Positions 1 through 49,675 of a stretch of 49,675 nucleotides of DNA are shown here, one piece after another. The notes beneath the pieces are model-generated. The model made no database searches, had not been told where the DNA came from, and saw nothing but the letters and a program-made list of their open reading frames with translations. The stretch lies in assembly GCA_017883235.1 (NCBI GenBank), contig JADGNY010000040.1, positions 1 through 49,675 on the forward strand, written 5' to 3'. A program made the position numbers and the translations under genes. This DNA is from Thermoanaerobaculia bacterium (GTDB taxonomy: Bacteria; Acidobacteriota; Thermoanaerobaculia; Gp7-AA8). Numbering within the stretch: the first letter of the stretch is position 1; each line of letters starts with the position of its first letter.

Positions 1-110
1 TCGGAGGCAGTGGCTCGCGTACCGGTGCGGTAGCTGGCATCGAGATAGGCTTCCACGCCGCGGCGGTACCAGTCACGTTCGTCGTCGATTGCGGTTTGGC
101 GCAGGCGCAT
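1..110 (-). CDS. Unknown protein, N-terminal fragment (gene runs off the window)
   Basis: On the minus strand an ATG at 110-108 opens a frame with no stop down to base 1, giving 36 residues that begin MRLRQTAIDDERDWYRRG. A good purine-rich ribosome binding site (AGGGGGA, minus strand, about 116-122) lies a few bases before the ATG, which supports the start. The fragment is charged and shows no signal peptide. It is too short to assign to a family. Confidence 0.5.
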   Translation of the reverse strand, partial: MRLRQTAIDDERDWYRRGVEAYLDASYRTGTRATAS

Positions 111-611
111 GGTCGTCCCCCTGTCAGCTCAGACACATTAAGGAGTCAGGAAGTCACCGTCGCTGCAAAAAAGGCGCGCTGACGGATCGGAGCGCTGGCG
201 TCTCGCCGGCTGGCCCAGCGGCGTCTCGCCGCTGGGGTTGAGTTACGAGTGAATGTTTGGCGAGGGGCAAGACCGGGGGCGAGGAACTCGGAGGGTCAGA
301 CCTTCGGACTTAACGGCCTTGCTGCCGGCGTTTGTGTAACCCACGCTCCTTCAAACGCTTACGTGGATTCACGACGAATCGTCCCGATGCCGCTTTGACC
401 GACCGATCGAAGGGCAGGTGATTGAAAAAGAACAACTTACTGTTCTTCCCGACCTCGAACCGAACGCCCCACCGGAATCGGCAAAATATCTGTAATGTAT
501 TCTAACGAAGGCACTTACTGGATCTGAGCGTCCGTACACCGAAAAGCGAAGGTCTGCCCCCTCGCGCGCTTTCGTCGAAGATGGCTATGGCCGTCGTCAA
601 GGACACCAGCT
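111..611. other. Intergenic region with tandem hairpins, no convincing gene
   Basis: About 500 bases between two minus-strand genes. The part near 190-236 holds two hairpins (listed separately). A minus-strand frame is open from 501 to a TAA at 310-312 and reads as a basic peptide ending in KRLKERGLHKRRQQGR. It has no ATG or GTG near its beginning and an in-frame TAG directly upstream (502-504), so it is at best the end of a decayed gene. I see no promoter that I would defend. Confidence 0.4.
194..236. repeat. Two tandem GGCGTCTCGCC hairpins
   Basis: Two stem-loops follow each other, each centred on the same core GGCGTCTCGCC. The second is perfect: ten bases at 214-223 pair with 227-236 around a TCT loop. 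The first (about 194-210) has one mismatch. There is no T-tract, so this is not a textbook intrinsic terminator. Tandem hairpins with the same core resemble dispersed REP-type intergenic repeats, or a bidirectional stabilising structure at the 3' end of the minus-strand gene that ends at 612. Confidence 0.4.
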
Positions 612-1679
612 CTACGACGCTGTCGCGGAACGTTGCCAGCGGATATCCGGGAACGGAAAGCTGCTCGTTAGCTGCTCGAGTACCGTCTCAGTGTTGGCGC
701 CCACCTGATTGGTCACGGCGTACGTGCGCTCCCCGAAATGAATCAGCTCGTCGTCCCTAAGCGCGAAGCGGCGAGGGTCGAAGGAGCGATGGTCACGATC
801 GCACTCGGCGCGAGCTGCCTCTGTGAACTCCTCGCTTTTCAGAGTGCCTGCTGCCGAAACGAAGAGATAGCGGTTGTAACTCGGCACGGCCTCCATCATC
901 TGCTCCGGACGGATTCCCCGCTTTACCAGCGCTCTGACGATGCGATGAACGGCCTGTCTCTTGTTTAGCTGTTCCTCGACGGAATCACCCGCGGCCACGT
1001 CGTACTTCTGAGTCCGGGCCGCAGATGCAGCAGCTTCGCGTCGGACTTCTTCTCGCTCTCTCAACTTCACCTGGTATTCAGCCGTTTCAGGCAAGGGGAT
1101 GAGTACCTCGACGTCGAGAAGCGTGTTTCCTTCGAACACGTAAGGCCGTAGCCGGACGCAGGTAATATCTATTTTCCGGTCGCGCAGCCATAACACCGCG
1201 GTTGTCAGCTCTTTGGAAAAATCGGCTGACACGAGAACGATGCGTACATCCGCAGCGAACTCATCGACCTGCGGTTCGATCCATCCAAGGAAGGACAGCA
1301 ATCGCTCTCGCGCTTCGCCAGCGAGACCATTCGCCGCGAGGTAACGCCGATGCGCTTCGACGGCCTGGTCGAATGTCATCGTCGAAACCATCGCCGCGTA
1401 TCGAATCGCCTGAAGCTCAGCATGGCCGCCGTCTTCCGTTCGCTTTAGCTCGATCACCACGAGACGGGCGTTCTTATCGATCGCCAGCAGGTCGATCCGT
1501 CGCCACGCTTTGTCCCAATCGCCAAACTCCTCGGCAATCAGAAAGCACTCCGGAGCGACAATTTCAAGCCGTGAGCGGAGGAGACGCTGAAGATGGGTTC
1601 GCTCGCCGACTCCGAGTGTTGAAAACGTCTCACGGCGTACCGCTTCGATATCGTCTTCCTTCAAATGATAGAGAGGCAT
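612..1679 (-). CDS. PD-(D/E)XK / NucS-like nuclease-fold protein
   Basis: A 355-residue soluble protein. Residues about 62-80 carry the nuclease-like signature RRIDLLAID followed by VVIELKR, that is an Asp in a beta strand and then E-L-K, the pattern of the PD-(D/E)XK superfamily and of DUF91/NucS-like proteins. The C-terminal 150 residues are charged and have no domain I recognise. The family is often linked to DNA repair or defence, but no partner gene is nearby, so the role is open. The gene is transcribed away from the biosynthetic cluster, divergently from the membrane protein starting at 1802 with 122 bp between them. It looks like a host gene of the flank rather than part of the cluster. 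Confidence 0.65.
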   Translation of the reverse strand: MPLYHLKEDDIEAVRRETFSTLGVGERTHLQRLLRSRLEIVAPECFLIAEEFGDWDKAWRRIDLLAIDKNARLVVIELKRTEDGGHAELQAIRYAAMVSTMTFDQAVEAHRRYLAANGLAGEARERLLSFLGWIEPQVDEFAADVRIVLVSADFSKELTTAVLWLRDRKIDITCVRLRPYVFEGNTLLDVEVLIPLPETAEYQVKLREREEVRREAAASAARTQKYDVAAGDSVEEQLNKRQAVHRIVRALVKRGIRPEQMMEAVPSYNRYLFVSAAGTLKSEEFTEAARAECDRDHRSFDPRRFALRDDELIHFGERTYAVTNQVGANTETVLEQLTSSFPFPDIRWQRSATAS

Positions 1680-1801
1680 CGTGATCCTTCGAGGTGCGCG
1701 CCAAATATAGTAGCCGACTCAGTCCTGCGGTCAGGACATCTCCAGCTCGCGTTTGCCTGCGCAGGTAGGGACATCGGCCTGCCCGGACACTCCTAGTGTG
1801 A

Positions 1802-4800
1802 ATGCCCCTGTTCACATCCAAAACCGACGACGCCGGCGACGGCAAGGAGACCGGGCCGGGCGCGCGGCGTGCGCCGGTGGTGATCACCGTCGTCGTGCTG
1901 GCGGTGGTGGGGAGTCTGTACTACGGCTACTACAACCGGCAGGTGGAGTACTTCACCGGCCGCAATCTGCGCCTTCTGTCGATGCTCACCGCACAGGTCG
2001 AAGGGCGGGTGGAGATGTTCTCGGAGTTCGTGAAAGCGCAGGCCAGTGCCGGCGCTTCGGAAGGACCGGACCCTTATGCGGGCTCCGGGATCAAGTTCGG
2101 CGATTGCGCGGGCTATGCCCCGGTCGGCGAAGTCAGGCGGGGTATCGACGAGACGGAGCATGGCTGGCTGTTGCGGTTGCAGACGGCGGCAAAGCCGGAG
2201 AGCGCAAAACAAGGTCTCGGCCCAACGCAACCAGCGCCCACATGCGCAACGGTCGAGATCGACGACCTGATCCGTCCGATTTTCGAACGGCCGGTAAGCG
2301 CCGCGTTCGACATGCTGCTGGTGGCCAAAGCTGACGGGACAGTGCTCTACAACGTCCGGCCGCCTCAGGCGTCGTCGTCGCTCCTCCACCATGATGAGGA
2401 ATGGATCGATGAGGAGGAAGAGCCGCCACCGACTGACACGACGGGGACGGTGACCACGACGAGCGCTGCGCCGAAGCCTGCGCAGAGAACGAAGGGGAAG
2501 GAGGCGAAGAAAGCAGCTCCCTCGACCAACGCGGCAAACAGCGCCATCGCTGACCGGGAAAGTGGCTCGACCCTCTCCATCACCACCCTGAAGGCCCTCA
2601 AGATCCGGAAAGGGTGGCGCGCCGATCCGGTGGATATCGATCTCGCCTCTCTGACCCGAGGTACAGGTCAACTCACCGTCACCCTCGGCGGTACCGACTA
2701 TGTCCTTTTCACGCAGCCCTACACCCTCGCCCGAGCGGTCCCGGGCACGAGGGACGGGGGGAGTCAGTGGGTGGTGTGCGGGCTGGTGTCGGCGTCGCGG
2801 TTCCGCTATGACGTCTCCGCGATTTCCACGACGGTCATCCTCCTGGGCATCGCCATCGCGCTATTGGTGCTCTGTTGCTGGCCGTTCCTCCGGATCGCGC
2901 TCATCGACCCGGCGCAGGCACTGACGATCACCGACGTCGTGCTCATTATTATGTGCACCATCGTCGGAGCGGGGGTGCTCACGTTAGCGCTGCTCGACGT
3001 CTTCGCCTATCGAGGCATCACCGCCACGGCCGACGATCAGATCGAGAAGTTCAGCGGGAACGTAGACGGCGATTTCGGCCGCGATGTCGTGCGGGCGATG
3101 CATGTCCTAACGGTTGCCGAGGAACGAACGCGGGACTTGGCACTCAAGAACATTTCCAATCCGACGCAGCCGCTGCCGAGGGAGCTCGTCGAGGACCCAC
3201 GCGTGGGCGAGTATCCGTACATCGACTCGATCGCATGGCTCGACGACGACGGGATGCAGAAAGCGCGCTTTGCGCGCATCCTCCCCAGTCCGCGCCTCGA
3301 CGTCAGCGGGAGGCAGTACTTCCACTTGGCGAAACTGGAGAGGACGTGGTCCGTGTCGGGTGTGCCCTACGTCCTGGAGTGGGTGCGCTCGAAAGCGACC
3401 GGCGAAGTGCGGGCCATTCTGGCGAAGAAGACGAAGGAGGCGATTGCGTGGGACCAGAAGTCCGGCGTGGAAAAGGTGAAGGGTCCGCCTCCTCCGTTCA
3501 CCGTGATCGTTATGGCCACGGAGCTCATCGACATCACGCACGCCGTCCCGCCGCCTGGCGTGCAGATGGCGATCATCGATGAGAACGGGGAGGTGATCTA
3601 CCACACCGACACGCAGCGGATCGGCTACGAGAACTTCTTCGCCGAGGCCGACCGCAACTTGGATCTGCGAGCGGCGGTGGTGGCGCGGCGCGCGCGGCTG
3701 GTGAGCGCGACGTACTGGGGCGAGGATCAGTCGATGTACGTCCGTCCGCTGACGGGGTCGAGCTGGACGCTGGTGACGTTCCGGGCGAAGCGTCTCACGC
3801 GTGTTCTGAACGTCGAGGCGACGCTGTTGACGCTGATGATGCTGCTGTTCAATTCGACGCCGTACCTTCTGGTCTACATCATCGTGCTGATCCTCAAGCC
3901 GAGGTACCGCGCGCCGCGCCTGTGGCCGGACGAAACGCGCCACGGCGATTACCTGCGCCTGGTCCTGATCCTCATCGCGCTGATGTTGCTCTCCTGCCTG
4001 AACAACTACGCGCTGGCCCCGTGGTCATCGTTCTACGGCATTGTGCTCATCCCGCTGCTGTCGATCGTGACGACGTACGTGATGCTGCACCGCACCGGCG
4101 CGCCGCGGCGGCTGGCGATCGGACTGGCGGTCTGGATCATCGTCACGGTCCTGCTGATCGTTCAGATGTCGTTTGCCAGGATCCATCCTGAGCGCGCCTT
4201 CGTCGACTACCCGGTTCTTTCGCGAGCCTTCCTGGTGCTGGCGACGGTCATCGTGGCCACGCTGACGTTGATGCTGATCGGCGGCTGGAAACACGGCGGG
4301 CCTGTCTCGAATCAGCTCCGCCGCCTCCAGTCGCGGTACGGCTATTCGACGCTCTACCGCGTCTGCGGCGTGTTGCTGATGTTGATCGGCGCGGCTCTTC
4401 CGGTGGTCGGCTTCTTCCGGATCAGCCGTAGTGTGGAGCTGGAGCTGATGGTGAAGTACGGCCAGTTGCGCGCCGCGGCCGGCCTGGAGCAACGCATCGA
4501 TCAGATCGTGACAATGAGCGTCCTGCCTCCTGACGCGAAGCCGGAAGTTACGCGGCATCTCTTCGACGACATGTTCACCAACCGGCTGGAGATGCTCTTC
4601 GGCAGTCGTTGGTCACTCGTTCCCCCGGTGGCCAACCCGGCGGTGCCGCGCGAGAGCAACGATGGATCGTGCCCCAAGGTACAGAATGCCGGTCGGACGG
4701 ATCTGAAGAACCGCACGATTCCGACGTGGGCGTCGGACTGGCTGCCGGCGTTGTACGAAGACTCGCTGGCCATTCAGCCACTCTTCGAAGCGGGATCGTC

Positions 4801-6199
4801 CGACAACCTGTGGCACTGGTGCGTGAATGGGCAACTGATCAAGCTCGTTCGCAAAATTCGCTTCGACCGCGATGTGGCCGCGGTGGTCTGGAACGGCCAG
4901 GAGAAGGACGAGACGGCGGAGAAGATCGTGATCGAGTCGCACCTGCCTCGCGCATCGTTCTGGAAATCGTCCCAGGAGAACGCGCGCGGTGCCGTCGGAG
5001 CAGAACCGGCCGATTCTTCAGCGCTTCACTTTCTGACGATGATCCTCATCGGGGTGCCCCTTCTCTCGATCTTCTGGTACGCGGCCGGTTTCGTGGCCAG
5101 GCGCGTCCTGCTGATCGATATCCACGAGCCCGACTGGCTGGCGCGCAAGCCTCTCAGCCCCACCCTGGGCGATCACATCTTCCTCGTGCGCCGCGATCGC
5201 GACGTGAATACGCTGACCAGCCACCAGGCCTTCGTCGACGTCTCCTTCGCCTCGCTCGATCAGGACGACAACTGGACGGCCGTCCTGGAGAAGCTCGACA
5301 GCAGCGAGGCCGGCCGCAATGTTCGCGTCATCGATTTCGAGCATGGTATCAACGACAGCGCCGTGAACGCGAAGAAGCTGCAGTGGATCGAGCGTCTGCT
5401 GGCGCTGGCCGACCGTACGGTGATCGTCGTCTCGAACGTCACCCCGGCATATGTGATGACGACGCAGGCTCCGCCGGATACGGACGCGACGGCGTACGTC
5501 GAGCGCTGGCGCGCGCTTCTGCACCACTTCGTGATCGTGACGGCGGAGGAGCTGGACTTGCGTCACGAGGAATCGAGGCGGCGCAACGCGACCGTGAGTC
5601 AGATTACGCCGCCGATGAGCTGGCTGGCGAAGGAGACGGCGTACAACGCCTTCCTGGGTCATCTTTCGAAGGAGCTCGAGGCGGACGACGACCTGCGCCG
5701 CAAGCGCAAAGAGAGCGATCCTGATACCGACCAGCGCCGCTTCCTCGACGAGCTTGGTGAACGCGCCGAGACGTACTTTGCCGGCCTCTGGTCGACCTGC
5801 CGGGAGGACGAGAAGCTGCTCCTCTACCACCTCGCGCACAACGGCCTGGCCAACGCGCGCGCCCGCCGCACCATCCGCCGTCTGATGGCGCGCGGCCTGG
5901 TGCGCCGCAATCCGAATCTGGAGCTCTTCAGCGAGTCGTTCCGGCTCTATGTGCTCGAAGCCGCGCAACGCGAGAACATCGTCAAGGTGGATCGCCAGAA
6001 GCGCGGCGCCAGCACCTGGGACTCTCTCCGCGTCCCGTTCTTCGTCATCATCATCGCCTTCATCCTGCTCCTGTTCGCCACGCAGAAAGACATGCTGACG
6101 ACGACCACTGCCCTGGCCACCGCGCTGACGACCGGCCTGCCCGTTTTGATGAAACTGATCGGGGTGTTCACCGAGCGGCGGACGGAAGCGAAGGAGTAG
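1802..6199 (+). CDS. Large multi-pass membrane protein with Cache-like sensor region
   Basis: 1465 residues. One N-terminal membrane segment (about 25-45) precedes a periplasmic region with an acidic/Pro-rich low-complexity stretch (about 195-245). Two more membrane segments (about 340-400) are followed by a second extracytoplasmic region whose pattern (long helix, YIDSIAWLDDDG, SGRQYFHLA, later MAIIDENGEVIYHTD) resembles a double-Cache sensor. Six or more membrane helices come next (about 665-875), then another exposed segment and a further helix near 1080. The cytoplasmic C-terminus has a Walker-B-like strand (VRVIDFEHG) without a visible Walker A, a winged-helix-like segment (about 1340-1385) and one last membrane helix. 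No kinase, cyclase or methyl-accepting domain is seen. I read it as a ligand-sensing membrane protein of unknown output. It ends 169 bp before the NusG-like gene and is probably outside the cluster. Confidence 0.6.
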   Translation: MPLFTSKTDDAGDGKETGPGARRAPVVITVVVLAVVGSLYYGYYNRQVEYFTGRNLRLLSMLTAQVEGRVEMFSEFVKAQASAGASEGPDPYAGSGIKFGDCAGYAPVGEVRRGIDETEHGWLLRLQTAAKPESAKQGLGPTQPAPTCATVEIDDLIRPIFERPVSAAFDMLLVAKADGTVLYNVRPPQASSSLLHHDEEWIDEEEEPPPTDTTGTVTTTSAAPKPAQRTKGKEAKKAAPSTNAANSAIADRESGSTLSITTLKALKIRKGWRADPVDIDLASLTRGTGQLTVTLGGTDYVLFTQPYTLARAVPGTRDGGSQWVVCGLVSASRFRYDVSAISTTVILLGIAIALLVLCCWPFLRIALIDPAQALTITDVVLIIMCTIVGAGVLTLALLDVFAYRGITATADDQIEKFSGNVDGDFGRDVVRAMHVLTVAEERTRDLALKNISNPTQPLPRELVEDPRVGEYPYIDSIAWLDDDGMQKARFARILPSPRLDVSGRQYFHLAKLERTWSVSGVPYVLEWVRSKATGEVRAILAKKTKEAIAWDQKSGVEKVKGPPPPFTVIVMATELIDITHAVPPPGVQMAIIDENGEVIYHTDTQRIGYENFFAEADRNLDLRAAVVARRARLVSATYWGEDQSMYVRPLTGSSWTLVTFRAKRLTRVLNVEATLLTLMMLLFNSTPYLLVYIIVLILKPRYRAPRLWPDETRHGDYLRLVLILIALMLLSCLNNYALAPWSSFYGIVLIPLLSIVTTYVMLHRTGAPRRLAIGLAVWIIVTVLLIVQMSFARIHPERAFVDYPVLSRAFLVLATVIVATLTLMLIGGWKHGGPVSNQLRRLQSRYGYSTLYRVCGVLLMLIGAALPVVGFFRISRSVELELMVKYGQLRAAAGLEQRIDQIVTMSVLPPDAKPEVTRHLFDDMFTNRLEMLFGSRWSLVPPVANPAVPRESNDGSCPKVQNAGRTDLKNRTIPTWASDWLPALYEDSLAIQPLFEAGSSDNLWHWCVNGQLIKLVRKIRFDRDVAAVVWNGQEKDETAEKIVIESHLPRASFWKSSQENARGAVGAEPADSSALHFLTMILIGVPLLSIFWYAAGFVARRVLLIDIHEPDWLARKPLSPTLGDHIFLVRRDRDVNTLTSHQAFVDVSFASLDQDDNWTAVLEKLDSSEAGRNVRVIDFEHGINDSAVNAKKLQWIERLLALADRTVIVVSNVTPAYVMTTQAPPDTDATAYVERWRALLHHFVIVTAEELDLRHEESRRRNATVSQITPPMSWLAKETAYNAFLGHLSKELEADDDLRRKRKESDPDTDQRRFLDELGERAETYFAGLWSTCREDEKLLLYHLAHNGLANARARRTIRRLMARGLVRRNPNLELFSESFRLYVLEAAQRENIVKVDRQKRGASTWDSLRVPFFVIIIAFILLLFATQKDMLTTTTALATALTTGLPVLMKLIGVFTERRTEAKE

Positions 6200-6204
6200 C
6201 TCGT

Positions 6205-6229
6205 CGCCGCCGACCCGCTACCGGCGGCG
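6205..6229 (+). terminator. Weak GC hairpin after the membrane-protein gene
   Basis: Seven bases CGCCGCC (6205-6211) can pair with GGCGGCG (6223-6229) starting six bases after the TAG of the preceding gene. There is no U-tract, so intrinsic termination is uncertain. Confidence 0.25.
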
Positions 6230-6341
6230 TGCCAGATATCGCCGCATGGCCTACCGGAGGAACGCCGAGTCCTCACCGAGTTTGATCTCCGGAAGGGAGT
6301 TGCCCCGGTCCGGATGGAGAGGCGGATTTTGGAATAAGCTG

Positions 6342-6353
6342 GTCTGATCAGAC
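6342..6353. promoter_or_regulatory. 12-bp palindrome before the NusG-like gene
   Basis: GTCTGATCAGAC is a perfect 12-bp palindrome 15 bp upstream of the ATG at 6369. Its place in the short leader of a regulatory gene makes an operator possible. There is no second copy in the sequence around it and no clear -35/-10 pair, so this is only a candidate. Confidence 0.25.
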
Positions 6354-6368
6354 GTACTAGCCGCCGCG

Positions 6369-6950
6369 ATGCCGATTCTGCGCGAAGAGAGCGACATCTT
6401 TCCCGCCGACCTGTTCGACCTGCCGACCGAGGATGCGCCGTGGGAGATTGCGCATCTGCGCAGCCGTCAGGAGAAGTCCGTGGCGCGGCTTCTCTTCGAC
6501 GGCGGGAAGCCGTTCTATCTCCCGCAGATCGAACAGACGAAGAAGCATTCCGGAAGGACGTTCGTCTCGCATCTGCCACTGTTCCCGGGCTATATCTTTC
6601 TGCGCCGGGTGGAGGGTCTTCGACAGACGCTCTGGCGTACCAGCGCCGTGGCCAATATGATCGAGGTTTCGGACCAGGCGCAGCTCACCGCCGAACTGCT
6701 GCAGATCCGGCAACTTCAAGCCAGCGGCGCCTTTCTAACGCCACGCATCGATCTCGTTTCGGGCGACCCGGTGCGCGTCAAGGAAGGGTCGTTCAGCGGC
6801 TACACCGGCATCGTGATGGAAGAGCGCGGGTCGCTGCGGCTGATCGTGTCGGTGTCGATTCTCAAAAAGTCGGTTACCGTGGAGTTTCCGCGCGACTTCC
6901 TTGCGCGGTCGAAACCGGGGGAGACCGGCCGCGATCGGCGGGGAAACTGA
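6369..6950 (+). CDS. Specialised NusG paralogue (RfaH/LoaP/TaA-type antiterminator)
   Basis: 193 residues with the NusG architecture. An N-terminal NGN domain (about 22-115) contains the family signs WEIAHLRSRQEKSVARLL, the surface strand FVSHLPLFPGYIFLR and the WRTSAVANMI segment. A KOW domain (about 130-175) follows with GDPVRVKEGSFSGYTGIV. The housekeeping NusG is normally encoded next to secE and ribosomal protein genes; here the gene sits alone in front of a very long secondary-metabolite operon, as with TaA of the myxovirescin cluster and LoaP of Bacillus. Known proteins of this group bind RNA polymerase and suppress pausing and termination over operons of tens of kilobases. I infer that it drives read-through of the downstream cluster, which would suit an 18.5-kb PKS gene. 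No strong ribosome binding site is visible before the ATG; the start is chosen because it is the first in frame and gives full NGN length. Confidence 0.85.
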   Translation: MPILREESDIFPADLFDLPTEDAPWEIAHLRSRQEKSVARLLFDGGKPFYLPQIEQTKKHSGRTFVSHLPLFPGYIFLRRVEGLRQTLWRTSAVANMIEVSDQAQLTAELLQIRQLQASGAFLTPRIDLVSGDPVRVKEGSFSGYTGIVMEERGSLRLIVSVSILKKSVTVEFPRDFLARSKPGETGRDRRGN

Positions 6951-7290
6951 CCTGGTTTGACGGTCTGATTCACACGCCGAACCTCGTTGTCCGCTTCGTG
7001 CCGAGCGCGAGCGGCTGGGAACGATCCCCCGACCCCCCACGTATCCCATCTACGGATTCCCGGATATTCGGCACTCGCCAAACCTGACCGAGCTGTCCGA
7101 TCCCGCCGGATGGAAACGGGCTGAGCAGGACGGGACATCAACGCGCACGTTCCACGCCATCTTCCGAGTGGCGGCGGACGGACATCCAGTTCGGTCAATC
7201 CATCCGATGTGGTGCCGTCGACTTAAAGCGGGAACTGTCCCTTTCTGAACAGAAATACGGCTGGACGCCGCGTATGGTCGCCAACGTCGT

Positions 7291-7309
7291 GCACATCACC
7301 GTGATGTGC
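7291..7309. promoter_or_regulatory. 19-bp perfect palindrome, candidate operator
   Basis: GCACATCAC (7291-7299) and GTGATGTGC (7301-7309) are exact reverse complements around one central C. Nine-base arms with a one-base centre fit a dimeric regulator site better than an RNA hairpin, whose loop would be too tight. It lies 34 bp before a TTGACA hexamer and upstream of the duplicated element. Confidence 0.4.
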
Positions 7310-7360
7310 TCGCCAGTGCAGCTCCGTCGACGTACTTTAGTGTTGACATCATTGACCGTT

Positions 7361-7487
7361 TATGGAAAGCTAGAGATTCATCTTTCTCGAACAGTAGCAT
7401 GGCGTCCGAATGGCATGTGGATCACTTGTCTATTCATTTATTCATTCGATGGGCTGCGGCGGTTGATGTAACCGACGGGGCGAAGCT
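7361..7487 (+). repeat. Duplicated non-coding element, copy A
   Basis: This segment aligns end to end with 14061-14177. Shared blocks include TGGAAAGC, AGAGAT, GTAGCAT, TATGGATC/TGTGGATC, GGCGGTT and ATGTAACCGAC followed by GGGCGAAGCT. Copy A carries about ten extra bases near 7438-7450. Both copies lie upstream of genes for a transport system (HlyD-type adaptor here, ABC ATPase there). The element has no open frame preserved in both copies, so it is non-coding: either a shared regulatory leader or the scar of a duplication that once joined both transport genes. Confidence 0.65.
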
Positions 7488-7619
7488 TGGCTCGTGAGCG
7501 TCTCGTCTTTCCGCACTGGCTAGATATTCTGTCGATATGTCCTGACCACGATCATCCCGGATGCAGGCACGTCGGCGGCGTGACGCACGGGGGTGAGTGA
7601 TCGCCCGCTCAACGCGCCC

Positions 7620-7692
7620 TCACGATCGCGCGTGGCCGGGCCACCCGCGCCAACTCGACCGCTCCTCGTGTCAAAGGCTCACGCGATCGTGA
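7620..7692 (+). promoter_or_regulatory. Structured leader: 11-bp inverted repeat enclosing a GC hairpin
   Basis: TCACGATCGCG (7620-7630) is exactly complementary to CGCGATCGTGA (7682-7692). Between the arms, TGGCC (7633-7637) and GGCCA (7639-7643), flanked by GCGCG and CGCGC, form a competing inner hairpin that overlaps the left arm. The two structures exclude each other in part, as in attenuation-type leaders. The region ends 84 bp before the HlyD-type start codon. A role as a loading or control element for the NusG-like factor is my inference. Confidence 0.35.
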
Positions 7693-7776
7693 TGCCAGAC
7701 GTTCTGTTCCCATCACAAGTCAGATGCGGCCGTCAATTTCAACAATTACGGTTTTCAAAACAAACGGTGGTTTCTG

Positions 7777-9027
7777 ATGGATCTCGCACGAACAAAATCC
7801 AAAGCGTCCCGAATCAAACGCCCGGCGACCATCGCCGGAGCCGCGCTCGTACTGGTCAGCGGCGGCGTGGTGCTCGCCAGCATCGACTTCCGCACGCAAC
7901 GAGTCGATCGGACAAAACTCAGCATCGAAACTGTTCAGCAGGGCACGATGGAAGTCAAGGTCGGTGCCAACGGTCAATTGCTGCCCAAACACATAGAACA
8001 ACTCGCCGCGCAAGTTTCTGGCCGGGTAGCGAAGGCGGATATCAAACCGGGCGCGGTCGTGCAGGTTGGACAGGTATTGGTGGAGCTCGCTAACCCGCAG
8101 CTCATCGCCAGCGCTGAGGAAGCTCAATCGGCCTGGGAAGGCGCGATAGCGGAACTGCAATCCGCAGAGGCCGAGTTGCAGACCAACATGTTGAACCAGG
8201 AAGTTGTACTCACCGGGGCACAATTCAATTCGGAAAAAGCGCAAGTGAAAACCGAAGCGGACGAGGCCCTGGCTCGTGAGGGCCTGCTTTCGGGAATTGA
8301 ATTAAAGCGCTCTCAACTGGATTTGACCCAGCTGAAGAAGACCTACGAAATCGAAGGGAGTCGCCTCAAAAAGGTTCGCGACAACATTCAAGTCCAACTG
8401 GCTGTCAAGAGATCCCACGTCACCCAGCTGGCGCGAGCGCTGGATCGCGCCAGGACGCAAGCCGCGGACCTGAAGGTCGTCGCCGGCATCAGCGGCATCG
8501 TGCAGACGATCAACGTCGAGGTGGGGCAACAATTGCAACCGGGCAGCCCGATCGGCCGCATCGCGCAGCGGGAGCAACTTTACGCGGAGCTCAAGGTTCC
8601 CGCGCGCGAGGCCACACAGGTGCAAGCGGGGCAAAACGTCATCGTCGATACCCGCAACGGGACCGTGAACGGGGTCGTCACTCGCGTCGACCCCGGCGTG
8701 ACGGACGGTACCGTTGTCGTGGATGTCGATCTACAGGGTGCGCTTCCCGCGGGTGCCCGCCCACAGCTGGAGGTAGAGGGCACGATCTATATCAGCCAAC
8801 TGCCGAACACCCTGTACGTGGGCAAACCCGCCTACGTCAAGAACGATGCGGCGATTGCCGTGTACAAGCTCGATCCGGCGGGTCGCTATGCCACGAGAAC
8901 CACGATCAAAGCGGGCAAGGTGTCGCTTAACTATTTGCAGGTGTTACAAGGTTTACAACCAGGCGATCGCATTATCACCTCGGAAATCGGCGAGTGGCAG
9001 AATCAGGAGCGCATCTTGTTGAAGTAG
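7777..9027 (+). CDS. HlyD-family periplasmic adaptor (membrane fusion protein) of an ABC efflux system
   Basis: 416 residues. A short basic N-terminus is followed by one membrane anchor (about 20-38), a first half-lipoyl segment (KVGANGQLLP..., VSGRVAKADIKPGAVVQVGQVLVEL, about 65-110), a long alpha-helical coiled-coil hairpin rich in Ala/Glu/Gln/Lys (about 110-240), the second half-lipoyl segment (VVAGISGIVQTINVEVGQQL) and beta-barrel and membrane-proximal parts ending in GLQPGDRIITSEIG. This is the layout of MacA/HlyD-type adaptors that link an inner-membrane ABC transporter to an outer-membrane channel. The ATPases and permease encoded at 14210-19170 are the likely partners, so export of the cluster product or self-protection is the probable role. 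A GGTGG ribosome site precedes the ATG by about six bases. Confidence 0.85.
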   Translation: MDLARTKSKASRIKRPATIAGAALVLVSGGVVLASIDFRTQRVDRTKLSIETVQQGTMEVKVGANGQLLPKHIEQLAAQVSGRVAKADIKPGAVVQVGQVLVELANPQLIASAEEAQSAWEGAIAELQSAEAELQTNMLNQEVVLTGAQFNSEKAQVKTEADEALAREGLLSGIELKRSQLDLTQLKKTYEIEGSRLKKVRDNIQVQLAVKRSHVTQLARALDRARTQAADLKVVAGISGIVQTINVEVGQQLQPGSPIGRIAQREQLYAELKVPAREATQVQAGQNVIVDTRNGTVNGVVTRVDPGVTDGTVVVDVDLQGALPAGARPQLEVEGTIYISQLPNTLYVGKPAYVKNDAAIAVYKLDPAGRYATRTTIKAGKVSLNYLQVLQGLQPGDRIITSEIGEWQNQERILLK

Positions 9028-9090
9028 CGTTGCCAGGTTCCATAGATCGATCGACAGGCAAGTAGCAGATACCAAAGCCGGGACTTTGTC

Positions 9091-9339
9091 ATGACCCAGA
9101 TGGAATTGCTCGATCTCATCGCGCAGCATACCCGAGAAATCGTGCCCGGCCTCGACGCGCATCAGTTCGTCGCCTCCGACCGCCTGGCCGACCTCGGCGC
9201 CAACTCGATCGATCGCGCCGAAATCGCGATGCTCGTGCAGGAGTCCGTTGGCTTATCGGTTCCGCGCGTCGAACTGTTCGGACCCAGGAACATCGGCGAG
9301 TTGGCTGGTTTGTTCCTGCAGAAACTGAATGCCGCGTAA
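9091..9339 (+). CDS. Free-standing acyl carrier protein of the beta-branching type (AcpK/TaB-like)
   Basis: 82 residues. The phosphopantetheine site is Ser39 in LGANSIDRAEI. The N-S-(I/V/L)-D-R form instead of the usual D-S-L is typical of donor ACPs in HMG-synthase cassettes (AcpK, TaB), which carry malonyl and then acetyl for beta-branching. It overlaps the next gene, a KS with Ser in the active site, by 11 bp (9329-9339), so the two are translationally coupled; that KS is the enzyme expected to decarboxylate malonyl on this ACP. A second, damaged copy of the same ACP lies at 20710-20957. Confidence 0.85.
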   Translation: MTQMELLDLIAQHTREIVPGLDAHQFVASDRLADLGANSIDRAEIAMLVQESVGLSVPRVELFGPRNIGELAGLFLQKLNAA

Positions 9340-10546
9340 TCCGGTCGTCACCGGGATGGGCGTCATCTCGGCCATCGGGCAAGGCAAGGCTGCGTTTGCA
9401 AAGGCGTTGCTCGCCGGTGAGACCGCCTTTGGCGTGATGCAGCGCCGGGGCCGCCAGCGGGAGTCCGCCTATCTCGGTGCGGAAATTCGCGAAATCGGGT
9501 TTTCTCAGGAAATCACCAGGCAGACATTGCGGGCGGCCTCGCTGTCCGCGCAGGCTGCCCTGTTCGTGCTGCTGGAAGCGTGGGTCGAGGCGCGATTGTA
9601 CGACGTCGATCCTCGTCGTATCGGTCTCATCGTCGGCGGCTCGAACATTCAGCAGCGCGAATTGACGCAGGTTCACGAGGCCTATCGCGACTCGCCGGCG
9701 TTCCTGCGCCCGACGTATGCGCTGTCGTTCATGGATTCGGATCTGTGTGGCTTTTGCACGGCGCAGTTCGGGATACGCGGTCTGGCCTACACGGTGGGCG
9801 GCGCGTCAGCGAGCGGTCAATTGGCAATCGTTCAGGCGGCGCAGGCTGTACTCACGAATCAAGTCGATGTATGTATCGCGGTGGGCGCGTTGATGGATTT
9901 GTCGCACTGGGAGTGCCGGGGACTGCGCGCACTCGGGGCGATGGGATCGGATCGCTATGCGAACGAGCCCGCGCTCGCGTGTCGTCCCTTCGACCGCGAT
10001 CACGACGGGTTCATCTTCGGCGAATCCTGCGGCGCGGTGGTCGTCGAGTCGCTGGAGTCGAGCCAGTGCCGAGGTCTGGAGCCTTACGCTGCGTTGCGCG
10101 GCTGGGGAATCGCGATGGACGGCAATCGCAATCCTGATCCCTCGTTGGAGGGAGAAACGCAGGCCATTCAGAACGCACTCGATGCGTCCGGATGGACGTC
10201 GGCCCGGATCGACTACGTCAATCCGCACGGTACGGGCTCGATCGTAGGCGACGAAACGGAGCTGAAGGCACTGCAGGCTTGTGGATTGGCCGGCGTCTTT
10301 TTGAACGCGACGAAGTCACTTATTGGTCACGGTCTCAGCGCCGCCGGTACGGTTGAAGTGATTGCAACGCTGCTGCAAATGCGGGCCGGCCGGCTCCATC
10401 CGACCCGCAATCTGGAAAATCCCATCGACCCCGCACTCAATTGGGTCAAAGAGAAGTCGATCGAGCATCAGATCGACAATGCGCTGACCTTGAGCATGGG
10501 CTTCGGCGGGATCAATACGGCGCTATGCTGGCAGCGCCATCATTAG
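9329..10546 (+). CDS. Decarboxylating ketosynthase with Ser in place of Cys (PksF/TaK-like)
   Basis: 405 residues with a complete KS fold. Where condensing KSs have D-T-A-C-S-S, this protein reads GGASASG, with Ser160 at the Cys position. The two catalytic His residues are kept: His300 in NPHGTGS and His334 in KSLIGHG. KS proteins with this Cys-to-Ser change in trans-AT beta-branching cassettes (PksF, TaK, CurC type) do not condense; they decarboxylate malonyl-ACP to acetyl-ACP. The gene is coupled to the donor ACP upstream and separated by two bases from the ECH1 gene downstream, so ACP, KS and ECH1 form one functional group. The start ATG lies inside the end of the ACP gene. The scar of a second KS copy is found after the second ACP (about 20947-21060). 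Confidence 0.88.
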   Translation: MPRNPVVTGMGVISAIGQGKAAFAKALLAGETAFGVMQRRGRQRESAYLGAEIREIGFSQEITRQTLRAASLSAQAALFVLLEAWVEARLYDVDPRRIGLIVGGSNIQQRELTQVHEAYRDSPAFLRPTYALSFMDSDLCGFCTAQFGIRGLAYTVGGASASGQLAIVQAAQAVLTNQVDVCIAVGALMDLSHWECRGLRALGAMGSDRYANEPALACRPFDRDHDGFIFGESCGAVVVESLESSQCRGLEPYAALRGWGIAMDGNRNPDPSLEGETQAIQNALDASGWTSARIDYVNPHGTGSIVGDETELKALQACGLAGVFLNATKSLIGHGLSAAGTVEVIATLLQMRAGRLHPTRNLENPIDPALNWVKEKSIEHQIDNALTLSMGFGGINTALCWQRHH

Positions 10547-10548
10547 CC

Positions 10549-11334
10549 ATGACCATCGCCACCTATGAGATGACCTACGAGACCCTCAAAGTTGAGTTCC
10601 AGGAGTCGGTTTGTTTCTTACAGATCCACCGGCCCGAGTACAGGAACGCGATCAGCGGTCAGCTCATCGCCGAGTGCAATGACGTCTTGTCCGTGTGCGA
10701 GGAGTCCGCGACCGTGGTCGTGCTGAGCGGCTCACCGGAGGTGTTTTGCTTCGGCGCTGATTTCAAAACCATTGCCGGCGCATCGAAGACAGCGCCTGAG
10801 CAGGACGACGGGCCCGGGGCGATGTACGACTTGTGGCTGCGCATGGCAACCGGTCCATACGTGACGATCTCGCATGTGCGCGGCCAGGCGAATGCCGGAG
10901 GGGTCGGATTCGTCGCCGCGAGCGACATCGTTCTTGCCGACGAGAGCGCACAGTTCAGTTTGTCCGAGTTGCTGTTCGGGCTCTACCCCGCCTGCGTGCT
11001 GCCGTTCCTGATCCGCCGCATCGGGTTTCAGAAGGCGAATTATCTCACTCTGATGACCCAGCCCATTTCGGCGAAACAAGCATGCGAATGGGGGTTGGTG
11101 GACGCAGTCGACCCGCAGAGCGAGGTTTTGTTGCGTCGTCATCTGCAACGGTTGCGGCGACTGTCGAAGACCGCGATTCGACGCTACAAGAACTATATGA
11201 GCCGCATCAGCATGCCGTTGCGGGACCTGAAATCAACGGCGGTTGCCGGGAATCTGGAAGTATTCTCCGACGCCGGCAATCTGCAAGCGATCACCCGGTA
11301 CGTCGAACACGGCGTATTTCCCTGGGAAAAGTAA
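10549..11334 (+). CDS. Enoyl-CoA hydratase-like ECH1 dehydratase (PksH/TaX/CurE-like)
   Basis: 261 residues of the crotonase superfamily. Diagnostic stretches are PEVFCFGADF (first oxyanion-hole loop, about 60-70), MATGPYVTISHVRGQANAGG and GFVAASDIVLAD (second oxyanion region, about 100-130), then LFGLYPACVLPFLIRRIG. These match what I know of ECH1 enzymes, which dehydrate the HMG-like beta-branch on an ACP, better than ECH2 decarboxylases. The start is the ATG at 10549, two bases after the KS stop; an in-frame start further upstream lies inside the KS gene and adds residues unlike the family. The ECH2 partner and the HMG synthase are not in this window. Confidence 0.85.
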   Translation: MTIATYEMTYETLKVEFQESVCFLQIHRPEYRNAISGQLIAECNDVLSVCEESATVVVLSGSPEVFCFGADFKTIAGASKTAPEQDDGPGAMYDLWLRMATGPYVTISHVRGQANAGGVGFVAASDIVLADESAQFSLSELLFGLYPACVLPFLIRRIGFQKANYLTLMTQPISAKQACEWGLVDAVDPQSEVLLRRHLQRLRRLSKTAIRRYKNYMSRISMPLRDLKSTAVAGNLEVFSDAGNLQAITRYVEHGVFPWEK

Positions 11335-11384
11335 CGTGACCGGGACAGCATTCATTAACGCTGTCGCGCCGAAGACAAGCCGCA

Positions 11385-12146
11385 ATGCGAGTATTTGCCC
11401 TGTCGGATATCCATATCGATTACGACGTGAACGCCAAGTGGATTGCAAATCTATCCATCGCTGAATATCAGGACGACGTGCTCATTCTTGCCGGCGATGT
11501 GACCCATACCCTGCGACTGCTCGGCTGGTGCCTCAGCACACTCGCGAGGCGTTTCAAGGACGTGCTATTCGTACCGGGAAACCACGACTTATGGGTGATA
11601 CGCGAAGGCCGGGAAAAGAATTCATTGCAGAAGTTCGACGACGTCAGCGCGGTGGTCGAATCGAGCGGTGCGTCGATGCAGGCCTTTCGCCGGCGGGGCG
11701 TGTCGATCATTCCGCTGTTGGGATGGTACGACTACTCCTTCGGTGAGCCGAGCGAAGAGCTGAGGTCGATATGGATGGACTATCACGCCTGCCGTTGGCC
11801 GAGCGGATACACGGAAAAAGACGTCGCCGCGCACTTTGCGGCGCTCAATGACAAACAGGTCAGCCTGGCCGGCGACAAGGTCATCACCTACTCGCACTTT
11901 TTGCCGCGCATCGATTTGATGCCGGGGTTCATGCCGGGCGCAGGCAAGCTCCTGTATCCGATCCTGGGCTCGACGCAACTGGATCGCCAGTTGCGAAGGC
12001 TCAACGCAAACATTCACGTCTACGGACACAGCCACATCAATCGTCAAGTGAAGATCGACGGCGTGTCCTACATCAACAATGCTTTCGGCTATCCGAGCGA
12101 AACCTGGATCACGTCGAAACGCCTCATGTGCATCCATGAAAGCTAG
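11385..12146 (+). CDS. Calcineurin-like metallophosphoesterase
   Basis: 253 residues with the complete metallophosphoesterase motif series: D8-x-H10 in SDIHID, Asp38 in LAGDV, N66-H67-D68 in GNHD, a His in TYSHF and the GHSH pair near the C-terminus. These residues bind two metal ions and act on phosphate mono- or diesters. The last 11 bases overlap the start of the phosphopantetheinyl transferase gene (12136), so both are made together. This placement suggests a substrate tied to carrier-protein phosphopantetheine, such as removal of misloaded arms, or a nucleotide or phosphorylated intermediate; neither is shown by the sequence. No signal peptide, so it is cytoplasmic. Confidence 0.8.
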   Translation: MRVFALSDIHIDYDVNAKWIANLSIAEYQDDVLILAGDVTHTLRLLGWCLSTLARRFKDVLFVPGNHDLWVIREGREKNSLQKFDDVSAVVESSGASMQAFRRRGVSIIPLLGWYDYSFGEPSEELRSIWMDYHACRWPSGYTEKDVAAHFAALNDKQVSLAGDKVITYSHFLPRIDLMPGFMPGAGKLLYPILGSTQLDRQLRRLNANIHVYGHSHINRQVKIDGVSYINNAFGYPSETWITSKRLMCIHES

Positions 12147-12984
12147 CGCCGCGGATCGCGCATCCCATGACACGGTGGAGAGCGGGATCATCCCACTCAC
12201 GACGGCGGAGATTCATGTGTGGCTCGCTTTTTACGATGAAATCAGCGAGGAGCGCCTGCATTCCGCCTATCGGGAACTGCTCGATGTTGCGGAGAAGGAG
12301 CAGGAGCCGCGATTCTATTTCGCGAGGGATCGGCGTCGTTATCTGGTGACGCGCGCATTGGTGCGGACGGTATTGTCGCGCTACGTATCCATCGATCCCA
12401 GAGAATGGATCTTTTCCACGAATGCTTATGGTCGCCCCGACGTCGTCAATGCCCAGGCGAGGGATGCCGGGTTATCGTTCAATATCTCGCACACGCACAA
12501 CTTGATCGTCCTGGGTGTGACCAGGCGGCGCGCGTTAGGGGTGGATGTCGAGAATGTCCGCGCGCGCGAGGTATCGATTGACATCGCGGATCGCTATTTC
12601 GCGCCGCGGGAAGTTGCGGCACTTGCTGCCACGCCGCCGCATCAACAGCAGTATCGATTCTTCGAGTACTGGACGTTCAAGGAAGCCTACATCAAGGCGC
12701 GTGGCATGGGTTTGTCCTTGCCCCTCGACAAGTTCAGCTTTCACTACCCCGATGATCGTACCGTCGAGATCGCGATTCATCCCGAGTTGGCGGACGATTC
12801 GGCGCGGTGGCAGTTCTGGCAGTTCCGTCCGAGGCCGGAATACTTGGTCGCGATCTGCGCCGAGCGAGTCGGTACTCAATCTCCGAGCCTGATCGTTCGG
12901 CAGGCAATTCCAATGCTGAGCGACAACCAGTGTGCCGTCGACTTTCTGCGGGTATCAGAAGAGAGTGCCCTGGCTACGACGTAA
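12136..12984 (+). CDS. Sfp-type 4'-phosphopantetheinyl transferase
   Basis: 282 residues. The family motifs are clear: FNISHTHNLIVLGV (substrate loop with S-H), GVDVEN (magnesium-binding acidic motif, usually G-V/I-D-V/I-E) and YWTFKEAYIKARGMGLSLPL (W-x-x-K-E-A-x-x-K). The length is a little above the 230-260 usual for Sfp proteins. It transfers phosphopantetheine from CoA to the ACP and PCP serines of the PKS, NRPS and free ACPs of this cluster. The ATG at 12136 lies inside the end of the metallophosphoesterase gene (11-bp overlap). An upstream in-frame start at 12079 would add 19 residues inside the neighbour's reading frame and is less likely. Confidence 0.9.
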   Translation: MKASAADRASHDTVESGIIPLTTAEIHVWLAFYDEISEERLHSAYRELLDVAEKEQEPRFYFARDRRRYLVTRALVRTVLSRYVSIDPREWIFSTNAYGRPDVVNAQARDAGLSFNISHTHNLIVLGVTRRRALGVDVENVRAREVSIDIADRYFAPREVAALAATPPHQQQYRFFEYWTFKEAYIKARGMGLSLPLDKFSFHYPDDRTVEIAIHPELADDSARWQFWQFRPRPEYLVAICAERVGTQSPSLIVRQAIPMLSDNQCAVDFLRVSEESALATT

Positions 12985-13005
12985 CGATCACAACAGGTGA
13001 GTGCG

Positions 13006-13878
13006 ATGATTGCTTTTCTATTTCCTGGTCAGGGCTCCCAGAAACGGGGCATGGGTCAAGGCTTGTTCGATGACGTGCGCGAATATGCCGCGGCCGAGAA
13101 GGACGTGGACGCGATTCTCGGCTATTCAATGCGAAAGCTGTGTCTGGAGGACGCGGATAATCGCCTGAAAGAAACGCAATTCACCCAGCCCAGTCTTTAT
13201 GTGGTCAATGCGCTGCATTACTACAAGGCCGTAGGTCAGGGCACGCACCCTGCCTACCTGGCAGGTCATAGTCTGGGTGAATACAACGCATTGCTTGCGG
13301 CGGGCGTGTTCGATTTTCTGACCGGGCTGCGGCTGGTGCAGAAGCGCGGCGAGCTGATGTCGCAGGCAAGGAATGGCGGGATGGGAGCGGTGATCGGTCT
13401 GGAGGCGAGCGTGATCGCGAAGGTGATCGACGAAAACGGACTGGCGGGTCTCGACGTCGCGAACTTCAATTCACGGTCGCAAACGGTGGTATCGGGTCCA
13501 GTCGAGGATATCAAGCGCGCGGCCCCTTTCTTCGAAAAAGCAGGCGCGCAAATGTACATTCCTCTCCAGGTCAGTGCCGCCTTTCATTCACGATATATGG
13601 CAGATTCCGCGAAAGCATTCGCTGAGTTTCTGGCGCCGATGTCTTTCGCTGCGCCCAATACTCAGGTCGTTGCCAATGCCACCGGCCAGCCTTATCCCAC
13701 CGACAACGCATCGGAGTCGGTCAAGTCGCTGTTGGTGAATCAGATCACGCATTCGGTGCAATGGACGCAGAGCATCCGTTTCCTCATCGGTCAGGGCGTT
13801 ACGCAATTCAGCGAAATGGGTCCGGGAAATGTGTTGACGCGAATGGTGCAACAAATTCAGCAACAAACGGACACCTAA
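13006..13878 (+). CDS. Discrete trans-acting malonyl-CoA:ACP acyltransferase
   Basis: 290 residues. The catalytic Ser89 lies in GHSLGEY, Arg114 (KRGELM) is the residue that binds the malonyl carboxylate, and His194 lies in AFHSRYM. PGQGSQ at residues 7-12 is the usual N-terminal motif. The PKS at 23484 has no AT domain, so this protein is the probable supplier of malonyl units to all its modules and to the donor ACP at 9091. The ATG at 13006 has AGGTGA five bases upstream; a GTG nine bases earlier overlaps that site and is not preferred. It follows the phosphopantetheinyl transferase by 21 bp. Confidence 0.9.
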   Translation: MIAFLFPGQGSQKRGMGQGLFDDVREYAAAEKDVDAILGYSMRKLCLEDADNRLKETQFTQPSLYVVNALHYYKAVGQGTHPAYLAGHSLGEYNALLAAGVFDFLTGLRLVQKRGELMSQARNGGMGAVIGLEASVIAKVIDENGLAGLDVANFNSRSQTVVSGPVEDIKRAAPFFEKAGAQMYIPLQVSAAFHSRYMADSAKAFAEFLAPMSFAAPNTQVVANATGQPYPTDNASESVKSLLVNQITHSVQWTQSIRFLIGQGVTQFSEMGPGNVLTRMVQQIQQQTDT

Positions 13879-14209
13879 ACGCGTCTCGACGATTGCTGGA
13901 GGATATCGGCACGTCGCACGCGGCGGGAACGCCTGTCTCGGCGGGTGATCGGCCGTCCAGTCGGTCGATGTACCTTGATGTGATCCTGCACGAATAAGCA
14001 GATGCATGTCTCCTGTCGCACAGAATTGCTGCTGGAGCCCGCATATGGTGACAACGTCGTACTGGAAAGCCAGAGATCCATCTCTCGCGAAACGTAGCAT
14101 TTCCGTGCGAACAGCATATGGATCGCTCGTCTTCGTTCGTCGTCGGCGGCGGTTCATGTAACCGACAGGGCGAAGCTGCCCTTCAATCGATCTTAACCGG
14201 AGCTGACCA
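13879..14209. other. Intergenic region carrying copy B of the duplicated element
   Basis: 331 bases between the AT and the ABC ATPase gene. The second half (14061-14177) is the repeat of 7361-7487. The first half has no frame or structure that I would defend. The break in an otherwise tight operon, together with the repeat, suggests an internal promoter or the joint of a rearrangement. Confidence 0.5.
14061..14177 (+). repeat. Duplicated non-coding element, copy B
   Basis: Partner of 7361-7487 in the same orientation. The 3' part, ATGTAACCGACAGGGCGAAG, differs from copy A by one base. It ends 32 bp before the ATG of the ABC ATPase. Blocks of strong identity alternate with divergent stretches, which is more like a constrained regulatory element than a recent duplication. 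Confidence 0.65.
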
Positions 14210-14914
14210 ATGACCACCCAGTCCCTCATCGATCTGCAAGGCATCAAGAAAGTCTTCTACACCGACGAAGTGGAAACCTGGGCGCTCGATGACATACACC
14301 TCACCATCGACGCCGGCGAGTACGTTTCCGTCAGCGGCCCATCGGGGTGTGGAAAATCCACGCTGTTGTCGGTGATGGGACTGTTGTCCTCGCCCACCGA
14401 AGGCAAATATTTTCTTAATGGCGCGGAAGCGACCGGTTTGACCTCGGGAGAGCAAGCCCGCGTGCGCAACCGGGAGATTGGTTTCATCTTTCAGGCATTC
14501 AACCTGATCGCCGACATGAGCGTATTCGAAAACATCGAACTGCCCTTGACATATCGCAACGACCTCAACCGGAAAGGGCGACGTGAATTGGTTGTAACGG
14601 CGTTGGAACAAGTGAATATCGCCGATCGCCAGAAGCATTTCCCCGCACAATTGTCCGGCGGTCAACAGCAACGTGTGGCCATCGCCCGTGCTCTGGTCTG
14701 CAAACCTAAGGTTCTGCTCGCCGACGAGCCTACCGGTAACCTGGATTCCAGGAATGCCCAGCTCGTCATGGATCTGTTGACGGCGCTGCACGGGCAAGGC
14801 AGCACCATCGTGATGGTCACGCACGACCCGCGCTGGGCCGAGCAGGCCGATCGACAGCTGTCGTTGTTCGACGGGAAAATCGCGGATGATCGACGCCTTC
14901 GCGCAGTCATCTGA
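14210..14914 (+). CDS. ABC transporter ATP-binding protein (MacB/LolD type), copy 1
   Basis: 234 residues. Walker A is GPSGCGKS (43-50), the signature is LSGGQQQRVAIARAL, Walker B is VLLADEPTGNLDS and the switch His is in VTHDP. The closeness to LolD/MacB ATPases suggests a mechanotransmission transporter working with an FtsX-type permease and the HlyD-type adaptor. It is nearly the same as the ATPase at 18445: both start MTTQ and share most of the sequence, and their ribosome sites (GGAGCT...CCAATGACC) also match. No permease gene follows directly; the TPR gene lies between it and the permease at 15994. Confidence 0.9.
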   Translation: MTTQSLIDLQGIKKVFYTDEVETWALDDIHLTIDAGEYVSVSGPSGCGKSTLLSVMGLLSSPTEGKYFLNGAEATGLTSGEQARVRNREIGFIFQAFNLIADMSVFENIELPLTYRNDLNRKGRRELVVTALEQVNIADRQKHFPAQLSGGQQQRVAIARALVCKPKVLLADEPTGNLDSRNAQLVMDLLTALHGQGSTIVMVTHDPRWAEQADRQLSLFDGKIADDRRLRAVI

Positions 14915-14986
14915 TTCCCTCACAACGGCACTCCTGACCCGGCTCTACGACGTGTGAATCGCGCAACGTACGTACAAAGGAAATAT

Positions 14987-15865
14987 ATGAGAACACTCGC
15001 CCTCGCCACTGCTCTATTCGCATCGGTCACCCTCGCCGCGCCGCCGCCGCAGAATCCCGACGAGCTCCTCGCCGCGGCGAAGGCGGCGGTGCGCCAGAAT
15101 GATGCGCCGCGCGCAGCCGAGCTCCTCGAGAAAGCGGTCGCCCTTCGACCGAACAGCGCCGAGCTTCACTACCGGCTGAGCGAAGCGTACGCATCGATCG
15201 GTGAGACAGCAAATGCCTTCAAGCAGGTGTCAACGGCCCGCAAAGTGATGGCGGAGCTCGAGCGCGCCGTGCAGCTCGATCCAAACCGCATTGACGCCCG
15301 CATCGATCTGGCCGGCTTCTACGCCATGGCACCCGGCTTCATGGGCGGCGGTGAGGTGAAAGCACTCGAGCAGGCGGTCGAGGTCAAGCGCCGCGATTCG
15401 TTCCAGGGTCATCGCGCGTTCGCCCGTATGTACACGGTGCAGAAGAAGTTCGATCTCGCGCGCAAGGAGTACGTCGACGCGGTGCGTGAGGAGCCCACCT
15501 CCGCCCGTGCCCACGCGGCGCTCGGGATATTTGTCGCCAGGAACGACAAGAACTGCCGCGGCGCATTCGACGAGATCGAGAAGGCACTTCAGCTCGATCC
15601 CGCGTACATGCCCGCGTGGTTTCGCCTCGGTGAGGTCGCCGCGCTTTGCGGAACGAACTATGCGCGTGGCGAAGAGGCGCTCAAGAGGTATCTGACGTAC
15701 GAACCAAACGACCACGAGCCCGATCTCGCCACCGCTCACTATCACCTCGGGCAGATCTATGAGAAGCAGGGAAGAAAGGCCGAGGCACGGCAGAGCTACG
15801 CGGCGGCTCTGCGCGTGAGTCCCGGCACGAAGACGTTTCAGGACGCGCTGAAGCGGGTATCTTGA
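14987..15865 (+). CDS. Exported TPR-repeat protein
   Basis: 292 residues. The N-terminus MRTLALATALFASVTLAAPP is a clear signal peptide, so the protein is exported. The rest is tandem tetratricopeptide repeats: ALRPNSAELHYRLSEAY, QLDPNRIDARIDLAGFY, EEPTSARAHAALGIF, QLDPAYMPAWFRLGEVA, TAHYHLGQIYEKQGRKAEA. Such proteins act as scaffolds. The start at 14987 is chosen because AAAGGA lies about seven bases before it and because it begins the signal peptide; an upstream ATG frame would put 11 polar residues in front. The gene splits the ATPase and permease genes, and its Ala/Arg/Glu-rich style differs somewhat from its neighbours, so it may be a later insertion rather than a transporter subunit. 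Confidence 0.7.
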   Translation: MRTLALATALFASVTLAAPPPQNPDELLAAAKAAVRQNDAPRAAELLEKAVALRPNSAELHYRLSEAYASIGETANAFKQVSTARKVMAELERAVQLDPNRIDARIDLAGFYAMAPGFMGGGEVKALEQAVEVKRRDSFQGHRAFARMYTVQKKFDLARKEYVDAVREEPTSARAHAALGIFVARNDKNCRGAFDEIEKALQLDPAYMPAWFRLGEVAALCGTNYARGEEALKRYLTYEPNDHEPDLATAHYHLGQIYEKQGRKAEARQSYAAALRVSPGTKTFQDALKRVS

Positions 15866-15993
15866 TGGTCGCGGCGGGCCGGAGCCCAATGATCCGACCA
15901 AGTAAATCCCGACGGCAATTCATGAAAGCTATTGTTTGTGGTGTCGCCGGGTCTCGTCTGTCGTCAACAGCCTGAGCTCAACCAGGAGTGATT

Positions 15994-18408
15994 ATGGGAC
16001 TGGAACTGAAATACGCATGGCGCCTTTTGAAGAAAAACTGGGGCTACTCCCTGATGTGCGGGAGTGTCGTTGCACTCAGCGTGGGACTGGCGGGCTGGAC
16101 GAGCGTCGCCGTGTACAACCAGATGTGGAAATCCCTCGGATTCCCCGGTTCCGAGCGTTGGTACAGCGTGCAGATCGCCGCCGACGCCGCGGCTCAAGCG
16201 CAACCCGCCGTCGATGCCTATACCTATCAGGAGTTGCTCAAGCACAATCGCTCGGCCGATTATCTCGGCGCCTACGCGAACCGGGCTGTCGTTCTCAGCG
16301 AAGGCCAGGCGAGCACGACCTTGCGTGCCGCGGCAATCAGTCCTCGCCTGCTCGCGGCAACGCAGGTGGCGCCCCTCCTCGGCCGCACGTTGGAAAACAC
16401 AGATAGCCAGCCCGGGGCCGCTCCCGTGGCCATCCTCAGTTTCGATACCTGGCAGACCTACTTCGCTGCCGATAGGGCCATCATTGGCAAAACGGCCAGA
16501 ATCGACGCGGCACCCGTGCGAATTGTCGGTGTGATGCCTAAAGACTTTTTCGCCTTTCAGGATTTCGAGGTTTGGTTGCCGCTCAACATACCGCAGTTGG
16601 CGACGCCGCGCGGCTCGACGATGACGCTGTCCCCCCTCATCGTGCTGGGCGAGAATCAAAACCCCGACACTCTTCGGAACAAGATGAAAGCGACTGTTGA
16701 CGCTGTCAATCGTGACTATCCGGACCTGTTCAACCCCGCGCGGCGCCTCGAGGTGTTTCCTGCGCTGCGGATGTTCAGTCACGACGAAACGCCGATCCTG
16801 GCGCTGCTGATCTTCCTGGCCGCGACGGTGTTGCTGCTGGGCTGCGTGAACATCAGCATGGTGTTTCTCGCCCGCTTGCTGGAGCGCAGCCGCGAGCTCG
16901 CCATGCGTACTGCGCTGGGTGCATCGCGCTCCCGTCTCCTGCGGCAATGCCTCCTGGAGTCTGCCCTGGTCTTACCGCTGGGCCTCGTGGCCGGGTTTGG
17001 ACTGGCCTCCCTGATCCTCGGGTGGGGTGACGGTCTGTATCGCTTTACGGCGCGGGTTCTCGGACAGGGACGTTCGCCGGCTGGGGCGGTCCTGCGGCCC
17101 ATCGATGTGCTCATTGCCGTGGCGACCGCCATCGTGATCTGGTTGCTCAGTACGCTGATTCCTGCATGGCGCATTGCCCGGCAGGATCCGGCGCCGGCGC
17201 TCGCGGGCAGCGGCAAAGGGACGTCCGGTGGCGGCGGCAGCAAGACCGTGACGTTTCTTGTCGGATTGGAAGTGGTCATTTCGTCCCTCGCCCTCGTGGT
17301 CTCTGGGGGCATGTTGGTCGCGGTCAAGCTCGAGCTGGACAAACCGACCGGCCTGAACACCGCGAACGTGATGATGTCGACGAATCCCACCGACCTCGGC
17401 GAGCGCTACTCCGAACCGGCCCGTCGCCTCCGCTACTGGGAGGACCTGGCGGCTGCAATCGAGGGCAGGATGCCGGGCGCCGAAGCGGCCTTCACCACCG
17501 CTGCACCCACCAGTCCTTCGAGAGCCGCCGCCTCGATTGAAACGCAGCAAGGCGCAGATCGCCCGGGATTGTTGAGACTGCGCACCACAGCGGTGTCCGA
17601 CAACTATTTCAAGATGCTGGGAGTGAGCCTGCGCTCGGGGCGGCTCTTCGACAGTACAGACAACCGCGACTCGCTGCCGGTAGCGATCATCGACGAGAAA
17701 ATGGCCGCGCGTTATTGGCCCGATCAGGACGTCCTGGGCAAGCGCATCCAATTGAAGGCCGAGGAGAATGGCTCCTGGCTCACAATCGTCGGCGTCGTCT
17801 CTGCCGTGGGAGGACGGCCGTATTTCAACGACACCGGGGTCGTTTATCAGTCCTTACGCCAGGCCGTGCCATCCGAATTCCGGTTGCTGGTCCGATTGCC
17901 GGACAGGGCCGGTGATAGCCGGGCCACGCTGCGAGCCGCGGCGTTCGGCGTCGATCGGGATGTGCCGTTGCGCAACCTGCAGATGTTCGACGACTACCTG
18001 GCCGCGGTGAACCTCGCCTATACCGCGATGATCCCGGCTTTCATCGTTGTCGCGATCCTGACGGCGCTTCTTGCGGCATCCGGAGTGTTCGGCCTCATCA
18101 CCCGCACGGTGGTGCAACGCACGCAGGAAGTGGGCATACGCCGCGCGCTGGGAGCCACGCCGTGGCGGGCGACGTCGAGGTTCATGCGCCAAGGGGCGAT
18201 GTACCTCGGCGTGTCGATCGTCGGCGTCGGCCTTGGACTCATGGTGACAAACCTCCTCAGTGGAACGATCACCAACGTCCTCGATCACGTGCTCCTGGTC
18301 ACGCTGGGCGTCGTCCTTCTCCTGTCCGCCGTCATTTTTGTGGCCTCGTATCTGCCCAGCCGCCGTGCGCTGGCCCTGGAACCGGGCGAGGCACTGCGAT
18401 ACGAGTAA
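15994..18408 (+). CDS. ABC transporter permease, duplicated MacB-PCD/FtsX (ADOP-like)
   Basis: 804 residues. The layout is a first membrane helix (about 20-42), a periplasmic MacB-type core domain, three helices of a first FtsX domain (about 265-395, with CVNISMVFLARLLERSRELAMRTALGASRSRLL), a linker, another helix (about 425-447), a second periplasmic core domain, and a second FtsX domain (about 670-800, with RTQEVGIRRALGATPWR and SRRALALEPGEALRYE). A fused double permease of about 800 residues is the ADOP type, common in Acidobacteriota. It needs ATPase subunits, encoded on both sides (14210, 18445), and the HlyD-type adaptor (7777). The ATG at 15994 has AGGAG six bases upstream; a GTG at 15988 overlaps that site. 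Confidence 0.85.
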   Translation: MGLELKYAWRLLKKNWGYSLMCGSVVALSVGLAGWTSVAVYNQMWKSLGFPGSERWYSVQIAADAAAQAQPAVDAYTYQELLKHNRSADYLGAYANRAVVLSEGQASTTLRAAAISPRLLAATQVAPLLGRTLENTDSQPGAAPVAILSFDTWQTYFAADRAIIGKTARIDAAPVRIVGVMPKDFFAFQDFEVWLPLNIPQLATPRGSTMTLSPLIVLGENQNPDTLRNKMKATVDAVNRDYPDLFNPARRLEVFPALRMFSHDETPILALLIFLAATVLLLGCVNISMVFLARLLERSRELAMRTALGASRSRLLRQCLLESALVLPLGLVAGFGLASLILGWGDGLYRFTARVLGQGRSPAGAVLRPIDVLIAVATAIVIWLLSTLIPAWRIARQDPAPALAGSGKGTSGGGGSKTVTFLVGLEVVISSLALVVSGGMLVAVKLELDKPTGLNTANVMMSTNPTDLGERYSEPARRLRYWEDLAAAIEGRMPGAEAAFTTAAPTSPSRAAASIETQQGADRPGLLRLRTTAVSDNYFKMLGVSLRSGRLFDSTDNRDSLPVAIIDEKMAARYWPDQDVLGKRIQLKAEENGSWLTIVGVVSAVGGRPYFNDTGVVYQSLRQAVPSEFRLLVRLPDRAGDSRATLRAAAFGVDRDVPLRNLQMFDDYLAAVNLAYTAMIPAFIVVAILTALLAASGVFGLITRTVVQRTQEVGIRRALGATPWRATSRFMRQGAMYLGVSIVGVGLGLMVTNLLSGTITNVLDHVLLVTLGVVLLLSAVIFVASYLPSRRALALEPGEALRYE

Positions 18409-18444
18409 CCGTCGCTTCAGATCATTCTCAGTGGGAGCTAGCCA

Positions 18445-19170
18445 ATGACCACCCAACACCTCATCGATCTGCAAGGCGTCAAAAAGGTGTTCTACACCGA
18501 CGACGTGGAAACCTGGGCGCTTGACGACATTTGCCTCACCATCGACCGGGGCGAATATGTTTCCATCACCGGCCCGTCGGGGTGTGGAAAATCCACACTG
18601 TTGTCGGTGATGGGGCTGTTGTCCTCCCCAACAGGCGGAAAATACTTTCTCAACGGCGCAGAAACGACCGGTTTGAGCCCGCTAGAGCAAGCCCGAGTGC
18701 GCAACCGGGAAATCGGTTTCATTTTTCAGGCGTTCAACCTGATCGGCGACATGAGCGTATTCGAGAATATCGAGCTGCCATTGACCTATCGCGACGACCT
18801 CAACCGGAAACAACGCCGCGAGCTGGTTGTCGCGGCGCACGAACAAGTCAATATCGCCGACCGGCAGAAGCACTTCCCCGCGCAATTGTCCGGCGGTCAA
18901 CAGCAACGTGTGGCCATCGCCCGCGCGCTGGTCGGTAAACCCAACGTTCTGCTCGCCGACGAACCGACCGGCAACCTCGATTCCAAGAACGCCCAATTGG
19001 TCATGGATCTGCTGGCCGGCCTTCACGAGCGAGGCAGCAGCATCGTCATGGTCACTCACGACCCGCACTGGGCCGAGCAGGCCCACCGCCAGATCTCCTT
19101 GTTCGACGGGAAGATCGTCGAAGACCGGGCCCGGGCGTGGTCTCGCGATTCCAAGCCCGCGCACGCCTGA
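18445..19170 (+). CDS. ABC transporter ATP-binding protein (MacB/LolD type), copy 2
   Basis: 241 residues with Walker A GPSGCGKS, signature LSGGQQQRVAIARAL, Walker B VLLADEPTGNLDS and switch VTHDP. It is a close paralogue of the ATPase at 14210, including the shared start and ribosome site, and differs mainly near the C-terminus, which is extended by a short basic tail. It follows the permease stop by 36 bp and is therefore the more obvious partner of that permease. Two ATPases for one fused permease could mean a heterodimer, or a leftover from duplication. Confidence 0.9.
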   Translation: MTTQHLIDLQGVKKVFYTDDVETWALDDICLTIDRGEYVSITGPSGCGKSTLLSVMGLLSSPTGGKYFLNGAETTGLSPLEQARVRNREIGFIFQAFNLIGDMSVFENIELPLTYRDDLNRKQRRELVVAAHEQVNIADRQKHFPAQLSGGQQQRVAIARALVGKPNVLLADEPTGNLDSKNAQLVMDLLAGLHERGSSIVMVTHDPHWAEQAHRQISLFDGKIVEDRARAWSRDSKPAHA

Positions 19171-19348
19171 CGGGGAGCTCCACCTGCCGCCGCGTTCCGA
19201 ATGCGAAATGCGCGTGCGCGGCAAAATCAGAAGCAAATCCCGCTCGGTCCGACAGACGTAGATCGAAAGTCCGTTGCCGCCGGTAACGTTCCGTTCGGGG
19301 TACGGCGAGGAAATCATTTCTTTCGACCGCGCTGCACAGGAGATCATC

Positions 19349-20713
19349 ATGAAAGCAGTCGATCCCGCCTGGTATCACAAGCTGTATGGCGTCCGAAAGC
19401 CGCGGGCCGTTTACTACAAGACGGACTTCATCGATTACGCCTTGATGCTCCTGCTCAGCGCAGGGGTCATGGGCGTGTTGTATGGCTTCCGGCACGGGCT
19501 GACGTGGCTCGGGATCGCGGTGTGCGTCGTGGAGCTCGTCGCATTCGCGATCCGGCACGGCGTCGAGCTCCGGGTGCCCCTGATCCTGAGAAAGCCCCAG
19601 GACGTCCTCTACATGTTTCTCTACAAGCTGCAGAACCTGAGACCCTTGTATTTCGCCGGCCTCGGTCTGCTCCTCGTGGAAAACGCCGTGATCGCCCTCA
19701 CGCCGGGCCTACCGCATTACGTCGAGTGGACGCGCATCGGTGCCCTTGGGCTGTTCTATTTGCATTTCCTCTGGATCACGGTCTACAGAACGGTGATCCT
19801 CGTCGCCCATTTGCGGGAGAGGAAGCTGGTGCACGAGGTGTTGATGCAGACGCCTTGGAAGCGAGTCATTCACGAAGACACGAACATCGTCTTCGAAATG
19901 GTCCATGCGTATTGCACCGGGCTGGTCACGCACATCGTTCTGATCGCCCCGTGGTATTTCGTGATCACGCACGCCCATTACTCGCTGCTCTTCCTCGTGG
20001 CCGCCGCGGCGCTCGATCTGGTCATTCACGTGCGGTGGATGGAGACGACCCATAACTCCTGGTTCTACAGAGATCACTGGCTGGGGCACAACTCCGAGCT
20101 GGAGTTCGTATGGCTGCACGGAACGCATCATGATGCCATCCCCTCCGGGATGATCGCCGTGGCGGGAAACGGGATTCTGGAAGGGTGTCTGCGGCACTCG
20201 ATCGGGACGCCTGCTCCCTTCTACAGTCCACTCGCCGCGTTCTTCGTGTACATGTACGAGGTCAAGAATGACATCGACCTCCACCAGTACATCCCCGGCG
20301 TGTTCCCGAAATTCGGGAAACGGATGGTGCAGGTGACGCAGCATTCGACGCACCATTATGGACAGCTAGAGCCGTACGGTATGGCCATGAAGCTCGATCT
20401 GCCCGATGTTCCGGACACGTTCAAGAATCAATTCAAGTGGATGACCAAGGAGATCACGAACTCGATCCACCTGGACGAAGAGCTGAATGGTTTCCGTTGG
20501 GACAACCCGACGCATCGGCAAACCCGGAGCCTCTACGAGAAGTATCAGCCGACTCCGAAGAAGAAAGCCGCTGCCCCTCCATCGGAGGCCGTTGCTCCGC
20601 CCGGCGATACCAATCCGGCCGCCCTGTCCGATGGGGCTCTGCCTAGTGACGCGATGGCCGGATTTGGCCAACTGCCTGCGATCGTGAATCACGAGCCCGA
20701 GAGCGTGTTATGA
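19349..20713 (+). CDS. His-rich integral membrane protein, fatty-acid hydroxylase/desaturase-like, copy 1
   Basis: 454 residues. Several membrane helices (about 30-75, 95-120, 130-155, 185-230) precede a histidine-rich cytosolic part: HNSWFYRDHWLGH, WLHGTHHDAIPSG and, after DLHQYIPGVFPKFG, TQHSTHHYG. The pattern of H-x-x-x-H, H-x-x-H-H and H-x-x-H-H boxes is that of membrane di-iron hydroxylases and desaturases (fatty-acid hydroxylase/sterol desaturase superfamily). The C-terminal 70 residues are Pro/Ala-rich and low complexity. The gene overlaps the next start by ATGA (20710-20713), so it is coupled to a carrier protein gene, hinting that the substrate is carrier-bound. A paralogue lies at 22106. 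The ATG has CAGGAG seven bases upstream. The oxidation performed on the product is unknown. Confidence 0.75.
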   Translation: MKAVDPAWYHKLYGVRKPRAVYYKTDFIDYALMLLLSAGVMGVLYGFRHGLTWLGIAVCVVELVAFAIRHGVELRVPLILRKPQDVLYMFLYKLQNLRPLYFAGLGLLLVENAVIALTPGLPHYVEWTRIGALGLFYLHFLWITVYRTVILVAHLRERKLVHEVLMQTPWKRVIHEDTNIVFEMVHAYCTGLVTHIVLIAPWYFVITHAHYSLLFLVAAAALDLVIHVRWMETTHNSWFYRDHWLGHNSELEFVWLHGTHHDAIPSGMIAVAGNGILEGCLRHSIGTPAPFYSPLAAFFVYMYEVKNDIDLHQYIPGVFPKFGKRMVQVTQHSTHHYGQLEPYGMAMKLDLPDVPDTFKNQFKWMTKEITNSIHLDEELNGFRWDNPTHRQTRSLYEKYQPTPKKKAAAPPSEAVAPPGDTNPAALSDGALPSDAMAGFGQLPAIVNHEPESVL

Positions 20714-20957
20714 CGAGAGCGGACGTGCTGGCCCTCATTGCTCGGCAAGGCGAGACATCGTGCCGGGGCTCGAGGCGCACGAGTTCGCCGCGTCCGACCG
20801 CTTGGCCGACCTCGGTGCCAACTCCATGGATTGCGCGGAGATCGCCATGATCGTGCAGGAGTCCCTTGGCCTGGCCGTCCCGCGCGTCGAGCTGTTCGGC
20901 CCGAAGAACATCGGCGAGCTGGCCGACCTGTTCCTGAAGAAGCTGAAACTCGCGTGA
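20710..20957 (+). pseudogene. Second AcpK-like acyl carrier protein with a one-base frameshift
   Basis: Aligned codon by codon with the ACP at 9091, this copy begins with ATG at 20710 (overlapping the previous stop as ATGA), reads MTRADVLALIARQ, and then loses one base near 20749-20750. The rest continues in another frame as RDIVPGLEAHEF and LGANSMDCAEI to the TGA at 20955-20957. The phosphopantetheine Ser and the C-terminal helices are intact. A GTG at 20760 could start a 65-residue protein lacking helix 1, but there is no ribosome site before it. A sequencing error is possible, but the KS that should follow is also destroyed, which favours a real pseudogene. Confidence 0.75.
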
Positions 20958-21060
20958 TCCGTCGTCACGGGATGACGGGTGGCGCGCCGTTTTTTTGCGC
21001 GGCCAAGTCACTTATTGGTCGCTTTCGAGGCATGGTCGAAGCGACTACGACCTTCCCATT
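20947..21060 (+). pseudogene. Scar of a second decarboxylating KS gene (large internal deletion)
   Basis: The first bases match the start of the KS at 9329 (CGCGTGATCCGTCGTCACGGG against CGCGTAATCCGGTCGTCACCGGG at 9334-9356), but the start codon has become AAC and single-base gaps break the frame. Soon after, the sequence jumps to the KS C-terminal part: the 16 bases AAGTCACTTATTGGTC at 21005-21020 are identical to 10313-10328, and GGCATGGTCGAAGCGACTACGA continues the match to 10344-10370. About 950 bases between these points are gone. The remnant still codes K-S-L-I-G of the KSLIGHG motif. No functional product is possible. Confidence 0.75.
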
Positions 21061-21106
21061 CCGTCGCCGGCGCGGCGTTTCTGCGAAGAGAGCATAGGAG
21101 TCTTCC

Positions 21107-22057
21107 GTGCCCGAGACGATATTCATGTTCTCCGGCCAGGGCTCGCAGTATTTCCACATGGGAAAGGCTCTGTACGATGGCAACCACGACTTCCGCGACT
21201 GGATGCTGCGGCTCGACGAGGTGGCGCACGGGTTGACAGGCAGGTCGGTGATCGAGACGCTCTATTCCGGCGTGAATGGCAAGGCAGATCCATTCGACCG
21301 CACGCTGCTGACGCACCCGGCGATCTTTATGGTGGAATACTCGCTCGCGCAAACTCTGATACAGGCGGGCGTACGGCCGGACATGGTCCTGGGTGTCAGC
21401 ATGGGGTCTTTCGCCGCGGCGACGGTGGCAGGGTTCATTGACGTCGACGATGCCTTGACTGCCGTGATCCGGCAGGCTATTGCGCTGGAGGAATGTTGCG
21501 AGCCCGGAGGAATGGCCGCTGTCCTGGCGGATCCGGCGCTGTTTGCGGAGGATTTCCTCAGCGGCCGCAGCGAGTTGGCGGCAGTCAACTTTGCTTCTCA
21601 TTTCGTCGTGTCCGCAAAACGAACGGAGCTCGCGCAGATCGAGGCCGCCCTGAAGCAACGCAGCATCGTCTATCAGCGGCTTCCGGTGTCTTTCCCATTT
21701 CATTCGCAGTGGATCGATCAGGCGAAAACGTCATTCGGCGCCTTCATGCGATCGATCCACTGCGGGCAAGGCCGGTTGCCGCTGGTTTGCTGCGATCGCA
21801 CGACGATTCTGTCCGGCCTGTCCGATGACTATTTCTGGGATGTCGTGCGGCACCCGATTCGCTTCCGAGAAGCTGCGGCACGATTGGAGCAGGAGGGTGC
21901 GCGCCGATACATCGACGTCGGTCCGGCCGGTACGCTGGCCACGTTCCTGAAATACGGGCTGCCTGCGACCACCAAGTCCACGATGCAGGCGATTCTGACG
22001 CCCTTCGGTTTCGATCAGAAGAATCTGGCAGCGGTGTTGTCCTCGACTGGACACTAG
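21107..22057 (+). CDS. Second AT-like protein, probable trans-acting acyl hydrolase
   Basis: 316 residues with the acyltransferase fold: FSGQGSQ near the N-terminus, nucleophile Ser98 in GVSMGSFAAA and His199 in PFHSQWID. The Arg that fixes the malonyl carboxylate in ATs is missing; the aligned segment IRQAIALEE has Gln or Ala there, depending on a one-residue gap. In trans-AT clusters a second AT-like protein without this Arg is usually an acyl hydrolase (PedC type) that removes stalled acyl groups from ACPs. An AT for a non-carboxylated acyl group is the main alternative. It starts with GTG at 21107, with AGGAG six bases upstream. The KS scar lies directly before it. Confidence 0.8.
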   Translation: MPETIFMFSGQGSQYFHMGKALYDGNHDFRDWMLRLDEVAHGLTGRSVIETLYSGVNGKADPFDRTLLTHPAIFMVEYSLAQTLIQAGVRPDMVLGVSMGSFAAATVAGFIDVDDALTAVIRQAIALEECCEPGGMAAVLADPALFAEDFLSGRSELAAVNFASHFVVSAKRTELAQIEAALKQRSIVYQRLPVSFPFHSQWIDQAKTSFGAFMRSIHCGQGRLPLVCCDRTTILSGLSDDYFWDVVRHPIRFREAAARLEQEGARRYIDVGPAGTLATFLKYGLPATTKSTMQAILTPFGFDQKNLAAVLSSTGH

Positions 22058-22105
22058 CGCTTTCACGCCGAAGACGACCATCAATAACCGCCTCAGAGGG
22101 ACCTA

Positions 22106-23380
22106 ATGGAGACTACGGCTCGGCGTCAAGCGTTCATCATGCAATACCGGGCGGAAGACTTTCCGCTTTATCTGCTTTCGCTCGTGATCCCTGGGATCAT
22201 TATCGGGTTGGCACTTCCGCACCGCTTCGAACAAATGCTGCTGGTCCTCGCACTCGCATACCTGGCGTGCCTCTTCCCGATCAGGCATGGCGTGAAATTC
22301 GACCGGAGTGTATTTCGCGTGGCGCTCGAAGGCGTAGCACGCTATCCCTTGATCCTGGCCCGCAGTTGGAGGACCGCCCGCGACGCCGTGATGCCCATCG
22401 CCGTCATATTTTCGCTCGCTCTCGCAGTCGAGCACTTTCTGCGTCCCACGCTCACCGGCACGAGATGGCTGAGACCCTTTCCATGGCAGTGGGCGATTTG
22501 GGCGCCGTTCCTGCTCATTACGCTGTTCCGGGTAACGATCCTGATCGCGCATCTGCTGCGAGCTTCGGTGGTGCGCGAAGTGTTGGAAAGCTCGCCGCAA
22601 AAAAAGACCATTGCGGTGTTGTCGATCCATCACCATATCGTCCATGCGTTCATCACAGGCATGGTGGGCCACCTCTCGCTGGTCGTGCCTTGCGTTCTGT
22701 TCTTCATGTTGACCGATCCATCCTACTTGCGTGAGGCTCTGCTCCTTACCGGATTTCTCCTATGGTGGTGTATCGCTACTCCCTTGAGAAAACGAAGAAT
22801 TCTCGTAAGGCCGGGCGCCATCGGCAACCGTCTCTTCTATCAGAATCACTCGACCGACCATGTGTCCCGATTCTACTTCACCGTATTTCATGGTCATCAT
22901 CACGATGCCATCCCTTCGGCCGTCATCGGATCCGGCGCCGAAACGGGGTTCCTCGAGAACACCGATCGGGGAATCACCTGGCTCGACTTCTTGAATAGCA
23001 TCGTGGTCGTCCAACTGAAGTGGCTCTATGTCGTAGCGTTCGACATGGTCGTTCATCAATACATCCCCGGAATATTCCCCTTCGCGAAAGCGAATTTCTC
23101 GGGGCTCGGTCACCACGTCACTCATCACTACGGCAGCGCCCTTCCCCTCGGGGCGATGTTTCAGGGCTATGTCGAGCGTGCCGACGTCAACAACGGCTAC
23201 AAACCAGACAATGTCGTGACCCGCTGGTACGTCAACGAGGTTGAGCGGCGGGAGAAACTCGACCTCGACGCCGGAAAGAAGTTTCTGTCGCTTTACGATC
23301 ACGGCGTCGTTTCGCGAATGGCTTCGCCGTCTTACGAATACGGAATGGTTTCATCGCAACACGCGCAACAGGAGAGTTAG
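22106..23380 (+). CDS. His-rich integral membrane protein, fatty-acid hydroxylase/desaturase-like, copy 2
   Basis: 424 residues, paralogous to the protein at 19349. Membrane helices at about 22-40, 42-58, 90-108, 128-150, 180-200 and 208-228 are followed by the His boxes NRLFYQNHSTDH, TVFHGHHHDAIPSA and, after HQYIPGIFPFAK, LGHHVTHHYG. The shared strings HDAIPS, QYIPG and THHYG show common descent with copy 1, yet overall similarity is modest, so the pair diverged long ago and probably acts on different positions or steps. It lacks the Pro/Ala-rich tail of copy 1. GAGGG precedes the ATG by five bases. It is the last small gene before the PKS. Confidence 0.75.
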   Translation: METTARRQAFIMQYRAEDFPLYLLSLVIPGIIIGLALPHRFEQMLLVLALAYLACLFPIRHGVKFDRSVFRVALEGVARYPLILARSWRTARDAVMPIAVIFSLALAVEHFLRPTLTGTRWLRPFPWQWAIWAPFLLITLFRVTILIAHLLRASVVREVLESSPQKKTIAVLSIHHHIVHAFITGMVGHLSLVVPCVLFFMLTDPSYLREALLLTGFLLWWCIATPLRKRRILVRPGAIGNRLFYQNHSTDHVSRFYFTVFHGHHHDAIPSAVIGSGAETGFLENTDRGITWLDFLNSIVVVQLKWLYVVAFDMVVHQYIPGIFPFAKANFSGLGHHVTHHYGSALPLGAMFQGYVERADVNNGYKPDNVVTRWYVNEVERREKLDLDAGKKFLSLYDHGVVSRMASPSYEYGMVSSQHAQQES

Positions 23381-23491
23381 ATGTTTGGTTTCGTCTTGGT
23401 GCAGCAAATCCAGCAGGCGAAGGATAGCGGACGCCGCTCGTTCTCGTGCACCGACGGGGATCCTTTTTGGCAAGAGACCGACCATGATTGA
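23381..23491 (+). CDS. Possible 36-residue leader peptide overlapping the PKS start
   Basis: An ATG immediately after the TAG of the preceding gene, with GGAGAG a few bases upstream, opens a 36-codon frame that begins MFGFVLVQQIQQAKDSG and stops at 23489-23491, eight bases into the PKS gene. The PKS start itself has only a weak ribosome site, so translation of this frame could feed ribosomes to the PKS by coupling. It resembles no family I know and may be chance. Confidence 0.25.
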   Translation: MFGFVLVQQIQQAKDSGRRSFSCTDGDPFWQETDHD

Positions 23492-26200
23492 CCAGGAACA
23501 ACTGCGCGACCTGACCGAGTCGTATCTGAAATCCGTGATCGCCGAGGCATCGGGATCTTCGAATACTGATTTCGATGCGTCTGCTCCTTTTGGAGAGTTG
23601 GGGATCGATTCGTTCCACGTGCTGAAGATCATCAAAGCGTTGGAGACAGATTTCGGGACGTTGCCCAAGAGCCTGCTCTTCGAGAATTTCAACATCAATG
23701 ATCTGGCGGATTACTTCGTCGCCAAACATGAGGAGACTCTCTCCGCGAAATTCGGGAATGGCTCGCGCGCAGCGAATTCCGTGGTCCGTATCGATCGTCC
23801 ACGAAAGACGGACGCAGCCGCGCGGGTAGCGGGCCTCCGGTCAGGAAGCCGAACCGACGTCGTCGTTCATGAAACGGCGCCCATTCTCATCCTGGAAAAG
23901 GAGGCGTATTCGCATCCTGAACTGAAAGACCTCGTGCGGACGCTCTTCGATCGCTACAAGAACGAGGGCTGTGTCTCCCGCGGGACCAGGAAGATCGCTC
24001 CGAACCTTTTCATCGGCAGTGCCAGACGCGGGTATTTCAACTATGGGCGCGGCAAGGACATCGTCCTCGTATATGGCTACACTGGACCGCGACACTATTT
24101 CCCAGCCCTCGCCGAGGAAATGTACCGGCACTGCCTGGCGAGCGGCTTCCAGCTCAATGTCCTTGCCGACGAGCAACTCCCGCCCATCGGCGGCACGCCG
24201 TTCTCGGCGACGCCCTTCGGCGTCCTGCAGCGCATCGTCAATCTCAAAGAGTTCACTCTCGACGGCGGCGCGATGCGCCGTCTGCGCTATCAGGTGGCGA
24301 AGTTTCAGAAGCTGGGAACGTGCAGAACTGAAGAGTATCGATGCGGTTCGAACAGCGAAACAGATCAGAAGATCGCCGGCATCATCGACCGCTGGTGTGC
24401 ACCCAGGACGATGGTCAACCCGCTCATTCACGACTTCAAGGCGGACGTCCTGGCGGGGACGCTTGCGCCCGAACACCGCGTATTTTCGACGTATCTCGAC
24501 GACGTAATGCAGAACGTCATCCTCATCACGCCGATGTCCGCCGCGGAAAATGGCTATCTGATGGATCTGGAATTCTATCCTCCGGAGATGCCGATGGGAG
24601 GATTGGAGCTCACGATCTTACGAATCATCGAACGTCTCGCCGGGGAGGGCTGCGATGTACTGAGTCTCGGCGGGACGTATGGCTGCAAGCTCGAGTCTTC
24701 CGACAGCGCCGATCCGGAAATCGACAAGATCCTCGACGATCTGCGTGAACAGAACGTGTTCAACGACGCGGGCAATCTTCAGTTCAAGAACAAATTCCGC
24801 CCCGAAAGCAAGACTGTATTCCTCTGTCGCCCTGTCGGTGCTCCCAATCCAGGAAACGTCATCGACATCATCATGATGATCGCCGACCCGGAGAAGATGC
24901 AGACGTCAGACGCAGAGAATCAGAACTACGCCGCGCCGGGCCGGCCCACTTCTTCCGAATCGACGGAAGACGTCACCGAGCGGTCGGTGATCGGAGGAGA
25001 TGGCCGGGCGCGCATCCTGTCGGAGTCCGGCTTCAACCCGCTCAATATCCCGTCTCGACACGTCGAGTCCGATCTGAAGACGGATTCCTGGGCCCAATTG
25101 GAGATGCCTGCGATCGAGGCACAAATGCGGCATCTTCATGGGAATCTTCAGCAGCCCGTCAGTCTGGACGACACGTTGAGAGCGGTCTTTCCTTTCGCTC
25201 ATTTCGTGCTCACCGGCTCCGGGCAGGCGGCCGAGCACATTTTCTTCGAAGCGTGGCCGAAGAAAGGGCTGGTACCTCAGAACCTGCTGTTTCCCAGCAC
25301 CATCTTTCATCAGATCGACAACGGTTTCACGCCCAGGGAAATACCACATCCGGCGGTCTTTCAGCTCGATGCCGAGGAGCCCTGGAAGGGCAATATGGCG
25401 TGGGATGCTCTCGAGACGGAGCTCGAGCGCGATCCGGACGCAATTGCGTTCGCCTGTATCGAGGTGAGTGACAACGCCGCGGGCGGGTGTCCCGTTTCCA
25501 TGCAGCATCTGAGGAGCGTCAAAGCACGTCTGGCGGAACATTCCATTCCGCTGGTGATCGACGCCACACGCGTTGTCGAAAACGCGCAGTTCCTGATCGA
25601 TCGCGACAAGGAACATGCCGGCAAGAGCGTATGGGCGGCCGTGCGAGAAATTCTCTCCTGCGCCGACGCCGTGATCGGCAGCTTGACCAAAGACTTTTGC
25701 ATCGACAAGGGCGGCATCATCGCCACGAATGACGTCAAGCTGTTTCAGAGACTTCAAGAGCTCGTTGATCGGGAAGGAGCCGGTCTCGATCTCATCGAGA
25801 AGAAAGTGATTGCGCTGTCATTCCAGAATCGGAAGCAGATCGAAGCGAGAGTCTTGCGCAGGATGGAGAGCGTTGGCCTGATTTGGCGCGCGTTGAAAGA
25901 GCACGACGTTCCGGTCGCGCACCCTGTCGGCGGGCACTGCATTCTGATCGATGTCAAGCAAATCCCGGAATTCGATCATTTCACCGATCCGGTCGCTTCG
26001 TTTCTCGCCTGGCTGTATCTCAACACCGGAATTCGCGCGGGCGCGCACAGCGCCGGCATGCAAAGGCGTACGCCGATCAATGATCTCGTCCGACTGGCGA
26101 TTCCCGTCGGTCTGAAGCGTGACCAGATCGACGGCATCATCGATCGATTGATTCACGCATTCGAGCAAAAGGTGAACATTCCCGAAGTCGTCGTCGAGAG
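23484..26200 (+). other. PKS head: ACP - MprF/DUF2156-like domain - tryptophanase-like PLP lyase
   Basis: ACP with Ser43 in LGIDSFHVL. The next ~345 residues match the MprF/DUF2156 GNAT pattern: SLDGG-type segment (TLDGGAMRRLRYQVAKFQKLG), YLMDLEFYPPEMPMGGLEL and GCDVLSLGG. In MprF this fold transfers an amino acid from a tRNA. The following ~390 residues follow tryptophanase/tyrosine phenol-lyase: AAGGCPVSM, IDATRVVENAQFLI (Asp693 and Arg696, expected PLP contacts), GSLTKDFCIDKGG (Lys736, expected Schiff-base Lys), GGHCILID and LYLNTGIRAGAHSAGM. The PLP site thus looks functional. The order ACP-(extra domain)-(PLP lyase) recalls ACP-DUF-SH of the leinamycin synthase, in which SH cleaves a C-S bond of a cysteine adduct. 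Whether the domains are homologous cannot be judged here. Confidence 0.8.
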
Positions 26201-29200
26201 CAGTGCGCCGCGGGCTTTGGGCGATGTCCACGCGACGTACAAGCTCGTTCGATATCACCGGATGTCCGGCAACAGCGTCGCTGAGAACGAGGCGACGAGT
26301 GCGTACCGCTCGCCGACGCCGACGCCGGCGGGGGCGAGCCCTTCGACGGACACCGCCACGGCCGAACCTGTGTTCAGGCAAGCGGAGTCTTCCCGGATTC
26401 CGGTGAAAAACAACGTTCGCCGGCAGCAAGACGTCGCCGTTGTGGGAATCGCGGGCCGTTATCCGAAAGCGAAGACTCCGCGAGAACTGTGGGAGAACCT
26501 GGCTCGAGGAAGAGACTGTATCGAGGAAATACCGGCGGATCGTCGCGAATGGCGTCTACAGCATGGGAGCGCGGCGAGGTATCGCGGAGGCTTCATTGAC
26601 GACGTCGACAAGTTCGACTCCTTGTTCTTCAGCATTTCTCCACGCGAGGCGGAAATGTTGGATCCTCAAGAGAGGCTGTTCCTCGAGGTGGCCTGGGAAG
26701 TGATCGAGGATGCAGGCTACTACCCGGACACGCTCGCGCAGGATGACGGCTCGCGAAACGTGGGCGTGTTCGTCGGTGCGGTGTGGGCGATGTATCAAAT
26801 GCTCGGCGTCGAGGAGAAGTACGCCGCCAACAAGATCGTTCCGAATTCGTTCCTGTGGAGCATCGCCAACCGAGTCTCCTATTGCCTGAATCTGTCCGGC
26901 CCCAGCTTGACCGTCGACACAGCCTGCTCCTCGAGCCTGACCGCCCTCTACCTCGCGTGCGAAGCGATCTATGCCGGCGAGTGTTCGGCCGCCATCGTCG
27001 GCGGCGTGAACCTCGACCTCCATCAGGCCAAATTCGACATCAATCACACGGGCGGCGCGCTGTCGCCTGACGGTGTCTGCCGCAGCTTCGGGAAGGGTGC
27101 CAATGGCTATGTGATGGGAGAGGGCGTCGGCGCGCTCCTTCTCAAGCCTCTCGATCGCGCGGTCCAGGACGGCGACCATGTTTATGGTGTGATCAAGAGC
27201 GCCGTGGTCAACCACGGTGGGCGGACGAGCGGATATACCGTTCCGGATCCGAAAGCGCAAGCCAGCCTGATCTCGGAGGCTCTCGAACGAGCGAACATCG
27301 GGGCACGGACGATCGGGTATATCGAAGCGCATGGCACAGGCACCGCCCTGGGCGACCCCGTCGAAATCAGCGGTCTGAGTAAGGCCTTCAGCGCAGACGC
27401 CGTCGCGAATCAGAGCTGCGCGATCGGTTCGATCAAGAGCAACATCGGTCATCTGGAAGCGGCGGCCGGCGTCGTCAGCGTCTCCAAAGTGCTTCTGCAG
27501 ATGAAGCAGCGGCAGCTCGTGCCGTCCTTGCATTCTTCCGAGCCGAACGAGTTCATCGATTTCGCCAACTCGCCTTTCTACGTGCCACAGCAGTTGCAGG
27601 AATGGAAGGGACAGGAAGTGGATGGAGTGCGCGTGCCGCTGCGCGCAGGCGTCAGCTCCTTTGGCGCGGGCGGATCGAACGCGCACATCATTCTCGAGAG
27701 CTACGAGCCGGCACAACAGGCCGAGGAGCCGGCTGAACCGGACGCGCTGATTTTTCCTCTTTCCGCAAGAAGTGAAGATCAGTTGCGCGAGGCCGCTTCT
27801 CGCCTGACGGCCTTCCTCCGTGAGAGCGATGAAGATTTCCGCGACATTGCTCACACCCTGCAAGCCGGCCGGAAGTCATTCGATCATCGAGTGGCGGTCA
27901 TCGCCAGCGCGAAGGACGATCTGCTGGCAAAGCTGGCCTCCTTCATCACGGCGAAGAAGTCCGAAGACGTGGTCGTCGGCCATGTCAAAAACTCGGAGAG
28001 CATCACCCGATTACTGAATCGACGAGAGAAAGGGGAATTCGTCCGGCTGTTTTCGCAGAGTGGCGATCCTCACAAAATCGCCGCGCTTTGGGCCGAAGGG
28101 CTGCTCTCGGATTGGCAGGGGTTTCCGTCGCACGGCTCGCGGAACAAAGTTTCTTTGCCGACGTATCCCTTTGCCGACAAGCGGCACTGGGCGTTTCAGA
28201 AGTCAACCGTCCGACGCGCTTTTCAGTCATCGGCGGCCGTACACCCGATGCTCGACAGCAATGAGTCGACGTTCGAGCGTCAGCTCTTCAAGAAGACATT
28301 CAACGACCGCGATTTCTTCATTTACGACCATCATGTATCGGACATTCCCACTCTGCCCGGGGTCGCTTACCTGGAGCTGGCGCGGAAAGCCGGCGAGATC
28401 GCAGCGGGCAGAAAAATACGGAAGATCAAGAACATCCTCTGGGTGAGCCCGATTGCCGTTCAGAACTCCACACCGAAGGAGGTGTTCGTCGAGCTCAAAC
28501 CCAGCGACGCCACAGTGCGTTTCGAAGTATTCAGCAACGACGATAAGGGCGGCAAAGTTCTCCATTCGCAAGGGACGCTCCTTTACGAGACGCTACAGGA
28601 AACCACGGCGGAGCCGGAATCCATCGACCTCGAGGCAATTCGCGCCAGGTGCACGAAAGTGACGGACGGAAAGACCGCCTATCCGCTCTTCAAATCATTC
28701 GGCTTGAATCTCGGCCCCAGCTTTCAAGTGCTTCAGGAGGTCTACAAGAACGAAACCGAGACCCTCGGCGCTCTGAAGTTGCCGGAGCTCCGCGCGGGCG
28801 ACCTGGAAAGCATGGCTCTGCCGCCGTCCCTCCTCGACGGTTCTTTACAGGCGGGAATGGCCGCTCAGCTCGGCGGACAGATGGGAGAGATGTACGTGCC
28901 GTACTCGATCGGCGAGGTCGAGATCCTGCAGCCTCTCGTATCCAATTGCTTCAGCTATGTCACCGAGGCAAAGGAAGGCAAGAAGAGCTCACGAGTCCTG
29001 AAGAGCAATGTGCTCATCGTCGACGAAACGGGAAAGGTTCTCGTCAAGATTCGGGAATCCGTCGGCGTGCCTCTCGGCGACATCTTCAAGAAACCGGCTC
29101 AGAGTGCGGACGCCGGCGAATTTTCGAAGCTGTACTACTCATACGAATGGGAGAAAGCGGCGCTGGCCGCGAGCGGTGCGGCGAAGAGCGCCCGCCGGCT

Positions 29201-32200
29201 CCTGATTTTCGATACGAGCGAAACGCTGCGCGATCTGTATCGCGCGCGCCTCAGAGAAGCTGGAGTTGGCGACGATGATGTCATCCTGGTCAGACCGGGA
29301 GAGGCATTTCAGGACTCCGGCAATCATTCCTACACGGTCAATCCCCACGACAAAGACGACTTCACGCGGCTCTTCGGAACGCTGGCCGGTCAGCAACGCC
29401 CCGTGGAAGACATCTGTTTCGCTTGGCCGCTCGGTGACAATGAGCCCCACGATCAGAACTTTCTGAAGCAGTCTTTGGAGAGAGGGGTCTACTCCTTCCT
29501 CTTCGTGTGCCAGGCGTTGATCGAGCACAAAATGGAGTCCGCCGTTCAACTGCTCTATGTCCATTCATCGAGACCGGATGAGGTTCAGCCGCACCATGAC
29601 GCGGTGCGCGGCTTCGTCAACACACTTCGTCTGGAGCATTCGAAGCTGCTCTGCAAAACGGTCGAGGTCCGGCGCGAGGGTGTCGGGTACGAACCGGTTC
29701 TCGACGCCGTTGCGGCGGAGTTTCAGGCGCGCACACAGGATGCTGCGGCCGTGCGGTACGAGGGGCAGGAGCGTTCCATCAAGAAGCTCAAGGCGTTCGA
29801 TCTGGAACCTGCCACCGGCGCTCCGGCTTCCGAGGGTGCGCGCATCAGGGAGAACGGCGTCTATCTGATTACGGGCGGTGCGGGCGGACTGGGTCTGATC
29901 TTCGCGGAGTACCTGGCGAAAGAGCATAAGGCGAAGCTGATCCTCACGGGTCGTTCGACACTCTCTGCCGAGCGCGAGGCCAGGTTGGACGAGCTGCGAA
30001 AGGCAGGCGCCGAGGTCCTTTACGTGCCTGCTGACGTCTCCAACTACGAGGACGTGGAGAAGGTCGTCAACGAGGCGAAATCGCGTTTTGGAGCGATCCA
30101 TGGCGTCATCCACGCCGCCGGCGTGTTGAGAGACTCCTTGATCCGCAACAAGACGGCGGAGGAGATGAGTGCGGTCTTTGCGCCGAAGGTGCATGGAACG
30201 CTTCATCTGGACGAAGTGACCAAAAACGAAGGGCTCGACTTCTTCGTGACCTTCTCGTCGCTGGCGTCCGTCACCGGTAATGCCGGGCAGTGCGACTACA
30301 GTTTCGCCAATCACTTCATGGACTCGTTTGCGGCGGGCCGCGAGCTCCTTCGCGCGAAGGGAGCAAGGTCCGGAAAAACGCTCAGCATCAACTGGTCGAT
30401 CTGGGCCGGCGGCGGAATGAGACTCGATGAGCAGGCCGCGGCCTACTTCAAGAAAACGCTGGGAATATCGCCTTTGAGCGCTGCAGCCGGCCTCGACGCC
30501 TTTGTTCGCGGTCTTGCATCGGCAAGAACCCAGTTCGCGGCGCTCGAGGGCGTGCAAGAGAAGGTGGAGCTGGCGTGGGGACTGAGAAAGAAACAACCTG
30601 CAGCGGAGGCACCTGCATCCGCCACCCAGACCGTCAGCGCGCCGGCCGGTGATCAGTTAGACGGCGATCTTCGAGCGCGGCTCCAGAACGGTCTGACGCA
30701 GATCGTCATGGAATTCCTGAAACTCGACGCCGATGACGTGTCGCCGGACAAGATTCTTCTGGATCTCGGTTTCGACTCGATCGGTTTGACTTCATTTGCA
30801 AACGCGATCAACGACAAATATCAGCTCGACATCACGCCGGTGCTCTTTTTCGATTACCCGTCGCTCGCCGAGATAACGAAGTATCTGTGCACGGAGCACG
30901 AAAGCGAGATTCGACGTTTCTATGGAGGCTCCGCAAGCGAGCCTGTGACGGCCTCGCCGCCGGCGCAGCCGGTCGCTGACGTCATGCCGCTCGACAGCCG
31001 GCAGGAGGCGAAGCTCGAAATCAAGAAGGGGTGGACTCCTGCTGCTCTCGACCGCGACGCAGTGCCTCGATCTTCGGACGGGGGCTTCTCTCCGGAACAT
31101 CGTTTCGTCAACGAGCCGATCGCCATCGTCGGCATGAGCGGCGTCATGCCGCAATCCGAAGACCTCGACGAGTTCTGGGAAAACCTGAAGGAATCCACGG
31201 ACATGATCACCCTCATCCCGCCGGATCGCTGGAGATGGGAGGACTTCTACGGCGATCCGCTGAAGGAGTCCAATAAGACGAACTCCAAGTGGGGCGGATT
31301 CATGAAGGAGGTCGACAAGTTCGATGCCCTGTTCTTCGGGATCTCGCCGAGGGAAGCGCACATGATGGATCCGCAACAGCGGATCTTCCTGGAGACCGTC
31401 TGGAAGGCGATCGAGGATTCCGGACAAAAGGTCTCTGATCTGTCCGGCACGAAGACCGGGCTCTTTGTGGGCGTGGCCACGAATGATTACATCGATGTAC
31501 TGAGAGATCGGCAGGCCGTCCTCGACGGCTATTCCGCCGCTGGGAATTCCCACTCGGTGCTGGCGAATCGCGTTTCATTCCTGCTCAATCTGCGCGGTCC
31601 CAGCGCGCCTATCGACACGGCGTGTTCAAGCTCATTGGTCGCTCTGCACAGAGCGATCGAATCGATTCACACGCGCAGTTGCGACATGGCCATTGTGGGC
31701 GGCGTGCAGGTCATGCTCACCCCGGCCGCGTACATTTCGTTCAGCGCGGCCGGGATGCTGAGCCCTGACGGGAAATGCAAATCCTTCGACAAGAGCGCCA
31801 ATGGCTATGTGCGCGGAGAGGGGAGCGGTGCGATCTTCATCAAACGGCTATCGGCAGCCGAGGCTGACGGAAATCACATTTATGCCGTCATCAAGGCCAC
31901 GGCGGAAAATCACGGTGGAAAGGTCACGACGCTGACGGCGCCGAATTCGTCGGCGCAAGCCGAGCTTCTGATCGAGGCGTATGAAAAGGCACAGATCGAC
32001 CCCTCGACCGTCGGCTATATCGAATGCCACGGGACGGGAACCAGCCTGGGCGATCCCATCGAGATCCAGGCTCTGAACAAGGCGTTCTCCGAGCTGTACA
32101 AGAAGCGCAGCAAGCCGCCCGCGGCCACCCCTCACTGCGGCTTGAGCTCGGTCAAGACCAACATCGGCCATCTCGAGACGGCTGCCGGCATTGCCGGCAT

Positions 32201-35200
32201 GTTGAAAGCATTGCTGGCGATCGAACACAAACAAATCCCGGCGAATATTCACTTCGAAGAGCTCAATCCATACATCAATCTGAAGGGAAGTCCCTTCTAC
32301 ATCGCGGACAAGCTCACTCCGTGGCCGGCGCCGATCGGCGAGGATGGGTTGCCGGCGCCGCGCAGAGCGGGTGTGAGCTCTTTTGGTTTCGGTGGCGCCA
32401 ATGCCCACATCGTGCTGGAGGAGTACATCCCGCCGCAGCGTCAATCGGCGGCCACGGCAGACGGCCCGCAATTGATCGTGCTGTCCGCGAAGAACGAGGA
32501 CCGGCTGAAAGCGTATGTGCGATCCATGCTCGATTATCTCGGCAAGCGAGAGGTGGAGCTGATCGACCTGGCGTACACGCTACAGGTTGGAAGAGACGAG
32601 ATGCCGGAGCGATTGGCGTTGGTCGCTGCGAGCACGGCGGAGTTGAAGCAGAAACTCAACGAGATTCTCGACGGCGGCGCGCCGACAGACGCTTACCGCA
32701 ACAACATCACGAGCAAGCAGTCGAAGTCGCAGGCGGCGGAGCATTCGGCGGGAGACGCGGCCGTCCAGGCCCTCATCGAGCGGAAAGATCTGTCCAAGGT
32801 GGCGGAGCTCTGGGTATGCGGAGCCAAAATCGACTGGCGCCTGCTGCACAAGGCGAGTACGCCGAGGCGTATCTCGGTCCCAACCTACCCCTTTGCGAGG
32901 GAGCGCTACTGGATTCCGGCTCTGGAGGGACTCGCGGTCGAGAGCCGGCAACGCCGGGGCTCGGTTGCGGCGGAGCTTCTGCATCCTCTCGTCCATCGGA
33001 ATACGTCGACATTACAGGAACAGAAATTCTCGTCCCGATTCTCGGGAGACGAGTTCTTTTTTGCGGATCACGTCGTCGAAACGCAAAAGATCCTGCCCGG
33101 CGTGGCGTATCTGGAGATGGCCAGAGCCGCGGGAGAGCTGTCGGGGAGCGCGAACGTTCGCGTCATTCGAAACCTGACCTGGGAAAGACCTCTGATCATC
33201 GACAATGGGGCCAAAGATGTCGAAGTATCGCTTTCGCCGGCCAGGAATGGGGTCAAGTTCGCGGTAAAGACGGTAGCCGGAGAGAGTGCGATTACGCACT
33301 GTACCGGTACATTGGCGTACGAAGCCGGCAAGGCCGCACCTGAATTTCTCGACATCTCCGGGATCAGGGAACGCTGTTCTCAGCAGGTCATGTCGGGTAG
33401 CGACCTTTATCCCTTCCTGAGCAGCGCCGGTCTCAAACTGGGAAGGAGTTTCCAGGTCGTCCAGGGCATTTACGCCAACGAGTCCGAGTCGCTGGCGATT
33501 CTGCAATTGCCCGAGCATCTGAAGGCGGAGGCAGACCAGTTCTGGCTGCACCCGGCCCTCATGGACGGTTCGCTGCACACCTTCATCGGACTGCTGAAGA
33601 CGAGCGGAATGGAAGTGCCGTTGAGTCTGCCCTATTCGGTGGCGGAAGTGCAGATCGTCCATCCGCTCCGCGACCTGTACTACGGATACGCCACCTGGTC
33701 AGTGGATCCAAAGGTCAGCCTTGATCGCCTGAAGGCTACCTTCCACCTTCTGGACAGGAATGGCAAAGTCCTGGTGCGGCTGAAAGATTTCGTATCCAAA
33801 CCATTGAACCGGGGCACGATGAAGGTGAGTCTCCAATCGAGAGACGATCAGCCTGAGCGCGCTACAGTGCAGGAAGAAGTCGAGACGTGCCTGCAGGCTG
33901 TGCGTCCGGTCTGGAATCCGGTGCGCGTCGAGCCGGCCATGCCGGTGGCCCTTCCGGAGCCGGGCACGATCCTCCTCCTGGGTGGCGACCGACTGGACTG
34001 GGTCCGGACGTCGTACCCGAGCTCGCAGCTCCTGGATCTCGCCTCGACGTCCGATGTCGGCGTCATTGAGGAAAAACTGCGCGATCGCTCGTTCGATCAG
34101 TTGCTTTGGGTCGCTCCCGATGCAAGTCTCGAAGCTGGTAGCCGGATCGACGGCGGTGACCGGATCGTCGAGCAGCAGGAGGAGGGCGTTGTGGCTGTCT
34201 TTCGCATCGTCAAGGCGCTGCTGCGCCTGGGGTATGCGAACAAGAAGCTTCAATGGACGATCGTCACCGGCAGAACACAGCGCGTCGTTGACGACGAGCC
34301 GATACAGCCAGCGCACGCGGGAATCGCCGGCCTGGTGGGCAGTCTGGCGAAAGAGTTTCCCCGTTGGGATCTGAGGCTGTTGGATGTCGATTCGCTGGCA
34401 TCCGTGTCTGCTCGCGAGTGCCTGTCACTGCCGTGGAACAAGCAAGGCGACGGGCTGGCGCATCGTCGCGGTGAATGGTTCCAGCAAGGATTCGCCGCCG
34501 TTGCAACGTTGCCTGAGGCGAAGCCGGTCTATCGGCAAAACGGGGTCTACGTCGTGATCGGCGGTGCGGGTGGTGTGGGCGAAGTATGGAGCCGGTTCAT
34601 GATCGAGAACTACCAGGCCAACGTGGTCTGGATCGGCCGGCGCGCAAGCGATGCAGTCATTGAGAGCAAGATCGAGGCGCTGGCCCGGCTCGGCAATGCG
34701 CCTTTGTATGTTTCGGCCGACGCAACCAACGCGGATTCGCTGGCGCAGGCATACGAAACGATCCTGAAGACGCATCCCGCCATTCACGGGGTCGTTCAAT
34801 CGGCGATCGTTCTTCAGGATCAGAGCATCGCCCGGCTGGAAGAGCCGGCGTTCAGGGCCAGCCTGGCCGCGAAAGTCGACGTCAGCGTGAACATGGATCG
34901 AGTGTTCGGCGGGAAAGAGCTGGATTTCATGCTCTTCTTCTCATCCATCATCTCGTTCTTCAAGACCCCCGGACAGTGCAATTATGCGGCCGGCAGTACC
35001 TTCGAAGACAGTTTCGCGTTGAAGTTGCAGCAGGAGCGCGCCTACCCCGTCCGAGTCATGAATTGGGGCTATTGGGGCAGCGTCGGCGTCGTCGCCGACG
35101 AATTTCACAACAAGATGATGGCGCAGATCGGTCTGGGATCGATCGAGCCGGGCGAAGGGATGTCGTCGCTGCAGGCGTTGGTCGGCTCCGACGTGCCGCA

Positions 35201-38200
35201 AATGGCGCTGATCAAGACACTCCACAGGGAGCCGCTCGCAGGCTTGACTGTATCGGAGGCCATCACCCGTCAACTTGCGCGAATGATGCCGCGGCAGGCG
35301 CCTGTCGCCGCGGAGGTGCCGCGCACCGGCGACGCACGAGATGAAATTCAGCCATCGCAGACGGCCGAGGTGACCATGCAGATGGAAACCGATTCCATAC
35401 GGCGAATCATTACGCAGAAACTCTCCGAGGCCCTCAGAATGGACGCTGGCAGAATCCGCGACGATGCGCCATTCGCGGAGTACGGAGTCGATTCGATCAT
35501 CGGCGTCAATTTCGTCCGGACGATCAATGAGACGCTGCAGATCGAGCTCGAGCCGGCGAGCCTGTTCGAATACAGCACCGTCGAAGAACTGAGCCAGTAC
35601 ATCGCCAAGAGCTTTGGAGACCGGATCGTTGGCCGGCAGGCCAACGATCGCCACCTGGCGGAAGAGCCTCGGCGCGCGACAACTCCGGCTCGAGTCGAGG
35701 TCGAAGCGCGCTCGGAGCACCGCTTCGCCGGAACGGAACGATTTGCCGGCGTGCGAGATCGATTCGATTTCGCGGGCGAGAGCCACTCAGGAAATTTCGG
35801 TGCCGAGCCCATCGCAATCATCGGTATGAGCGGGCGTTTCGCGGAATCGGAGTCTCTCGATACATTCTGGGAAAAGCTCGCACAGGGCACGCATCTGGTC
35901 AAAGAGGTCTCTCGTTGGGCACCGAGAGATTGTGTCATGTCCGAGCCCGCGGGCCACGGGTATTGCAGTTACGGCAGCTTCATCGAGTCCATCGATCGAT
36001 TCGATCCGGCGTTTTTCGGGATCTCGTCGCAAGAAGCCACCTACATGGACCCTCAACAACGCTTGTTCCTCGAGGAATCCTGGAGAGCGCTGGAAGATGC
36101 CGGGTACGCCGGCAAGGCCGTGCACGAGAAGCAATGCGGCGTCTACGTTGGTTGCGGGAGCTCCAATTATGACCAGCTTTTCATGGAAGAAGCGCCGCCG
36201 CACGCCTTCTGGGGAAATTCGGCATCGGTGATTCCCGCTCGGATCGCTTACCACCTGAATCTGCAAGGGCCCGCGATCGCGGTCGATACGGCCTGCTCCA
36301 GTTCCCTCGTGGCCATCCATCTGGCCTGCCAGGGTCTGTGGGCGCGGGAAACGGAGATGGCGCTGGCGGGCGGTGTCTTTCTGCAGGCAACTCCCGGGTT
36401 CTACCAGGTCGCCAATCGTGCGGGAATGCTCTCTCCGGACGGGAAGACCCATAGCTTCGACGCGAGTGCTAATGGGTTCGTGCCCGGCGAGGGAGTTGGT
36501 GTGGTGGTGCTGAAGCGCCTGCGAGACGCTCTGAACGATGGGGACTACGTCCACGGAGTCATTTCAGGGAGCGGCATCAATCAGGACGGCAGATCGAATG
36601 GTCTGACAGCACCGAACGGCCGCGCACAAGAGCGGCTGGAACGCTCGGTGTATGACCGATTCGAGATCAACCCGGAAACGATTCAGGTCGTCGAAGCCCA
36701 TGGCACGGGCAGCCCGTTGGGAGACTCGATCGAGTACGGAGCGATCAGCCGCGCTTTCCGCGAGTATACGGACAGGAAGCAATTCTGCGCGCTCGGCACG
36801 ATCAAAACGAATATCGGGCATTCCGCCACGGCCGCAGGCGTCGCCGGTGTCCTGAAGCTCCTGCTGTCGCTGAAGCATCGGCAGATCCCTCCCTCCCTGC
36901 ATTTTGAGAAAGGTAATCCGGCAATCGATTTCGACTCGAGCCCGTTCTATGTGAATACGCAATTGCGAGAATGGGCCGTAGAAGGCGACGAAAGACGGCG
37001 AGCGGCCATTAGCTCGTTCGGATTCAGCGGTACGAATGCGCATTTGATCATTGAAGAGGCGCCGTCGATCGATGGCGCGGCGGCCGGCGCGCCGGCCTAT
37101 CTGGTGGCGCTCTCGGCCCGAACTTCGGAGCAATTGACACGACAAGCGTTCAATCTGCTCGCGCATCTCGAGCGTACGCCTGATCTGCCGCTCAACGATT
37201 TGAGCTTCACTCTGTTCGTCGGGCGTATGCATTTGAGCCATCGCCTGGCCTGTGTCGCGCGCAACCAGGAGGAGCTAGTCAACCGTCTCCGGCAATGGGC
37301 CGAGACGGGCGCGGCGGCTGAAACCTATGCGTCGGAGGTTCAGGAGCGAAGAACACGTGAGCACGTTGCGCTGAAGAGATTCGGAAACTACTGCATTCAG
37401 GAGTGCAGAGAGGCAACGACGGCCGAGAGCTATCTGGAGAATTTGACGGCCGTCGCCGATCTCTACGCGCAGGGATACGTTCTGGACTTTCAGCATCTAT
37501 TCCCCGGCAATTCCAGGAGGATTCCGCTGCCGGCGTACCCGTTTGCCGACGAGCGCTACTGGGTCGGCGCGGCGGGTACCAGGACCACGCGACCGGCAGT
37601 GGCTCCAGCGGCGGCACTTCACCTGAGGCCGCACATCGGCATGCCAGAGACCGCCGGCCAGAGCTACGGCTCCAGCGTCAGCGGCGCAGGTGAAGATCTG
37701 TTCGGGTGGCTACAGAATCAACTGTCAATGCTGGCCATGGAGTGCCTGAAAGTCGATGACGGCGACATTGCGACGGACAAGGTGCTGATCGATCTGGGCT
37801 TCGATTCACTCGGCCTGACGAAGTTTGCGAGCGCGATCAACGAGAAGTATCAACTCGATATCACACCGGTTCTGTTCTTCGATTACCCGTCGATCGCAGA
37901 GATTGCGCAGTATCTGGCCGTGCAGCGGGAGAGCGAGATTCGGCCGTTCTATCAGGATTCCGCTGCCGCGACGCATGCCGTCGCGCCGGCGTCGCTGCGC
38001 TCCACCGGGCGAACGGGCGCGGTGCTGAGCCCATCGCAATCAGCGGTCATGTCTCCGTCGCTCGGCCGACGAGTTTCTCCGACACGCAGTGCTGCAAACG
38101 AGCCGATCGCGATCGTCGGCATCAGCGGCGTCATGCCGCAGTCCGACGATCTGGAGGCGTGGTGGGAGAATTTGAGAAACTCCAGGAACCTGGTCACCGT

Positions 38201-41200
38201 CATTCCCGAGGACCGGTGGGACTGGGAAGAGTATTACGGCAACCCGCACAAAGAGCCGAATAAATCGAACTCCAAGTGGGGCGCCTTCATGAAGGAGGTC
38301 GACAAGTTCGACTCGTTGTTCTTTGGAATCTCGCCAAGAGAAGCGCAGATGATGGACCCGCAGCAGCGGATCTTTCTCGAAACGGTATGGACGGCAATCG
38401 AGGATTCCGGGCAGAAGGTGTCCGATCTCGCCGGTACGCGCACGGGGCTGTTCGTGGGCGCGGGCGGCAATGATTATGTCGAGGTCCTGCGTAATCACAA
38501 TGTCACGATCGACGGATATTCAGCCTCGGGGAACAGCCACTCGATTCTGGCCAATCGCGTTTCCTTCCTGCTCGATCTGCGCGGACCGAGCGCGCCTATC
38601 GACACCGCGTGTTCCAGCTCCCTGATTGCCCTGCACCGAGCGGTCGAATCGATCCACTCTGGAAGCTGCGACATGGCCATCGTCGGTGGCGTGCAGGTCA
38701 TGCTGACCCCGGCGCCATACATCGCGTTCGGCACTGCGGGAATGCTGAGCAACGATGGGAAATGCAAGACCTTCGACAAGAGCGCAAATGGCTATGTGCG
38801 AGGCGAAGGCGTCGGAGCCATGTTCCTCAAGCCACTGTCGCTCGCCGAGGCGGACGGCAATCCGATCTACGCGGTCGTCAAGGCGACGGCGGAGAATCAC
38901 GGCGGGAGGGTGATGACGCTGACGGCGCCGAGCTCGACGGCACAGGCGGCTCTCCTGATCGAAGCGTATGAAAGAGCGCAGATCGACCCCACCACCGTCG
39001 GATATATGGAATGCCACGGCACGGGCACGAGTCTTGGCGATCCGATCGAAGTGCAGGCGCTGACGATGGCATTTTCGGAACTGTACAAGCGGCACGGCAA
39101 AGCTCCCGCGGAAGTACCGCACTGCGGCCTTGGCTCCGTCAAGACGAATATCGGCCATCTGGAGACGGCCGCCGGCATCGCGGGCGTGCTGAAGGTCTTG
39201 CTCGCCATCAAGCACAAAGAGATTCCGGCGACCATTCATTTCGAGGAGCTCAATCCTTACATCAATCTCAGGAATACGCCCTTCTATATCGTCGATGAGC
39301 TCACTCCCTGGAATGCCCCAACGGGCAGAGATGGCGCACCCGTTTCTCGCAGAGCGGGTGTGAGCTCCTTCGGATTCGGCGGAGCCAATGCCCACGTGGT
39401 GCTCGAAGAGTACATCCCGCCGGATCGTCTATCGCTGGCGCTGGCGCACGGTCCGCAATTGATCGTGTTGTCCGCAAAGAAGGAAGACCGGCTGAAGGCG
39501 TACATGCAGTCCTTGCACGCGTACATCGATCGGCACGAGGTCGAGTTGGCCGGCCTTGCTTACACGCTGCAAGTTGGAAGAGACGAGATGCCGGAGAGGC
39601 TGGCATTGGTCGTCTCGAGCACGGAAGACCTGAAAGAGAAACTCGAAGAAATTCTCGCCGGTGGCCGGCCGAGCGACTGCTACCGCCATCACGTCAGAAA
39701 AGCGGACGCAAAAACCCCGAAGGTCCCCAGTACGGAAGCACTCGTTCGAGATCTCATGGATCGGAACGAGCTTTCGAAGCTGGCGGAACTGTGGGTTTCC
39801 GGCGCGAAGATCGACTGGGATCTGCTCTACAAGTCCGGCCGGCCGAGGCGCATCTCTGTTCCTACCTATCCGTTTGCGAGGGAGCGCCATTGGCCGGTGG
39901 TGGCAGGAACGCGGATCGACGTGCGACAAGCCCGCACCATCCAACCGCTCGATGGCGGTGGAATTGAGGCGGCTTCAGGACGAGGAGTCGATCGGATCGC
40001 GACAGACGGGCAGGAAGAAATCCATGCACGTTTGCAATCGTGGGTTCCGGCCTGGAACGCCGTGCATATCGAAGCGACCAAACGGATCGCCCTGCCGGAA
40101 TCGGTCGGAATCCTTCTGCTCGGAACAGACCGAGCGGCCCTGGACTGGCTCCGGGCGTGCTATCCGGGATCGGAGCATTTGCAAGTGGCTCCGACATCGA
40201 GCGTCGAGAGTATTGCAAGGGAGCTTCGCAATCACTCGTTCGATCAGTTGCTCTGGATCGCGCCTGACGTCGATTGTGGCGGCGGTGAAGTCCGGTATGA
40301 CGACGAGCGGCTCATCGAACAGCAGGAAAGTGGAGCGGTGGCTGTATTTCGCATCATCAAGGCCCTGCTGCAGTCGGGGTACGCGACGAAAAAGCTTCAA
40401 TGGACAGTCGTCACCGGCATGACGCAGGCAGTGACGGAGGATGAGCCGATTCATCCCGCGCACACGGGAATCGCCGGCCTGACCGGCACTCTGGCGCAGG
40501 AGTATCCGATCTGGGATCTGAAGCTGCTGGACGTGGATTCGCTCGCATCGATGACGGCTGCGGAATGCTTGTCGCTGCCGTGGGACAAGCGAGGCAACAT
40601 GCTGGCGCATCGGCGAGGCGAATGGTTCCAGCAAACGCTGAAGCTCGTGACCACCCTTCCCGGGTCAACTCCCGTCTACCGGCAAAACGGAGTCTATGTC
40701 GTGATCGGCGGCGCCGGCGGAGTCGGCGAAGTATGGAGCCGGTACATGATCGAGCACTACCAGGCCAACATCGTCTGGATCGGCCGGCGCCCCTACGACA
40801 CCGCCATCGAGCACAAGCTCAAATCGCTGGCCCGACTGGGTAATTCTCCTCTGTATGTCCCGGCCGATGCGACCAGCCTGGACTCATTGGAACAGGCACT
40901 TCAAACGATCCTGAAGACGTATCCGGTCATTCACGGAGTTGTACACTCGGCCGTAGTTCTGGACGATCAGGGCCTCGGTCGCATGGAGGAATCGACATTC
41001 AGAGCCGGCTATTCAGCGAAAGTCGACATCAGCGTCAACATGGAGAGAGTGTTCGGCTCGCAAGAGCTGGATTTCATGCTCTTCTTTTCTTCCATTGCCT
41101 CCTTTCTCAAGGGTATCGGGATAGCGCCTTACGCCGCCGGCTGTACCTTCAAAGACAGTTTCGCGCGAACGCTGCAGCAGAAGCGCACGTACCGCACCAA

Positions 41201-42023
41201 AATCATGAACTGGGGTTACTGGGGGAGTGTCGGAGTTGCCGCGGACGAAGCCCAGCACAAGATCATGACGCGCATGGGCATCGGATCGATCGAGCCAAGT
41301 GAGGGGATGGCGGCCTTGCAGATGCTGGCCGGCTCCGATGTGCCTCAGATGGTGCTGGTCAAGACGCTCCACGGCGAGGCGGGCGCCGGCCTGAGTCTGC
41401 CGGAAGCGATCGCCCGTCATCTGTCGAGGAAGACTGCGCCGCGATCCTCGCCGGCGACAGCCGAAAGCGCTCGAAAGGCTCATCAGGACCGACGCCCGAC
41501 AGAGCCGGCGGACCAGATGGCGCAGGCCTATGTCCGGGGGCTCATCGTCGAGAAGATGTCAGAGGTGCTGAAACTGGATGCCGGCGCGATCGAAACCGAT
41601 GTGCCCGTGCTGGACTATGGATTGGATTCCATCTCGGGCGTCACCCTCGTTCGCTCCATCAATGAAACGCTGGAGATCGAGCTGGAGCCCTCCAGGCTGC
41701 TCGATTACACGACAGTCGATGAAGTCACGCAGTACATTGTGGAGCAGTGGCAGGAAGAGGTTTCCGCGCAGATGGCGCGAGCGGAGAGCATGCCGGGCAT
41801 CTCCGGCGACGCGACCGGTGAGCTGGCCACCGCCGATCTCAGCGGCTCGCTTCACCCCTTACTCCAACCCAAGCCCCATTTCCCCGGCGAGCCGGCGCGG
41901 CCGTCGTATCCGCAAACGAGCGTCGTGACGGCAGGTGGCGAAGAGAATGGCGAGCAGCTCCTTGAAGAGATCTTGTGGCGAGAGACGTCAGTCGATCAGG
42001 GCTACGAGAAAGTGACGTTCTGA
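23484..42023 (+). CDS. Trans-AT polyketide synthase, 6179 residues, with MprF-like and PLP-lyase head domains
   Basis: Domain order: ACP (Ser43), DUF2156/MprF-like GNAT domain (about 128-473), tryptophanase-like PLP lyase (about 513-906), KS1 (Cys1148), DH1 (His1616), KR1 (Tyr2272), ACP1 (Ser2432), KS2 (Cys2714), DH2 (His3196), KR2 (Tyr3834), ACP2 (Ser4004), KS3 (Cys4271), ACP3 (Ser4775), KS4 (Cys5043), KR4 (Tyr5883), ACP4 (Ser6049) and an 85-residue tail likely used for docking to the NRPS. All four KSs have the D-T-A-C-S-S motif and both His residues. No AT domain exists; the post-KS linkers end in the P-T-Y-P-F-A type sequence usual in trans-AT lines, so malonyl must come from the AT at 13006. 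The ATG at 23484 is chosen because the frame further upstream only mirrors the previous gene. No C-, O- or ER-type tailoring domain is embedded. Confidence 0.9.
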   Translation: MIDQEQLRDLTESYLKSVIAEASGSSNTDFDASAPFGELGIDSFHVLKIIKALETDFGTLPKSLLFENFNINDLADYFVAKHEETLSAKFGNGSRAANSVVRIDRPRKTDAAARVAGLRSGSRTDVVVHETAPILILEKEAYSHPELKDLVRTLFDRYKNEGCVSRGTRKIAPNLFIGSARRGYFNYGRGKDIVLVYGYTGPRHYFPALAEEMYRHCLASGFQLNVLADEQLPPIGGTPFSATPFGVLQRIVNLKEFTLDGGAMRRLRYQVAKFQKLGTCRTEEYRCGSNSETDQKIAGIIDRWCAPRTMVNPLIHDFKADVLAGTLAPEHRVFSTYLDDVMQNVILITPMSAAENGYLMDLEFYPPEMPMGGLELTILRIIERLAGEGCDVLSLGGTYGCKLESSDSADPEIDKILDDLREQNVFNDAGNLQFKNKFRPESKTVFLCRPVGAPNPGNVIDIIMMIADPEKMQTSDAENQNYAAPGRPTSSESTEDVTERSVIGGDGRARILSESGFNPLNIPSRHVESDLKTDSWAQLEMPAIEAQMRHLHGNLQQPVSLDDTLRAVFPFAHFVLTGSGQAAEHIFFEAWPKKGLVPQNLLFPSTIFHQIDNGFTPREIPHPAVFQLDAEEPWKGNMAWDALETELERDPDAIAFACIEVSDNAAGGCPVSMQHLRSVKARLAEHSIPLVIDATRVVENAQFLIDRDKEHAGKSVWAAVREILSCADAVIGSLTKDFCIDKGGIIATNDVKLFQRLQELVDREGAGLDLIEKKVIALSFQNRKQIEARVLRRMESVGLIWRALKEHDVPVAHPVGGHCILIDVKQIPEFDHFTDPVASFLAWLYLNTGIRAGAHSAGMQRRTPINDLVRLAIPVGLKRDQIDGIIDRLIHAFEQKVNIPEVVVESSAPRALGDVHATYKLVRYHRMSGNSVAENEATSAYRSPTPTPAGASPSTDTATAEPVFRQAESSRIPVKNNVRRQQDVAVVGIAGRYPKAKTPRELWENLARGRDCIEEIPADRREWRLQHGSAARYRGGFIDDVDKFDSLFFSISPREAEMLDPQERLFLEVAWEVIEDAGYYPDTLAQDDGSRNVGVFVGAVWAMYQMLGVEEKYAANKIVPNSFLWSIANRVSYCLNLSGPSLTVDTACSSSLTALYLACEAIYAGECSAAIVGGVNLDLHQAKFDINHTGGALSPDGVCRSFGKGANGYVMGEGVGALLLKPLDRAVQDGDHVYGVIKSAVVNHGGRTSGYTVPDPKAQASLISEALERANIGARTIGYIEAHGTGTALGDPVEISGLSKAFSADAVANQSCAIGSIKSNIGHLEAAAGVVSVSKVLLQMKQRQLVPSLHSSEPNEFIDFANSPFYVPQQLQEWKGQEVDGVRVPLRAGVSSFGAGGSNAHIILESYEPAQQAEEPAEPDALIFPLSARSEDQLREAASRLTAFLRESDEDFRDIAHTLQAGRKSFDHRVAVIASAKDDLLAKLASFITAKKSEDVVVGHVKNSESITRLLNRREKGEFVRLFSQSGDPHKIAALWAEGLLSDWQGFPSHGSRNKVSLPTYPFADKRHWAFQKSTVRRAFQSSAAVHPMLDSNESTFERQLFKKTFNDRDFFIYDHHVSDIPTLPGVAYLELARKAGEIAAGRKIRKIKNILWVSPIAVQNSTPKEVFVELKPSDATVRFEVFSNDDKGGKVLHSQGTLLYETLQETTAEPESIDLEAIRARCTKVTDGKTAYPLFKSFGLNLGPSFQVLQEVYKNETETLGALKLPELRAGDLESMALPPSLLDGSLQAGMAAQLGGQMGEMYVPYSIGEVEILQPLVSNCFSYVTEAKEGKKSSRVLKSNVLIVDETGKVLVKIRESVGVPLGDIFKKPAQSADAGEFSKLYYSYEWEKAALAASGAAKSARRLLIFDTSETLRDLYRARLREAGVGDDDVILVRPGEAFQDSGNHSYTVNPHDKDDFTRLFGTLAGQQRPVEDICFAWPLGDNEPHDQNFLKQSLERGVYSFLFVCQALIEHKMESAVQLLYVHSSRPDEVQPHHDAVRGFVNTLRLEHSKLLCKTVEVRREGVGYEPVLDAVAAEFQARTQDAAAVRYEGQERSIKKLKAFDLEPATGAPASEGARIRENGVYLITGGAGGLGLIFAEYLAKEHKAKLILTGRSTLSAEREARLDELRKAGAEVLYVPADVSNYEDVEKVVNEAKSRFGAIHGVIHAAGVLRDSLIRNKTAEEMSAVFAPKVHGTLHLDEVTKNEGLDFFVTFSSLASVTGNAGQCDYSFANHFMDSFAAGRELLRAKGARSGKTLSINWSIWAGGGMRLDEQAAAYFKKTLGISPLSAAAGLDAFVRGLASARTQFAALEGVQEKVELAWGLRKKQPAAEAPASATQTVSAPAGDQLDGDLRARLQNGLTQIVMEFLKLDADDVSPDKILLDLGFDSIGLTSFANAINDKYQLDITPVLFFDYPSLAEITKYLCTEHESEIRRFYGGSASEPVTASPPAQPVADVMPLDSRQEAKLEIKKGWTPAALDRDAVPRSSDGGFSPEHRFVNEPIAIVGMSGVMPQSEDLDEFWENLKESTDMITLIPPDRWRWEDFYGDPLKESNKTNSKWGGFMKEVDKFDALFFGISPREAHMMDPQQRIFLETVWKAIEDSGQKVSDLSGTKTGLFVGVATNDYIDVLRDRQAVLDGYSAAGNSHSVLANRVSFLLNLRGPSAPIDTACSSSLVALHRAIESIHTRSCDMAIVGGVQVMLTPAAYISFSAAGMLSPDGKCKSFDKSANGYVRGEGSGAIFIKRLSAAEADGNHIYAVIKATAENHGGKVTTLTAPNSSAQAELLIEAYEKAQIDPSTVGYIECHGTGTSLGDPIEIQALNKAFSELYKKRSKPPAATPHCGLSSVKTNIGHLETAAGIAGMLKALLAIEHKQIPANIHFEELNPYINLKGSPFYIADKLTPWPAPIGEDGLPAPRRAGVSSFGFGGANAHIVLEEYIPPQRQSAATADGPQLIVLSAKNEDRLKAYVRSMLDYLGKREVELIDLAYTLQVGRDEMPERLALVAASTAELKQKLNEILDGGAPTDAYRNNITSKQSKSQAAEHSAGDAAVQALIERKDLSKVAELWVCGAKIDWRLLHKASTPRRISVPTYPFARERYWIPALEGLAVESRQRRGSVAAELLHPLVHRNTSTLQEQKFSSRFSGDEFFFADHVVETQKILPGVAYLEMARAAGELSGSANVRVIRNLTWERPLIIDNGAKDVEVSLSPARNGVKFAVKTVAGESAITHCTGTLAYEAGKAAPEFLDISGIRERCSQQVMSGSDLYPFLSSAGLKLGRSFQVVQGIYANESESLAILQLPEHLKAEADQFWLHPALMDGSLHTFIGLLKTSGMEVPLSLPYSVAEVQIVHPLRDLYYGYATWSVDPKVSLDRLKATFHLLDRNGKVLVRLKDFVSKPLNRGTMKVSLQSRDDQPERATVQEEVETCLQAVRPVWNPVRVEPAMPVALPEPGTILLLGGDRLDWVRTSYPSSQLLDLASTSDVGVIEEKLRDRSFDQLLWVAPDASLEAGSRIDGGDRIVEQQEEGVVAVFRIVKALLRLGYANKKLQWTIVTGRTQRVVDDEPIQPAHAGIAGLVGSLAKEFPRWDLRLLDVDSLASVSARECLSLPWNKQGDGLAHRRGEWFQQGFAAVATLPEAKPVYRQNGVYVVIGGAGGVGEVWSRFMIENYQANVVWIGRRASDAVIESKIEALARLGNAPLYVSADATNADSLAQAYETILKTHPAIHGVVQSAIVLQDQSIARLEEPAFRASLAAKVDVSVNMDRVFGGKELDFMLFFSSIISFFKTPGQCNYAAGSTFEDSFALKLQQERAYPVRVMNWGYWGSVGVVADEFHNKMMAQIGLGSIEPGEGMSSLQALVGSDVPQMALIKTLHREPLAGLTVSEAITRQLARMMPRQAPVAAEVPRTGDARDEIQPSQTAEVTMQMETDSIRRIITQKLSEALRMDAGRIRDDAPFAEYGVDSIIGVNFVRTINETLQIELEPASLFEYSTVEELSQYIAKSFGDRIVGRQANDRHLAEEPRRATTPARVEVEARSEHRFAGTERFAGVRDRFDFAGESHSGNFGAEPIAIIGMSGRFAESESLDTFWEKLAQGTHLVKEVSRWAPRDCVMSEPAGHGYCSYGSFIESIDRFDPAFFGISSQEATYMDPQQRLFLEESWRALEDAGYAGKAVHEKQCGVYVGCGSSNYDQLFMEEAPPHAFWGNSASVIPARIAYHLNLQGPAIAVDTACSSSLVAIHLACQGLWARETEMALAGGVFLQATPGFYQVANRAGMLSPDGKTHSFDASANGFVPGEGVGVVVLKRLRDALNDGDYVHGVISGSGINQDGRSNGLTAPNGRAQERLERSVYDRFEINPETIQVVEAHGTGSPLGDSIEYGAISRAFREYTDRKQFCALGTIKTNIGHSATAAGVAGVLKLLLSLKHRQIPPSLHFEKGNPAIDFDSSPFYVNTQLREWAVEGDERRRAAISSFGFSGTNAHLIIEEAPSIDGAAAGAPAYLVALSARTSEQLTRQAFNLLAHLERTPDLPLNDLSFTLFVGRMHLSHRLACVARNQEELVNRLRQWAETGAAAETYASEVQERRTREHVALKRFGNYCIQECREATTAESYLENLTAVADLYAQGYVLDFQHLFPGNSRRIPLPAYPFADERYWVGAAGTRTTRPAVAPAAALHLRPHIGMPETAGQSYGSSVSGAGEDLFGWLQNQLSMLAMECLKVDDGDIATDKVLIDLGFDSLGLTKFASAINEKYQLDITPVLFFDYPSIAEIAQYLAVQRESEIRPFYQDSAAATHAVAPASLRSTGRTGAVLSPSQSAVMSPSLGRRVSPTRSAANEPIAIVGISGVMPQSDDLEAWWENLRNSRNLVTVIPEDRWDWEEYYGNPHKEPNKSNSKWGAFMKEVDKFDSLFFGISPREAQMMDPQQRIFLETVWTAIEDSGQKVSDLAGTRTGLFVGAGGNDYVEVLRNHNVTIDGYSASGNSHSILANRVSFLLDLRGPSAPIDTACSSSLIALHRAVESIHSGSCDMAIVGGVQVMLTPAPYIAFGTAGMLSNDGKCKTFDKSANGYVRGEGVGAMFLKPLSLAEADGNPIYAVVKATAENHGGRVMTLTAPSSTAQAALLIEAYERAQIDPTTVGYMECHGTGTSLGDPIEVQALTMAFSELYKRHGKAPAEVPHCGLGSVKTNIGHLETAAGIAGVLKVLLAIKHKEIPATIHFEELNPYINLRNTPFYIVDELTPWNAPTGRDGAPVSRRAGVSSFGFGGANAHVVLEEYIPPDRLSLALAHGPQLIVLSAKKEDRLKAYMQSLHAYIDRHEVELAGLAYTLQVGRDEMPERLALVVSSTEDLKEKLEEILAGGRPSDCYRHHVRKADAKTPKVPSTEALVRDLMDRNELSKLAELWVSGAKIDWDLLYKSGRPRRISVPTYPFARERHWPVVAGTRIDVRQARTIQPLDGGGIEAASGRGVDRIATDGQEEIHARLQSWVPAWNAVHIEATKRIALPESVGILLLGTDRAALDWLRACYPGSEHLQVAPTSSVESIARELRNHSFDQLLWIAPDVDCGGGEVRYDDERLIEQQESGAVAVFRIIKALLQSGYATKKLQWTVVTGMTQAVTEDEPIHPAHTGIAGLTGTLAQEYPIWDLKLLDVDSLASMTAAECLSLPWDKRGNMLAHRRGEWFQQTLKLVTTLPGSTPVYRQNGVYVVIGGAGGVGEVWSRYMIEHYQANIVWIGRRPYDTAIEHKLKSLARLGNSPLYVPADATSLDSLEQALQTILKTYPVIHGVVHSAVVLDDQGLGRMEESTFRAGYSAKVDISVNMERVFGSQELDFMLFFSSIASFLKGIGIAPYAAGCTFKDSFARTLQQKRTYRTKIMNWGYWGSVGVAADEAQHKIMTRMGIGSIEPSEGMAALQMLAGSDVPQMVLVKTLHGEAGAGLSLPEAIARHLSRKTAPRSSPATAESARKAHQDRRPTEPADQMAQAYVRGLIVEKMSEVLKLDAGAIETDVPVLDYGLDSISGVTLVRSINETLEIELEPSRLLDYTTVDEVTQYIVEQWQEEVSAQMARAESMPGISGDATGELATADLSGSLHPLLQPKPHFPGEPARPSYPQTSVVTAGGEENGEQLLEEILWRETSVDQGYEKVTF
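26430..30905 (+). other. PKS module 1: KS-DH-KR-ACP
   Basis: KS1 (Cys1148 in DTACSSS, His in EAHGTG and NIGHLEA) follows the PLP domain directly and should accept whatever the head domains make. DH1 has His1616 in DHHVSDIPTLPG (the usual Gly of H-x-x-x-G replaced by Asp) and the second motif LLDGSLQ. KR1 has the Rossmann motif TGGAGGLG, Ser in FSSLASVTG and Tyr2272 in CDYSFAN, so it looks active. ACP1 has Ser2432 in LGFDSIGL. The predicted step is one malonyl extension reduced and dehydrated to an alkene. Confidence 0.85.
31100..35620 (+). other. PKS module 2: KS-DH-KR-ACP
   Basis: KS2 has Cys2714; DH2 has His3196 in DHVVETQKILPG and MDGSLH; KR2 has the motif GGAGGVGEVW, FFSSIISF and Tyr3834 in CNYAAGS; ACP2 has Ser4004 in YGVDSIIGV. 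The predicted step is again extension to an alkene. ACP1 plus KS2, KR2 and ACP2 closely resemble ACP3 plus KS4, KR4 and ACP4. Confidence 0.85.
35800..37950 (+). other. PKS module 3: minimal KS-ACP
   Basis: KS3 has Cys4271 and both His residues (EAHGTGS, NIGHSAT), so it should condense. No reductive domain lies between it and ACP3 (Ser4775 in LGFDSLGL); the 170-residue spacer is the ordinary post-KS linker plus a flexible part. The product would keep a beta-keto group, the substrate needed for beta-branching by an HMG-synthase cassette. ACP3 has Phe, not Trp, six residues after the Ser, where beta-branch ACPs are reported to have Trp. Confidence 0.8.
38090..41760 (+). other. PKS module 4: KS-KR-ACP
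   Basis: KS4 (Cys5043), KR4 (GGAGGVGEVW, FFSSIASF, Tyr5883 in APYAAG) and ACP4 (Ser6049 in YGLDSISGV). The predicted step leaves a beta-hydroxyl. The module is a close paralogue of module 2 lacking the DH: the KS end (RRISVPTYPFARER) and the KR beginning are alike and only the DH segment is missing between them. ACP4 hands the chain to the NRPS. Confidence 0.85.
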
Positions 42024-42034
42024 CAGAGGTCTGC

Positions 42035-45000
42035 ATGGAAACCGTAACCGAGTTCCTCAAGACATTGGCATTCAAGGGAGTGAAATTGTCGGCTGATGCC
42101 GGCCAATTGAATGCCTATGTTCAGAACGGAACGCTCACGAGTGACCTCAAGACGGGGATCATTCGACATAAAGCCGGGTTGCTCGCGTTATTGGAAGGCC
42201 TCGAGAAAAAGCGGCTGACTCATACGGATCGGCGAGCCTCGCAAAAGGCGAAGGAGTTTCCGCTCTCCGCCGGGCAGAGGGGATTGTACATTCTGCAGAA
42301 AGTCAACCCCGGCATCACTGCATACAATTCTCCCGTTTGCGTAAAGATCAAAGGTGACGTCGACGTCGCGATGGTGGAGAAAGCATGGAGCGCCGTGCTG
42401 GACCAATATCCCCTGTTGACGACGAGGATCGTCAACAAGGACGGCGTGCTGTGTCACCACCTCGATGACCGGTGCAGAACGGCGATTCAGCATCACACTG
42501 CGGCATTCGCGGACGAGCAGAGTCTTTTGACGTTCTTGCGACAGCGGGTCAAGCAGCCGTTCGACCCCGATCGAGGACCTTTGACCAGAATCGACATGGT
42601 CACGCTCAACGATCGGGAGCGTGTCCTCCTGGTCACCATTCACCACATGATCTTCGACGGCGTTTCGGCGGTGCTCCTGCTGCGCTCGCTGTTCGGCCAC
42701 TACCGCGCATTGTGCGGTGGCCAACCGGTCGCCGGGATCTCCGAGTTACCCGGCTACCAGGAATTCGTGGCCTGGGAAGAGGCGATGCTGGCATCGAAGG
42801 AAGGGCGGTCGCATGCCGGCTATTGGCAGCAGCGGCTCAGCGGCGAGATCCCGAGCATCGAGCTGTTTCCGGATCTGCCACGCCTCTCCTCGCCGAGCTT
42901 CGAAGGAGCGACACTGGTCGAGACCCTGCCGGTGGAACTGTCGGCCTCGATTCGCGAGTTTGCCAAGGTTCAGGGATTCCTTCCCGCGGTCGTGTTTCTC
43001 GGTGCATTCAAGCTGCTATTGCACCGATATACCAACCAGGACGAGATCATCGTCGGCATGCCCGTGAGCGTTCGGCCGGGAGAGAAGTTTCTGGAGGAGA
43101 TCGGCTACTTCATCAACATGGTTCCGCTGCGCACGCGGTGTGGCGGTCCGCTCAAGCTCTCGGAATTCCTGCGCGAGGTGCGCAGGACCATGCTGGATGC
43201 GATCTATCACTCCGGCTATCCGTTCGAGCTCATGCTGGACAAGCTGCGCACGAAGCAGGGAACGAAGAATGCGGTCTTTCAGGTCAATTTCGCGTATCAG
43301 AATTTCATCGGCGACGCCAGCTTCGGGTCGGTGTCGCAGCAGGATGGAATCGAGATCGAAAGCGTTGCGGCAATCGGCCCGGAGGGCTACTCCGATCTAG
43401 GCATGGAGATCTACGAAAAGAGCGGCGTCTTTACTCTGCACGTCCGATACAATCCGGAGCTCTATCCCCAGCAGGCGATCAGGCGTCTTTGCGAACATTA
43501 CTCGACTCTGCTGAAAGGTCTGAGCGAGGATGGAGATCGCCCGCTTCACGAGTACTCCATGGTCCCGGAGCGGGAGAAGCACCGGGTGCTGGTGGAGTTC
43601 AACGATACGCAGGCGGACTACCCGAAGGACAAATGCATTCACGAGCTCTTCGCCGAGCAGGTGATCCGCGACCCCGGCCACACGGCGGCAGTCTTCGGCG
43701 AACAGGCACTGAGCTATTGCCAGCTCTACGATAAGTGCTGTGATCTCGCCATGTTTCTGCAGTCCCTGGGCGTCGAGCCCGACAGCGTGGTCGGGCTTTG
43801 CGTGGAGCGGTCCCTCGACATGATGGTAGGAATCATGGGGACGGTACAGGCGGGTGGAGCGTATTTGCCATTGGATCCCGACTATCCGGATGACCGGCTG
43901 AGGTACATGCTGCAGGACAGCGGTGCAACGGTCGTTCTGACTCAGGAGCAATTTAGAGACAGAATCGATTCGCTGGTGTCACAAGGCGTCACCGTCGTCA
44001 GTCTGGACAAAGACTGGCCGGAGATCGGCAGCCGCGTCGCTTCTCTCGAGGCTCAGGGCGTCGAATTGCGCCGGGAGGTGAAGCCGCACAACGTCTGCTA
44101 TGTGATCTACACCTCGGGGTCTACAGGCAAACCGAAGGGTGCACTGATCGAGCATCGCGCGCTGGTGAATCGAATTCACTGGATGCAGAAGCGCTATCGT
44201 CTGGATGGCAGCGACGTCGTCCTGCAGAAGACACCGTACAGCTTTGACGTGTCCGTGTGGGAGTTCTTCTGGCCGATGATGGCCGGTGCCTCGGTCGTGT
44301 TCGCCGTTCCGGGCGGGCATAAGGACGTTCAGTATCTGGAAAGTCTCATCGATGAGGCGAACGTGACCACGCTGCATTTCGTTCCGTCGATGCTGCGCGC
44401 CTATCTGGACAGTGCCCAGGCCGGCTGCAGCAGCGTGAGACAGATATTCGCGAGCGGCGAGGCCTTGGACAAGAAATCCGTCGATCGTTACAAAACGAAA
44501 TTCCCGAACGCCGTCCTGCACAACTTGTATGGCCCGACAGAGGCGGCCATCGACGTCACGGCATACGACTGCTCGCAGTTGACCTACCCGTTCGTGCCGA
44601 TCGGTACGCCCATCGACAACATCCAGCTCTATATCCTCGATCAGCACAACCATCTTCAGCCGATCGGCGTGCCGGGTGAACTGCACATTGCGGGCGCCGG
44701 TCTCGCCAGGGGGTATCTGAATCGTCCTGAACTAACGCAGGAGAAATTCGTCGCCAATCCGTTCGAGCCGGGCACCCGCATGTACAAAACCGGTGACCTG
44801 GCGTGCTGGATGGACGATGGCAACATTCAGTACCTGGGCCGGATCGACACACAAGTCAAAATTCGCGGCTTTCGCGTGGAGATCGGCGAGATCGAAGCCC
44901 GGCTGAATCAATACCCGCAGATCCAGGACAGTGCCGCCATCGCGAAGGGGCAGGACGAGGACAAGCAGCTCATCGCCTTTTACCGGGCGAAAGAGACGAC

Positions 45001-45400
45001 CGCGGATCACCTCGTGCAACTGTCGAATGAGGAGCTCCGGGCGCACCTCTTGCGCACGCTGCCGGACTACATGGTCCCGGCCGCGTTCGTCAGCGTGGCC
45101 GCGATTCCGTTGAACACGAGCGGCAAGGTCGATCGCCGTGCGCTGGCGCAGATGGACGTTACCATGGCCGCGGGCCAGGAGTATGTGGCGCCGCGCAACG
45201 ACACGGAAAAACAACTCGTGGACATCTGGGCGCAGGTATTGAATCTGGCGCCGGAGACCATTGGCGTCCATGACAACTTCTTCGAGCTCGGTGGGCATTC
45301 GCTGCGGGCTGCCCAACTGATCTCGAAGATTCGTAGTCAGCTCGACGTCGACGTGCCCCTGAAAGCCTTCTTCGACCAGGGCAGCGTCGCCCAATTGGCT
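42035..45400 (+). other. NRPS module 1: docking - C - A(Ser) - PCP
   Basis: The first 60 residues (FLKTLAFKGVKLSADAGQL ... HKAGLLALLEGL) fit the TubC N-terminal docking fold, which recognises a short C-terminal motif of the upstream protein. C1 keeps H-H-x-x-x-D-G and joins the polyketide acyl chain to serine. A1 shows YTSGSTGKPKG, NLYGPTEAA, YKTGD, IRGFRVEIGEIE and NTSGKVDRR. PCP1 follows at Ser1089. Confidence 0.85.
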
Positions 45401-48400
45401 CAAGTCATCGCCACGGCGGGAAAAAGCGATGTTCGCTCCATAACACCCGTCGACAGAACGCAATTCGACCGGCTCCCGCTGAGCTTTGCCCAGGAGAGAG
45501 TATGGTTCCTCAACCAGCTCGAGCCCGACAGCGCCGGCTACAACCTTCTCTCAGCGGTCACGGTCAAGGGCGAGCTGGATGCCGGTCACCTCGACGACGC
45601 CTTCAATTTGATCATTGCACGGCACGAGAATCTGCGCACCGTCTTCCCGAGCGAGGAGGGCCAAGCCCACCAACGAATCCTGGATGGCTTGGACTTCAAG
45701 CTCGAGCGCATCGATCTGAGCCATTACACAGACGAGAACGCGCGCGACAACGAAGCCAGACAACGGTGTCGAGCCGACGCGGCGACGCCCTTTGATTTAG
45801 CCAGCGGACCGCTCATCCGCGGTAAGGTGATCAAACTCGCCGAGCATGAGCACATTCTCATGCTCAACATGCACCACATCATCAGTGACGGGTGGTCCAT
45901 AGCCGTACTGATCAACGAGCTCAGCGTCATCATCGACGCCTTCCAGCACGGCCGGCGTCCGGAGTTGGCCCCGTTGCCGATTCAGTACGCCGACTACAGC
46001 GTCTGGCAACGACAATGGCTGGAAGAGGGGGGGATCGTCGATCGGCAACTCGCCTACTGGCAGGAGAAACTGGCCGGTGTTCCGGAGAGTCTGGGTCTGG
46101 CGACCGATTACCTCAGGCCGAGCGTTCAAAGCTTTGCCGGGGCCACCCTTGCGTTCGCCCTGGATGCGCAACTGACGGGCCAGCTCAAACGCCTGGCCGA
46201 ACAGCAGAGCGGGACGCTGTACATGGTCCTGCTGGCCGCCTTCAAGGTTTTGCTCCATCGCTACACGGGCCAGAACGACATCTGTATAGGCAGTCCGATC
46301 GCCAACCGGCAGTACGGAGAAACGGATGGCCTGATCGGGATGTTCGTCAACACTCTGGCTTTGCGCAGCCAGGTGGCGGAGGACGAACCGTTTGTCGGGC
46401 TATTGTCCAAAGTCAAAGCCACCTGCCTGGAGGCGTACGAGCATCAGGATGCGCCCTTCGAGAAGGTGGTGGACGTGGTTCACCCCCAGCGCAACCTGGC
46501 GATCAGCCCGATTTTCCAGGTGATGATGATCCTGCAGAATGTCGATATGGGGGCGCCGGATCAGCGTATTGAGCGCTATCCCCTGGACAGCGGCATCTGC
46601 AAGTTCGATCTGACGGCCGAATTTACGGAAACCGCGGAGGGGCTGGCCGGGTCGATCGAATACAGCACGGCGTTGTACAAGCCGCGGACCATCGAGCGCA
46701 TGGTCGGGCATTTCACGGCCTTGTGCCGGGCAATCGCCGCCGTGCCCACCGCCCGGATCTGCGACCTGGAGTACCTCGGCGAAGCGGAAAAGCACACGCT
46801 GGTCATCGACTTCAACGATACCCGCGCCGACTACGGGAAGGACGCATGTCTTCATCAGTTATTCTTTGAGCAAGTGGCGGATCATGCGGAAAAAACCGCC
46901 GTGGTCTGCGGCAATGAACAGCTCACGTATCGGCAGCTCTACGCCAGAAGTCAGGATCTTGCGTTGTATTTGCAGTCAGAGGGAGTGGAGCCGGACAGTC
47001 TGGTCGGTCTCTGCATGGAAAGATCGCTGGACATGGTGGTGGGCCTGCTGGGAATCCTGCAGGCAGGCGGGGCGTATGTGCCCTTGGATCCTGACTATCC
47101 GGAGGAGCGCCTGGCTTACATGCTGCGAGACAGCCGGGCAGCGATCGTCCTGACGCAAGAAAAGCTGCAAAGCAAACTAACCGCTTTGGTCACACATGCT
47201 ACGCGACTCGTAGCCCTGGATGGGCAGGGGCCGGAGTTCGGCGATCGTGTCGCCGGGTTGAAAGCGAAAAGCGTTCAGTTACAGCACCAGGTTGAACCGC
47301 ATCATCTGGCTTATGTGATCTACACCTCCGGCTCCACCGGTCTGCCCAAAGGCGTGATGAATGAACATCGCGGCGTGGTGAATCGGCTCATTTGGATGCA
47401 GCGCGCTTATGGGCTGGACATGGAAGACGCGGTGTTGCAAAAGACCCCGTTCAGTTTCGATGTGTCGGTGTGGGAGTTTTTCTGGCCACTCCTCGCCGGC
47501 GCGACACTGGTGATGGCGCGCCCAGAGGGACACAAAGACCCGGGCTATCTCGCCGACACCATACGCCGGAATCGAATCACAACGCTACATTTCGTTCCCC
47601 CGATGTTGCAGGTATTTCTGGAGCATGCGGAAGTGTCGCAATGTTCCAGCTTGATGCGCGTGATCTGCAGCGGCGAAGCGCTGCCATCCATGCTCGTACG
47701 CCGCTTCGTAGAACGCCTGCCCCATGCAAGGCTGTACAACTTGTACGGTCCGACGGAAGCTGCTGTCGACGTAACTGCCTGGACCTGCCCGACCGAAGAG
47801 ATTCCCACCATCATTCCTATTGGTCGCCCCATCGCGAACACGCAGATGTACATTCTGGATCGGCACGGAGCGCCCGTTCCGATCGGAGTGGCCGGTGACC
47901 TGTACATCGGGGGAGCTCAGGTTGCGCGTGGCTATCTGAACCGGCCGGAGTTGACGGCCGAGCGCTTTGTGCCTGACCCGTTCGCCGCCGAAAAAGGCGC
48001 GCGAATGTATCAGACCGGCGACCTCGCCCGCTGGCAGGAGGACGGCAACATCGAGTACCTGGGGCGCGACGATTTCCAGGTCAAGCTCCGCGGCTTCCGC
48101 ATCGAATTGGGAGAGATCGAAGCGCGGCTGATGGAGCATGAAGGGGTGCGGGAAGCGGTGGTGGTGGCGCGAGAAGATACGCCCGGAGAGAAGCGTCTGG
48201 TGGCGTACTACACCCCTTCACCTGTGCATGCTTTCCCCGTCGTTCAACTTCTGCGTCTCAGGAAAACGGATGCTGGAGCCGCCGCCAACCACTGCACGCT
48301 GCCAAATGGACTGACGGTGTTCCATCAGAATCAGAGCGAGACCGACTTTGTCTATGACGAGATATTCAAGGACGATGGCTATCTCAGACACGGCGTCACC

Positions 48401-49675
48401 CTGAATGATGGCGACTGCGTTTTTGACGTGGGTGCGAATATTGGTCTGTTTTCTCTTTTCGTCGGACGACGCTGCCGCAACACGACCATCTATGCTTTTG
48501 AGCCGATTCCTCAGGTGTTCAAATCGCTTCAACTGAACGCAACACTCCATGGTTGGGCTGGAAGAATCTATGAATGCGGACTGGCCGAAACCTCAAAGCA
48601 GCAGGTCTTCACCTTCTATCCGCACAATACCGTTATTTCCAGCAGCTCTACCAGTTCAGAAGAAGCGCGCGAGATCGTTAAGTCATATCTGCTGCATCAG
48701 CAGGAAGGCGCAAACGGCACAGACGGCCAGACAGATGGTGGCGAAGCCGTCGATGAGTTGCTGGAAGCGCGGCCGGAAAGCGAGGAATGCACGTGCCAGC
48801 TGCGCACGGTTTCGGAGATTATCGAAGAAAATGATGTCGAGAGAATCGATCTGCTGAAAATCGATGTGGAGAAAGGCGAGCACGATGTCCTCAAGGGGAT
48901 CAAGGACGGCGATTGGCCTAAGATACGGCAACTAGTCGTTGAAGTGCATGACGTTTCGGGACGCCTTGTGGAGATTGTTGCCCTGCTCAAAGCCCGCGGC
49001 TATGAAGTGAGTTATGAGCAAAGTCAATCGCTTCAATATACCGCTCTCTACAACGTGTACGCTTTCCGGCCGGCGATCGGCAAAGCCTCAATCAACGGAA
49101 ATGGGGCCGGAAAGCACGTCGCTGCGGAAAAGTCCTGGGGCAGTCCGGAATCCTTACTCCGCGATATGCGTGCCTTCCTGAGCGAGCGTTTGCCGGAATA
49201 CATGGTGCCGGCGGTGTATGTGCCGCTGGACGAGATGCCGCTGACGCCCAACGGGAAGCTGGATCGGAAAGCGCTTCCGGCTCCGGAAGCGGGATCGGTT
49301 GCAGTGCGCGCGTATGAGCCACCGCAAGGAAAGATCGAGACCGCTCTGGCGCGTGTTTGGAGCGATGTGCTCAAAGTCGAACGAATCGGCCGCAATGATA
49401 ACTTCTTCGAGCTCGGCGGGCATTCGTTGTTGGCGACCCAACTGATTTCGAAGATCCGCAGTCAACTGGATGTCGACTTGCCTCTCAAAGCTCTCTTCGA
49501 GCGTAGCAATGTCGCCCAGTTGGCTGAGTTGATCGCTACGGCGGCGAAGAGCGCGATTCCCCCGATCCGACCCGTCGACAGGTCGCAATTCGAGCGGCTG
49601 CCGCTGAGCTTCGCCCAGGAAAGACTGTGGTTCATCAATCAGCTCGAGCCGGATAGTCCCGGCTACAACATTCCG
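42035..49675 (+). CDS. Non-ribosomal peptide synthetase, 3' end beyond the window
   Basis: 2547 codons without a stop up to the window end. Order: TubC-type docking domain (1-60), C1 (HHMIFDG, His203/204), A1 (about 525-1025), PCP1 (Ser1089 in LGGHSLRA), C2 (HHIISDG, first His 1280), A2 with an FkbM-type methyltransferase inside it (A core about 1600-2060, MT about 2085-2345, A remainder about 2365-2420), PCP2 (Ser2464) and the first 25 residues of C3 (LPLSFAQERLWF). Reading the ten specificity positions gives DVWHFSLIDK for A1 and DVWHISLVDK for A2, both very close to the EntF serine code. The gene starts 11 bp after the PKS stop with AGAGG before the ATG, and its docking domain should bind the PKS tail. 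No epimerase domain is seen. Confidence 0.92.
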   Translation, partial: METVTEFLKTLAFKGVKLSADAGQLNAYVQNGTLTSDLKTGIIRHKAGLLALLEGLEKKRLTHTDRRASQKAKEFPLSAGQRGLYILQKVNPGITAYNSPVCVKIKGDVDVAMVEKAWSAVLDQYPLLTTRIVNKDGVLCHHLDDRCRTAIQHHTAAFADEQSLLTFLRQRVKQPFDPDRGPLTRIDMVTLNDRERVLLVTIHHMIFDGVSAVLLLRSLFGHYRALCGGQPVAGISELPGYQEFVAWEEAMLASKEGRSHAGYWQQRLSGEIPSIELFPDLPRLSSPSFEGATLVETLPVELSASIREFAKVQGFLPAVVFLGAFKLLLHRYTNQDEIIVGMPVSVRPGEKFLEEIGYFINMVPLRTRCGGPLKLSEFLREVRRTMLDAIYHSGYPFELMLDKLRTKQGTKNAVFQVNFAYQNFIGDASFGSVSQQDGIEIESVAAIGPEGYSDLGMEIYEKSGVFTLHVRYNPELYPQQAIRRLCEHYSTLLKGLSEDGDRPLHEYSMVPEREKHRVLVEFNDTQADYPKDKCIHELFAEQVIRDPGHTAAVFGEQALSYCQLYDKCCDLAMFLQSLGVEPDSVVGLCVERSLDMMVGIMGTVQAGGAYLPLDPDYPDDRLRYMLQDSGATVVLTQEQFRDRIDSLVSQGVTVVSLDKDWPEIGSRVASLEAQGVELRREVKPHNVCYVIYTSGSTGKPKGALIEHRALVNRIHWMQKRYRLDGSDVVLQKTPYSFDVSVWEFFWPMMAGASVVFAVPGGHKDVQYLESLIDEANVTTLHFVPSMLRAYLDSAQAGCSSVRQIFASGEALDKKSVDRYKTKFPNAVLHNLYGPTEAAIDVTAYDCSQLTYPFVPIGTPIDNIQLYILDQHNHLQPIGVPGELHIAGAGLARGYLNRPELTQEKFVANPFEPGTRMYKTGDLACWMDDGNIQYLGRIDTQVKIRGFRVEIGEIEARLNQYPQIQDSAAIAKGQDEDKQLIAFYRAKETTADHLVQLSNEELRAHLLRTLPDYMVPAAFVSVAAIPLNTSGKVDRRALAQMDVTMAAGQEYVAPRNDTEKQLVDIWAQVLNLAPETIGVHDNFFELGGHSLRAAQLISKIRSQLDVDVPLKAFFDQGSVAQLAQVIATAGKSDVRSITPVDRTQFDRLPLSFAQERVWFLNQLEPDSAGYNLLSAVTVKGELDAGHLDDAFNLIIARHENLRTVFPSEEGQAHQRILDGLDFKLERIDLSHYTDENARDNEARQRCRADAATPFDLASGPLIRGKVIKLAEHEHILMLNMHHIISDGWSIAVLINELSVIIDAFQHGRRPELAPLPIQYADYSVWQRQWLEEGGIVDRQLAYWQEKLAGVPESLGLATDYLRPSVQSFAGATLAFALDAQLTGQLKRLAEQQSGTLYMVLLAAFKVLLHRYTGQNDICIGSPIANRQYGETDGLIGMFVNTLALRSQVAEDEPFVGLLSKVKATCLEAYEHQDAPFEKVVDVVHPQRNLAISPIFQVMMILQNVDMGAPDQRIERYPLDSGICKFDLTAEFTETAEGLAGSIEYSTALYKPRTIERMVGHFTALCRAIAAVPTARICDLEYLGEAEKHTLVIDFNDTRADYGKDACLHQLFFEQVADHAEKTAVVCGNEQLTYRQLYARSQDLALYLQSEGVEPDSLVGLCMERSLDMVVGLLGILQAGGAYVPLDPDYPEERLAYMLRDSRAAIVLTQEKLQSKLTALVTHATRLVALDGQGPEFGDRVAGLKAKSVQLQHQVEPHHLAYVIYTSGSTGLPKGVMNEHRGVVNRLIWMQRAYGLDMEDAVLQKTPFSFDVSVWEFFWPLLAGATLVMARPEGHKDPGYLADTIRRNRITTLHFVPPMLQVFLEHAEVSQCSSLMRVICSGEALPSMLVRRFVERLPHARLYNLYGPTEAAVDVTAWTCPTEEIPTIIPIGRPIANTQMYILDRHGAPVPIGVAGDLYIGGAQVARGYLNRPELTAERFVPDPFAAEKGARMYQTGDLARWQEDGNIEYLGRDDFQVKLRGFRIELGEIEARLMEHEGVREAVVVAREDTPGEKRLVAYYTPSPVHAFPVVQLLRLRKTDAGAAANHCTLPNGLTVFHQNQSETDFVYDEIFKDDGYLRHGVTLNDGDCVFDVGANIGLFSLFVGRRCRNTTIYAFEPIPQVFKSLQLNATLHGWAGRIYECGLAETSKQQVFTFYPHNTVISSSSTSSEEAREIVKSYLLHQQEGANGTDGQTDGGEAVDELLEARPESEECTCQLRTVSEIIEENDVERIDLLKIDVEKGEHDVLKGIKDGDWPKIRQLVVEVHDVSGRLVEIVALLKARGYEVSYEQSQSLQYTALYNVYAFRPAIGKASINGNGAGKHVAAEKSWGSPESLLRDMRAFLSERLPEYMVPAVYVPLDEMPLTPNGKLDRKALPAPEAGSVAVRAYEPPQGKIETALARVWSDVLKVERIGRNDNFFELGGHSLLATQLISKIRSQLDVDLPLKALFERSNVAQLAELIATAAKSAIPPIRPVDRSQFERLPLSFAQERLWFINQLEPDSPGYNIP
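45470..49600 (+). other. NRPS module 2: C - A(Ser, interrupted by FkbM-type MT) - PCP
   Basis: A2 reads normally to motif A8 (LRGFRIELGEIEARL, about nt 48085-48130). About 280 residues of methyltransferase follow, with CVFDVGANIGLFS (SAM-binding loop, from residue 2129), YAFEPIPQVF and IDLLKIDVEKGEHDVLKGI, the FkbM (Methyltransf_21) series. The A domain then resumes with LPEYMVPAVYVP (A9) and TPNGKLDRKAL (A10 with its Lys). The insertion is in one continuous frame. FkbM-type enzymes are usually O-methyltransferases, which fits a serine side chain. Confidence 0.85.

Follow-up and report, generated by a model that had tools for sequence, protein, structure and literature searches.

The window, that is, the whole stretch of 49,675 nucleotides analyzed here, makes up contig C35 in full, one of 246 contigs in the 6.9 Mb genome of a Thermoanaerobaculia bacterium (Acidobacteriota). 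Its frame 23484-42023 (+) is open and encodes an ACP-DUF-SH unit followed by PKS modules. The features of the window, together with the HMGS of the same genome, are listed below; the SH codon positions were computed from the ATG at 23484, and Ser43 is numbered in the same translation.

6369..6950, + strand: NusG-like protein at the cluster border (Pfam NusG)
9329..10546, + strand: free-standing KS, active Cys substituted (GGASAS; Pfam ketoacyl-synt, motif)
10441..11334, + strand: enoyl-CoA hydratase family protein
12079..12984, + strand: phosphopantetheinyl transferase
12997..13878, + strand: trans-acting acyltransferase 1
21107..22057, + strand: trans-acting acyltransferase 2
23484..23753, + strand: ACP1, N-terminal, with Ser43 in GIDS (GxDS; Pfam PF00550)
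23865..24902, + strand: DUF, LPG_synthase_C / MprF-like fold (Pfam PF09924, AlphaFold, Foldseek, VIA)
25020..26201, + strand: SH, PLP-dependent (thio)cysteine lyase type (Pfam, structure match, tree, residues)
25560-25562, 25569-25571 and 25689-25691, + strand: SH codons of Asp693, Arg696 and Lys736, respectively
26439..27743, + strand: KS1, Cys-His-His intact, clustering with the post-SH KSs of other loci
28404..30908, + strand: DH-KR-ACP, first module behind SH
31104..35603, + strand: KS2-DH-KR-ACP
35769..37928, + strand: KS3-ACP
38094..41753, + strand: KS4-KR-ACP
41975..49675, + strand: NRPS C-A-PCP-C-A-FkbM-like methyltransferase-PCP-C.., running off the contig end (FkbM by eye)
contig C100:69192-70448: HMGS

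Positions 23484-26201 encode an ACP, a DUF of MprF-like fold and a PLP beta-lyase ahead of the first KS, with Pfam matches to PP-binding (2.5e-10), LPG_synthase_C PF09924 (1.6e-13) and Beta_elim_lyase PF01212 (2.3e-26) in that order. This agrees with the first-pass annotation, which had read a carrier protein, an MprF-like domain and a beta-eliminating lyase in one chain; the PLP residues that it named, Asp693, Arg696 and Lys736, are present when counted from the ATG at 23484. Behind SH the protein continues as KS-DH-KR-ACP-KS-DH-KR-ACP-KS-ACP-KS-KR-ACP. By analogy, the free-standing KS is likely the malonyl-ACP decarboxylase of the HMGS cassette, to which the enoyl-CoA hydratase family protein is likely to belong as well. 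Many related loci likewise have a NusG match ahead of their ACP-DUF-SH.

Judged from its sequence, the window lyase is an SH domain of the leinamycin-type (thio)cysteine lyase kind. Its best match among solved structures is 9cen ('Polyketide Synthase Protein', E 8.5e-62), with tyrosine phenol-lyase (TPL) at E 1.9e-44, and it scores below the curated cut-offs of the NCBIfam models for TPL and tryptophanase (TnaA). In a quick tree of 45 rows, seven TPL/TnaA rows (three annotated as such, four labelled by us) were separated from the SH rows, leinamycin-type ones included, by a branch of 1.62 with an SH-aLRT of 100; the window SH clustered with five other Acidobacteriota SH domains, and the Lachnospiraceae SH row was very long and of unsure placement. 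One of the four rows labelled by us is a stand-alone second homologue of the window genome, located on contig C152.

Residues were compared across 36 SH rows, a set without L092 and the short L057. All 36, the window among them, keep the PLP Lys, Asp and Arg together with the carboxylate Arg; in the numbering of this comparison, Pro104, Phe238, His355 and Gly376 (36/36) and Cys319 (35/36) are common to the leinamycin-type and the N-terminal-type SH domains and are absent from all seven TPL/TnaA rows. The window SH has the same catalytic Lys, Asp and Arg as TPL and tryptophanase, but differs from them in other pocket residues and has no counterpart of Arg381 in TPL numbering. At the position of TPL Arg100, presumably a residue with a role at the phosphate, the window lyase has Gln, and the 28 N-terminal-type SH rows have Arg (20), Gln (6) or Ala (2); the motif around TPL Tyr71 was not found in this comparison, and that position is unreadable. 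Fusion of a tryptophanase or tyrosine phenol-lyase with a PKS was rejected on the separate tree group and the SH-only residues, and a dead PLP domain on the retained Lys, Asp, Arg and carboxylate Arg, with the Gln of the window at the Arg100 position kept in view. The relation to the leinamycin-type ACP-DUF-SH, drawn in the first-pass annotation, was borne out by the 9cen match, the SH-only residues and the tree: structural searches led to the MprF fold and the SH kind rather than to unrelated families, and neither phylogeny nor residues placed the lyase with catalytically dead PLP domains.

The leinamycin, guangnanmycin and weishanmycin synthases (LnmJ, GnmT and WsmR) share with the window the DUF-SH order, the PLP Lys/Asp/Arg, the SH-only residues and an ACP before the didomain. 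The leinamycin-type rows in our comparisons are Streptomyces/Kitasatospora plasmid loci (L116-L119), which we labelled so because three of them have neighbouring genes annotated as LnmK-family and HMGS. The SH domains of GnmT, LnmJ and WsmR were reported to be thiocysteine lyases, 50- to 106-fold less efficient with the cysteine adduct (PMC8479088), and by analogy with these the window SH should leave -SSH. The ACP-DUF-SH unit most likely installs sulfur.

The DUF matched the soluble domain of LpiA/MprF among sequences of solved structures (E 7.7e-7). Its AlphaFold model, built from 46 rows with a mean pLDDT of 92.8, matched in Foldseek and VIA-align the soluble domains of MprF, L-PGS and A-PGS (Z 25.7 to 21.0, L-PGS being the top match with 25.7), and further 2hqy of unknown function (Z 20.6), Sbb17/Sba18 (about 18) and FemX (about 17). 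MprF, L-PGS, A-PGS, Sbb17/Sba18 and FemX are aminoacyl-tRNA-dependent transferases. D242, E244, R149, Y150, K316, K318 and R320 are invariant in all 49 DUFs compared, three of them leinamycin-type, and the DL and FKxKF stretches are also present in MprF sequences. On the model, the DUF has the fold and the core residues of the MprF-like aminoacyl-tRNA-dependent transferases, whereas, in comparison with MprF/L-PGS/A-PGS, FemX and Sbb17, it has no membrane part and its substrate is presumably carrier-bound.

A scan of genome contigs with the DUF-SH alignment revealed 55 loci; units of this kind occur in Acidobacteriota and Bacteroidota, among the Beta- and Gammaproteobacteria, and in one Lachnospiraceae MAG. 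In 40 of the 55 (two of these, L054 and L087, share one genome) the protein begins with ACP-DUF-SH in a single frame, which argues that the order is not due to chance; L091 is like the 40, but its frame breaks behind the DUF. Elsewhere, the ACP is a separate small gene ahead of DUF-SH (6/55), the didomain is internal to a PKS (4/55: L084, L086, L092 and L096), the DUF stands alone (3/55), or the locus begins at a contig edge (L088). Among 396 sampled genomes of the phylum, only the window genome and G082 gave a DUF match at E 1e-20, and both congeners searched lacked a didomain match, a pattern that fits horizontal spread.

The view of the first-pass annotation, which placed units of this kind in last modules and in actinobacteria alone, is not supported, since several other phyla hold them and DUF-SH clusters outside the leinamycin family have already been published (PMC8479088; PMC7618002). 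That family has been described as having a terminal KS-ACP-ACP-DUF-SH-TE module with a beta-branch (PMC7618002), an order absent from the window: unlike it, the window unit has one ACP and no TE, lies apart from KS-DH and is followed by KS1 and further modules. In the one ACP and the lack of a TE in the DUF-SH module it resembles the non-leinamycin DUF-SH PKS families (Meng et al. 2021), as these are described in PMC7618002. Aq78, A. muelleri and Flavobacteriaceae RHTr2, reported as carriers of the cuniculene cluster (PMC9323603; PMC9860996), all contain ACP-DUF-SH (L049, L045 and L058, respectively), and because of these three carrier strains the cuniculene synthase appears to belong to the N-terminal ACP-DUF-SH family; two further reported carriers, Aq349 and EL33, are outside the set of loci. 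In Aq78, frames with at least two KSs are on contigs C15 and C21, the latter being the HMGS contig, and single KS matches fall in frames of 3228 and 925 aa on C4 and C32. The line of the window differs from the cuniculene PKS of Aquimarina in that it continues into NRPS modules.

Where in the assembly line the unit acts is suggested by the gene order of related clusters. In the five clusters that were read through, the first PKS starts with ACP-DUF-SH and is followed by an ACP-KS protein with a long tail, and HMGS-ECH sit behind the last PKS. A TE was detected with Pfam in the long tail behind the ACP-DUF-SH gene in all three lines tested (Aquimarina atlantica, Lysobacter and Kordia), and it ends an early gene in 4/4 tested when the NRPS of contig C77 is included. 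AprA-type loading domains lie behind the TE in two of the three N-termini tested (C77 and Kordia): the Kordia PKS begins there with an AprA MT2-like domain, while on C77 the order PCP-C-A-PCP-TE is followed by MATE, GMC oxidoreductase and START genes and then by a PKS that starts with AprA_N, WH_AprA and a methyltransferase ahead of ACP-KS. Pfam found no AprA-type domain in the Aquimarina atlantica PKS behind the TE, the N-terminus of which gave no domain assignment before an ACP-like stretch; the corresponding PKS of Lysobacter begins near a KS, after a gene with an A-domain match.

The NRPS end of the window line (PCP-C-A-PCP-TE) probably lies on C77 of the same genome, the join being a deduction; a direct end-to-end join of C35 and C77 was rejected, as their ends share no exact overlap. 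C77 and C167 share the same 60 terminal bases, which we read as a shared repeat. C35, C77 and C100, which are not joined in the assembly, are, we infer, one cluster. On C100, a PKS ending in KS-DH, with the His and Asp motifs of the DH present, is followed by HMGS. Among 41 rows of DNA upstream of HMGS, representing 40 genomes, the PKS ends in KS-DH without ACP or TE in 31 and in a bare KS behind DH-KR-ACP in five, and shows neither ending in the remaining five (L138, L139, L140, L143 and L145); in G011:C681, KS-DH, HMGS and ACP-DUF-SH adjoin in that order. By regular expression, 29 of the 41 rows have the His motif of the last DH and 33 have its Asp motif, counts in which C100 was missed (its His is visible by eye) and in which the DH read in the bare-KS rows is not terminal. 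Many lines of the N-terminal ACP-DUF-SH family have a KS-KR-ACP module ahead of the terminal KS-DH. With the TE early, the AprA-type loading after the TE and orphan KS-DH ends, the gene order looks rotated, and, as the loading domains are on another contig and the last PKS has no ACP, ACP1 most likely completes the KS-DH module.

The KS domains were compared in a set of 76, in which 21 of the 22 post-SH KSs formed one group with a support of 99, including the KS behind the internal DUF-SH of G082 and the one of L088, a locus truncated upstream by the contig edge; the 22nd, from the internal locus of Lachnospiraceae, adjoins the group without support. KSs of trans-AT lines tend to cluster by substrate, so KS1 probably takes the same chain type as in the internal case, for which G082 is the one plainly internal example in the comparison; common descent of a DUF-SH-KS block could give the same grouping. 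In Lysobacter, G000 and G011, the terminal KS clusters with Kordia KS13, not with the last KS of Kordia. The terminal KS keeps its Cys-His-His, and loss of the active site, which would make it non-elongating, was not seen. An EGHGTGT variant marks the terminal KS group.

Considering these data, we hold it probable that a sulfur-inserting module of a trans-AT PKS/NRPS line is split between two proteins, with the KS-DH on C100 as its first half and ACP-DUF-SH as its second; the pairing of this KS-DH with ACP1, the acceptor, the nucleophile and the product are what we infer for it. From the domain order, the KR of the preceding module would give a beta-hydroxy group and the C-terminal DH would remove water, and the acyl chain would reach ACP1 as an alpha,beta-unsaturated thioester. 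With the help of the DUF, cysteine or, as analogy makes more likely, thiocysteine would undergo conjugate addition to C3, SH would cut the cysteinyl C-S bond by PLP chemistry, with -SSH or -SH staying on the chain, and KS1 would feed the chain, now carrying sulfur, into four PKS modules and onward to the NRPS modules and the TE. An enoyl-ACP acceptor is indicated by the internal modules with DH-KR, the upstream KS-KR-ACP and the mostly kept DH motifs: four internal DUF-SH modules in three records (two in G082, one each in L086 and L096) carry DH and KR, and the internal module of Lachnospiraceae is a KS-ACP-DUF-SH behind a KS-DH-KR-ACP module.

If the terminal KS elongates, a beta-ketone would reach ACP1 without a KR, and HMGS branching would be needed, as in the leinamycin route, which gets its enoyl by beta-branching (PMC7618002). 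HMGS and ECH would then build the branch on ACP1, and (thio)cysteine would add to the branched enoyl thioester, a course that we regard as possible, if rather doubtful. The intact Cys-His-His of the terminal KS speaks for it, as does a close HMGS (E below 1e-200; 44 of the 55 loci, in 43 genomes, were searched) in all 39 searched genomes with DUF-SH at the protein start, 35 with an N-terminal and four with a separate ACP; HMGS was labelled by eye, and the same probe matches the genes that L116, L117 and L119 have annotated as hydroxymethylglutaryl-CoA synthase. ACP1 lacks the Trp flag of beta-branching (Ser+6 is Ile), but this negative result decides nothing, since the ACPs of leinamycin module 8 are also reported to be without it (PMC7618002). 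On the other hand, each of the five named clusters and of contigs C77 and C167 has one or more Trp-flagged ACPs, which gives HMGS other work; a close HMGS is absent from the four searched genomes with internal DUF-SH (L084, L086, L092 and L096), and the last DH mostly keeps its motifs in the counts given above.

It is unlikely, in our estimation, that SH is a mere cysteine lyase leaving -SH, or that it removes a bound amino acid without leaving sulfur. Sequence cannot separate cysteine from thiocysteine, and the leinamycin SH does act, inefficiently, on cysteine adducts (PMC8479088); the SH-only residues are, however, common with the leinamycin-type domains, and the three SH domains assayed prefer thiocysteine (PMC8479088). 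This possibility and the beta-branched one each replace one step of the split-module explanation, and their likelihoods are not to be added to its own.

That ACP-DUF-SH is a loading module, in which a starter acyl group or amino acid on ACP1 would be processed and given to KS1 with sulfur at the chain start, accords with its N-terminal position, often in the first PKS gene found behind NusG, and with the lack of an upstream KS in the same protein in the 40 N-terminal loci, but is highly improbable and was rejected in view of the AprA-type loading domains found elsewhere in two lines with the TE ahead of them, the orphan KS-DH C-termini and the clustering of KS1 with the KS behind the internal DUF-SH of G082. 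The new starter chemistry feeding KS1, which the first-pass annotation had considered, is not supported, given the loading domains on C77 behind the TE and the last PKS ending in KS-DH without ACP, and of its other proposal, a sulfur-installing unit acting early in assembly, the sulfur installation is most likely right while the action at the start is not supported.

How the DUF contributes is described as still to be studied in PMC8479088, the main text of which does not contain the word tRNA, and a tRNA role for the DUF was not found described in a literature search that had supplements and most subscription journals outside its reach. The cysteinyl-tRNA synthetase of E. coli was reported to produce CysSSH-tRNA(Cys) at high levels (PMC5660078). 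From the modelled fold one may conjecture, with very little confidence, that the DUF is a tRNA-dependent transferase moving cysteine persulfide from CysSSH-tRNA(Cys) to the enoyl-ACP, after which SH would leave -SSH. If true, this would account for the source of the thiocysteine and the invariance of the core residues as well as for the MprF/FemX/Sbb17 fold, and would couple the polyketide line to a charged tRNA. The tRNA would need to depart before SH acts, as the Arg by which a free carboxylate is bound is retained in SH, and this counts against the conjecture.

The domain assignment is right and has good support, and the domain kind itself was already known; the reading of KS-DH and ACP-DUF-SH as a split module, which the same literature search (supplements and most subscription journals being outside its reach) did not find described, corrects the placement of the unit, and the starter reading is very likely wrong. 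With an aminoacyl-tRNA transferase fold assigned to the DUF, the source of thiocysteine and the role of this domain become directly testable. DUF-SH modules are suggested to differ in the origin of the acceptor double bond, which may come from an in-module DH-KR, from a separate DH or from a beta-branch. If the N-terminal ACP-DUF-SH is indeed the downstream half of a split module, the product prediction would change for about 40 loci in three phyla.

A single genome bin, G011, carries two N-terminal ACP-DUF-SH genes, on contigs G011:C681 and G011:C397 (loci L023 and L034). One of them is preceded, as in the window, by trans-AT and accessory genes, and the other has KS-DH and HMGS ahead of it. 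Internal copies also occur: in genome G082 two complete modules lie within one open frame of 17277 aa, and an NRPS C domain comes after one of the two.
G082:C31:85227-100937, two complete DUF-SH modules (L025, L026)

The window encodes two membrane fatty acid hydroxylase-like proteins, labeled by eye on the basis of histidine motifs, neither of which matched any Pfam family; the G011:C397 cluster holds several copies related to them. An FkbM-like methyltransferase, likewise labeled by eye, is inserted between the A and PCP domains of a module of the window NRPS.
19274-20713 and 22106-23380, hydroxylase-like proteins
48365-49084, FkbM-like methyltransferase

The DUF was also detected apart from SH.
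G092:C21:37829-38863, DUF with 37% identity (L029)
near 9932-11089, ORF of a DUF without SH (L093, L094, L095)

In genome G092 it is internal to a cis-AT-like module of the order KS-AT-DUF-DH-KR-ACP, and no SH match was found within the 40 kb read at this locus. The DUF-only loci L093, L094 and L095 belong to Betaproteobacteria MAGs; in the first two, the gene resides in a small operon whose other products were assigned by eye as an SDR, an AMP ligase and proteins resembling DH and MBOAT. Dehydrated acyl chains may serve as the DUF substrate even where SH is absent.
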